A DNA stretch of 38,753 nt from an uncultured bacterium. Lineage in GTDB: Bacteria > Verrucomicrobiota > Kiritimatiellia > PWTM01. A model generated the notes under the pieces. That model was not told the DNA's origin and did no database searches. It was given only the letters and a program-made list of their open reading frames with translations. The stretch is from assembly GCA_938010045.1 (NCBI GenBank), contig CALLFZ010000020.1:1-38753 (forward strand), in the 5' to 3' direction. The position numbers and the translations under genes are program-made. Positions 1 to 38,753 of this stretch are shown piece by piece (positions within the stretch are counted from its first letter, which is position 1; every line of letters begins with the position of its first letter).

Positions 1-294
1 GAGAATCGTGCCGGAGACCGAGGCGACCGAATAGGACAGCCATTTCTTCGCCTTCGGCCCGAAATACTTCATCACCGCGTTCTGGCTCACGAATACGCCG
101 ATCGCCCCGGCGATGAAGAAGGCCGGGACGAGACAGAGCAGTACGTGCTCCCGCGCGTACCATTTCGCCAGCCTGAACGCCTCGAGCAGCGCGCCCTGGA
201 AGCGCACCGTCTCGATCGGCAGATAGTACAACAACACAAAAACGCCGATCAGCCCGCCCAGGGTTTTCCACTCTTTTCGAGATTCATCGCTCAT
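1..294 (-). CDS. Permease of the COG0701 (ArsP/DUF318-like) type, partial, N-terminal 98 residues
   Basis: The gene runs off the left edge, leaving 98 codons. The N-terminus has a hydrophobic helix (about residues 12-25) and a second one (about 52-70) followed by the segment VFVSQNAVMKYFGPKAKKW and then SVASVSGTIL. This is the pattern I know from inner-membrane permeases of COG0701, found in arsenic and metal resistance loci. It follows the ArsR-type regulator directly, and its ATG (292-294) overlaps that gene's 3' end by 11 bases, so the two are co-transcribed and probably translationally coupled. The likely role is export of an arsenical or another thiophilic ion under control of the regulator; the substrate is inferred from context only. 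The Cys-containing motif downstream that would refine the subfamily lies outside the window. Confidence 0.75.
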   Translation of the reverse strand, partial: MSDESRKEWKTLGGLIGVFVLLYYLPIETVRFQGALLEAFRLAKWYAREHVLLCLVPAFFIAGAIGVFVSQNAVMKYFGPKAKKWLSYSVASVSGTIL

Positions 295-607
295 GACGTC
301 GTTTCTCCGTCCGGGGCGCCGGCCGACGGCCGTTGGCGGCGCGCTCCAGACATTTCAAAACACGCGCGGCGATCGGCCCGCGCAGCGACAGCATCCGCCG
401 CGTCCCCACTGCCCGTTCAACCACGAGGCCCGCGTTCCGCAGCGCCGCCACATGGCGGGACAGCGTGGACTTGTTCATCCGAAACCGTGGCTGCAACTCG
501 CAAAGGCATCGCTCACCCGCGGTCAGGATGTCGACGATGGCGAGCCGCACCGGACTTGCCAGTGCCTTCATCATCCGTGCCTGCACCCGAAACTTTGCCG
601 TGCACAT
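284..607 (-). CDS. ArsR/SmtB-family metalloregulatory repressor
   Basis: The protein has 107 residues with a winged-helix core. A helix-turn-helix segment (about residues 36-60, with NKSTLSRHVAALRNAGLV) is followed by a wing (VERAVGTRRMLSLRG). Just before the recognition helices lies GERCLCELQ, with Cys34 and Cys36. This matches the CxC of the ELCVCDL arsenite-binding site known from classical ArsR, so As(III) or Sb(III) is the likeliest inducer. I chose the ATG at 605-607 because the domain begins shortly after it; upstream in-frame codons extend through the operator and look non-coding. The gene leads a two-gene operon with the permease. A palindrome 20 bases upstream is the probable autoregulatory operator. 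The ArsR assignment is confident; the exact metal is inferred. Confidence 0.88.
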   Translation of the reverse strand: MCTAKFRVQARMMKALASPVRLAIVDILTAGERCLCELQPRFRMNKSTLSRHVAALRNAGLVVERAVGTRRMLSLRGPIAARVLKCLERAANGRRPAPRTEKRRHER

Positions 608-627
608 AAGGGCTAGTATGTCGCAAT

Positions 628-645
628 GTTGCACAACTATGCAAC
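628..645. promoter_or_regulatory. Candidate ArsR operator (inverted repeat)
   Basis: The sequence GTTGCACAACTATGCAAC is a perfect inverted repeat with 6-base arms (GTTGCA/TGCAAC) around a 6-base spacer. Its edge lies 20 bases upstream of the arsR-like start codon. ArsR/SmtB repressors bind imperfect dyads of this kind overlapping their own promoters, so autoregulation is the natural reading. The position and symmetry are seen; binding is inferred. Confidence 0.6.
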
Positions 646-1481
646 AGCATATTTCCGACAGGGGTGGCCATGGACGAACCCGCGGACCACCGTCGCTCGT
701 CCATGTCGTTGTGGTTCTCGTTGGAGTCGGCACGGGGTCCAGCGCGTGTCCGTCGGGCATGTGCTCACGAGTCTGGCAGGACGTCCCTGCGTCGCGGAAG
801 ACGGCACGCCGTTGCGGCCACTCGTGGCCTCGTCCTCTGCCGTGAACAGGTGCTTCACGGCGCGAAGCCGCTCGGCGCACCCCTTACGGGCCGCCGGCCA
901 GGATAGGTGGGCCGCATCCCAATGCGGCCCCACGCCCTCGATGCCGCTTGGGCAGACGGAGTATGGGCGCGACGAGAAACAACAAGCCGCGGACCGTTGC
1001 CGCACTTTTGGTTTGTTGGCCACGCCGCCGAGAACTCGAAGCCACAGGCCGAGCAGCTGTTCCGGGCGTTGACGACGGCCGCCGTGCCATCCCCTGGGCG
1101 ATGCACGCTCGCTGCCATGGGGAGGCGAGGCGGACGAGTCCGCGCCACCCTCCAGCGTGAGGCGGGCGCCACGCCCAGATCGTCGTTGGTCCAAGTCGCC
1201 GCACTGGTCTCGGACCCTGTGTGTCGCTCACCGGCGTGAGTTCGAGGGAGACGACAGATCGCGGAGTCGGCCTGCCGTGTCCGATCAAAGCCCACGGGAA
1301 GCCCCGACTGCCGGGGATGCCGCAAGATCAAGACGGAACGTCGCGGCCTCGCGGTCAGGCTGATTAGGCTGCGTCCAGTGACCTCCGCACAGGGGGGCTT
1401 CCGACTCGTCGGCCACGTCGGCGCGGATCGTCGACTCTCGCGGCGAGCACGGCCTGACTGAGGTTGCCCATCGCGAGAGGA
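646..1481. other. Gene-poor interval with no recognisable gene
   Basis: About 0.8 kb between the arsR operator and the degraded phage-like genes. Several open frames cross it on both strands, but none has a plausible start with a ribosome binding site, a recognisable domain, or natural residue composition; they are rich in Arg, Pro and Ala, as expected from GC-rich noncoding DNA. I see no tRNA, tandem repeat or insertion-sequence ends. It may be further decayed sequence related to the remnants at 1482-2539. Confidence 0.5.
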
Positions 1482-1809
1482 TCAACCGAACTGACGACGA
1501 ACCCTGAAACCGTTTTCGACCGGCGCGATGCCGGCCAAGGTGAGCCGCTGGCGAACGTCGTGTGAGTTGGGGTTCGCAGCGATGGAGATGTCGGCGCCTC
1601 CCAGACCCGCGAACCGATCCTGAGTGCTACCCGAATCGTACCGGACGCGGATCACTTCCGTAAGGATGTCATACGGCGCGGACTGGCCGTCGAGATCCAG
1701 CGGGCGGTTTGTATAGTCGGCCGCCGCATTGATGAAGCTGTTTCTAGGCGGCCGCTGGCCTGTGAAGTGCCGGTCCGTGACGCGCCTTCTTGACATCGTC
1801 GCCGGGCAT
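1482..1809 (-). pseudogene. Degraded phage-type structural gene remnant (small, frameshifted)
   Basis: An ATG at 1807-1809 opens with MPGDDVKKARHGPALHRPAA. The reading then has to change frame to continue as NSFINAAADYTNRPL, followed by a segment with SGSTQDRFAGLGGADISI, HDVRQRLTLAGIAP and a short C-terminus ending at 1482. From memory, the opening (PGDxVKKVxPG...NAFxDAA) and the later part (GRFAVLG...NRVxLxGxxP) match a small conserved protein encoded next to a structural protein in planctomycete and verrucomicrobial prophage-like clusters. At least one frameshift joins the two parts. It lies directly downstream of a second remnant on the same strand. The degraded state is clear if the family is right; the family assignment is recall, not a search. 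Confidence 0.45.
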
Positions 1810-1818
1810 GGGGCTTCT

Positions 1819-2539
1819 TCAGATGTCGAGAGCGCCGTAGTTCCGGTCGGGATAAAGTAGCTCGATGTCGACGACCAAGGGCTGGGTGCTCATCGCTGCA
1901 AGGTCCTCCTCCGCGTCCGGCGCGGATTGGCCCCACATGGACTCGCAGCCCTTTTCGGAGATGCCGCCAATCTCGCCCACGGAACGAGGACGTCCCCTCC
2001 GCACAGCCGTTGAAATGGCTCGAGGTCACGGTGCCGAGCTTGACGTCCAAGCGCCCACGGATTGCTGAGCGAGACTGCGGCGACCGACGTGTGGAGCGTC
2101 TGCGAGATATTGTGGACAGGGGATGGCGATCTCCACGCTCTCGATGTTTTTGCTGTCGCACCCGATGGCACCGCGCCGCTTGTCGGTCGCTACCGGACCG
2201 TGTTGGCTGATGGTTCGGATGCTGTGCGTGATGGGCGAGGTGCCGCCATCCGTGTCAACCCCAGAAAACCGGTTCTGGCTCCTCACCAGGCTTACATTTC
2301 ATCAGCTGGAGGCGGAGCATGAGCGGGCCGGAATCCCCGTTGATTCGCTCGGTGATCTCGAGATTCTTGCGGGGCAAGACGTCACCGGATGCAGGAATGG
2401 AGGACCGCGCGGCGGAGATGACCTCGGCCTCACGGGTCGCCCCGCGAATGATGTACGGGATCTCCGCCGAGTTCGTTCCCCTCGGGTTGGCCGTCGTGCG
2501 CCTCGCGAAGACGTCGGTGAGTTTGGTGGCGGGCACCAT
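1819..2539 (-). pseudogene. Degraded phage-type structural protein gene with several frameshifts
   Basis: The reading starts at ATG 2537-2539 (MVPATKLTDV) and continues with EIPYIIRGATREAEVISAA and KNLEITERIN to a stop at 2255. Similarity then resumes in a second frame (DTDGGTSPITHSIRTI, RRGAIGCDSKNIESVEIAIP), apparently in a third (ISQTLHTSVAAVSLS, then FQRLCGGDVLVP), and again at the end (GGISEKGCESMWGQSAPDAE, VDIELLYPDRNYGALDI, stop at 1819). I recall the intact family as having DTGGGTQHITQS, GAIGV...VEGVDI, AGEVLFLGA and GWDYLWVRY...VYVERVY. The order of blocks is the same here. Shifts between frames inside one collinear protein indicate a decayed gene; a noisy assembly is the alternative. 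It begins 35 bases after the DAHP synthase gene. Confidence 0.5.
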
Positions 2540-2574
2540 GATTCGTCGCCGACCTCGCGAGCGCCTCGCCCGGC

Positions 2575-3681
2575 TTACTCTTCGCCCCCCTCGCCATCTC
2601 GTGCGGCCTCTTCGCTCTTCTGGCGGAGGGTTTCCTCATGTACGAGCCGATACAGGTCCGCCATGAAGTCGGGATCAAGGCCCACCGCGGTTCCTTCGGC
2701 CTGCAATCGCTCGAGTGTTGCTTGCCATCGGTCGGGCTGGAACATCGCCCAACCGTGCGACTTCTGTATCCGTGCGATGCAGCGCGCCAGCTGCATGCGT
2801 GCCGCCAGAATTCGCACGAGCTGGCGGTCGGTGTCCTCGAGATCGTGGCGCAGTTCTGACAGACGTCGTTCGCACTCACTGGAGGCCTCGGCGCGCGGCC
2901 GCCGCTTCTCCAGGTCGGCCACCAACGCGAGAAACTGGGCCGGGGCAAGCTGCTGATTCGCGTCGCTTAGCGCGCTCGGCGGATTGGGATGGACCTCGAT
3001 CATCAGTCCCTCGAACAGCAACTCCACCGCAATCCGGCAGATCTCCTCCACCCGCGCCGCGTCACCCGCAATATGGCTCGGATCGCACCACATCGGAATC
3101 GTGGGCATGCGGCGCCTCAGCTCGATCGGAATCCGCCAGAGCGGCGCGTTTCGGTAGGGGCCGGCGTGCTCGCCAGAGAAGCCCCGGTGCACCGCGCCGA
3201 GCCGCTGGACACCCGCCGCCTGCAGCCGCTCCAGCGCGCCCAACCATAGCGGCAGATCGGGGCTGACGGGGTTTTTGACCAACACCGGCGTCTCGACACC
3301 TCTCAACGCGTGTGCAAGCTCGGCCATCATGAACGGATTGGCGGTTGTCCGGGCACCAATCCAGAGAACGCCGATTCCCGCCTGTAGCGCCGCCTCGGCG
3401 TGCGCCGGCGTCGCTACCTCTGTCGCCGCCGGCCGGCCGATCGCCCGCGCCGCATCGACCAGCCATCTCAGCCCTTCGGCTCCGGCTCCCTCAAACGCAC
3501 CAGGTCGGCTCCGCGGCTTCCACACGCCCGCCCGCAATGCCCAGATGTCCGCGCGCGCGAGGGCCTGCGCAACCTGCTGCATCTGAACCGGCGACTCCGC
3601 GCTGCACGGGCCCGCGATGATGGCCAAACGGCCGATGGGAACTCCCCACCGATCAAGCTGTCCGGTGGCAATGCCACTCAC
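2575..3681 (-). CDS. Bifunctional 3-deoxy-7-phosphoheptulonate synthase / chorismate mutase type II
   Basis: It makes DAHP from phosphoenolpyruvate and erythrose-4-phosphate, the first shikimate step, and probably also converts chorismate to prephenate. The protein has 368 residues. The N-terminal barrel (about 15-260) shows IAGPCSAES with Cys26, RAGVWKPRSRPGAFEG, GARTTANPFMMAEL, LVKNPVSPD and MWCDPSHIAG, the signature of the DAHP synthase family related to KDO8P synthase. The C-terminal 100 residues are a helical AroQ-type chorismate mutase (LRHDLEDTDRQLVRILAARM). This order is the one I know from Bacteroidetes-like fused enzymes. I chose GTG 3679-3681, 5 bases after the fucosidase stop, because GGAG lies upstream at the right distance; longer starts would run through that gene. 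It is probably co-transcribed with the fucosidase, without an obvious functional link. Confidence 0.87.
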   Translation of the reverse strand: MSGIATGQLDRWGVPIGRLAIIAGPCSAESPVQMQQVAQALARADIWALRAGVWKPRSRPGAFEGAGAEGLRWLVDAARAIGRPAATEVATPAHAEAALQAGIGVLWIGARTTANPFMMAELAHALRGVETPVLVKNPVSPDLPLWLGALERLQAAGVQRLGAVHRGFSGEHAGPYRNAPLWRIPIELRRRMPTIPMWCDPSHIAGDAARVEEICRIAVELLFEGLMIEVHPNPPSALSDANQQLAPAQFLALVADLEKRRPRAEASSECERRLSELRHDLEDTDRQLVRILAARMQLARCIARIQKSHGWAMFQPDRWQATLERLQAEGTAVGLDPDFMADLYRLVHEETLRQKSEEAARDGEGGEE

Positions 3682-3686
3682 CCCAT

Positions 3687-5135
3687 TTACTCCTGGGCCC
3701 ACACCGCATAGGCACCCACTTCGGCCAGCAAAGGACTCGCGACCGACGACCCCACCTTCACCCACAAACGGATCATCTCGATCGGTCGTTCGGCGCGCCA
3801 CAACCGGCGGGAGCCGATCGACTCGCCGGCCGCAAGGTCCACCCGTCCGGTCGGAGTCTCGGCCGCGATCGCCCAGCGGTCAATCCGCTGTCCGAGCTCG
3901 ATCGGCTCGCGCAAGTCGACCACCTGAATCCTGACAGGCCGGTCCCATGACAACACGAATTCCGCCTCTCGAACCTCGTCGTCCGTCGCCCAATATGTAT
4001 GCCGATCCCCGTCCGTCGCACGTGCCGGTCTATAGCGGGGGTCACCACCTCGCGTGTTGGAGGCCGAGAGAGCGGCCGTCGGAGCAAGATTCGTCGCGAA
4101 CAGAGCCTCGAGCCTTTGTCGAAATCCTACGAGAGAGGCGCGGTCCCGCTCGTGCACCCGCCCGCGGCGATCCGGCGGTATGTTCAACAACAGCGACGCG
4201 CCACGCCCGACCGACTTGAAGTAGAGATCCACCAACTGTTCGGGCGTTTTGACCTTCTCATCCTCCGACGCGTGATAGAACCATCCCGGCCGGATCGAGA
4301 CATCGCACTCCGCCGGCCACCAGCGCCGACCGTGCCGGTCGCCGTGCTCGAGCCGTCGTCGATCGGCGATCGCGCCGAATTCGCCGCCCTCGAACGTCGC
4401 CCAACACGGATCTCCGGCGATTCCATTCTCATTGCCAACCCATCGCACGTCGGGTCCGTTGAACATCACCGCCCCCGGCTGTAGTTCGCGTACGATCCGA
4501 CGGATGTCCTCCCAGCCGTAATAGGTCGCCCAGTCAATCTGACGCCGCTCGCGCGCGCCACCATAGTAGCCGGTACCACCGTTCGCGCCGTCGAACCAAA
4601 CCTCGAACAGCTCGCCATAGTTCGCCAACAGCTCCTTTAACTGGGCATGATAGTAGCGCACGTAGGCCGGCCGCCCGTACTCGGGGTGATTCCGATCCCA
4701 GGGCGAAAGATAAACCCCGAACTTCAGACCATGGCGTCGGCAGGCGTCCGCAAACTCCCGCACCATGTCGCCCTTGCCTCCTCGCCACGGACTGCGCCGG
4801 ACGCTGTGGTCCGTGTGCGCGCTCGGCCAGAGGCAAAAACCGTCGTGGTGTTTCGCGGTCAGGATTAGGCCGCGCAATCCACCTTCGACGAACGCGCGCG
4901 CGATGTCATCCGCATCGAAATCGGTGGGCAGAACGATGCTGGGATCCTCGTCTCCGTAGCCCCACTCTTTGTCCGTAAATGTGTTCACAGTGAAGTGCAC
5001 GAACCCATACAGTTCGAGTTCATGCCAGGCGAGTTGAGCGGGTGAGGGCAACGGCGGATACGGCGCCGGTGCCTCCACGGCCGCGGCCACCGCCGCGGTG
5101 GCAGTCGCGAACAGACAGGCGTGGAGCGGGTTCAT
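3687..5135 (-). CDS. Secreted alpha-L-fucosidase, glycoside hydrolase family 29
   Basis: It hydrolyses terminal alpha-L-fucose from glycans. The 482-residue product starts at ATG 5133-5135 with a Sec-type signal sequence (MNPLHACLFA then an Ala/Val-rich core to about residue 22), so it is periplasmic or exported. The GH29 barrel follows: FVHFTVNTFTDKEWGYGDED, LILTAKHHDGFCLWPS, KFGVYLSPWDRNHPEYG, and EVWFDGANGG, where Asp182 is the expected nucleophile. From about 355 to the end there is a beta-rich module (ALSASNTRGG, ATDGDRHTYWAT, VVDLREPIELGQRI) resembling an F5/8-type carbohydrate-binding domain, usual for this family. AAGG precedes the start. A longer upstream frame exists but has non-coding composition. 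Fucosidase genes are common in PVC bacteria that degrade sulfated fucans or mucins. Confidence 0.9.
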   Translation of the reverse strand: MNPLHACLFATATAAVAAAVEAPAPYPPLPSPAQLAWHELELYGFVHFTVNTFTDKEWGYGDEDPSIVLPTDFDADDIARAFVEGGLRGLILTAKHHDGFCLWPSAHTDHSVRRSPWRGGKGDMVREFADACRRHGLKFGVYLSPWDRNHPEYGRPAYVRYYHAQLKELLANYGELFEVWFDGANGGTGYYGGARERRQIDWATYYGWEDIRRIVRELQPGAVMFNGPDVRWVGNENGIAGDPCWATFEGGEFGAIADRRRLEHGDRHGRRWWPAECDVSIRPGWFYHASEDEKVKTPEQLVDLYFKSVGRGASLLLNIPPDRRGRVHERDRASLVGFRQRLEALFATNLAPTAALSASNTRGGDPRYRPARATDGDRHTYWATDDEVREAEFVLSWDRPVRIQVVDLREPIELGQRIDRWAIAAETPTGRVDLAAGESIGSRRLWRAERPIEMIRLWVKVGSSVASPLLAEVGAYAVWAQE

Positions 5136-5724
5136 GACCTTCAGTCTAGACGCCGGCGTGTCCTTCGCCAAACGGCCACGACCGCCCCACGTTTCAGCAG
5201 CGCAGCATGACAGCGAGAGGGCGACGATCCGAAGAGATGTTCGAAGATGGTCATGACGACGTCGCTCGTGTGAACCGCGCTGCCCACGCTGTGCCGATCG
5301 CAGCCCTCGTCCAGCGGCGGAGGTAGCCGCGGATGGCGATGGTCCGCCACCGGATTCAATCCCCAGCGCGATTGCCGCCCGTTCACCGCAAGTGGCCGGC
5401 GGGTGAGATCGTGGCGGGGACCGTGTGTCCGGCAACGCTCAAAGGTCGCCGCTCTTGGGGACTTTCCCCAGCCACCGGGATCATCGGCCGCAACTTCCGA
5501 ATTTCGCCGTGGGGGAACCTCGGCCTCAGTTGTGGATCGCCAGTCCGATCTAGGTCATTGATTCAGCCCGTGTGGCGTGGCAACGGCTCGGACTCGGTTT
5601 GAATCCGATGCCCGTCGTGCGTGGGCAGGTCGATCTGCCGGCTTGCGAGGCGCAGCTCAGAGAGGGTGCTTCGCCCTCGCTGTGCGGTGCATGTTTCATT
5701 CGGCGCCGCGCTCCGGGCAAAGCA
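5136..5724. other. Noncoding interval between fucosidase and tRNA-Pro
   Basis: About 590 bases. Several short open frames cross it but none has a recognisable product or a convincing start. The fucosidase promoter should lie in the first 200 bases; I could not find a clear -35/-10 pair. No repeat or RNA gene was seen apart from the tRNA at its right edge. Confidence 0.5.
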
Positions 5725-5801
5725 TGGTCGGGGCGGTGGGATTTGAACCCACGACTCACAGCTCCCAAAGCTGTCGCGCTACCGGGCTGCGCCACGCCCC
5801 G
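5725..5801 (-). tRNA. tRNA-Pro (anticodon TGG), CCA encoded
   Basis: Reading the minus strand gives a complete cloverleaf: acceptor CGGGGCG/CGCCCCG, D stem GCGC/GCGC with loop AGCCCGGTA, anticodon stem ACAGC/GCTGT with loop TTTGGGA (anticodon TGG), five-base variable loop, T stem GTGGG/CCCAC with loop TTCAAAT. The discriminator base is A and the 3' CCA is encoded, giving 77 nt in all. Confidence 0.97.
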
Positions 5802-5841
5802 ACCGCACGCATTGTAGCACAATGCGCCCACCGCGAGGCGC

Positions 5842-6522
5842 TCAGCCCCAAAGCTCGCAGAGTCGGTCCAGGACCGGAACTCCGGCGGTCTCAAGCCGCG
5901 TGCGGCTTTGATGCCCGGCGCAAACGAGCCGGCACTGCGCCCCCATCGCACGCGCGATGTCCGCATCGTGGGTCGTGTCGCCGATCACCACCACCTCGGC
6001 CCCCCGCCATCCCGTCGCGCGAAACCAGGCCAGAGCCCGTTCCACCTTACCCGCGGCATAGATGTCAGCGCCGCCGACGATCCCGTCCATCCGCCGATCC
6101 AGGCCAAAATGCTGCAGCAACTCTTTCAGTGTGTCTTCGCGGTAGGCGGAGACGACTGTCTGCCCGATTCCACGCCGGGCAAGGCGCTCGATCGCCGCGC
6201 GCGCACCGCGCCGTAACTGGCATTCCAGACGCCGGCGCTCATACTCTTGCATGAACTCCGCGCCCAACCGCTCGAATGGGGCGCGCACGAAATCAAAACC
6301 GAGACGCCGATAGTACTCGCGAACCGGGAAGTCGAAGGTCGCCGCATAGCGCTCCGGAGTCAGCCCGGGCAGACCATACCGCCGCAGAAGACGGTCCATG
6401 ATCTCCACGCACAGCCACGCGTCATCGAACAGCGTGCCGTTCCAGTCCCAGACGACGTGACGGACTCGGCTCCAGGCGATCTTCGCCGCGAGTTGGGTCC
6501 GGCGACTCTCCCTCCGGCTCAT
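5842..6522 (-). CDS. HAD-superfamily hydrolase, phosphoglycolate-phosphatase-like
   Basis: The protein has 226 residues. Motif I is VWDWNGTLFDD, with the nucleophilic and acid/base aspartates of a HAD phosphatase; motif II is VVSAYRED; motif IV is VVIGDTTHDADIARAMG. A helical cap lies between motifs I and II (about residues 35-105), as in the phosphoglycolate phosphatase/beta-phosphoglucomutase group. The Trp in DWNGT is a variant seen in some of these phosphatases. The start ATG (6520-6522) overlaps the TGA of a small upstream frame as ATGA; a longer TTG start at 6567 is possible but less likely. The gene ends 41 bases before tRNA-Pro on the same strand. The substrate cannot be told from the sequence. 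Confidence 0.82.
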   Translation of the reverse strand: MSRRESRRTQLAAKIAWSRVRHVVWDWNGTLFDDAWLCVEIMDRLLRRYGLPGLTPERYAATFDFPVREYYRRLGFDFVRAPFERLGAEFMQEYERRRLECQLRRGARAAIERLARRGIGQTVVSAYREDTLKELLQHFGLDRRMDGIVGGADIYAAGKVERALAWFRATGWRGAEVVVIGDTTHDADIARAMGAQCRLVCAGHQSRTRLETAGVPVLDRLCELWG

Positions 6523-6767
6523 CGCTCGAACCCGTTCGCGACCGAGGCGCGGCCGCTCACAAGGCAAATCGCGCGGCCGCGGGTCATCGTGCGACCATGA
6601 GACGGGCAGCGGCGCGCGGACCAGGCCGCAATCCGGCCCTTGGTCCGGTCGTCACGCCGCTCAATCTCCATCCCGCGCTGGAACAGATCTACGTCGGGCT
6701 CGCAGTACGGTTCCTTGCGAGATGTGAACAGCGCCTCGCGCATCATCAGCCGACGCTTCTCCTCCAT
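6519..6767 (-). CDS. Small hypothetical protein, 82 residues, overlapping the HAD gene
   Basis: I do not recognise it. The frame starts at ATG 6765-6767 (MEEKRRLMMREALFTSRKEP) and ends in a TGA that overlaps the HAD start codon as ATGA, the same coupling seen between real genes elsewhere in this window. The first 50 residues have a natural, charged composition; the last 30 are Arg-rich. There is no signal peptide, membrane helix or known motif, and no strong ribosome binding site. It could be a genuine small protein coupled to the phosphatase, or a remnant. Confidence 0.3.
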   Translation of the reverse strand: MEEKRRLMMREALFTSRKEPYCEPDVDLFQRGMEIERRDDRTKGRIAAWSARRCPSHGRTMTRGRAICLVSGRASVANGFER

Positions 6768-6983
6768 TTGCCGATGTCCTGTGGAGTCCAAGCATAGCCT
6801 TTTCGGCCGTCCGGCGTCGTATTCTGGAGGGCGCTGTATCAACCTCAGGCAGTCCGCCCGACCGCGATCACAACATGAGCCGCGTCGCATTGTGCCCACC
6901 GTGTTGAAGCGGCACTGCATTTCCCTTTTCCTACGGGAAGCCGGCGAACCACTGGAGGGCAACCTGGAGCACCTCACGGGCCT

Positions 6984-7001
6984 CTCCGGCGCGCGCCGGA
7001 G
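6984..7001. repeat. Perfect 18-base palindrome downstream of the pilus-like operon
   Basis: CTCCGGCGCGCGCCGGAG is fully self-complementary and lies 25 bases after the stop codon of the last gene of the operon. It could act as a transcript-end hairpin, but no U-tract follows on the minus strand, so it is not a typical intrinsic terminator. CG alternation also makes chance palindromes likelier here. Confidence 0.4.
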
Positions 7002-7025
7002 CGGCCTCTCGGCCCCGCCTGCCGA

Positions 7026-7442
7026 CTACGGCACCGGCAGTTGGCGCACGGTGGCGACCGCCTCATAGCGGCCACTTCGGTCGCGCACGATGATGTAGTT
7101 ATTGCCTTCCGCTTCGCCGTTGCGCTCGTAGATCGCCGTCAGACCTCCGCTCGCCCGGATGCGCCCGAGGGCGGGGCTAGAGACGGACCACGTCAGCGGG
7201 AGGATCACGGGCGGCCAGGTGGTCACCTCGTTCGTGCTGATCCCCCCAATCGCAAGATTGGAAACGGAGTTCACCACGGCCATGAACACGACCGTCTCCG
7301 CTTCGGCCGTCAGATTGGTTGAGGATGGCACAATCTCGAGCACACGATCGTAGGATTCGACCGTCTCGCAACCGCTAAGCGTCCACCACAACATACCGCC
7401 CGCCAGCGCGGAGGCCGCCACCACCCACCATGGATTTCGCAT
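7026..7442 (-). CDS. Predicted lipoprotein of 138 residues, last gene of the pilus-like operon
   Basis: No family is recognised. The start MRNPWWVVAASALAGGMLWW leads into LSGC, a good lipobox with the lipidated Cys at position 25, so the mature protein should be anchored in a membrane facing the periplasm. The remainder is beta-rich and reads like a single Ig-like or Big-type domain: it includes LTWSVSSPALGRI, LTAIYERNGEAEGNNYIIV and RYEAVATVRQL, a pattern of Ig-like folds in bacterial envelope proteins. I chose ATG 7440-7442 because it gives a normal signal sequence and has GAGGAT upstream; earlier ATGs at 7466 and 7487 would overlap the previous gene. Its place just after the second PilX-like gene suggests it supports pilus or pseudopilus assembly. 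Confidence 0.7.
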   Translation of the reverse strand: MRNPWWVVAASALAGGMLWWTLSGCETVESYDRVLEIVPSSTNLTAEAETVVFMAVVNSVSNLAIGGISTNEVTTWPPVILPLTWSVSSPALGRIRASGGLTAIYERNGEAEGNNYIIVRDRSGRYEAVATVRQLPVP

Positions 7443-7471
7443 CTCGCCAACATCCTCACCTGCCATGCGGT

Positions 7472-8785
7472 TCACAATTCGCGCCATCGCCTCGGCTGCA
7501 GACGCACCGCGGGGTTGGTCTGCAAGCCCGGCGGCATCGTGACCGGCAGGACATTCCGATTGTAGTAGATCGCGACGCTCTGTGAAAGGTCGGCGTAGTT
7601 GCCTGCGTAACACAGCCCATGCAGCACGACCGACTGCGCCGTATCGAGAACACCGCCGGCATAGATAAAACCGGAGGCTTGGGCCGCCTGCTTCATATCG
7701 ATCGTGCCCGGCGTGATCAGCGCCGCGCGAGTGGACACAATCCCGCTCTGTTTCAACTCGATGCGGTTGCGCGCAAAGACCACCGCATTGCTCCCCACCC
7801 TAGTGGATTGACCCATCCAGAATCGGTCGCCGCAGATCACGGTCACGCCCGGACCGATCTCGCAGGATTGCTTGATCTCGAACGTGCCCCGCACCACCAG
7901 CACTCCGCCGGGAGGAGTGCTGGTCAGCCTCCGTGTCTGGTACAAAGTTGCGCTCCCGTTCCAAAAGTTGTTACTCCCACCGAGATCCACGTTTCCATTG
8001 AAGTTGAGGTTGGACGAATGCCGGACCGCCGCCTGCGCCAGCATGGATTCATACCAGCTCCAGTCAATGGCCGGCACGGTCGGCCGGACCACGTAGTACG
8101 GATTTGCGGGACTATTGAAGGGATAGGACCCACCGTAAATGGTGGATGAATTGCGCAGCGAGATCGAGCCACCAATGAACGCCTGATCGTAGATGACGGC
8201 GCTCTGGCTCATGGAGAGACTGCCTTCACAGAACAGCGTCTCAAAAATCGCCGCTGACTGGGACATCGTCACATCGCCGCCGCTGTACACGTCGCCGTAG
8301 ATGGCCACGCTTTGTGCCAGCCGAATTCCGCCCGAGCCGGCGAGAAGAGCAAAGTCATCCCAGTAATCAAACGTCTCCAACACAAACTCCTGAGCAAGGC
8401 GCCGACTCTGACGGGTGTACAGATTCGTGCCCAGCGCGTGCACATAGTACACGTTGCCTGTCCGGGTCACGTTTGCGGCGCCGATCGTCAGCCCGTTCGT
8501 GAACGCGACGCCCCCGGGTGAGCTGCGAAACGAAGCGTCTGTGTACAGCCTTGTGCGCGCGACCGCCAAAGCCGATTCGGCGCTCCAAAAACATTGCAGC
8601 AATTGTTGCCGCCGAACCGCCTCTGTTCTTGCAGTTCCCGAGGCTGTCAACAGACCTGCGCCGATCAGTGTGATGATGACAGTCATGCCCATCACCAGCG
8701 CGAGTGACGCGCCGCGCTTCGACCGGCGAGAACCACGAGGGGATATTCCGCGAAACGACCATCTCGCCCAACGGTTGGTTTTCAT
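7472..8785 (-). CDS. PilX/GspK-like minor pseudopilin with SQS-repeat beta-solenoid (paralog 2)
   Basis: The protein has 437 residues. After a basic leader it has SKRGASLALVMGMTVIITLI, a single hydrophobic segment like the N-terminus of PilX-type minor pilins, then a helix with TEAVRRQQLLQCFWSAESAL. The rest is dominated by short repeats containing SQS, KQS or QS: LAQSVAIYGDVYSGGD, VTMSQSAAIFETLFCEGS, LSMSQSAVIYDQAFIGGS, with a period of 18 residues. Later copies include IKQSCEIGPGV, MGQSTRVGSN, LKQSGIV and LSQSVAIYYN. Such regular turns predict a beta-solenoid, comparable to bactofilins. A non-repetitive insert (NPYYVVRPTVPAIDWSWYES) is shared with the paralog just upstream, which ends 2 bases before this ATG (8783-8785; GGAGGGAG upstream). 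It probably sits at a pilus tip or displays a structural domain. Confidence 0.75.
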   Translation of the reverse strand: MKTNRWARWSFRGISPRGSRRSKRGASLALVMGMTVIITLIGAGLLTASGTARTEAVRRQQLLQCFWSAESALAVARTRLYTDASFRSSPGGVAFTNGLTIGAANVTRTGNVYYVHALGTNLYTRQSRRLAQEFVLETFDYWDDFALLAGSGGIRLAQSVAIYGDVYSGGDVTMSQSAAIFETLFCEGSLSMSQSAVIYDQAFIGGSISLRNSSTIYGGSYPFNSPANPYYVVRPTVPAIDWSWYESMLAQAAVRHSSNLNFNGNVDLGGSNNFWNGSATLYQTRRLTSTPPGGVLVVRGTFEIKQSCEIGPGVTVICGDRFWMGQSTRVGSNAVVFARNRIELKQSGIVSTRAALITPGTIDMKQAAQASGFIYAGGVLDTAQSVVLHGLCYAGNYADLSQSVAIYYNRNVLPVTMPPGLQTNPAVRLQPRRWREL

Positions 8786-8787
8786 AG

Positions 8788-10068
8788 CTAGAGCTCCCTC
8801 CACTGCGAGGGGTTGATGACCACCGCATTTGTCGTGAGAAGCCCGGGCGGTAGGGTGATGGGCAACAAGGCGGGATGATATGTGATCGTGACACTCTGGG
8901 ACAACGTCACCCTCACACCGGCGAACGCAAGACCGGAAATCGCCGTGCTTTGAGAAATGTCCAACAGGGTTCCGGCGTAGATGAAGCCCGAAGCTTGCGC
9001 CGCCTGTTTCATCTCGATCGTGCCGGGCGTGATCAGCGAACAACGGCTGGCAACAATACCGCTCTGTTTCATCTCGATCCGGTGACCGGCGTAAATGAGG
9101 GAGTTTGGGGCGACTTTTGTGCTCTGGCCCATCGCGAACAGCGAGCCGCAGATGATCGTTACGTTGCTGCCCACCTGCGCAGACTGTTGCAGTGTGAGCG
9201 AATCCCGAACAACGAGGATTCCGCCCGGAGGATCGCTATAGATGCGCCGGTACGAGCCCAGCGACGCCGATCCCCGAACGAACCACACCCGGTTGGAAAG
9301 ATTGATGTCCTGCGCGAAATTGAGGCCCGAATCCTGCACCGCCGCCTGCGCCAGCATGTTCTGATACCAGCTCCAATCGATCTGTGGAACAGTGGGCTGG
9401 ACAACGTAGTAGGGATTGGCCGGGCTGCTGAATGGATACGAGCCTCCATAGATCACGGAGGACTGTCCTAAGCTGATCGTTCCCCCTACAAACGCTTCGT
9501 CATAGATCGCCGCACTCTGGCTCATCGTCAGATCACCGCGACAGTAGAGGCTCTCGAAAATCGCCGCGGCCTGCGACATCCGGAGACTACCCTCGCAAAA
9601 CACATCGCCGTAAATCGCGATGCTCTGACTCAAATCGCCGCCGTTTGCGCCCACGAAAAGGGCAAAATCATCCCAGTAGTCGTACTGCCGCACCATGAAT
9701 GTCTGTCGGACGCGGCGGCTCAATCGCGAATACAGGTTGCTGCCCCGGGCCGTGACGGTGAATACCTGCCCGCTTCGCACCACGTGCGCATCGGCCACGA
9801 ACGGTCCGTTCGTCAACGCCACAGGCTCCGGCTGCTCCCGATAGGCGGAGTCGTGATAGAGCCTCTCTCTCACCACCGCGAGCGCCGATTCCGCACCCCA
9901 AAAACACTGCAGCGATTGCTGGCGACGAACCGCCTCGGTCCGCCCTGCGAGCGCCGAGGCCAGCAATCCGGAGCCCACGAGGGTCAGCACCACGAGAATC
10001 CCCACCACCAACGGCAACGCCGCTCCTCGACGGCCGCCCCGGGATCCGTTCGCCGTCGTCAAGTTCAT
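8788..10068 (-). CDS. PilX/GspK-like minor pseudopilin with SQS-repeat beta-solenoid (paralog 1)
   Basis: The protein has 426 residues and the same architecture as its downstream neighbour: basic leader, hydrophobic segment GAALPLVVGILVVLTLVG, helix TEAVRRQQSLQCFWGAESAL, then an 18-residue repeat (LSQSIAIYGDVFCEGS, LRMSQAAAIFESLYCRGD, LTMSQSAAIYDEAFVGGT, ISLGQSSVIYGGSYPF). It continues with the NPYYVVQPTVPQIDWSWYQN insert and more SQS/KQS turns to a C-terminus ending WREL, as in paralog 2. There is no Glu at the fifth position after the leader glycine, which fits PilX or GspK rather than a major pilin. The start (10066-10068) has GGAGGG 8 bases upstream. The pair clearly arose by tandem duplication. 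Family placement rests on the N-terminus and on the operon; the solenoid is a prediction from periodicity. Confidence 0.75.
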   Translation of the reverse strand: MNLTTANGSRGGRRGAALPLVVGILVVLTLVGSGLLASALAGRTEAVRRQQSLQCFWGAESALAVVRERLYHDSAYREQPEPVALTNGPFVADAHVVRSGQVFTVTARGSNLYSRLSRRVRQTFMVRQYDYWDDFALFVGANGGDLSQSIAIYGDVFCEGSLRMSQAAAIFESLYCRGDLTMSQSAAIYDEAFVGGTISLGQSSVIYGGSYPFSSPANPYYVVQPTVPQIDWSWYQNMLAQAAVQDSGLNFAQDINLSNRVWFVRGSASLGSYRRIYSDPPGGILVVRDSLTLQQSAQVGSNVTIICGSLFAMGQSTKVAPNSLIYAGHRIEMKQSGIVASRCSLITPGTIEMKQAAQASGFIYAGTLLDISQSTAISGLAFAGVRVTLSQSVTITYHPALLPITLPPGLLTTNAVVINPSQWREL

Positions 10069-10084
10069 GGCACGTCCCTCCGCC

Positions 10085-10561
10085 TTAGTTCCGCATTGTG
10101 ATCGAGTTCGAGAGCGCGAGCGTCTGGTTCGCGCCGGTCAGGACTGACAGAGCCACGAGCAGGCGGCTGCCATCCAACGCCACCTGGAACGACACTAGGC
10201 GGTCGTTGATCAGCGTCTGCTCGTCCCCGCTCGCCGACATATCCGGATCATAGATGAGATCACCGGTCCGATTGTCGTAGAAACGGCAACGCTTCGGACG
10301 AAACGAGTTGGTCGCGAAGATCACCGAGCTGGACGCTACCGTGACCTCGGACGGCGAGGCGCTTTGCGCTGTGCGCTGCAGCAAATCCAACGCGTAGCCC
10401 ATGTCCCGCTGCAGATTGATCGACTCGTTGCTGCGGCGCATCGCGGCGTACACGAAATAGAGCACCGATCCCATCGCGATCGCGAGAATGGCTGCCGCCA
10501 CCGCGGTGGCCAGCAGCTCCACCACGGTAAAACCGGCTGTCGCTGGGTGGCGCCCGTTCAT
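10085..10561 (-). CDS. PilW/GspJ-like minor pseudopilin
   Basis: The protein has 158 residues. It has a class III prepilin leader ending in Gly, with the mature start FTVVELLATAVAAAILAIA: Phe1, the conserved Glu5, and a hydrophobic helix used for membrane anchoring and filament packing. After an amphipathic stretch with MRRSNESINLQRDMGYALD, the C-terminal half is beta-rich (VIFATNSFRPKRCRFYDNRTG). Length and order after a PilV-like gene fit PilW or GspJ. The start ATG 10559-10561 overlaps the upstream stop as ATGA, so the two are translationally coupled. It should be processed by a prepilin peptidase, which is not encoded in this window. Confidence 0.78.
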   Translation of the reverse strand: MNGRHPATAGFTVVELLATAVAAAILAIAMGSVLYFVYAAMRRSNESINLQRDMGYALDLLQRTAQSASPSEVTVASSSVIFATNSFRPKRCRFYDNRTGDLIYDPDMSASGDEQTLINDRLVSFQVALDGSRLLVALSVLTGANQTLALSNSITMRN

Positions 10562-11034
10562 GGCCCGAGGTACGCCCATAACGTCACGCTGTTCGGCTCA
10601 TTGCGGCGGTATTTCACAACAACCCGCGCCTCCACGACATCATAGGACGGGGCGCCGCCGTCCACGTCCACGAACCGCACCGTGGTGGTGATCGGATAAT
10701 CATAACCAAGCATCCGAATGACCTCTCCGGGATCGGTCAGGGAGTGCTGCCAACCGCTGGACGTGGGGGTCAGGTAGTACAGCGTGTAAGAATCCGATGG
10801 CGGTTTGATCGCGTCGAACCCGGCCGCCCTCAGTTCCTCGAGGCGACTGTGCGCGAATTCGAGCGCGGTCCGCTGATTGCGTGCCACGGCGACCATGCCA
10901 TTGGAGAGCGAGACAAAGGCTCCCGCCGCAATCACGATGATCGCCAGCAGTGCACTGGCCCAGAGAACCTCGACCAATGTCGCGCCGCGCCGCCACGCGC
11001 GGCCAATCTCACGGCGTTGAGGAGCTGCTCTCAT
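10558..11034 (-). CDS. PilV/GspI-like minor pseudopilin
   Basis: The protein has 158 residues. The leader RAAPQRREIGRAWRRG is followed by ATLVEVLWASALLAIIVIAA, a class III prepilin helix with Glu5 and Ala in place of Phe1. The downstream helix includes RNQRTALEFAHSRLEELRAAGF, the pattern of PilV and GspI proteins. The C-terminal part is a beta-rich globule (TTVRFVDVDGGAPSYDVVEA, VVVKYRRNEPNSVTLWAYL). I chose ATG 11032-11034 because GGAGG lies 8 bases upstream; it overlaps the preceding lipoprotein gene by 26 bases. The next gene (PilW-like) starts inside its stop codon. Together they would form part of the tip or initiation complex of the filament. Confidence 0.78.
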   Translation of the reverse strand: MRAAPQRREIGRAWRRGATLVEVLWASALLAIIVIAAGAFVSLSNGMVAVARNQRTALEFAHSRLEELRAAGFDAIKPPSDSYTLYYLTPTSSGWQHSLTDPGEVIRMLGYDYPITTTVRFVDVDGGAPSYDVVEARVVVKYRRNEPNSVTLWAYLGP

Positions 11035-11557
11035 GTAACCGCACCTCCACGACCGTTCCATCCGGAGACAGTAGCACCACGCGATCTGTCTCAACGTTCT
11101 GCACGACATAACCGCCTACCCGCTCTCCCGCGCCCACCGTCCGACCTCCGAGGATCGCGAGTGGCTCGCGCGGATGCCGAACGATTCCCTGCAGCTTTGG
11201 TGGCCCCGCGTCCGGAATCGTCGTAGGGTCGGGGGACACGGCCGCCCCCCCTCCCGTGACCGGCGGGGTCGGCTCGGGCTCGGGGATCGGCTCAGGTTCG
11301 GGGGGCGGCGGTCTCAAAAATCTCAATTCGCCCAACATGGCGAGCACGTCCTGCGAAGCTTCGATGGCGGCGCGGCGGCGTTGCAGCTCCTGGATACCTG
11401 TCATGACGCCATTCGCGACAGAGCGATGAGCGGCGAACGGATCCGTCTGAGCGCGCCGGCAGCCCGCCGCAGCCAGGCAAGCCAACATCACACCGCCCCA
11501 CCAGTGGGAACCACTCGGCAGCCACCGTCGCCGACGCATGAAGTGTCGCGTGCTCAT
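11009..11557 (-). CDS. PilP-like lipoprotein
   Basis: The protein has 182 residues. The signal sequence ends in LAAAGC (Cys33), a lipobox. A helical region (about 45-80) is followed by a Pro-rich linker (PPPPEPEPIPEPEPTPP) and a compact C-terminal domain: LQGIVRHPREPLAILGGRTV, GERVGGYVVQNVETDRVVLL, GTVVEVRLHE. This last block, a small beta domain starting with a hydrophobic-GI pattern and ending VxVxL, is the arrangement of PilP and the GspC homology region, which link the inner-membrane alignment complex to the secretin. It follows the PilO-like gene with an ATGA overlap, as pilP follows pilO in type IV pilus operons. The sequence match itself is weak; synteny carries much of the call. Confidence 0.65.
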   Translation of the reverse strand: MSTRHFMRRRRWLPSGSHWWGGVMLACLAAAGCRRAQTDPFAAHRSVANGVMTGIQELQRRRAAIEASQDVLAMLGELRFLRPPPPEPEPIPEPEPTPPVTGGGAAVSPDPTTIPDAGPPKLQGIVRHPREPLAILGGRTVGAGERVGGYVVQNVETDRVVLLSPDGTVVEVRLHESSSSTP

Positions 11558-12069
11558 TTTGGATTGAACGCGTACCGTATCACGTACTCTGCCTGATACA
11601 GCGGATCGGCGATCGCCTGCTGAACACTGCAGACGAACTGGTCCACGGTCAGCAGGTTCTCCGGCCGCTCGACCTCTGCGGCGAACCGCACCATCGCTGC
11701 AAACAACGCATCTCCCCGAACCGTCGCCTGCAGCGCCCCGCCCCCTCCCTTCGCCTCTTCAATCTGGAGCGAGTTGACGGTGAACTTGTGACGCTGCGCC
11801 GCCTCGGTCAGCGCGACGCTCAGCCGCTCGCGTGCTTCGGCGCTGGATCGTGATAATCGGAATCCGTTCGAAATGGTTCCGACCGCCACCTCCAGCGTCG
11901 TTCGAAGCTCGGGCATGACCTCGAAAAAGGTCCGTCGCCACTGGATGTCCTGGCGGCACCGCGCACAGTAGAGCGCTCCCCCCGTGCCGGCAAGCACAGC
12001 CGCGGCCAACGGCGCCACTCGCCACGCCCACACATGCCACCGCGTTCGAATAAAGATGCTTGTATCCAT
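11554..12069 (-). CDS. PilO/GspM-like inner-membrane protein
   Basis: The protein has 171 residues. A short cytoplasmic start (MDTSIFIRTRWHVWAWR) is followed by one transmembrane helix (about 18-35), a helical linker with RTTLEVAVGTISNGFRLSRS, and a C-terminal alpha/beta domain (HKFTVNSLQIEEAKGGG, ALQATVRGDALFAAMVRFAA, ending in VIRYAFNP). This bitopic arrangement with a ferredoxin-like periplasmic domain is characteristic of PilO and GspM. It lies between the PilN-like and PilP-like genes, as expected. Two Cys residues (CARC) sit just after the membrane helix, an unusual touch that could form a disulfide or bind metal. Function is inferred mainly from topology and gene order. Confidence 0.65.
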   Translation of the reverse strand: MDTSIFIRTRWHVWAWRVAPLAAAVLAGTGGALYCARCRQDIQWRRTFFEVMPELRTTLEVAVGTISNGFRLSRSSAEARERLSVALTEAAQRHKFTVNSLQIEEAKGGGGALQATVRGDALFAAMVRFAAEVERPENLLTVDQFVCSVQQAIADPLYQAEYVIRYAFNPK

Positions 12070-12072
12070 ACC

Positions 12073-12699
12073 TCAAGACGACTCCGGCCCGCCCCCCCCG
12101 TCGCGCAACACGCCACCAAAGCTCAGCACATACTCAAACCCCGTTGGCCCACGCGCTCGTCGCGTTCCAATCAGCGAAGGACTGCTTCGCAATCGCGTCT
12201 TCAACACCGGATTCGAGTTCCACGCCGCCATGAGATCGATCTCTCGATCGGAGCGACGGTTATACATCGTCGCCGGCACAGCCACCTCGAATGAAATCGC
12301 CTTCTTTTCGCGGTCGAACGAGAACATCGTCAGGCGCATACCGGGCAGCATCGGCTCGGTGAGGGCCAGCAACAACGGCGCGAGATCCGCGCGCCTCTGC
12401 AAGGTGCGGTCGATGGCCGACAGTTGCGCCTGACAGTGCGTCAACCCCAAACGCACATCCTCCGCGAACTCCGTCAGCCGGCCGAACTGCGGATACTGAC
12501 GCCGGAACCACCGCTCCTCTGCGTCAAGAATTCGCTCCTCTCTCAGAAGCCGAAGCACGGCCTGCGTTTGCTGCGCGGCGATCACCACCAACACGACTCC
12601 GCTGGCGGCCAGATAGGCGAGCATGCCGTAGAACAACCGAACCCGCCGCGCGCGCGGCGGTACGCGGTCACGCAACAAATTGATCCTAACGATCGGCAT
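12073..12699 (-). CDS. PilN-like inner-membrane protein
   Basis: The protein has 208 residues. The first residues, MPIVRINLLRDRVPPRARRV, resemble the INLLP motif of PilN that docks into PilM. One transmembrane helix follows (about 23-42), then a coiled region with LRLLREERILDAEERWFRRQ and a periplasmic domain with LPGMRLTMFSFDREKKAISF and a C-terminal strand FEYVLSFGGV. The ATG at 12697-12699 lies 14 bases inside the end of the PilM-like gene; an earlier start at 12726 would place extra residues before the INLL motif and is unlikely. The position after the PilM-like and before the PilO-like gene matches the standard pilM-N-O-P order. Confidence is good for the role, modest for the exact family. 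Confidence 0.72.
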   Translation of the reverse strand: MPIVRINLLRDRVPPRARRVRLFYGMLAYLAASGVVLVVIAAQQTQAVLRLLREERILDAEERWFRRQYPQFGRLTEFAEDVRLGLTHCQAQLSAIDRTLQRRADLAPLLLALTEPMLPGMRLTMFSFDREKKAISFEVAVPATMYNRRSDREIDLMAAWNSNPVLKTRLRSSPSLIGTRRARGPTGFEYVLSFGGVLRDGGGGPESS

Positions 12700-13636
12700 C
12701 GTCGAGCCCCCGCAACGCCAAACCAAGGCACACCGTCATGCGGCGGGCCGCGTCCGCATTGGCCAGCAGAGACCGCGCCGGGCCCGCACACCGAACCGCG
12801 GGATCGGTCAAGGGTATCCACTCTTCCACCGTCACCTCCAACCGCCGTGCCAGCAGCGCGCGCAGCTCCTCATCGTCCGAGCCCTCGCCGGTGATCAGGA
12901 CGCGGTGAGCCGGCGGTATGCCGGCCTTCGTCTCCGCGTACTCCTGCTGACTGGCCATGTTCTCCGAAAGATAAGAACCGATCGCGGCGGTCTCGGCGGA
13001 CTCGAACACCACGGTACGGGCAAAGGCCCGCCCCTCGCGCGTGACCTGCACCAGGTGAGCCTGCCGACGCGTGAGGCCCACCAGAAACACAACCGGTTCA
13101 ACCGCCGGCTCGCGCTTCAGCCAAAGCCAGAGGTTGGCCAGCGCCAAAGGCGCGGCATCCAGAATGACCGGCACAACCCCGGCCATCTGCAAGCGTCGGC
13201 AATAGTCATCCACCGCGGACCGGGGCGCGGCCGCCAAAATCCCCTCGCACACTCCGCCGGATCGCCCAGTTCCGTTCAACCCGACGAGATGACAGTCCAG
13301 CACAAGATCCTTCGAGGGGATTTGGAGAGTTTCTTCGGCTTCCAAGCGAACGGCCGATCGAACCTGCTCCTCCGTCAGTCCTTCATAGCGGAAGTAGTGC
13401 AGCAGGACTGCACCACTATTCAGCGAGGTGCAGACCAAACGGCTCGGTATTCGCGCCCTCCGCCACAACCGTCGGATCGCGGGGCGGGCATCGCCCTCCC
13501 CCTCCCCTTCCGCCCAGGGCTCGAACCCGCCACGGGTCACCAGCAGTCGGCCACGGGAGGCCTCTACGCAGGCAGCGGCGACGCCGCTCTCTGTGATCTC
13601 CAGTCCCGTAATGACTTCGCGCCATACCATCGCCAC
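12686..13636 (-). CDS. PilM/GspL-like cytoplasmic actin-fold protein
   Basis: The protein has 316 residues. The start VITGLEITESGVAAACVEAS reads like the first nucleotide-binding strand pair of the actin-like fold of PilM. Later features are LLHYFRYEGLTEEQVRSAVR with AEETLQIPSKDLVLD, near the usual PilM block (E...E..IP....V.D), then an ILAAAPRSAVDDYCRRLQMA segment as in PilM domain 1B, and a C-terminal LITGEGSDDEELRALLARRL, corresponding to the second phosphate loop region. It would sit in the cytoplasm and bind the N-terminus of the PilN-like protein, linking the motor to the periplasmic alignment complex. Either of two close ATGs (13636 or 13630) could be the start. The gene overlaps the PilN-like gene by 14 bases. 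Confidence 0.75.
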   Translation of the reverse strand: MAMVWREVITGLEITESGVAAACVEASRGRLLVTRGGFEPWAEGEGEGDARPAIRRLWRRARIPSRLVCTSLNSGAVLLHYFRYEGLTEEQVRSAVRLEAEETLQIPSKDLVLDCHLVGLNGTGRSGGVCEGILAAAPRSAVDDYCRRLQMAGVVPVILDAAPLALANLWLWLKREPAVEPVVFLVGLTRRQAHLVQVTREGRAFARTVVFESAETAAIGSYLSENMASQQEYAETKAGIPPAHRVLITGEGSDDEELRALLARRLEVTVEEWIPLTDPAVRCAGPARSLLANADAARRMTVCLGLALRGLDDADR

Positions 13637-13661
13637 TCACCGCCCAACCTGTCGACACGCC

Positions 13662-14081
13662 TCAGAGGCCCGAACGTCTGAAATGACCGTCCGAATCGAG
13701 CGTTACCTCGATGCCCGCGACAGCACCTGTCGTGCCAGAACACCGTAGCAGAAACGAATGCTGTTCCACCGCGAGGATTTCGTAGTTGTCCGACGTGAAG
13801 AACTGTCCCTCAAGGTCCACCGGCCCGATGCCCGGCACGACGAGGGCTGGACCGGCCGTGATCGGTTCTCCGTTCGCGGTCCGGGAATAGTCCCTCGTTT
13901 CCGCGTACATGGCCCGCCACGCATTGCGGATGGTCCCAAGCCCTGCCTCGGCCTCTGTGATCATGGCACGTTTGCGATTCACCTCGATCATCGGCACCGC
14001 CACCGCCGCGAGGATCGCGACGATCACCGCCACCACCATCAACTCCACCAGAGTGAATCCGCGCTCGCCGGGGCGATTCAT
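13662..14081 (-). CDS. Class III prepilin (pilin paralog 1)
   Basis: The protein has 139 residues. The leader MNRPGERG is followed by FTLVELMVVAVIVAILAAVA, the full class III prepilin signature with Phe1 and Glu5 after the cleaved Gly. The globular part includes TEAEAGLGTIRNAWRAMYAE, DLEGQFFTSDNYEILAVEQ and a C-terminus with LLRCSGTTGAVAGIEVTLD. It is related throughout to the two pilins upstream. It has one Cys only, so no internal disulfide loop of the PilA type is possible. I chose ATG 14079-14081 for its short leader; 14091-14093 is the alternative. A strong hairpin lies between this gene and pilin paralog 2. It is probably a lower-abundance or alternative major pilin. Confidence 0.85.
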   Translation of the reverse strand: MNRPGERGFTLVELMVVAVIVAILAAVAVPMIEVNRKRAMITEAEAGLGTIRNAWRAMYAETRDYSRTANGEPITAGPALVVPGIGPVDLEGQFFTSDNYEILAVEQHSFLLRCSGTTGAVAGIEVTLDSDGHFRRSGL

Positions 14082-14122
14082 GTGATCAATCATCACGCAT
14101 CGAGGTAACCCCCACAAGCGAG

Positions 14123-14158
14123 GCGGGCGGTGTGGGCCCGCGGCCCACCACCGCCCGC
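14123..14158 (-). repeat. Long GC-rich hairpin between two pilin genes
   Basis: The two arms, GCGGGCGGTGTGGGCC (14123-14138) and GGCCCACCACCGCCCGC (14142-14158), pair over 16 base pairs with one bulged base and a 3-base loop. In the minus-strand transcript it sits 33 bases after the stop of pilin paralog 2 and ahead of paralog 1. There is no U-tract, so a partial terminator, RNA-stability element or processing site is more likely than a complete terminator. Confidence 0.65.
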
Positions 14159-14190
14159 ACAATTCATGGATGGGTCAACCGCGGACCCGA

Positions 14191-14613
14191 TCACAGACCG
14201 GTGCGATTGAAGACGCCATCTTGGTTCAGCGTGATCGTGATCCCCGCCACATCGCCCGTGCTGCCTTGGCACCGGAGCGTGTAGGTATCGGTACCGATCG
14301 CAGCGATCGTGTAATCCGAGGCCCTGAAGTACCGACCCTCAAGGTCCGACGCGGTCACGCCCGGAATGTTCGTCACCGAAGTGTTGGCCGAGATCGTGTT
14401 GCCGTTCGGGTCGCGGTTGTATGCCTTTGTCTCGGCATACATCGCGCGCAACGCCGTGCGCACCGTGCCCAGCGCGGCCTCCGCCTCGGTCGCCATCGCC
14501 CGCCGCTTGTTGCCGCTCATCAGCGGAATGGCTACCGCCGCGAGGATCGCGACGATCACCGCCACCACCATCAGTTCCACGAGCGTGAACCCGCTCTTGC
14601 TCTTTACCTTCAT
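14191..14613 (-). CDS. Class III prepilin (pilin paralog 2)
   Basis: The protein has 140 residues. The leader MKVKSKSG is followed by FTLVELMVVAVIVAILAAVA, with Phe1 and Glu5 of a class III prepilin. The globular domain shows TEAEAALGTVRTALRAMYAE, DLEGRYFRASDYTIAAIGT, TYTLRCQGSTGDVAGITITL and ends RTGL. The ATG 14611-14613 has GGAGATCAGGG upstream, the best ribosome binding site among the three pilins, which together with its simple composition makes it a candidate for the main structural subunit. It contains a single Cys. The following hairpin could stabilise its message relative to the genes downstream. A prepilin peptidase and an assembly ATPase must come from elsewhere in the genome. Confidence 0.88.
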   Translation of the reverse strand: MKVKSKSGFTLVELMVVAVIVAILAAVAIPLMSGNKRRAMATEAEAALGTVRTALRAMYAETKAYNRDPNGNTISANTSVTNIPGVTASDLEGRYFRASDYTIAAIGTDTYTLRCQGSTGDVAGITITLNQDGVFNRTGL

Positions 14614-14778
14614 CCCTGATCTCCTCATTCTTCAGTCCGCCCGGCCCTCGCCGGACGGTTCATTCTTCCTGTTCACACCATCCGCGACGACACCCGCCGC
14701 CGCGCCCCGGCTCCCGCCGGTGTTCTCCACCCTCCGCCGTCCGGCCGCACCCGCGAACCGCAACGACTCCCCACATCC

Positions 14779-15222
14779 TCAAATCCCTGTCGTCATCAAC
14801 GCTCCCGTCTGGTCGAGCGTAATCGTCACGCCCACCGTTTCGCCTGTGCTTCCGACGCACTGGAGCACGTACGCATCTCTCGAAATCGTCTGAATCGTGT
14901 AATCCGCCTCGCGGAAAAATTTGCCCGCCAAGTCGCCCGCACTGACGCCGGGAATGACCGTCAACGGATCCCCGGCCTCGAGAGCGTTTCCTCCCGGATC
15001 TCGAGAGTAGTCCCGTGTCTCCGCATACATCGCGCGCAGACACGAACGCGCCATACCGAGAGCCGCCTGAGCCTCGGTGACCATCGCCCTCTTCTTGCTT
15101 CCACTCATCATCGGGATGGCCACCGAGGCCAAGACCGCCACGATCACCGCCACCACCATCAATTCCACGAGCGTGAAGCCCCGGCGGCCACGAACCACCA
15201 TCGCTTGTCGAGCTGTATTCAT
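14779..15222 (-). CDS. Class III prepilin (pilin paralog 3), first gene of the operon
   Basis: The protein has 147 residues. A longer leader (MNTARQAMVVRGRRG) precedes FTLVELMVVAVIVAVLASVA, the class III prepilin signature. The globular part is homologous to the two following pilins (TEAQAALGMARSCLRAMYAE, DLAGKFFREADYTIQTISR, YVLQCVGSTGETVGVTITL) but has two Cys residues instead of one. The ATG is at 15220-15222; an in-frame ATG at 15201 would give a shorter leader. A consensus sigma-54 promoter lies 20 bases upstream, predicting a transcript start only about 9 bases before the ATG at 15222, which makes the internal ATG worth considering. It is the promoter-proximal gene of the whole pilus-like operon. 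Confidence 0.85.
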   Translation of the reverse strand: MNTARQAMVVRGRRGFTLVELMVVAVIVAVLASVAIPMMSGSKKRAMVTEAQAALGMARSCLRAMYAETRDYSRDPGGNALEAGDPLTVIPGVSAGDLAGKFFREADYTIQTISRDAYVLQCVGSTGETVGVTITLDQTGALMTTGI

Positions 15223-15757
15223 GCTCTCGTAGGGCTTTAGGAGCAACCACCGTGCCAATCCGTCGCACGCATTCAGCGTCCATTTCAACACGCTGCGCAG
15301 AAAACAAATCCCGGAATCAAAGCACTTCGTTTGTCAAAATTGAAAAACCACAATCGAAAATGTCGAAGTCTCGGCATCGCGCTGGGCGTGACTCGGCCAC
15401 TGGCCGGGATCGAAATCATTGACTTAAAACCGCCGCCTCTCGCGCTACAAAACGGACTTGATACCTATAACGAAACACTAATGGCGGGGTTCGTCAAGCC
15501 ACACCGCGCCACAGCCCCAGCCCCGAACGTTCCTGGCCATGATCTGACCCATGCGGGAGCCCAATACGGAGGGGGTCTCCCCCGGTTCCCGGCGTTCGCT
15601 CCGCCAGACCAAGGATGCATCCGACGACACTCACCGCTGATCTGCGTTCGCCCGCGGTGCGCGCCCGCCGTCCGCCTGTTCGCTTTTTCAGCCCGAGCCG
15701 TTGCCGTTGCTGGGGCCCATCCCTGTCTCAATCGCTTTCCATCGACACAGCGTCGGT
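15223..15757. other. Intergenic region upstream of the pilin operon
   Basis: About 535 bases with no credible gene; an Arg-rich frame at 15465-15761 on the minus strand has no start signal or homology. Two patches are clearly AT-richer than the surroundings (about 15300-15370 and 15411-15485). The sigma-54 promoter lies at the left end. TGTC occurs at 15332 and 15361, at the usual distance for enhancer sites, but this alone is weak evidence for a PilR-like activator. Confidence 0.55.
15242..15257 (-). promoter_or_regulatory. Sigma-54 (RpoN) promoter of the pilin operon
   Basis: Read on the minus strand the sequence is TGGCACGGTGGTTGCT. This matches the -24/-12 consensus TGGCACR-N4-TTGCW at every defined position. 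The -12 C is at 15243, which places the transcript start near 15231, just before the pilin ATG at 15222. Pilin genes are sigma-54 dependent in several well-studied bacteria, usually with a PilR-type activator. No such activator gene is in the window. Confidence 0.8.
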
Positions 15758-17161
15758 TCAAGCGCGCCGTCTCGGTGGAGGGACGTGAACCGGATGCCCT
15801 TCCAACACATGGGCGGCCTCCATCCAGATCTCTCCATGCGTTGGATGGGGGTGAATCGTCCGCCCCACTTCTTCGACCGTCAACTCGGCGCGAATCGCGA
15901 GCGCCGCCTCGGAAATGAGATCAGTCGCATGCGGCCCCACGGCCGCGGCGCCCACGAGCCGCCCGCTGTCCGCTTCGGCAATCCATTTCACAAAACCCGC
16001 CGTTTCGCCGCCTGCCAGCGCCCGGCCAAGGGCGGAAAACGGGAAACGCCCGACTTTCACCCGCATGTTCTGGCGGCCGGCCTCCGCCTCCGTGAGGCCA
16101 ACCAGCGCGACCTCCGGCTGAGTAAAAATGACGCCGGGCACCAGCGTCTCGTTCGGCCGTGGCCGCCGCCCCACCGCATCCGCCGCTGCGATGAGGCCCT
16201 GTGACGTCGCCGCATGCGCGAGTTGCGGTCCCCCGTTCACGTCACCGATCGCGTAGATCCCGGGCACGCGGGTGCGGTTCCACGCGTCGGCGCGCAGATA
16301 CCCCCGCTCGTCCGGCCGCAATCCCGCGCGCTCGGGACACAGTCCCTCCGTCATCGGGCGCCGGCCAACCGCGACCAGCAAACAGTCGCCCTCGAACGCC
16401 GCATCGCCAACTCGAACCCGTACCGCCGAATCGCCGGTCTCGACCGCCTCAGCGGGATGTCCGCACAGCACGCGGATGCCCAACTCGTGCTCCATCGACC
16501 GCCGAACCTCGGCGCGCACATCCGCATCGAGCAACAACAAAATGTCGTCGAGCAATTCAACGACGGTCACCTCCGATCCGAGCATGGCCGCCAGACACGC
16601 CAGCTCACAGCCAATGTAGCCGCCGCCGAGCACGATGAGCCGTTCCGGACGATGAGGAAGGTCGAGAAATGCACGGCTGTCGACCACGCGCGGATGCCGC
16701 GGCAGAAAGGCCGGCATGGTCGAGGTGGAGCCGGTCGCAACGATCACACGCCGCGCGTGCAGCCACCGCGTCCCCTCCGCCCCGCTCACAGCCAATCGCT
16801 CTCGCGTGACGAACGACGCTTCGCCTTCGATCTGCTCGACGCCATTGGATTTCAGGAGCGACCTCACGCCCGCGGCGAGGCGCGCCACCGTGCGGTTCTT
16901 GTGCGCGAGGAGGCCTGCGTAGTCCACGCTGAGACCCTCGGTCGTCAGGCCCATGGCCGACGCATGTCCGGCGGCTCGCGCCAACCCTGCTGCCGCGATC
17001 ATCGCCTTCGTGGGAATGCAGCCCCAGTTCAAACACGTGCCGCCCCACGCCTCACGCTCGACGATCGCCGTGTTCGCCCCGAACTGCGCTGCGCGGATCG
17101 CCGCCGGATACCCACCCGGACCCGCGCCGATCACCACCACATCAAACGAATCCGTGCCCAT
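15758..17161 (-). CDS. lpdA: Dihydrolipoyl dehydrogenase (E3)
   Basis: It reoxidises the dihydrolipoyl groups of the E2 component with NAD+, using FAD. The protein has 467 residues. It shows the FAD-binding VVVIGAGPGG (Gly12-Gly17), the redox-active disulfide in GGTCLNWGCIPTK (Cys43 and Cys48), the NAD-binding LIVLGGGYIGCE, the second FAD motif YAIGDVNGGPQLAH, and the C-terminal HPHPTHGE with the catalytic His-Glu pair. The start ATG 17159-17161 has GGGAGG upstream and follows the E2 gene by 30 bases. The length is normal. It is the last gene of the cluster E1-E2-E3, and most likely works with that complex. Confidence 0.95.
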   Translation of the reverse strand: MGTDSFDVVVIGAGPGGYPAAIRAAQFGANTAIVEREAWGGTCLNWGCIPTKAMIAAAGLARAAGHASAMGLTTEGLSVDYAGLLAHKNRTVARLAAGVRSLLKSNGVEQIEGEASFVTRERLAVSGAEGTRWLHARRVIVATGSTSTMPAFLPRHPRVVDSRAFLDLPHRPERLIVLGGGYIGCELACLAAMLGSEVTVVELLDDILLLLDADVRAEVRRSMEHELGIRVLCGHPAEAVETGDSAVRVRVGDAAFEGDCLLVAVGRRPMTEGLCPERAGLRPDERGYLRADAWNRTRVPGIYAIGDVNGGPQLAHAATSQGLIAAADAVGRRPRPNETLVPGVIFTQPEVALVGLTEAEAGRQNMRVKVGRFPFSALGRALAGGETAGFVKWIAEADSGRLVGAAAVGPHATDLISEAALAIRAELTVEEVGRTIHPHPTHGEIWMEAAHVLEGHPVHVPPPRRRA

Positions 17162-17191
17162 GCCACCGCCTCCCAACAACGGGTTGCGCCA

Positions 17192-18592
17192 TCACACCCA
17201 CGACCGCCACGCCGTCGGATCCTCGAGCCGCGCGCGGATCGCGTTCGCGAACCGAGCGGCCGTTGCGCCGTCCACCAGCCGATGATCCGCCGACAGCGTG
17301 ATCCGCATAATCTGACGCACCTCGATGCGCCCCGCCCGCACCCATGGCATCGGCCGCGTACTGGCGACCGCGAGAATCGCACCCTCGCCGGGGTTGATGA
17401 TCGCGGTAAACTGCTCCACGTCGAGCATACCCATGTTCGAGATCGTGAACGTGCCGCCCGTCATGTCGTCGGGCGTCAGTTTGCCGGCCCGCGCCGTCTC
17501 CACCAGCGCCGCAGCGCGCTCATGCAGCTCCAAGAACGAGAGTTCGTCCGCATTGCGGACCACCGGCACGACCAACCCGGACTCGAGCGCGACCGCGATA
17601 CCGAGATGCACGCGCGTCGACCGCCACACCTGCCGTCCATCGGTCCGGCTGTTCATGTCTGGACACTCGACCAGTGCCTGCACCACCGCCTCGGCGATGA
17701 AGTCCGTCACCGTGTATGGCGCCCCCTGGTTTTTGAGCTGCTGCCGGAACGCGAGCAGCTCCGTCATGTCCACCGGCACCGTGACAAAGAAATGCGGCGT
17801 GGTCGTGTAACTATGGGTGAGCCTCTGCGCGATCACCTGCCGCATGCGGCTCATCGTTTGAGGTCGCTCCGCGATGGCCCGTTGAACGTCCTCGACCCGG
17901 ATGCGGCCATTCTCGCCGGTGCCGCGCACGGTCAGGATGTCCACACCCTCGCGGCGCGCCAGCTCCTTGGCGGCCGGCGTGATGCGAAGCGAGGAATACC
18001 CCTTCGCCTCCAGATAGGCCTCAACGTCCCGCTCGGTAATGCGCCCGCCCGGCCCGGTGCCGGGCACGCGGGAGGGATCAATCGCGGCCTCGCGCGCGCG
18101 GCGCTGCGCGCGCGGGCTGATCTTTAGTTCCGTCGGCGTCGCCACTGTCGCTGCGGCGGCCGGCACAGCGGCGGGGGGCGGAGCAATCGGCGCGGTCGGC
18201 GCCGGCGCGGCGGGTACGGCCACCGTGGAGGGGGCCGGCCGGCTCGGTGCCGGCGACGGCGTGCTCGCCGCGGACGGGGTCGCCGGCGCGGCGGCCGCTG
18301 CCGCCGGCCGCGGCGCGACCGCGGGCGGCGGCGCCACCTCGGGGATCGGTTCCCCGGGCTGTCCGATGTAGGCCACTGTCGCCTGCACCGGCACTGTCGC
18401 GCCCTCCTTCGCGACAATCTTCAGAAGCGTCCCCTCGTAAAAACTTTCAACCTCCATGTTCGCCTTGTCGGTCTCGATCTCGAACAGGATGTCCCCCTTC
18501 GCAACCGGGTCGCCCTCTCGCTTGTGCCACCGAAGAATCGTGCACTCCTCGGTGAACTGCCCCGGTTTCGGCATGGCAATCGCATGCGGCAT
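17192..18592 (-). CDS. pdhC: Dihydrolipoamide acetyltransferase (E2) with two E3-binding domains
   Basis: It transfers the acyl group from lipoate to CoA and forms the core of the dehydrogenase complex. The protein has 466 residues. An N-terminal lipoyl domain (1-80) has the lipoylated Lys43 in IETDKANMEVE. An Ala/Pro linker (about 85-155) leads to two peripheral-subunit-binding domains in a row, 157-194 (SPRAQRRAREAAID, GTGPGGRITERDV) and 203-240 (TPAAKELARREGVD, GTGENGRIRVEDV). The catalytic acetyltransferase domain follows from about 245, with the active-site His437 and Asp441 in SADHRLVDG. Most E2 proteins have one such binding domain. The gene sits between E1 and E3 on the same strand. 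Pyruvate is the likely substrate of the complex, as discussed for E1, but the branched-chain alternative cannot be excluded. Confidence 0.92.
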   Translation of the reverse strand: MPHAIAMPKPGQFTEECTILRWHKREGDPVAKGDILFEIETDKANMEVESFYEGTLLKIVAKEGATVPVQATVAYIGQPGEPIPEVAPPPAVAPRPAAAAAAPATPSAASTPSPAPSRPAPSTVAVPAAPAPTAPIAPPPAAVPAAAATVATPTELKISPRAQRRAREAAIDPSRVPGTGPGGRITERDVEAYLEAKGYSSLRITPAAKELARREGVDILTVRGTGENGRIRVEDVQRAIAERPQTMSRMRQVIAQRLTHSYTTTPHFFVTVPVDMTELLAFRQQLKNQGAPYTVTDFIAEAVVQALVECPDMNSRTDGRQVWRSTRVHLGIAVALESGLVVPVVRNADELSFLELHERAAALVETARAGKLTPDDMTGGTFTISNMGMLDVEQFTAIINPGEGAILAVASTRPMPWVRAGRIEVRQIMRITLSADHRLVDGATAARFANAIRARLEDPTAWRSWV

Positions 18593-18623
18593 GGCTCGAT
18601 CTCCTTGCGTGTTCGCCCCGCGG

Positions 18624-20921
18624 TCAGAGAATGCGACGCGCGGCGGCGATCATGTCCTGCGCGTTCGGCAAGAATGCGGCCTCAAGAATGTGCGACTGCG
18701 GCGCGATTCCATCCTTCGCGCCGACCCGGATGACCGGCGCGTCGAGCTCGTCGAAGGCCTTCTCGACGATCCTCGACACGATTTCTCCGGTGAAACTGCC
18801 GATCTGCACCGCCTGGCTCACCACCACGCACCGCCCGGTCTTCGCGACTGACCGCAGGATCGTCTCCTCATCCAGCGGCACGAGCGAACGGATGTCCACC
18901 ACTTCGGCCTCCACGCCCTCTTTCGCGAGCGCCTCGGCAGCCTTGAGCGCGTCCAACATCGCCGGCCCCCACCCCACGAACGTGAGGTCGCGCCCCTCGC
19001 GCTTCACGTCCGCCACCCCGATCGGCACGAGGTAGTCCTCCTCGGGCACCACGCCCTTTTCGGAGTAGAGCAGTTGCGACTCCACGTACATCACGGGGTT
19101 GTCGTCGCGAATCGCGGCCTTGATCAGCCCCTTCGCATCGTAGGGCGTCGACGGATAGACCACGTACATGCCCGGGATGTGCGCGAAGACGCTCTCCAGC
19201 GTCTGCGAGTGCTGTCCGCCGTACCCTTTGCCGCCGCCCACCGAGGCGCGGATCACGAGCGGCAGCGTCGCTTGTCCACCGCTCATGTAGTGCCACTTCG
19301 CAGCCTGATTGCTAATCTGGTCCGAGGCCATGAGGGCGAAGTCCATGTACATCAGTTCCGCGATCGGCCGCAGCCCGATCATCGCCGCGCCGACCGCGGT
19401 GCCGCAGATGCAGGCCTCTGAAATCGGCGTATTGAAGACACGCTCGCGTCCAAACGTCTCGAGCATGCCCTTCGTGAGCTTGAAGGCGTTGCCATATTCC
19501 GCGACGTCCTCGCCATAGAGGATCACGCGACGGTCGCGCAGCATCTCCTCCACCATGCCCTCTTTGATCGCGTCGCGGTAGTTGATGCGGCCCTCGGCGT
19601 CGCGCTTGACCTTGGAGGCGGTGCGGTCGAGCACCGTGACGTTGCGGAACTCCGGCGGAACTTCCTCGCAGCGGCTGTCTGTGTACATGAAGCGCAGCAC
19701 GTCCTCCGGCTTCGGGTCCGGCGCCTCGGCCGCCCGAATCGCGGCCCGCGTGTTGCGCTCCTTCACGCGCGTCTCGATGGCGGCCAGGTCCTCGTCCGTC
19801 GCGACGCAGGCCTCGATCATCTGCCGCCGGAAGGTCTCCACCGGATCCACCGCACGCCACGCGGCCTCCTCGTTTTTCGTTCGGTATTCGACGCGCGGAT
19901 CGCCGAGCGAATGCCCATAGTAGCGGTACGTGATCACGTCGAGCAGCACCGGCCCCCGCCCGGCCCGGCACATCTCGGCCGCCCGCAGCACCGCGTCGCG
20001 CACCGCGAGCGCGTCCATGCCATTCACGACTTCAGCGTGCATGTTGTTGTCCGCAAAGCCCGCACCGCGGCGCGCGAGCCACCGCACGCCGAGCACCTCG
20101 TCCACCGAGCGGCCCGTCATCGCGTACAAGTTGTCCTGGATCAGGAAGATGATCGGTAGGCCGAAGGGGTGGTCGCCCGCCAGATGGTTCGTCCACTGCG
20201 CCTGCGCAGCGAAATTCAGCGACTCGAGCACCACACCATTCGCATAGGCGCCATCGCCGGCGAAGCAGCAGACGACGTCCGACGCACGAAGGTAGCGCAG
20301 CGCCATGGCGGCGCCGGTCGCGATCGGCACACCGCCGCCGACGATCGCGTTCGCGCCAAGATGCCCGATCCGGAAGTCCGCGATGTGCATACCACCGCCG
20401 CGCCCGCGGCAGTAGCCGTCCTCCTTCCCGAACAGTTCCGCGATCGTGCGGAAGACGTGGTCCTCGAGCACCTCCTCGAGCAGCGCCGCACCGGTCGCGG
20501 TCGAGCCCGGCACGCGCGACCGCAGTTCCTCGTCGCTCATTCGCCGGATCGCGGAGCAGCCCTTCGCGAGGCTGTCGCCGTGGCCGCGGTGCGTGCTCGT
20601 GATGCGGTCGCGCAGGCGCAGCGCCGAGCACGCGCCGACGCTCGTGCCCTCCTGCCCGATCGAAACGTGCGTCGGTCCGCGGTAGTTATAGCCCGGCAGC
20701 GGATCGTAGGCGCCCGCCCGCAGCCGCACAATCATGTCCTCTACCTCGCGGACGATGAGCATGTCCTCATACATCTCGAGTGCCGAGGCCGCGGTGAGTC
20801 GTCCCGCCGCTAGCTCGTCGGCCACGGTGCCGTGATACTGGAAGCCCCGAATCCGTCCGCAGTCCAGCTCGAACGGCGTGAAGTCCGGTCGCAGATCGCT
20901 CAGATAGGTTGGTGCACTCAT
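18624..20921 (-). CDS. Pyruvate-dehydrogenase-type E1, alpha and beta subunits fused
   Basis: It performs the thiamine-diphosphate-dependent decarboxylation that starts the complex's reaction. The protein has 765 residues. Residues 1 to about 425 correspond to E1 alpha: HRGHGD (111-116), GRGGGMHIADF, the ThDP motif beginning AGDGAYANG (221-229) and ending QDN (262-264), and YYGHS (334-338). From about 445 it is E1 beta: YRDAIKEGMVEEMLRD, LYGEDVAEYGNAFKLT, FNTPISEACICGTAVG, GGKGYGGQHSQTLESVFAHI, and VVDIRSLVPLDEETIL. Relative to ordinary E1 alpha there is an extra segment of about 38 residues (122-160) between HRGHG...AKG and AELFGK, and another near 244-252. The beta half looks more like pyruvate than branched-chain enzymes. 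The gene is followed by E2 and E3. Confidence 0.92.
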   Translation of the reverse strand: MSAPTYLSDLRPDFTPFELDCGRIRGFQYHGTVADELAAGRLTAASALEMYEDMLIVREVEDMIVRLRAGAYDPLPGYNYRGPTHVSIGQEGTSVGACSALRLRDRITSTHRGHGDSLAKGCSAIRRMSDEELRSRVPGSTATGAALLEEVLEDHVFRTIAELFGKEDGYCRGRGGGMHIADFRIGHLGANAIVGGGVPIATGAAMALRYLRASDVVCCFAGDGAYANGVVLESLNFAAQAQWTNHLAGDHPFGLPIIFLIQDNLYAMTGRSVDEVLGVRWLARRGAGFADNNMHAEVVNGMDALAVRDAVLRAAEMCRAGRGPVLLDVITYRYYGHSLGDPRVEYRTKNEEAAWRAVDPVETFRRQMIEACVATDEDLAAIETRVKERNTRAAIRAAEAPDPKPEDVLRFMYTDSRCEEVPPEFRNVTVLDRTASKVKRDAEGRINYRDAIKEGMVEEMLRDRRVILYGEDVAEYGNAFKLTKGMLETFGRERVFNTPISEACICGTAVGAAMIGLRPIAELMYMDFALMASDQISNQAAKWHYMSGGQATLPLVIRASVGGGKGYGGQHSQTLESVFAHIPGMYVVYPSTPYDAKGLIKAAIRDDNPVMYVESQLLYSEKGVVPEEDYLVPIGVADVKREGRDLTFVGWGPAMLDALKAAEALAKEGVEAEVVDIRSLVPLDEETILRSVAKTGRCVVVSQAVQIGSFTGEIVSRIVEKAFDELDAPVIRVGAKDGIAPQSHILEAAFLPNAQDMIAAARRIL

Positions 20922-20979
20922 GTCCGTTGTTGTCTCCCGCGCGGAGTCCTCGCTGGCCCCCGACGCTTGCGCCGCGCGG

Positions 20980-21753
20980 TCATGCCATCACCAGGGTCGC
21001 GCCGGCCGCGCGAATGCGGCGCGTCCACGCCGGCCCAAGCCGGCCGTCCGTGATCAACACATCTACGTCGCGGAGGTGCCCCGCGCGCGCAAACGACACC
21101 TTCCCGAATTTGCTGCGGTCCACCAGCAGCACTACACGCGCGGAGCGCCGCATCACCCATTCCTTCGTGAACGCCTCCGCCGGATCCGTCGTCGTGATCT
21201 CGCCGTCCGCTCCGATCCCCATCGCGCCCATGAACGCGATATCCATCTGCAGCACATCCAGTACGTGCCGCGTGAGCGGCCCCACGAGCGTCTGACTCAG
21301 CCGCCGAAGCTCGCCACCGATCAGCATCGTCCTCGGCCCCTGCCCCGCCAGCTCCACCGCCGCGCGCAGCGAGTTCGTCACGACGACGATGTCGGCGCGC
21401 GCCCGGAGCGCGCGCGCCAGCGCCAACACCGTGCTGCCCCCATCCAGGTACACCGTCATACCGCCCGAAATGTGTTGGAGCGCCGCCGCCGCGATCCGCG
21501 CCTTTTCGCGCGCCGCCCGGCCCGCCTTGTCCTCGAAGCCCGGCTCTTCGAGCCGGCTCTCGACACTCACCGCGCCGCCGTGCACCCGGCGCAACTCTCC
21601 CCGCTGCTCCAGAGCGCGCAAGTCCCGCCGCAGCGTCGCCTCCGAGATCGCAAGTCGGCGGCACAAGTCGCCCACGCGCAGAATCCGCGCCTCGCGAAGC
21701 GCATCGCGGATTCGCTCCCACCGTTCCACCGGCAATTGGCCGTTCCGAGCCAT
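20980..21753 (-). CDS. DeoR-family transcriptional regulator
   Basis: The protein has 257 residues. The N-terminal winged helix contains RIRDALREARILRVGDLCRR, LAISEATLRRDLRALEQRG and RRVHGGA, the DeoR signature. The C-terminal sensor domain has the sugar-phosphate-binding pattern: YLDGGSTVLALARAL, VVTNSLRAAVELA, LIGGELRRLSQTLVG, AFMGAMGIGADGEITTTDPA, and VLLVDRSKFGK. These proteins respond to phosphorylated sugars. I chose ATG 21751-21753; in-frame starts exist at 21777 and 21795 and no strong ribosome binding site decides. The fused E1 gene follows after 58 bases on the same strand, so the regulator is probably part of, or controls, the dehydrogenase operon. A repeat upstream is a candidate operator. 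Confidence 0.88.
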   Translation of the reverse strand: MARNGQLPVERWERIRDALREARILRVGDLCRRLAISEATLRRDLRALEQRGELRRVHGGAVSVESRLEEPGFEDKAGRAAREKARIAAAALQHISGGMTVYLDGGSTVLALARALRARADIVVVTNSLRAAVELAGQGPRTMLIGGELRRLSQTLVGPLTRHVLDVLQMDIAFMGAMGIGADGEITTTDPAEAFTKEWVMRRSARVVLLVDRSKFGKVSFARAGHLRDVDVLITDGRLGPAWTRRIRAAGATLVMA

Positions 21754-21779
21754 GAACGATCGTGACGAATATAGCATGA

Positions 21780-21808
21780 GATTGATCAAACGCAATCAGA
21801 TTCGATCA
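21780..21808. promoter_or_regulatory. Candidate operator of the DeoR-family regulator
   Basis: Two direct repeats, GATTGATCA (21780-21788) and GATTCGATCA (21799-21808), are about 20 bases apart, close to two helical turns, in the intergenic region between divergent genes. DeoR-family repressors often bind tandem repeats in front of their own gene. The repeats are seen; binding is inferred. Confidence 0.35.
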
Positions 21809-21884
21809 CACGCGCGCCGCGCCCCCCGCACCGACCGCCCACGGCTCGCCACCGCGACTCGCGCGTGCGATACTCCCCGGCCGG

Positions 21885-22982
21885 ATGAGCGGACCCGGCA
21901 CTCCCGCGATCGCCGTCTATCTCACGCCGCACGGCAACGGACACGCCGTGCGGATGTGCGACATCGTCCGCGCGCTGCGCCGCCAACACCCGCATCTGCG
22001 CATCGTACTCGTTGCCCGCCATCCGGCCGACTTTTTGCGCTCGCGCCTCGGCGACGTGACCGTCGAGATCCGTGCCGATGCGTTCGACACCGGCATGGTG
22101 CAACTCGATTCTGTGCGCAGCGATCCGGAGGCCAGCCTCGCGGCGGCCCTCGATCTGCTCGCGACATGGCCCGCGCGTGTGCGGTCCGAGGCGGAGTGGA
22201 TCGAGCGTGAACGGATCTCGGCCGTCGTCTGCGACATCCCCGCGATTCCGCTCGAGGCCGCCCGCCGCGTCGGCCGGCCCGCGCTGGCCGCCGGCAATTT
22301 TTCCTGGAACTGGATTTATGAACACGCAGCGCAGCGCGATCCGCGCTGGCGCCCTGTCGCCGCTGCGTTCCGTCGCGCCTACGGCTTGGCCGATCTCCTG
22401 ATCCGCCTACCGTTCCATGAGCCCATGGACGCATTTCCAGTGCGCCAGGACGTGGGCCTCGTCGCGTCGCCGGGCCGGCCGTGCCGCCCCAAGCTCGCCG
22501 CCGCCACCGGCGCCGCGTTGGATTCGACATGGGTGCTGCTCAGCTTCAGCTCGCTCGCCTGGTCGCCCGAGGCCCTCTCCCGCGCCGCCGCCTCGCCGGG
22601 CATCGAATGGTTCACTGTCCGCCCCCTCGAATGGAACGTTCCGCAGTTCCACGCGGTGGACCGCACACGGTTTCCGTTCGCGGACGTGCTGGCCTCGTGC
22701 GATGTCGTGCTCACGAAAACCGGCTTCGGCATCGTCTCGGAGTGCATCGTGAATCAAAAGCCGATGGTCTATGTGCACCGCGCCGAGTGGCCAGAGTCCG
22801 CCCTGCTCGTCGAAGGTATCCGCCGCTTTGCCCGGGGAGTGGAATTGCCGGCCGACCGCCTCTACGCGGGCGATCTGACACCGGCGGTCGCCGCGGCGCT
22901 CCGCGCGCCGCCTCCCGCCGACGCGCTACCCACGGATGGCGCCGAACGTGCCGCCGATCTCATCGCCGCCGCCGTACAGTGA
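21885..22982 (+). CDS. Glycosyltransferase-like protein (GT-B fold)
   Basis: The protein has 365 residues. It opens with AVYLTPHGNGHAVRMCDIVR, a Gly/His-rich loop typical of the first domain of GT-B enzymes and resembling the N-terminal domain found upstream of GHMP sugar kinases. Residues VVCDIPAIPLEAARRVGRPA and AAGNFSWNWIYE follow, and the second half has TWVLLSFSSLAW, then SCDVVLTKTGFGIVSECIVN and KPMVYVHRAEWPE, the nucleotide-sugar binding region of GT-B enzymes (TKxGxGxxSE). The length fits. It is divergent from the DeoR-family gene, with 131 bases between. A small GGCCGG precedes the ATG. Neither donor nor acceptor can be told; it may be a sugar-nucleotide-binding relative without transferase activity. 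Confidence 0.7.
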   Translation: MSGPGTPAIAVYLTPHGNGHAVRMCDIVRALRRQHPHLRIVLVARHPADFLRSRLGDVTVEIRADAFDTGMVQLDSVRSDPEASLAAALDLLATWPARVRSEAEWIERERISAVVCDIPAIPLEAARRVGRPALAAGNFSWNWIYEHAAQRDPRWRPVAAAFRRAYGLADLLIRLPFHEPMDAFPVRQDVGLVASPGRPCRPKLAAATGAALDSTWVLLSFSSLAWSPEALSRAAASPGIEWFTVRPLEWNVPQFHAVDRTRFPFADVLASCDVVLTKTGFGIVSECIVNQKPMVYVHRAEWPESALLVEGIRRFARGVELPADRLYAGDLTPAVAAALRAPPPADALPTDGAERAADLIAAAVQ

Positions 22983-24468
22983 CCCGCCTGCGCCCTCCGG
23001 CCAACCCCCGACCGTAGCGTCACGCTCGCCTCGTCTTCCGCTCACAGTCCACCGGCAGGGGGGCACATCCCGTTCCCCGAGACTGTGCCCTCGAGAGCCC
23101 ACGGAGCGGACGGGATGGAGCGGAAACCTCGTGCGGGTGGGCGGGCGGCACCTCGAAACGGAACACACACTGAACCAAGATGGTTTGAGAACGTCATGGC
23201 CTCAGCCCGGCGCATCGGGTTGGACGAACACCGCGGCACGTCGCAGTCGGACGGCGAGCGAGTCACGCGCGGGCAGGGAACACCGCCGCCAACCACCGGT
23301 AGAAGGGCGAGCGTCGGATCAGCTGGAACCTGCCGCAGCGATGGTTGCGGCGCACGTTTTCGGTGAAGAACAGTCGCCTCTGGCTGCTCATGCTGCGTTG
23401 TCGGTATCCGCCCCAAGCGAGCGAAGTGCCGAGACGATGCCTGCCGTGTCTGAGCCGAGACAGGGGGATGCTCGGCGGCCCAGTGCTGGTCACGGAATGT
23501 TGTGTGGTCTCCTCCACCCCAACGGCGACGGCGATTCGGTCGCCGGCTGGCAGCCGCTCGGCGCCACTCGGGAGTTGCCGCGGCGCCGCAAGATTTTCCC
23601 CGAGCAGAGGCCCCCACATCAGCACGGGGCCCGATGTGTCTCACTCTGATGGGCAACTCCTCGTCCTTCCACGATGAAGGTCCCGTGGCGGCCGGCCAGG
23701 GGGTTTCCCCTCGGACATCCGACCCAGGCCAAAACGGAAGGCAAGTCGCACGGCAGGTGGAACGCCGCCAGCTGGGGACGCGCGGGATCGCGACGGAGCT
23801 GATTGGCGGCTACGGCGCGGCCCAGCTTCTTCGATGTGCCGGCGCGTCGTCCATCGGACGAACGATTGGCGCAGAGGGGAGACGGTCGGGACCATCATCC
23901 GTCTGAAGGCGCGACGCTCGACCGGCGCCAATGGCGCGATGCTTTTGAACTCGCGCGCGAACGTTGGAGCACCGAGTCAAGCCAGCACCCCGTGCGGGCA
24001 CACCGCCACGGTGAGCGTCGCCGGCGGAGCCGATATCCGAACCGGGCACAGAGAATGACAACCCTGCGCTCGATGGCGCGGTTCCCTCCCAGCCGCCGGC
24101 ATCTCTCCGGCTCAGTTCACGCGCACACTGGACCAATGCGGAGTTGGGTCTGCCGTGCGTATCGGCCCCGGGCGTTGCGCGGATGAATGTCACCACTCGT
24201 CTGGCGGTCAGTGAGGGCCGCTGTTCCGGCTGTGGGCGATGACCGCCCACCACATTTTCGCGCCGACGGGGATCTCGGGCGAAAACCGCTCTCACATCTT
24301 CTCGGTGGCCTCTGCGAGCGTCGAGATTGTGCTCGCTTGGATTCCGTCTCTTCGTCGCCACCCCTCGCCCCACATTGCCCAATCGAGAATGACGCCGACG
24401 TGCCCTCCTCCGAATCGGCGGACCGAAGACCTTGACAACGAACGGACCCCGAACGAAGCTGAACTAAG
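22983..24468. other. Long gene-poor interval
   Basis: About 1.5 kb in which I see no convincing gene on either strand. The open frames are Arg/Pro/Ser-rich, start without ribosome binding sites and match nothing I recognise. There are no insertion-sequence ends, CRISPR-type repeats or tRNAs. A few frame fragments on the minus strand near 23500-23930 have a more natural composition and could be decayed coding sequence. Its right end must carry the promoter of the zinc operon; no clear Zur box was found. Confidence 0.5.
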
Positions 24469-24822
24469 GTGAACACCGCGCGAGCACATCGCTGGTGGCT
24501 TTCAATGGCCGCGGCCGCGTGGCTGCTGGCGGGATTGCCGCATACACATCCGGCCACGGAGCGTCCGCTGAGCGAACCGTTCGCCTGCGGTTCTTGTCCA
24601 TCGAGCTCAGGCATCCCGGCGCCGGCTGATGACGGCGACGACGGCCCGGCCCAATGCGACCGCTGCCACCTCGCCGCGTCGCCCGCACTGTCCGCCGCGG
24701 CGCCGCCCCTCCTAACCGCCGTTCGCACGGTTCGGTTCGATGCCCTACCGCTCGAGGCGACGGCCCCCTCGGCGGTCGCCGACATCCGCTGGCCGCCCTC
24801 CCAAGCTCCTCCCTCCGCCTGA
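24469..24822 (+). CDS. Small exported Cys/His protein at the head of the zinc operon
   Basis: The frame has 117 codons from GTG 24469, or 105 from ATG 24505; neither has a strong ribosome binding site. The N-terminus (RAHRWWLSMAAAAWLLAGLP) looks like a signal sequence. It is followed by HTHP, then by CGSCPSSSGIPAP and CDRCHLAASPAL, two CxxC pairs suitable for binding a metal ion. I do not recognise the family with confidence; small CxxC proteins of the DUF2946 kind are often found beside metal-transport genes and look broadly similar. Its position 113 bases before the outer-membrane protein and on the same strand as the ZnuABC set suggests a role in zinc handling in the periplasm. It may also be partly regulatory or unexpressed. 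Confidence 0.55.
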   Translation: MNTARAHRWWLSMAAAAWLLAGLPHTHPATERPLSEPFACGSCPSSSGIPAPADDGDDGPAQCDRCHLAASPALSAAAPPLLTAVRTVRFDALPLEATAPSAVADIRWPPSQAPPSA

Positions 24823-24935
24823 CCCATCGCGCATCGTTTGGCGCCGCGGCCGCACGAATGTGTGCGGTGCGGCGATGATGTTGTGGTCCGGTTCCAATGT
24901 TCAAATCTCTAAGATCCAGGAGGAAGTTCAGACTC

Positions 24936-26216
24936 ATGCACCCGTTTCGATGGTTGGTGTTCGCCGCTGTTGCGATCACGATGCTCGAGGTTCACGCGCA
25001 ACCACCTGAACGAAGAGATCCGAGATGGGCGACGTGGTCGTCGCGCACTTCGGCGTTCAACCCCGACATATCCGCGATACTCGACGTCTTCTATCACCAT
25101 GATGACACCGATGACGGTATCGCCGATCGGCTCGGTGAATTGCCGGGTTTCCGTGCGCATCACGATGACCACGGCGATGGTCACTCGCACGGACAAACGC
25201 CCCGCCAGGGGTTCAACCTCCGCCACATCGAGCTGGTGGTCTCCGCGGCGGTGGACCCGTACGCGAAAGGGATGGTGAATGTCGCGATCACCGAGGACGC
25301 CGCCGAGCTGGAGGAGGCGTGGTTCGAAACACTCTCGCTGCCGTTCGGGCTCAAGCTGAAGGGCGGCAAATTCTACAGCGACATGGGTTACATCAACCCG
25401 CAACACCCCCACCAGTGGGACTTTGCGGATCAGCCGCTGGTGTACCGGCTCCTGCTGGGCGAGCACGGCCTGAACGACGCGGGCGTCCAACTGAGTTGGC
25501 TCGCGCCCACGTCGTGGTATCTGCTGCTCGGCGTCGAGGCCTTCCAGGGCACGCTCGATGCGTTCTCGTATCACGGTGAGGACCCGCTGCCGAAACACGA
25601 TGCGCCGCGGATCGGCGTTGGCTGGCTCAAACTCGGACCGCCGCTCGAAGGCCCACACGGTGTTCAGCTCGGCGTTTTTGGGGTACTCGGCCGACAGCAG
25701 GAAGAGCATGATGGAGACGCCGATGGCGAGCCGGACCACTGGCTCGATGGCGATTCGGCGATCTGGGGCGTCGATGCCGTCTACAAATATGATGCGCCTC
25801 ACCCCTACGGCGCAGGAGATTGGGTTCTCCAAGGGGAATACGCCCGCCGCGACCGAAGTCTCGACCTCGTCGCGCACGATCTACGAACGGATCTCGTGGG
25901 CCGTGCGCTCGACACCGCCCAAGACGGCTACTACGTCCAGGCCGTCTACGGCGTCCTGTCGCGCTGGCGCGTCGGCGTCCGATGGGAACAGGTCGGCCTG
26001 ACCAACCGCGATGACTTGCCGACCGGCGACCGCGAACGCCGCAACGCCTCGTGGAAGGCCTCCGGCATGGTGGACTTTACGCCGTCCGAGTTTTCACGGT
26101 TTCGCGTCCAGATCAGCCGCGGTCGCTACGAACTTGACGACGGTTCCGAAGACGCCACCGAACTGTATCTGCAGGCGATCTTCTCGATCGGCGCGCACGG
26201 CGCCCACAAGTTCTGA
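24936..26216 (+). CDS. Outer-membrane protein of the zinc-uptake operon
   Basis: The protein has 426 residues, with a signal sequence (MHPFRWLVFAAVAITMLEVH, then AQ) and a beta-rich barrel of alternating hydrophobic residues. A His/Asp-rich stretch (FRAHHDDHGDGHSHGQTP, about 77-94) is suited to binding Zn2+ at the surface. Conserved blocks include GFNLRHIELVVSAAVDPYAK, SLPFGLKLKGGKFYSDMGYI, PHQWDFADQPLVYRLLLGEH and GVQLSWLAPTSWYLLLGVE. I recall these from proteins annotated as zinc-regulated outer-membrane receptors, although no TonB plug is present here and a porin-like barrel is likelier. I chose ATG 24936 because AGGAGG lies 12 bases upstream; the earlier ATG at 24897 has no such site. It ends 8 bases before the ZnuA gene. 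Confidence 0.78.
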   Translation: MHPFRWLVFAAVAITMLEVHAQPPERRDPRWATWSSRTSAFNPDISAILDVFYHHDDTDDGIADRLGELPGFRAHHDDHGDGHSHGQTPRQGFNLRHIELVVSAAVDPYAKGMVNVAITEDAAELEEAWFETLSLPFGLKLKGGKFYSDMGYINPQHPHQWDFADQPLVYRLLLGEHGLNDAGVQLSWLAPTSWYLLLGVEAFQGTLDAFSYHGEDPLPKHDAPRIGVGWLKLGPPLEGPHGVQLGVFGVLGRQQEEHDGDADGEPDHWLDGDSAIWGVDAVYKYDAPHPYGAGDWVLQGEYARRDRSLDLVAHDLRTDLVGRALDTAQDGYYVQAVYGVLSRWRVGVRWEQVGLTNRDDLPTGDRERRNASWKASGMVDFTPSEFSRFRVQISRGRYELDDGSEDATELYLQAIFSIGAHGAHKF

Positions 26217-26224
26217 GGCCAGCC

Positions 26225-27244
26225 ATGAACAGCGTCTGCGCCAAGGTGTTCTCTATTCTCGCGGTTGTCCCCTCGTTCCTCGTCGGAACCGCCGCCGCCT
26301 CGCTGCGAGTCGTAACCACGACCTCGGATTTGGCAGCCCTGGCGCGCGAGGTCGGTGGCGATCGCGTCGACGTGCGCTCGATCTGCACCGGCCGCGAGGA
26401 TCCGCACATGGTCCAAGGCAAGCCGTCGTTCATCCTCGCCGCGCGCGACGCGGACCTGTGGATCCGTGTCGGGCTCGACCTCGAACTCGGTTGGGAACCG
26501 GTCGTCCTTGAGGGCGCGCGCAATCCGCGCATCCTGCCCGGCCGCGCGGGCCATCTGGATGCCGGCGCACTGATCCAGCCCCTCGATGTCCCCACCGAGC
26601 CGGTGAGCCGCGATCAAGGCGACGTGCACCCCTCGGGCAATCCGCACTATTGGATTGATCCGTGGAACGGCCGCGTCGTCGCCGGCGGCATTGCCGAGCG
26701 CTTCGCGCAGCTCGATCCGACTGGGGCCGACCAGTACGCGGTCCGTCTCGCAGACTTCCAGCGCCGCCTGGACGAGCGGATGTTCGGCGCCTCCCTGTTG
26801 GAGCGGCTTTCGGGCGACGAGGCATGGGCCGCCCTCCACGCGGGCGAGCTCGACACGCGCGCGGCGGCCGTCGGCGTGCCGCTGGGCGGCTGGTATGCCG
26901 CGATGCGGCCGGTCCGCGGCCAGCGGATTCTCACGTATCACCGAAGCTGGACCTACTTCGCGCAACGCTTCGGCCTCGAGATCGTCGGCGAGATCGAGCC
27001 CAAACCTGGCATTCCGCCCTCGGCCGCGTGGCTCGATTCGTTGGGGGACCGCGCGCGCGCCGCCGGCGTCCGCCTCATCCTTCAGGAACCGTTTTACTCG
27101 GATCGCGCGGCACGCCGGCTTGCGGAGCGCATCGGAGCCGCCGTCGTCGTCGCGCCGATCAGCGTCGGTGCCGAGCCCGAGGCCGCCGATTACCTGTCGC
27201 TGCTCGACACGATCGTTGCGCGCCTGACCTCGACCACGCGATGA
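26225..27244 (+). CDS. znuA: Zinc ABC transporter, substrate-binding protein (ZnuA-like)
   Basis: It binds Zn2+ (or Mn2+) in the periplasm and delivers it to the membrane transporter. The protein has 339 residues, with a signal sequence to about residue 25 (SFLVGTAAAS), then LRVVTTTSDLAALAREVGGD, the standard start of cluster A-I binding proteins. Metal ligands are visible as His61 in REDPHMVQGKPSF, His141 in SGNPHYWIDP and His239 in TYHRSWTYF, with an acidic residue in LILQEPFYSD (Glu288). The His-rich loop of ZnuA proteins is short here, with only QGDVHP before His141. The stop overlaps the ATPase start as ATGA. Zinc is preferred over manganese by context, since the neighbour carries a His-rich loop, but the metal is inferred. 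Confidence 0.87.
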   Translation: MNSVCAKVFSILAVVPSFLVGTAAASLRVVTTTSDLAALAREVGGDRVDVRSICTGREDPHMVQGKPSFILAARDADLWIRVGLDLELGWEPVVLEGARNPRILPGRAGHLDAGALIQPLDVPTEPVSRDQGDVHPSGNPHYWIDPWNGRVVAGGIAERFAQLDPTGADQYAVRLADFQRRLDERMFGASLLERLSGDEAWAALHAGELDTRAAAVGVPLGGWYAAMRPVRGQRILTYHRSWTYFAQRFGLEIVGEIEPKPGIPPSAAWLDSLGDRARAAGVRLILQEPFYSDRAARRLAERIGAAVVVAPISVGAEPEAADYLSLLDTIVARLTSTTR

Positions 27245-27975
27245 ACGTCGCGCCGCGTATCCCGCCCGTCGCGACCCGGCCGCGTTCGACTGGGCCCACC
27301 GCCTCCGAATTTCACGTGGTCTGCGAGGGAGTCTGGCTCGGCTACGACGAGGAGATCGTGCTTCGCGACGTCTCGCTCGAGGTGCTGCCCGGCCGATACA
27401 TCTGGCTCGTAGGGGCCAATGGCACAGGCAAAAGCACTCTACTGCGCGCGATCGTCGGCCTACTGCCACCGCGTCGGGGCCGCATCTGGCGAGGTGCCGA
27501 CGCGCGGCCGGCTGGTTATGTGCCCCAACAGCAAACACTCGACCGTTGTTTTCCCATGACCACGCGCGCGATCGTCGAAATGGGATTGTTCGCGCGCATC
27601 GGGCCCTGGCGCCGCCCCTCACCGACACGGCTCCGAGAGGTGGACGACTGGCTCGCGCGACTGGGCTTGAGGGAGCACGCCCACAAGACTCTCGCGGAGC
27701 TCTCCGGTGGAATGCGCCAGAAGACGTTGCTCGCGCGGGCGCTCGTCACGGGTGCGCGGCTAATGGTGCTCGACGAGCCGGCCTCGGAGCTCGACGCCGC
27801 ATCCGCCGCCGTGATTTGGGGCGAACTGAAACGCCGCGTCACGGAGGAGCACTGCTCCGTACTCGCGGCGCACCACGGTCCGCTGCCTGAGCCGATCGCA
27901 GGCGGCGACGAGTGGATCGCCGAGGTGGGTCGGGGGCACGTGCGGTGCACCCCGCGAGGAGGTGGCTCTCGATGA
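27241..27975 (+). CDS. znuC: Zinc ABC transporter, ATP-binding protein (ZnuC-like)
   Basis: It energises metal import from the cytoplasmic side. The protein has 244 residues. It has the Walker A GANGTGKST, the Q-loop region GYVPQQQTLDRCFPMT, the signature LSGGMRQKTLLARAL, Walker B LMVLDEPAS and a following H-loop (SVLAAHHGPLP). YVPQQQ with a nearby FPMT is the pattern of the metal (ZnuC/MntB) branch of ABC ATPases. The start ATG 27241-27243 overlaps the ZnuA stop as ATGA, and the permease starts inside this gene's stop in the same way. An N-terminal extension of about 30 residues before the domain (APRIPPVATRPRSTGPTASE) is Pro/Arg-rich and may be spurious if translation starts later, but no better start is evident. 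Confidence 0.9.
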   Translation: MNVAPRIPPVATRPRSTGPTASEFHVVCEGVWLGYDEEIVLRDVSLEVLPGRYIWLVGANGTGKSTLLRAIVGLLPPRRGRIWRGADARPAGYVPQQQTLDRCFPMTTRAIVEMGLFARIGPWRRPSPTRLREVDDWLARLGLREHAHKTLAELSGGMRQKTLLARALVTGARLMVLDEPASELDAASAAVIWGELKRRVTEEHCSVLAAHHGPLPEPIAGGDEWIAEVGRGHVRCTPRGGGSR

Positions 27976-28814
27976 TCGGCGCCCTCGCCGCGGTGGCCCG
28001 AGAGTTTCCGGAAGCTCTGGCGACGGGGCTCATGACCGGCGTGGCCCTCGCGTGGCTTGGCGTGTTCGTCGTGCTGCGTCGCGCAGTGTTCGCCGGCCTC
28101 GCGATGGCCGAGGCCGCGGTGTTCGGTGGAGTGGCAGCGGAGCGGATGCACAGTGCATCGCTCCTGGGAGCCGTCACGGGCTCACTGGCCGCCGCCGGGC
28201 TGACCTTGGGCCCTCGCGGCCGCGAACGGCTGCCGCGCGAAGCGACCGTCGCGGTGGTCTTCGTCGGCGCTGCGGCGCTCGCGCTCCTCGTCGGCACCGG
28301 CGGAGGCCACCATCTGCGCGAAGTCCGCGCCGCGCTCGAAGGCGATCTGATCTTGGTCTCCCGCGCCGATCTCCGTGTGGCGGCGCTCCTGCTATTGCCG
28401 ATCGCCGCGCTGAGCTGTCTGCTCGCGCGCCCCTGGCTCTACGTGATGTTTGACCGGGACATGGCGGTCGCGATCGGGCTGAAGCCCGCCCTTTGGGAAA
28501 CTGCGTTCTTCCTGCTGCTCGGCGTGGCCGTCGCCGCGGCGACCCGCATCATCGGTCCGATGCTGGTACTCGCCCATCTCGTGGTCTCTCCGACCGCCGG
28601 TCTTCTCATCTCGCGCCGGTGGCCCCGCGTACTACTGGGCTCCGCCGCGATCGCGGTCTTGGCCACCTGTCTGGGGATGGCCTTCTCGTACCGGTGGGAC
28701 CTACCCACCAATGCGACCATCACGGCGACCTCCGTCGCGTTGCTCGCCGTGGCCGGCATCGTACGGAAGATCGCGTGCGCGGCGCATCGGCGGGGAACCT
28801 CCTCGCCGCGATGA
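27972..28814 (+). CDS. znuB: Zinc ABC transporter, permease (ZnuB-like)
   Basis: It forms the membrane channel of the transporter. The protein has 280 residues with about eight hydrophobic segments. The family pattern is visible in VALAWLGVFVVLRRAVFAGL, MAEAAVFGGVAAE (the conserved A-hydrophobic-G segment after the second helix) and IIGPMLVLAHLVVSPTAGLL near the C-terminal half, the standard ABC-3 block. A short loop GTGGGHHLREVRA contains two His residues. The start ATG 27972-27974 overlaps the ATPase stop. The last residues (CAAHRRGTSSPR) are basic and cytoplasmic. It is the last gene of the zinc operon; the next gene is convergent, 251 bases away. Confidence 0.87.
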   Translation: MIGALAAVAREFPEALATGLMTGVALAWLGVFVVLRRAVFAGLAMAEAAVFGGVAAERMHSASLLGAVTGSLAAAGLTLGPRGRERLPREATVAVVFVGAAALALLVGTGGGHHLREVRAALEGDLILVSRADLRVAALLLLPIAALSCLLARPWLYVMFDRDMAVAIGLKPALWETAFFLLLGVAVAAATRIIGPMLVLAHLVVSPTAGLLISRRWPRVLLGSAAIAVLATCLGMAFSYRWDLPTNATITATSVALLAVAGIVRKIACAAHRRGTSSPR

Positions 28815-29065
28815 GCCAAGCGCGCAGGATGTCGCGATGTCATCCGCCCCCCAGACGCCGCCGTTGGCACCGCGATGTTTGTCATCGCCCGACTTGTCAT
28901 GGGAGGACCGCCGGCCATCGTCGGCCTACCTCAGATCCAAGGGGGCCTGGCATCCAACCGCGCAGCGGAAGGACTTGGGCCGCTCTGGTCACCCTCGTGC
29001 AGGAGTCACGAACGCGAGATCCGGTCTCTTCGTTCCGCTGCCGGCGAAACCTCGAGGGCGGTCGG

Positions 29066-30088
29066 TCAGGACCAGACGCCGGCGCAGATCTCGCCACAGT
29101 CCGGACACGCTCCACCCGCACGTAGTCGGTTCTCGACCACCGCAAAACCGCGCCGCCGGATCAGCGCCGCGCCGCACCGCCCGCACCAGGTCGTCGCGCC
29201 CTCGTCGTCCCAGACGTTGCCGGTGTACACGTGCAGCAGACCGACGTCCTTTGCGATTCGACGCGCGTCCCTCAGCGTCTCGATTGGTGTCGCAGGGTGA
29301 TCCCTCATGTGGTAGTTCGGGTAGAAGGCCGAAACATGCAGTGGCACGTCGGGGCCCAGGTGCGCGAGCACCCACTCCGCCAGCTCCCGAATCTCGGCGG
29401 GCGAATCGTTCTGGCCGGGAATCACCAGCGTCGTGAGCTCCAGCCAGCACGAGGTCCGTCGGTGGACATACTCGATGGTCTCGAGCACCGGTTGCAGGTG
29501 GACGCCGCATAGCCGCCGATAAAAGGTCTCGCGAAACGACTTGAGATCAATGTTGGTGGCGTCCATGAGACCGAAAAAGGTCGCGCGCGGTTCCGGCTCA
29601 ATGTAGCCGGCGGTCACTGCGACATTTCGCACTCCGGCGGCCCGGGCCGCATCGGCGCACTCGAGCGTGAACTCGTAGCTGACGATCGGCTCGTTGTAGG
29701 TGTACGAGATGCTCGCGGAGTTCGTGCGCCGCGCCACTTCGACCAGCTGCGCCGGGGTCACGGGCTCGGGGTCCAGCGCCGACTCATCGGACGGTTTGCT
29801 GATGTGCCAGTTCTGGCAGAAGCGACACAACAGGTTACACCCGATCGTACCGAACGAGAGCGAGCGGCTCGCCGGCAGAAAGTGGTAGAGCGGTTTTTTC
29901 TCGATCGGGTCCACCGCGACGCCGCTGACGCGTCCGTAGGCCGCCAGTTCCACGCGGCCGCCGCGCGCGCGCCGCGCGAAACAAATGCCGCGCGCCCCCT
30001 CCGCCAGTCGGCAGCGGTGCGGACACAGGCCGCACTCGATGCGTCCGTCCTCGAGTCGCCGGCTCGGGGCTGGAAACCGTGTCTCCAT
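29066..30088 (-). CDS. amrS: AmrS-like radical SAM enzyme (AmmeMemoRadiSam type)
   Basis: The protein has 340 residues. The [4Fe-4S] motif of radical SAM enzymes is CNLLCRFC in SFGTIGCNLLCRFCQNW. Before it lies CGLCPHRC, and the C-terminus carries four more Cys (CGRC and CPDC), which resemble a zinc ribbon. Other family blocks are VDPIEKKPLYHFLPASRSLS, SYTYNEPIVSYEF, NIDLKSFRETFYRRLCGVHL and HVSAFYPNYHMRDHPATP. These are features of the radical SAM partner in the AmmeMemoRadiSam system, whose chemistry is not well established. The start ATG 30086-30088 has GAGGT upstream. The gene follows cdd by 10 bases and ends the nucleoside operon. The MEMO- and AMMECR1-like partners are not in the window. 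Confidence 0.88.
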   Translation of the reverse strand: METRFPAPSRRLEDGRIECGLCPHRCRLAEGARGICFARRARGGRVELAAYGRVSGVAVDPIEKKPLYHFLPASRSLSFGTIGCNLLCRFCQNWHISKPSDESALDPEPVTPAQLVEVARRTNSASISYTYNEPIVSYEFTLECADAARAAGVRNVAVTAGYIEPEPRATFFGLMDATNIDLKSFRETFYRRLCGVHLQPVLETIEYVHRRTSCWLELTTLVIPGQNDSPAEIRELAEWVLAHLGPDVPLHVSAFYPNYHMRDHPATPIETLRDARRIAKDVGLLHVYTGNVWDDEGATTWCGRCGAALIRRRGFAVVENRLRAGGACPDCGEICAGVWS

Positions 30089-30098
30089 GCACGCGACC

Positions 30099-30509
30099 TC
30101 AGCGGTGATCGCGCATCCGGAACGCGTGGGGCAGCAGCGCGCCGAGCGTCGTGCGTCTCGGTCGGCGATCGCCCGCGCCCGCGACCCATACCGGCGTGTC
30201 CGCGTCCGCAAACTCCGCGAGCACTTGCCGACACGCGCCACACGGCCAGGGCGTCGCGTCGCCGGAGGCGGCGACCGCCAGCGCCACAATGCGTCGCGCG
30301 CCCAGCGAGACCGCCATCCCCACCGCGATGCGCTCCGCGCAGATCGTCAGACCGTACGACGCATTCTCCACGTTGACGCCCGTGAACACGCGGCCGCGCT
30401 CGTCCACGACGGCGGCCCCCACCGAGTACCGCGAGTACGGTGCATACGCCAACGCCATCGCCCGACGCGCTGCCTCGACCAGATCGGTGCCGCGGACCCG
30501 CGCATTCAT
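30099..30509 (-). CDS. cdd: Cytidine deaminase
   Basis: It deaminates cytidine and deoxycytidine to uridine and deoxyuridine, feeding the phosphorylases encoded upstream. The protein has 136 residues, the usual size of tetrameric Cdd. It has the start YAPYSRYSVGAAVVD, the substrate region GVNVENASYGLTICAERIAV containing CAE (the zinc-ligand Cys and catalytic Glu), and PCGACRQVL with the other two Cys ligands. The ATG 30507-30509 overlaps the stop of the PNP gene as ATGA. All expected catalytic residues are present, so an active enzyme is likely. Confidence 0.95.
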   Translation of the reverse strand: MNARVRGTDLVEAARRAMALAYAPYSRYSVGAAVVDERGRVFTGVNVENASYGLTICAERIAVGMAVSLGARRIVALAVAASGDATPWPCGACRQVLAEFADADTPVWVAGAGDRRPRRTTLGALLPHAFRMRDHR

Positions 30510-31357
30510 GCGAGCTCCGCTTCCCAAAACGCACGAAGCCAGCGTGCGGCGGCCGGCGCGACGGCCCGCAGTGTGGCCGTGACCTCCTCGTGCGATGGAG
30601 GCGCAGCGCCGAGGCCGGCCGCAAGGTTCGAGATGCAGCTCACCGCCGCCACCTCGAGCCCCGCGGCGCGCGCCGCGATCGTTTCGGGCGTTGTCGACAT
30701 GCCGACGGCGTCGGCCCCGACGCGTCGCAACCATTCCACCTCCGCCGGCGTCTCGTACATGGGGCCGGACAATCCCGCGTATACACCCTCCAGGGCGCGT
30801 ATCCCCGCGGCGCGCGAAAGCGAAAGCAGTGTTTCCCGCATCCTTCGCGAGTACGCCGCATTCATCGCCGGGAACCGTACGCCGCCCCAGGCGGCGATCG
30901 GCGGGCCGATCAGCGGATTGGACCCCATCAGGTGAAGGTGATCTCGAATCACCATCATGTCGCCAGGGTGCCAGTCCGCCACAAGGCCTCCAGCCGCGTT
31001 CGTGAGCAGCACCCGCCGCGCGCCGAGCGCCGTGAGAATGTGAACCGGCGCGATGACCGGCGTCCACCCCTCTCCCTCGTAAAAATGCCGGCGACCGACG
31101 AACACGAGGAGATCGCGGCCTCGGACGTGCACCCGAAGAAGCCGTCCACCGTGCCCCTCCACCGTCGGGGCGCCCAGCGCGGGCACCTCGCGATACGCGA
31201 TTTCGCCCAGCCAATCGAACGCCTCTGCGACCTCGCTCCACCCCGACCCCAGCACCATGCCTCCGACGGGCCGGACATCGGGCCAGCGAGCGCGAACCGC
31301 GTCGGCGGCCGCCGCGAGACGGGCCGCATCCAGGCCGAGGGTGGCATGCGCGCTCAC
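30506..31357 (-). CDS. Purine nucleoside phosphorylase, trimeric type
   Basis: It converts purine (deoxy)nucleosides and phosphate to the base and (deoxy)ribose-1-phosphate. The protein has 283 residues. The phosphate loop is GGMVLGSGWSEVAE, followed by VGRRHFYEGEG, LTNAAGGLVADWHPGD, GVYAGLSGPMYETPAEVEWL and GADAVGMSTTPE, with SCISNLAAGL carrying the Asn expected to contact the purine ring. These blocks identify the trimeric inosine-guanosine class. The start is a GTG at 31355-31357 overlapping the deoA stop as GTGA; no nearby ATG fits. It lies between deoA and cdd. Confidence 0.93.
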   Translation of the reverse strand: MSAHATLGLDAARLAAAADAVRARWPDVRPVGGMVLGSGWSEVAEAFDWLGEIAYREVPALGAPTVEGHGGRLLRVHVRGRDLLVFVGRRHFYEGEGWTPVIAPVHILTALGARRVLLTNAAGGLVADWHPGDMMVIRDHLHLMGSNPLIGPPIAAWGGVRFPAMNAAYSRRMRETLLSLSRAAGIRALEGVYAGLSGPMYETPAEVEWLRRVGADAVGMSTTPETIAARAAGLEVAAVSCISNLAAGLGAAPPSHEEVTATLRAVAPAAARWLRAFWEAELA

Positions 31358-32661
31358 GTGTGGCGCTCCCGTATCAGTGGCGGTGGGGCGGGCGGCTCGT
31401 CGACGAACGTGAACGCACCGGCCAGCATCCGCCGCGCCTCGTCCGCGCGCGCGTCGTCGGCCGCGTGAATCACGGCCAGCACGTCGCCCTTCGACACCCG
31501 TGCGCCGACCTTCACGATCTCGGCCACCCCCACGCGCGGATCCACCGTGTCCTCCGAGCGCCGGCGGCCCGCGCCGAGCAGCACGCATGCGCGCCCGACC
31601 CGCTCCGCGTCCACTCCGGCGATCCAGGCCGTCGTCGGCGACACCAGCGGCAGCCGGATCGGTGCCGAGGGCAACCGGTCCGGATCGTCCACGACCGACG
31701 CATCGCCCCCTTGCGCCCGGATCATCCGCGTGAACCGTTCAAGTCCGGCCCCGCTCGCAAGCGCGGCACGCAGCCGGCCGCGCGCGTCCTCGAGACCGCG
31801 TGCGAGCCCCGCCATTTCGAGCAGCTCCGCGCCCAGCTCGATCGTCAGCGAGGCAACATCCGCGGGCCCGCCATCCTTGAACAGCTCGATCACCTCGCGA
31901 ACCTCGAGCGCATTGCCCGCCGCGCGCCCCAACGGTTGGTTCATGTCGGTGATCAGCGCTCGGCACGACAGCCCCATCCGGCGCGCGGTCGCCACGAGCA
32001 TCGCGGCCAAATCTCGCGCCCGATCGAGATCGCGCATAAACGCGCCCGCGCCGCTTTTCACGTCGAGCACCAGATGCTCCACCCCCTCCGCGAGCTTTTT
32101 CGAGAGGATGCTCGCCGTGATCAGCGGCACCGACGGCACCGTGCCCGTCACGTCGCGGATCGCGTAGAGCGCACGGTCGGCCGGCGCGATGCGCTCCGTG
32201 GGACCGATCATCACGCACCCGACGTCCGCAAGCACCGCGAGCGCCTGGTCCTCGCTCAACCGAGTCTTGAAACCAGGAATCGCCTCGAGTTTATCCAACG
32301 TGCCGCCGGTGATACCGAGGCCGCGGCCCGACATCATGGGCACCCGAGCGCCGCACGCCGCCAGCAGCGGCGCCAGCGCGAGCGACACCTTGTCGCCCAC
32401 GCCGCCGGTCGAATGCTTGTCCACCTTCGGGCCCGGTACCCCGCTCACATCGAGCCGTTCGCCGGAGCGCAGCATGGCCTCGGTCAACACCGCGGTCTCG
32501 TCGGCCGTCATGCCGCGGAAATACACCGCCATCGCGAATGCGGCAGCCTGATAGTCCGCGATCTCGCCGCGTGTGAACCCCTCGATGAAGCCGCGAATTT
32601 CATCCGCGGAGAGGGTTTGTCCGTCTCGTTTCTTCTCGATCACCCACTGCGGCACGATCAT
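31354..32661 (-). CDS. deoA: Pyrimidine-nucleoside / thymidine phosphorylase
   Basis: It splits thymidine, deoxyuridine or uridine with phosphate. The protein has 435 residues, the normal length. The family signature is visible in VDKHSTGGVGDKVSLALAPL (phosphate and dimer region), MSGRGLGITGGTLDKLEAIP, VTGTVPSVPLITASILSKKL, VLDVKSGAGAFM and ITDMNQPLGRAAGNALEVRE. The C-terminal domain (about 340-435) is present and ends with a Pro-rich tail. I chose ATG 32659-32661, which overlaps the deoB stop as ATGA and has GGGAGG 9 bases upstream; the ATG 9 bases earlier would put that site too close. It is coupled to the PNP gene by a 4-base overlap. Confidence 0.94.
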   Translation of the reverse strand: MIVPQWVIEKKRDGQTLSADEIRGFIEGFTRGEIADYQAAAFAMAVYFRGMTADETAVLTEAMLRSGERLDVSGVPGPKVDKHSTGGVGDKVSLALAPLLAACGARVPMMSGRGLGITGGTLDKLEAIPGFKTRLSEDQALAVLADVGCVMIGPTERIAPADRALYAIRDVTGTVPSVPLITASILSKKLAEGVEHLVLDVKSGAGAFMRDLDRARDLAAMLVATARRMGLSCRALITDMNQPLGRAAGNALEVREVIELFKDGGPADVASLTIELGAELLEMAGLARGLEDARGRLRAALASGAGLERFTRMIRAQGGDASVVDDPDRLPSAPIRLPLVSPTTAWIAGVDAERVGRACVLLGAGRRRSEDTVDPRVGVAEIVKVGARVSKGDVLAVIHAADDARADEARRMLAGAFTFVDEPPAPPPLIRERHT

Positions 32662-33872
32662 CGCTCGCATCCTCCCGGCCGCTCGGACGGCGGTGCCTCC
32701 ACATCGAGCGGCCGCCCGCGCGGCAGCGGCGGCAGTCTGAACCACGCCGCGATCGTGGCCGCGAGGTCCATGAAGCCGTGCCGCACGCCGATGGGCCGCC
32801 CTGTCTGGCCGGGGCGATAGGCCAGAACCGGCACATATTCGCGGGTGTGATCGCTACCGCGGAAGGTCGGATCGTTGCCATGATCGGCGGTCATCAGCAG
32901 CGCATCGTCACGGCCCAACCGCGGGAGGAATCCCGCCAGCCAGCGATCCACCGCCTCGAGCGCGCGCGCATACCCCTCCGCGTCGCGTCGGTGGCCATAC
33001 AGCATGTCGAAGTCGATCAGATTCGCAAAGATCAGCCCGACGGGCATGTCGTCCAGAAACTGCTCGATCGCCCGCTGCGAATCCGCATTGTTGCCCGTGT
33101 GCCGCGAATGCGTAATGCCGCGACCGGCGAAGATGTCGTCGATCTTGCCGACGGCGGCCACCGGTACGCCCGCCGCCGCGAGCCGTTCGAGCACCGTCGG
33201 CTCGTCCGGTCGGAACGCGAAATCGCGCCGGTGCTCGGTGCGACGGAACTCGCCGGGCCGGCCCACGAACGGCCGCGCGATCACTCGCCCCACCCGCAGC
33301 GGGTTGCACAGCTCGCGCGCGATCTCACAGGCGCGGTAGAGCTCGTGGAGCGGCACCACCTCCTCATGCGCGGCGATTTGAAACACCGAATCGGCGCTCG
33401 TGTAGACGATCCACGCGCCGGTTCGCATGTGCTCGGCGCCGAGCTCATTCATGATCGCCACGCCGTCGGCGGCGCGATTTCCAATCACCGGCCGACCGGT
33501 CCGCCGTTCGAACTCCTCCACGACCTCCGGCGGGAACGATGGGGGCCCAGCTGGGAAACGCGCGAAGCCGGGACGGAGGCAGAGCCCCGCGATTTCCCAA
33601 TGGCCGGTGATTGTGTCCTTGCCCTCGGAGAGTTCGCGCATCGCCCCGGCCAGCCCCAGCGGCGGTGTCGCCGGCGGCACGCCCGGGATCGGCAGCCCCC
33701 CGAACGCGATGGTCGTGCACCCGAGCCCGAGCGCCTGGAGGGTCGGCACGCGTACGCCACCAACGGCGGCGGCCGCGTGCGGCAGCGTGGCGCTGCCCTC
33801 GTCGCCGTACTCGGCCGCGTCGGGCGCCGCGCCGATACCGCAGGAATCCAAAACGATCAGGACGACGCGCAC
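32658..33872 (-). CDS. deoB: Phosphopentomutase
   Basis: It interconverts (deoxy)ribose-1-phosphate and (deoxy)ribose-5-phosphate, linking the phosphorylases to DeoC. The protein has 404 residues. It has the alkaline-phosphatase-superfamily metal motifs: VVLIVLDSCGIGAAPDA at the start, EGKDTITGHWEIAG (with the likely phosphorylated Thr), SADSVFQIAAHEE, GRGITHSRHTGNNADSQRAI and TADHGNDPTFRGSDHTREYV. The start is a GTG (33870-33872) with GAGGGGAG upstream; it overlaps the deoC end by 16 bases. All metal ligands expected for the family appear to be present. Confidence 0.95.
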   Translation of the reverse strand: MRVVLIVLDSCGIGAAPDAAEYGDEGSATLPHAAAAVGGVRVPTLQALGLGCTTIAFGGLPIPGVPPATPPLGLAGAMRELSEGKDTITGHWEIAGLCLRPGFARFPAGPPSFPPEVVEEFERRTGRPVIGNRAADGVAIMNELGAEHMRTGAWIVYTSADSVFQIAAHEEVVPLHELYRACEIARELCNPLRVGRVIARPFVGRPGEFRRTEHRRDFAFRPDEPTVLERLAAAGVPVAAVGKIDDIFAGRGITHSRHTGNNADSQRAIEQFLDDMPVGLIFANLIDFDMLYGHRRDAEGYARALEAVDRWLAGFLPRLGRDDALLMTADHGNDPTFRGSDHTREYVPVLAYRPGQTGRPIGVRHGFMDLAATIAAWFRLPPLPRGRPLDVEAPPSERPGGCER

Positions 33873-34588
33873 GGCTCCCCTCGCTCCGACCAGGCGCGCA
33901 GGATGTCAACGGTTCGGCTTGTGCCCAACCGCGTCGCACCTGCCCGGATCATCCGCAATGCGTCATCGAGAGTCCGGATGCCGCCCGAGGCTTTCACGCC
34001 CAGTCCGGCCGGCCGCGCAATCGTGGCGAGCCGTGCGACGTCCTCGATCGTTGCGCCTCCCGTGGAGAACCCCGTTGAGGTTTTCACAAAGTCCGCGCCG
34101 GCCTCGACGCATAGTCTCGCCGCGCGATCCTTCTCCGCATCATTCAGCAGGCAGGTCTCCACAATCACTTTGCAAAGCGCGCCGGCGCTGCGGCACACCG
34201 CGACCACGGCCGCGATGTCGTCCCGCACCCAGCCGTCCTCGCCCGCCTTGAGACCTCCGATGAACATGACCATGTCAATTTCGGAGGCGCCGCGTTCGAT
34301 CGCCTCCCGCGCCTCAGCCGCCTTGACCGCCGACGCCGTCGCGCCGAGCGGGAACGCGACCACCGCGCACACGCGAACGTCCGTGCCGTCGAGCCGCCGG
34401 CGCGCCTCGCCCACATACACGGGGTTCACGCACACCGCATGGCACCGGTACCGCGCCGCCTCGTCCGCCAGCCGCGCGATGTCATGCGGCGTCGCTTGAG
34501 GCTGCAGCAATGTGTGATCGATCATCGCGGCGAGTTGCCGTGCGCTTGTGGGCATCGATGCGGGAATCACAGATGGCTTCGCGCTCAT
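33857..34588 (-). CDS. deoC: Deoxyribose-phosphate aldolase
   Basis: It cleaves 2-deoxyribose-5-phosphate to acetaldehyde and glyceraldehyde-3-phosphate. The protein has 243 residues. Family blocks are AAMIDHTLLQPQATPHDIAR, VCVNPVYVGEARRRLDGTDV, VVAFPLGATASAVKAAEARE, ASEIDMVMFIGGLKAGEDGW, KVIVETCLLND, DFVKTSTGFSTGGATIED (with the Schiff-base Lys) and GVKASGGIRTLDDALRMI. The (beta/alpha)8 order is complete. The ATG at 34586-34588 is one of two close starts; the second, 33 bases downstream, is possible. It follows the HAD gene by 27 bases and overlaps deoB. Confidence 0.95.
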   Translation of the reverse strand: MSAKPSVIPASMPTSARQLAAMIDHTLLQPQATPHDIARLADEAARYRCHAVCVNPVYVGEARRRLDGTDVRVCAVVAFPLGATASAVKAAEAREAIERGASEIDMVMFIGGLKAGEDGWVRDDIAAVVAVCRSAGALCKVIVETCLLNDAEKDRAARLCVEAGADFVKTSTGFSTGGATIEDVARLATIARPAGLGVKASGGIRTLDDALRMIRAGATRLGTSRTVDILRAWSERGEPCASS

Positions 34589-34615
34589 CGCTCTCGTTCC
34601 ATCATCCTGCCGGAT

Positions 34616-35299
34616 TCATTCGAGAAAGGCGAGATCGGCCACGTCCGACAACCGATCCACCGCCAGCGTCGCGCCGGTGCCGCAGAGCTCAGCGATCGGA
34701 TGGTGGCCGGTCGCCACCGCGAGCGACCGGGCGCCAATGGCCTTCGCGGCCGCCACATCGGCCGGCGTGTCGCCCACGACCCAGACTGCCCGCCAGCGGC
34801 GCAGCCCACCCTCGCGACGCAGCGCCATTCGCGCGAGGCGGGCGCGGTTGGCCAGCTCGTCGCCGAACGCCCCGCGCCGCACATCCAAGTCTAGCGCCGC
34901 CCGCTCCAGCTTGATCCGCGCTCCGCCGCGGCTGTTGCCCGTCAGCAGCGCCACCGCCACGTCCGAACGACGCCGCAGGCCCGCCAGAAACCTCCGCGCG
35001 CCGGGCAACACCCGCACCCGACGTCGCGTCAGCCTCGCCGCCAACTCGCGCTCCATCCGTTCGAAAAACATCGCCACCTCGAGCCGGGTCGGCCGCCAGC
35101 CGTGCCGCCGGCAGATCCGATGAAGCAGCCCGAGATCCGTCGCGCCGGCGAACGACACCCACTCAAGATCGTCCTCCCACCCGAACACCGCGCGAATCGC
35201 GACCGCGAACGCCTCGCGCCCCGCGCCATCCGTCGTCAACAGGGTGCCGTCAATGTCCAACAGCACCAGTACGTCGCGTTCGGCCGGCGTTGTGCTCAT
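34616..35299 (-). CDS. HAD-superfamily phosphatase in the nucleoside operon
   Basis: The protein has 227 residues. Motif I is LLDIDGTLLTTDGAG with both aspartates, motif II is ALLTGNSRGGA and motif IV is VWVVGDTPADVAAAKAIGAR. A helical cap of about 75 residues (30-105) places it near the phosphoglycolate phosphatase group. Surrounding genes suggest a phosphorylated sugar or nucleotide as substrate, for instance dephosphorylating a deoxynucleotide to feed the salvage enzymes; this is inference. I chose ATG 35297-35299, which overlaps the PHP gene's stop as ATGA. Its relation to the other HAD gene at 5842 is only at the superfamily level. Confidence 0.82.
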   Translation of the reverse strand: MSTTPAERDVLVLLDIDGTLLTTDGAGREAFAVAIRAVFGWEDDLEWVSFAGATDLGLLHRICRRHGWRPTRLEVAMFFERMERELAARLTRRRVRVLPGARRFLAGLRRRSDVAVALLTGNSRGGARIKLERAALDLDVRRGAFGDELANRARLARMALRREGGLRRWRAVWVVGDTPADVAAAKAIGARSLAVATGHHPIAELCGTGATLAVDRLSDVADLAFLE

Positions 35300-36075
35300 G
35301 ACACTCGCCGCGCGCGGCAGGCAAGCGTCGGGCTCCACAAGTCCCGCTCCGTCACACCCAACCGGCGCATCAAATACTCCGCCTGTCCCAGCACCCCGAC
35401 CATGCCCGGACGGTGCGCATCGCTGCCCGTCGAAAACCGGATCCCCAGCTCGCGTGCCTTCCGATACGTCTCCTCAACGAAGGACTCCAGCCCCAGGTGG
35501 ACACACAACCGCGGACTGATTTCGAGCGCCATCCCCGCCGCCGCCACCGTCTCGAGCCACCGGTCCACCCGGGGACGGCGGATCTCCGCCAGAATGTCGT
35601 CGAGCGGCGCGATCCGAAACCCCGACGGCGGACACAGCAGCGCATAGGCATAAAAGGGATGCGCGATGGCATGGGCGCCCGACTCCACCGCGTTCTCGAG
35701 ATCCGTCATCAACCGGTCCGCCCATTCCACCGGGTCCTCCAGATGCGGCACCGGCGGCGCGTTCACAACGTCGTAATGTGAGGCCGCCGCCAGCACGTAG
35801 TCCACGTCGGGCAGCTCGGTGACCGGCAGCGCGAGCTGGCGAAACCCAACGACCTCGAGTTCCGCTCCGATCCACACGTGAACGGGCCCGCGCTGGATCT
35901 CCCGCGCGCGGTCGAGTGTCCGGTGGTGCCGGGCCAACCCCGGGCGATGCGGATGATCGGTCAGCCCCACTTCCGCCACGCCCGCCGCCGCCGCCGCCTC
36001 CAGGATGGCCGAGAGGCTCATGGTCGGCTCCGCACAGGGCGAAAAAAAGGTATGGACGTGCAGGTCGCGCTCCAT
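35296..36075 (-). CDS. PHP-domain metal-dependent phosphoesterase
   Basis: The protein has 259 residues. The first motif is RDLHVHTFFSPCAEPTMSL (HxH), followed by EVGLTDHPHRPG, SHYDVVNAP, GAHAIAHPFYA and a C-terminal STGSDAHRPGMVG, together the metal-binding pattern of the PHP fold, as in histidinol-phosphatase HisK and related phosphoesterases. It starts at ATG 36073-36075, with a modest AGGATC upstream, and is the first gene of the nucleoside operon. A long upstream in-frame extension to 36444 runs through the G-rich tract and palindromes and is not credible. A nucleotide or nucleoside phosphate could be the substrate given the operon, but histidinol-phosphate or another phosphate ester is also possible. 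Confidence 0.83.
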   Translation of the reverse strand: MERDLHVHTFFSPCAEPTMSLSAILEAAAAAGVAEVGLTDHPHRPGLARHHRTLDRAREIQRGPVHVWIGAELEVVGFRQLALPVTELPDVDYVLAAASHYDVVNAPPVPHLEDPVEWADRLMTDLENAVESGAHAIAHPFYAYALLCPPSGFRIAPLDDILAEIRRPRVDRWLETVAAAGMALEISPRLCVHLGLESFVEETYRKARELGIRFSTGSDAHRPGMVGVLGQAEYLMRRLGVTERDLWSPTLACRARRVS

Positions 36076-36120
36076 GGGATCCTGTGTCAAGATACGCGGC
36101 GCCTCTGCGGCCTGCAACAG

Positions 36121-36152
36121 CCCACCCACCCCCCGCCCCGCCCGCCCCGCCC
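36121..36152 (-). promoter_or_regulatory. Potential G-quadruplex tract upstream of the nucleoside operon
   Basis: The minus strand has more than four runs of three or more G separated by one-base loops over 32 bases, a canonical G-quadruplex pattern. It ends 45 bases before the PHP-gene start codon, so it may be in the 5' leader of the operon's mRNA or in its promoter. The tract is directly visible; the fold and effect are inferred. Confidence 0.5.
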
Positions 36153-36198
36153 GTCCAAGGCTTGGACGAACACGCGATCGGCGCCTCCAACGCTTGGA
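36153..36198. repeat. Two TCCAA-N3-TTGGA palindromes, possible paired binding site
   Basis: GTCCAAGGCTTGGAC (36153-36167) has 7-base arms and adjoins the G-rich tract. TCCAACGCTTGGA (36186-36198) has 5-base arms with the same outer bases. Their centres are 32 bases apart, about three helical turns, which would put two bound proteins on the same face of the DNA. I associate similar palindromes with intergenic regions of Kiritimatiellota-like genomes, from memory only. Confidence 0.55.
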
Positions 36199-36564
36199 CG
36201 GCTCGGGTTCACTCCACGCGGCAGACAACCCAGGCGCGTCCCCTCGCGGAGCCATCGGACGCGGCGCGATCACGGGAATGCCCACGCGCGGTGCCGGCTC
36301 CCGCGAAGCCGCCCGCTGGGGAGATGGCCGCCACCAGCGATCGGCGCGTTCGGGCTCGGCCGCGTCCATGCGGGCCACGCCGCGACTCGCTTTCTCGCAA
36401 TCCCGCCCGGCCCCCAGGTTCCGCCCGCTGTTTGACGAGCCCACCTCCGCCGGATATTCTGCAGGTTTGCCCGTACGGTGTCGGCGGCGGGGTCCTCAGG
36501 ACCCGTGGTTCATTGTCAGCGGACCGCAGGTGCGCATCCGGCCGCGGCCGGAAGGAGTCGGTGT

Positions 36565-37824
36565 ATGAACAGCGAGCTGCAAGCGGTGGTGGAGAACATC
36601 GAGCGAGAACACAACCTCGATCGAGAAACCATCATTCGCGCCATCGAGGAAGGCCTCCTGGTCGCCGCGCGGAAAAGCATACACGGCGCGGCAACGGTTC
36701 GCGTACAAATTGATCGCAAGACATTGACCATCCGAATGTACGCGGCCAAAACGGTCATTGCGTCCGGCGTGCCCGGTCCCGATCAGATCCGTCTTTCCGA
36801 CGCCCAGAGGATCAAGCCCGACGTCCGACCCGGCGACACGCTCGAGGTCGAAGTGCCGGCCAGCCAGCTCGGCCGCATCGCGGCCCAGTCGGCCCGCCAG
36901 TCCATCCTGCAGGAGATCCGCAAGGGCGTGCGCAGCCGCGTGTACGAGCTGTTCAAGAACGCGGTGGGCACCATCGTCAGCGGCACGGTCTCGGGATTCG
37001 ACCGTCGCGATGTGCTGGTGAAGATTGACGACGCAGACGCCGTGCTGCCCGCCTCGGAACGACCCTCCTCCGAGCAGTATCAACTGAACGACCGAATTCA
37101 GGCACTCGTGCTGTCGGTGGATCCTTCGGCCCATCCGATGATCACGCTGTCGCGATCCAGCCCGGATTTCGTACGTCGTCTGTTCGAGCGTGAAGTCGCC
37201 GAGATCGGGGATGGAACAGTGGAAATCCGAGCGATTGCGCGCGATCCTGGCTTCCGCACGAAGATTGCGGTCGCCTCGCGCGATGACAAAGTGGACCCTG
37301 TGGGCGCTTGCGTTGGCCTTCGCGGGATGCGGGTGCAGAACATCACGCGCGAACTCAATGGCGAGCGGGTGGACGTCGTGCGCTGGCATTCGGATCCCCG
37401 TCAGTTCGTGACCAACGCGCTGCACCCCGCCAAACTGGAACGCGTTCGCCTCGACGAAGCGACCCGCACTGCCTACGTGAGCGTTCCCCAGGACCAGCAG
37501 GCGTTGGCCATCGGGCGCGAGGGCAAGAACGTCCGGCTGGCGATGAAACTCACCGGCTGGCAGATCAAGATCGAGCGGGAGGAGGCGGTTCCGTTCGACG
37601 AGAAGGTCGCCGCTGCCGTCAAGGAACTGGCCGCCATCGAAGGAATTGGTCACGATCGGGCGGAAGCGCTCGTCCGTGCCGGTTTTCTGGATCTGGAAAG
37701 CATCCTTGCCGCCGAACCCGCCGACCTGCTCACGGTGGACGGGCTCGATGCGGTATCCGCCGAACGAGTGCGGAAAGCGGCGGCGGCGGAGCATGAGCGC
37801 CGTCACGGAACCATATCGTCATGA
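36565..37824 (+). CDS. nusA: Transcription termination/antitermination factor NusA
   Basis: It binds RNA polymerase and nascent RNA and modulates pausing, termination and antitermination. The protein has 419 residues. An N-terminal domain (1-125) with [20 protein letters not shown] and [14 protein letters not shown] is followed by an S1 domain (about 132-200: [20 protein letters not shown]), two KH domains ([14 protein letters not shown] at 247-260; [15 protein letters not shown] at 315-329) and a C-terminal helix-hairpin-helix region (356-410). The start ATG 36565-36567 has GGAAGGAG upstream. The usual upstream neighbour, rimP, is missing here. The stop overlaps the infB start as ATGA. Confidence 0.96.
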
Positions 37825-38753
37825 GAATGTATGAATTGGCGAAGGAGCTGGACCTCCCGACGAAGGAGCTGATCCGTCGTCTTCAGGCCTTGGGCGAGGA
37901 CGTCTCCAGCAACCCGTCCTCCAACGCGTCGGTGACCCAGGTTCGGAAGGCCCGGGAACTTTGGGGTAAAAAGCGGGAGGAGCCGGCTCCAGCGGTGACG
38001 GACGCTGCGGCCGCGCCGGCCGTGACGGCGGAAGCTTCGTCAACGCCACCCGCCGCGGAACTGGAAACCCCAGCCGTCACTCCCCCACCGGCTCCGCCGT
38101 CGCCGCCACCGCAACCGGCGGCCACCACGCCTCCGCCCGCTCCGCCGCCTCCGCGCCCCTCGGTGGTTCGCATCCGCGAGCCGATCACCGTACGCGGCCT
38201 GGCCGACATGATGCAGTTGCGACCGAATCAGCTCGTCGCCGAGCTAATGAAGATGAATATCTTCAGAAAGCTCAACGACCCGATCGATTTCCGGACGGCG
38301 CTGCAGGTCGGCCAGCGGTTGGGTATCCGCGTCGAGCAGGAGAAACGCGCGCCGGTCGAGGCACCGAAGCCGATCAAGAAGCCGGTGGAGCGGCCGGCAG
38401 AACCTCCGCCGCCCTCCCCGATCGAACTGCAGCCCCGTCCCCCCGTGGTCACGTTCATGGGGCACGTGGACCACGGCAAGACCTCGCTGCTCGACTACAT
38501 TCGCAAAACGCGCGTCGCGGCGGGCGAGGCCGGAGGCATCACGCAGCACATCGGCGCGTACATGGTGCAGGTGCGCGACCGGTGGATCACGTTCATTGAC
38601 ACCCCCGGCCACGCCGCGTTCACGCAAATGCGCGCTCGCGGGGCCAATGTGACCGATATCGCCGTGATCGTGATCGCCGCCGACGAAGGCGTGAAGCCGC
38701 AAACCCTCGAGGCAATTCAGCATGCTCGCGCCGCGAACGTCACGATCATGTGC
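37821..38753 (+). CDS. infB: Translation initiation factor IF-2, partial (N-terminal 311 residues)
   Basis: The gene runs off the right edge. The product starts [20 protein letters not shown], the IF2 N-terminal domain, continues with a Pro/Ala-rich linker (about 48-110), a second IF2-N motif ([20 protein letters not shown]) and then the GTPase domain: [12 protein letters not shown] (G1), [14 protein letters not shown] (switch I region) and [12 protein letters not shown] (G3). IF-2 positions initiator tRNA on the 30S subunit and promotes subunit joining. The order nusA-infB with a 4-base overlap is typical. Confidence 0.96.

Follow-up and report, generated by a model that had tools for sequence, protein, structure and literature searches.

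Tandem candidate tip minor pilins of the ComZ type in a pilus operon of an uncultured Kiritimatiellia bacterium

What two adjacent, repeat-rich pilins contribute to a pilus is the question raised by a locus of an uncultured bacterium of the Kiritimatiellia. The window, the whole stretch of DNA analyzed here (38,753 nucleotides of contig CALLFZ010000020.1, assembly GCA_938010045.1), encodes both proteins, here called PilX1 and PilX2 after their position among the operon genes (Table 1). The first-pass annotation had read them as tandem PilX-like proteins with a pilin-type N-terminal helix, and that reading holds: they are two adjacent minus-strand open reading frames, the products are 59% identical over their full length in pairwise alignment, and each begins with a class III prepilin start and helix. 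The leader is short, basic, and ends in glycine (cleavage at RRG^AALPLV in PilX1 and KRG^ASLALV in PilX2), glutamate is absent at +5 after the cleavage site, and the hydrophobic N-terminal helix of both copies contains FWxAESAL, a PilX/GspK-like signature.

Table 1. Features of the pilus operon and of the two candidate tip pilins in the window
Feature	Position	Strand	Basis
Three PilA/GspG-like major prepilins	13662-14162, 14191-14628, 14779-15291	-	N_methyl E 3.6e-8 (middle one)
PilM	12686..13636	-	NCBIfam pilM E 1.8e-16
PilN-like inner-membrane protein	12073..12726	-	Position; weak GspL_C E 0.046
PilO-like inner-membrane protein	11554..12069	-	Position between PilN- and PilP-like genes; no family match
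PilP/GspC-like protein	11009..11557	-	Weak NCBIfam GspC E 0.06; position
PilV/GspI-like minor pilin	10558..11109	-	Weak NCBIfam GspI 0.005, PilV 0.026
PilW/GspJ-like minor pilin	10085..10579	-	Weak NCBIfam GspJ E 0.009; gene order
PilX1, candidate ComZ-type tip minor pilin, upstream copy, 426 aa	8788..10068	-	ORF, AF2 model, Foldseek best = ComZ 6QVI
PilX1 leader, cleavage G15^A16 without Glu at +5, N-terminal helix (residues 1-82)	9823..10068	-	Sequence and AF2
PilX1 pilin beta-strands 83-87, 90-99, 102-111, 117-129 (residues 83-137)	9658..9822	-	AF2
PilX1 solenoid first half, 4 turns of 18 residues (138-212)	9433..9657	-	Repeat analysis, AF2
PilX1 connector NPYYVV...IDWSWY, helix 233-242 (213-260)	9289..9432	-	Alignment, AF2
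PilX1 solenoid second half, 18- to 20-residue turns (261-396)	8881..9288	-	Repeat analysis, AF2
PilX1 tail and last pilin-like strand 415-425, ending WREL (397-426)	8791..8880	-	AF2
PilX2, second candidate ComZ-type tip minor pilin, 437 aa	7472..8785	-	ORF, AF2 model, Foldseek
PilX2 leader, helix 28-82, and four pilin strands 92-139	8342..8785	-	AF2 model
PilX2 solenoid, residues 149-407, including connector 223-271 (helix 243-254)	7565..8341	-	AF2
PilX2 tail and last pilin-like strand 426-436	7475..7564	-	AF2
Small lipoprotein, lipobox LSGC, Big/Ig-like body by eye, last gene of operon	7026..7451	-	Kept in relatives; no Pfam match

The pair lies near the end of a pilA-M-N-O-P-V-W operon, directly after pilV-pilW and ahead of a final lipoprotein gene, and three PilA/GspG-like prepilin genes stand in tandem upstream of pilM. 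The PilV, PilW, PilN, PilO, and PilP assignments are weak, drawn from low-scoring matches and gene order, and those names are putative; the order pilM-N-O-P-V-W-X1-X2-lipoprotein is identical in a relative (L023). The genome also encodes several further type IV filament ATPases and secretins, and PilX1 and PilX2 could instead be type II secretion pseudopilins of the GspK kind rather than pilus tip proteins. NCBIfam GspK is indeed the best N-terminal match (E of 0.001 for PilX2; 18.6 bits against an equivalog cutoff of 130, N-terminus only), the neighboring genes give GspI- and GspJ-like matches, and GspK shares the N-terminal helix, a domain inserted in the pilin fold and, by analogy, a role at the tip. 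The domain inserted in GspK is alpha-helical (PMC6561018), however, and at another strand position, unlike the solenoid of the window proteins. Moreover, the operon has PilM and a pilus gene order, and a separate GspK-like protein that lacks solenoid character is encoded elsewhere, near a secretin (G000:C38). We regard a type II secretion role as improbable.

How the rest of each protein folds was predicted with AlphaFold2 (AF2) from four-sequence alignments of PilX1, PilX2, and the L023 pair. Mean pLDDT was 82.8 and 82.7 for the two models and mostly above 90 in the solenoid; confidence was low for the leader and parts of the helix (residues 1 to 43 of PilX1, in which helices are predicted at 19-31, 40-72, and 74-78) and was also lower for the last strand. 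Both models run from the pilin helix through four pilin strands into a solenoid of about three short strands per 18 to 20 residues and end in a last pilin-like strand. The beta-solenoid is inserted ahead of this last strand, which presumably packs in the pilin sheet. The early proposal that a pilin or pseudopilin is joined to a beta-solenoid is thus borne out by structure prediction for both copies, but the solenoid is not the continuous run first described. Four turns are followed by a helix-bearing connector of 48 residues and then by about seven turns, and the connector is the shared insert noticed at the outset, with NPYYVV and WSWY in both proteins. A tryptophan near the C-terminus is conserved in all relatives.

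The repeat is also less uniform than it first appeared. A period of 18 residues is correct for the first half, in which the corner motifs of PilX1 fall at 147, 165, 183, and 201 in exact 18-residue steps, but the second half is mostly built on 20 residues, with spacings of 20, 20, 20, 18, and 18 from position 294 to 390. Autocorrelation computed half by half was 0.28 to 0.32 at lag 18 and 0.17 to 0.22 at lag 20, and solenoid-wide identity at lag 18 was 0.142 and 0.146 in the two proteins, compared to a 95% maximum of about 0.12 in shuffled sequences. The initial count was of over ten SQS or KQS turns in each protein. About ten corner motifs are present when written as [SGKQA]Q[SA], but only five turns in each protein carry a literal SQS or KQS. 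Nevertheless, each contains nine QS pairs, where shuffled sequences would give 2.9 and 2.0, and across ten proteins of the window family the ten glutamine columns held a mean of 1.5 residue types versus 2.6 over all solenoid columns (P of ~0.005). We infer that the corner motif is structural, a ladder of side chains at a corner of the solenoid, and not itself a binding site.

The structure nearest to both models is ComZ of Thermus thermophilus. Foldseek against the PDB ranked ComZ (6QVI) first for each (E of 4.6e-8 and 3.4e-6), with alignments spanning about 540 to 560 columns, but overall TM-scores were low (0.25 to 0.31) and the rmsd was 14 to 16 Å, and therefore the arrangement of domains is not closely matched. 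Similarity in sequence is faint. A single-sequence PDB search with PilX1 found no match, while a family profile search of PDB sequences placed ComZ first of six matches, weakly (E of 0.045), with the helix and the junction of pilin and solenoid aligned collinearly. In ComZ, the solenoid follows the penultimate pilin strand and precedes the last one, its ends are joined by a loop and a short helix, and its closest solenoid relative is FfIBP (PMC6561018). Compared with the models, this published layout matches in detail even though the global TM-score is low: a pilin-like domain, a large triangular beta-solenoid of FfIBP-like fold, a connector corresponding to the ComZ loop and helix that link the solenoid ends, a final pilin strand beyond the solenoid, and adjoining minor-pilin genes. 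The window proteins differ in having about 410 mature residues versus 534 in the ComZ crystal chain, in occurring as two tandem copies, and in having a regular glutamine-ladder repeat and few lysines, whereas ComZ is a known DNA-binding tip protein. We conclude that insertion of a solenoid into the pilin fold is the published ComZ architecture, a relationship missed by the first-pass annotation. PilX1 and PilX2 are a known kind of modular pilin on an under-annotated branch, not a new filament or lattice.

A lattice had been suggested, and the repeat had been likened to bactofilins or other polymerizing solenoids. A regular repeat with a near-invariant glutamine ladder might indeed indicate a polymerizing solenoid that builds a surface lattice, and bactofilins share a beta-solenoid of short repeats. 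The Pfam Bactofilin profile (PF04519), however, gave a weak match to one of 11 window-family members (E of 0.082), no bactofilin was among the 50 Foldseek matches listed for each model, bactofilins lack a pilin module, and true bactofilins are encoded elsewhere in the genome. Moreover, the connector links the solenoid ends, and beyond the solenoid the chain runs back into a pilin-like strand. ComZ shares this arrangement and is not known to polymerize via its solenoid. We therefore reject a bactofilin relationship and consider a polymerizing lattice very improbable. Matches to LpxD and hexapeptide proteins (E of 0.002 to 0.09) were likewise set aside as repeat resemblance, as the LpxD fold match reached only an E of 0.5 or worse.

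Following ComZ in Foldseek were many DUF3494 ice-binding proteins (TMt as high as 0.50; best E of 3e-4 to 4e-4), a fold that is likewise the nearest one reported for the ComZ solenoid (PMC6561018). DUF3494 and the ice-binding-like adhesive domains (PF20597) resemble the window proteins in predicted solenoid fold and in a loop or helix along the solenoid, but the window solenoid sits inside a pilin and has no family match at the sequence level, the DUF3494 Pfam profile matching no member of the window family. Ice binding is not implied. Two further Pfam families were matched below their gathering cutoffs: DUF7305 (PF23981) by PilX1 at 12.5 bits (cutoff, 27), with no match by PilX2 and 23.6 bits for a relative (L007), and PilX_N (PF14341) by PilX2 at 13.3 bits (cutoff, 25.5), with relatives reaching an E of 0.0017. 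Pilins of these families share with the pair the gene place after pilV-pilW, the length, a solenoid repeat, a C-terminal tryptophan strand, and recurrent tandem copies, but they carry QPN as the turn motif where the window proteins carry QS. Profile-profile alignment of the window family to DUF7305 PilX proteins covered only the pilin N-terminus (E of 4.8e-6), and thus homology between the solenoids rests on an intermediate from genome G049, the fold class, and gene position.

How widespread such pilins are can be judged from the class. DUF7305 proteins occur in 23 of 146 genomes, and those inspected are mostly pilins of about 400 to 440 amino acids directly after PilV and PilW. Some stand in tandem in other genera (L069, L070, and L071), and whole pilV-W-X cassettes are duplicated at L072 and in G049 (L083), where the operon order is that of the window. 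A scan of viral contigs found no relatives of the window proteins. In the literature collection searched, no paper was found naming DUF7305, combining a PilX N-terminus with a bactofilin, or treating tandem PilX tips.

Why two copies are kept bears on how the tip is built. Of the nine genomes in the family, five carry the PilX genes, and X1 and X2 form separate groups within the genus in a pilin-domain tree, from which the duplication is probably at least as old as the genus. PilX1 and PilX2 might be specialized partners in a two-headed heterodimeric tip, as the genes are adjacent in all five genomes and the tree separates them. Only seven positions, however, are fixed differences between X1 and X2, and they are scattered, which is little evidence for subfunctionalization. 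Moreover, the pilin and solenoid trees partly conflict in G006, where the solenoid tree suggests exchange between the copies, and the duplication of entire pilV-W-X cassettes in relatives fits alternative tips. A heterodimeric tip seems unlikely to us. As two PilX proteins share a single PilV and a single PilW, the simplest interpretation is that the copies serve as alternatives or are redundant.

We think it likely that PilX1 and PilX2 are ComZ-type tip minor pilins in which the solenoid is a ligand-binding head and that the two are little-diverged alternative or redundant copies. The pilin helix without Glu5 and the small pilin beta-sheet would anchor PilX in a tip complex beside the PilV- and PilW-like pilins, and the triangular two-half solenoid with its loop-helix connector would be the exposed head. 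Two copies of the same design, from a lineage-old duplication, would then compete for the single PilV/PilW pair. It has been argued, for ComZ (PMC6561018) and for modular pilins generally (PMC8179133), that a type IV filament accommodates large inserted domains most readily at its tip. The original suggestion that such a protein could cap a filament gains support, both from ComZ as the closest fold and from the gene place after pilV-pilW.

For the ligand of the head, two candidates can be weighed. One is DNA, such that the solenoid pilins would form the receptor tip of a competence pilus, bind extracellular DNA, and import it by retraction. DNA capture is favored by the ComZ precedent, in which the same architecture binds DNA, and the genome encodes a ComEC homolog and mature PilX2 is basic (pI 9.1, 27 arginines). 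ComZ, however, binds DNA through lysines, whereas each mature window protein has three, and the ComZ lysine contacts have no assignable counterparts. Moreover, the pI values of the solenoids (5.6 and 7.9) are not those of strongly basic domains, ComEC occurs also in bacteria without demonstrated competence, and the sole HHH_3 (ComEA-type) match is marginal, in a 411-amino-acid frame. We consider DNA capture plausible but on balance doubtful. Adhesion to a surface or to a polysaccharide or protein ranks above it and is, by analogy, somewhat the better supposition, given adhesive-domain relatives, no PilY1, and scarce lysines. In the class, 4 of 17 DUF7305 PilX proteins also match the Pfam putative ice-binding-like adhesive domain (best E of 1.4e-9), and a Bacillus protein described as collagen binding belongs to a predicted cluster of adhesin domains with the ice-binding fold (PMC9210967). 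No PilY1 tip adhesin was found in the genome.

Until now, discussion of the ComZ structure has treated it as that of an unusual competence pilin. The data here suggest that solenoid-headed tip pilins after pilV-pilW are widespread and often duplicated in the class, and thus the solenoid may be a general tip adhesin module where PilY1 is not found. The tandem pairing, the recurrence in the class, and the homogenized corner ladder are new. We speculate, and with little confidence, that two ComZ-type heads, either interchangeable or paired, stand at the tip in place of the PilY1 adhesin, their corner ladder being rewritten in concert in each lineage. Tandem copies that share one PilV/PilW pair offer a simple system in which to test swapping of pilus tips.

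The corner motif is specific to lineage yet repeated along each protein. It is QS in the window family, QPN takes its place repeatedly in several DUF7305-type pilins of the class, and the G049 relative (L083 6923-8107) has lysine or aspartate at most corresponding corners, often as KD. Within a lineage, the motif looks as if it had been rewritten in concert along each protein. The second copy in G003 (L018 1402-3036) is 545 amino acids long, its solenoid enlarged by extra 20-residue turns, with 13 QS motifs and six successive 20-residue spacings in one run.

The lipoprotein that ends the operon has counterparts in the corresponding position in G001, G002, and G049 (in the last at L083 8124-8804) and also at L023 8470-8988, and perhaps it is an outer membrane partner of the solenoid pilins. 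Directly upstream of the pilus operon (15758-20921, minus strand), three genes resemble by eye a pyruvate/2-oxoacid dehydrogenase complex, namely, dihydrolipoamide dehydrogenase, E2, and a fused E1. Finally, a protein that by eye is like a GH29 alpha-L-fucosidase (3687-5435, minus strand) adjoins tRNA-Pro (5725-5801).
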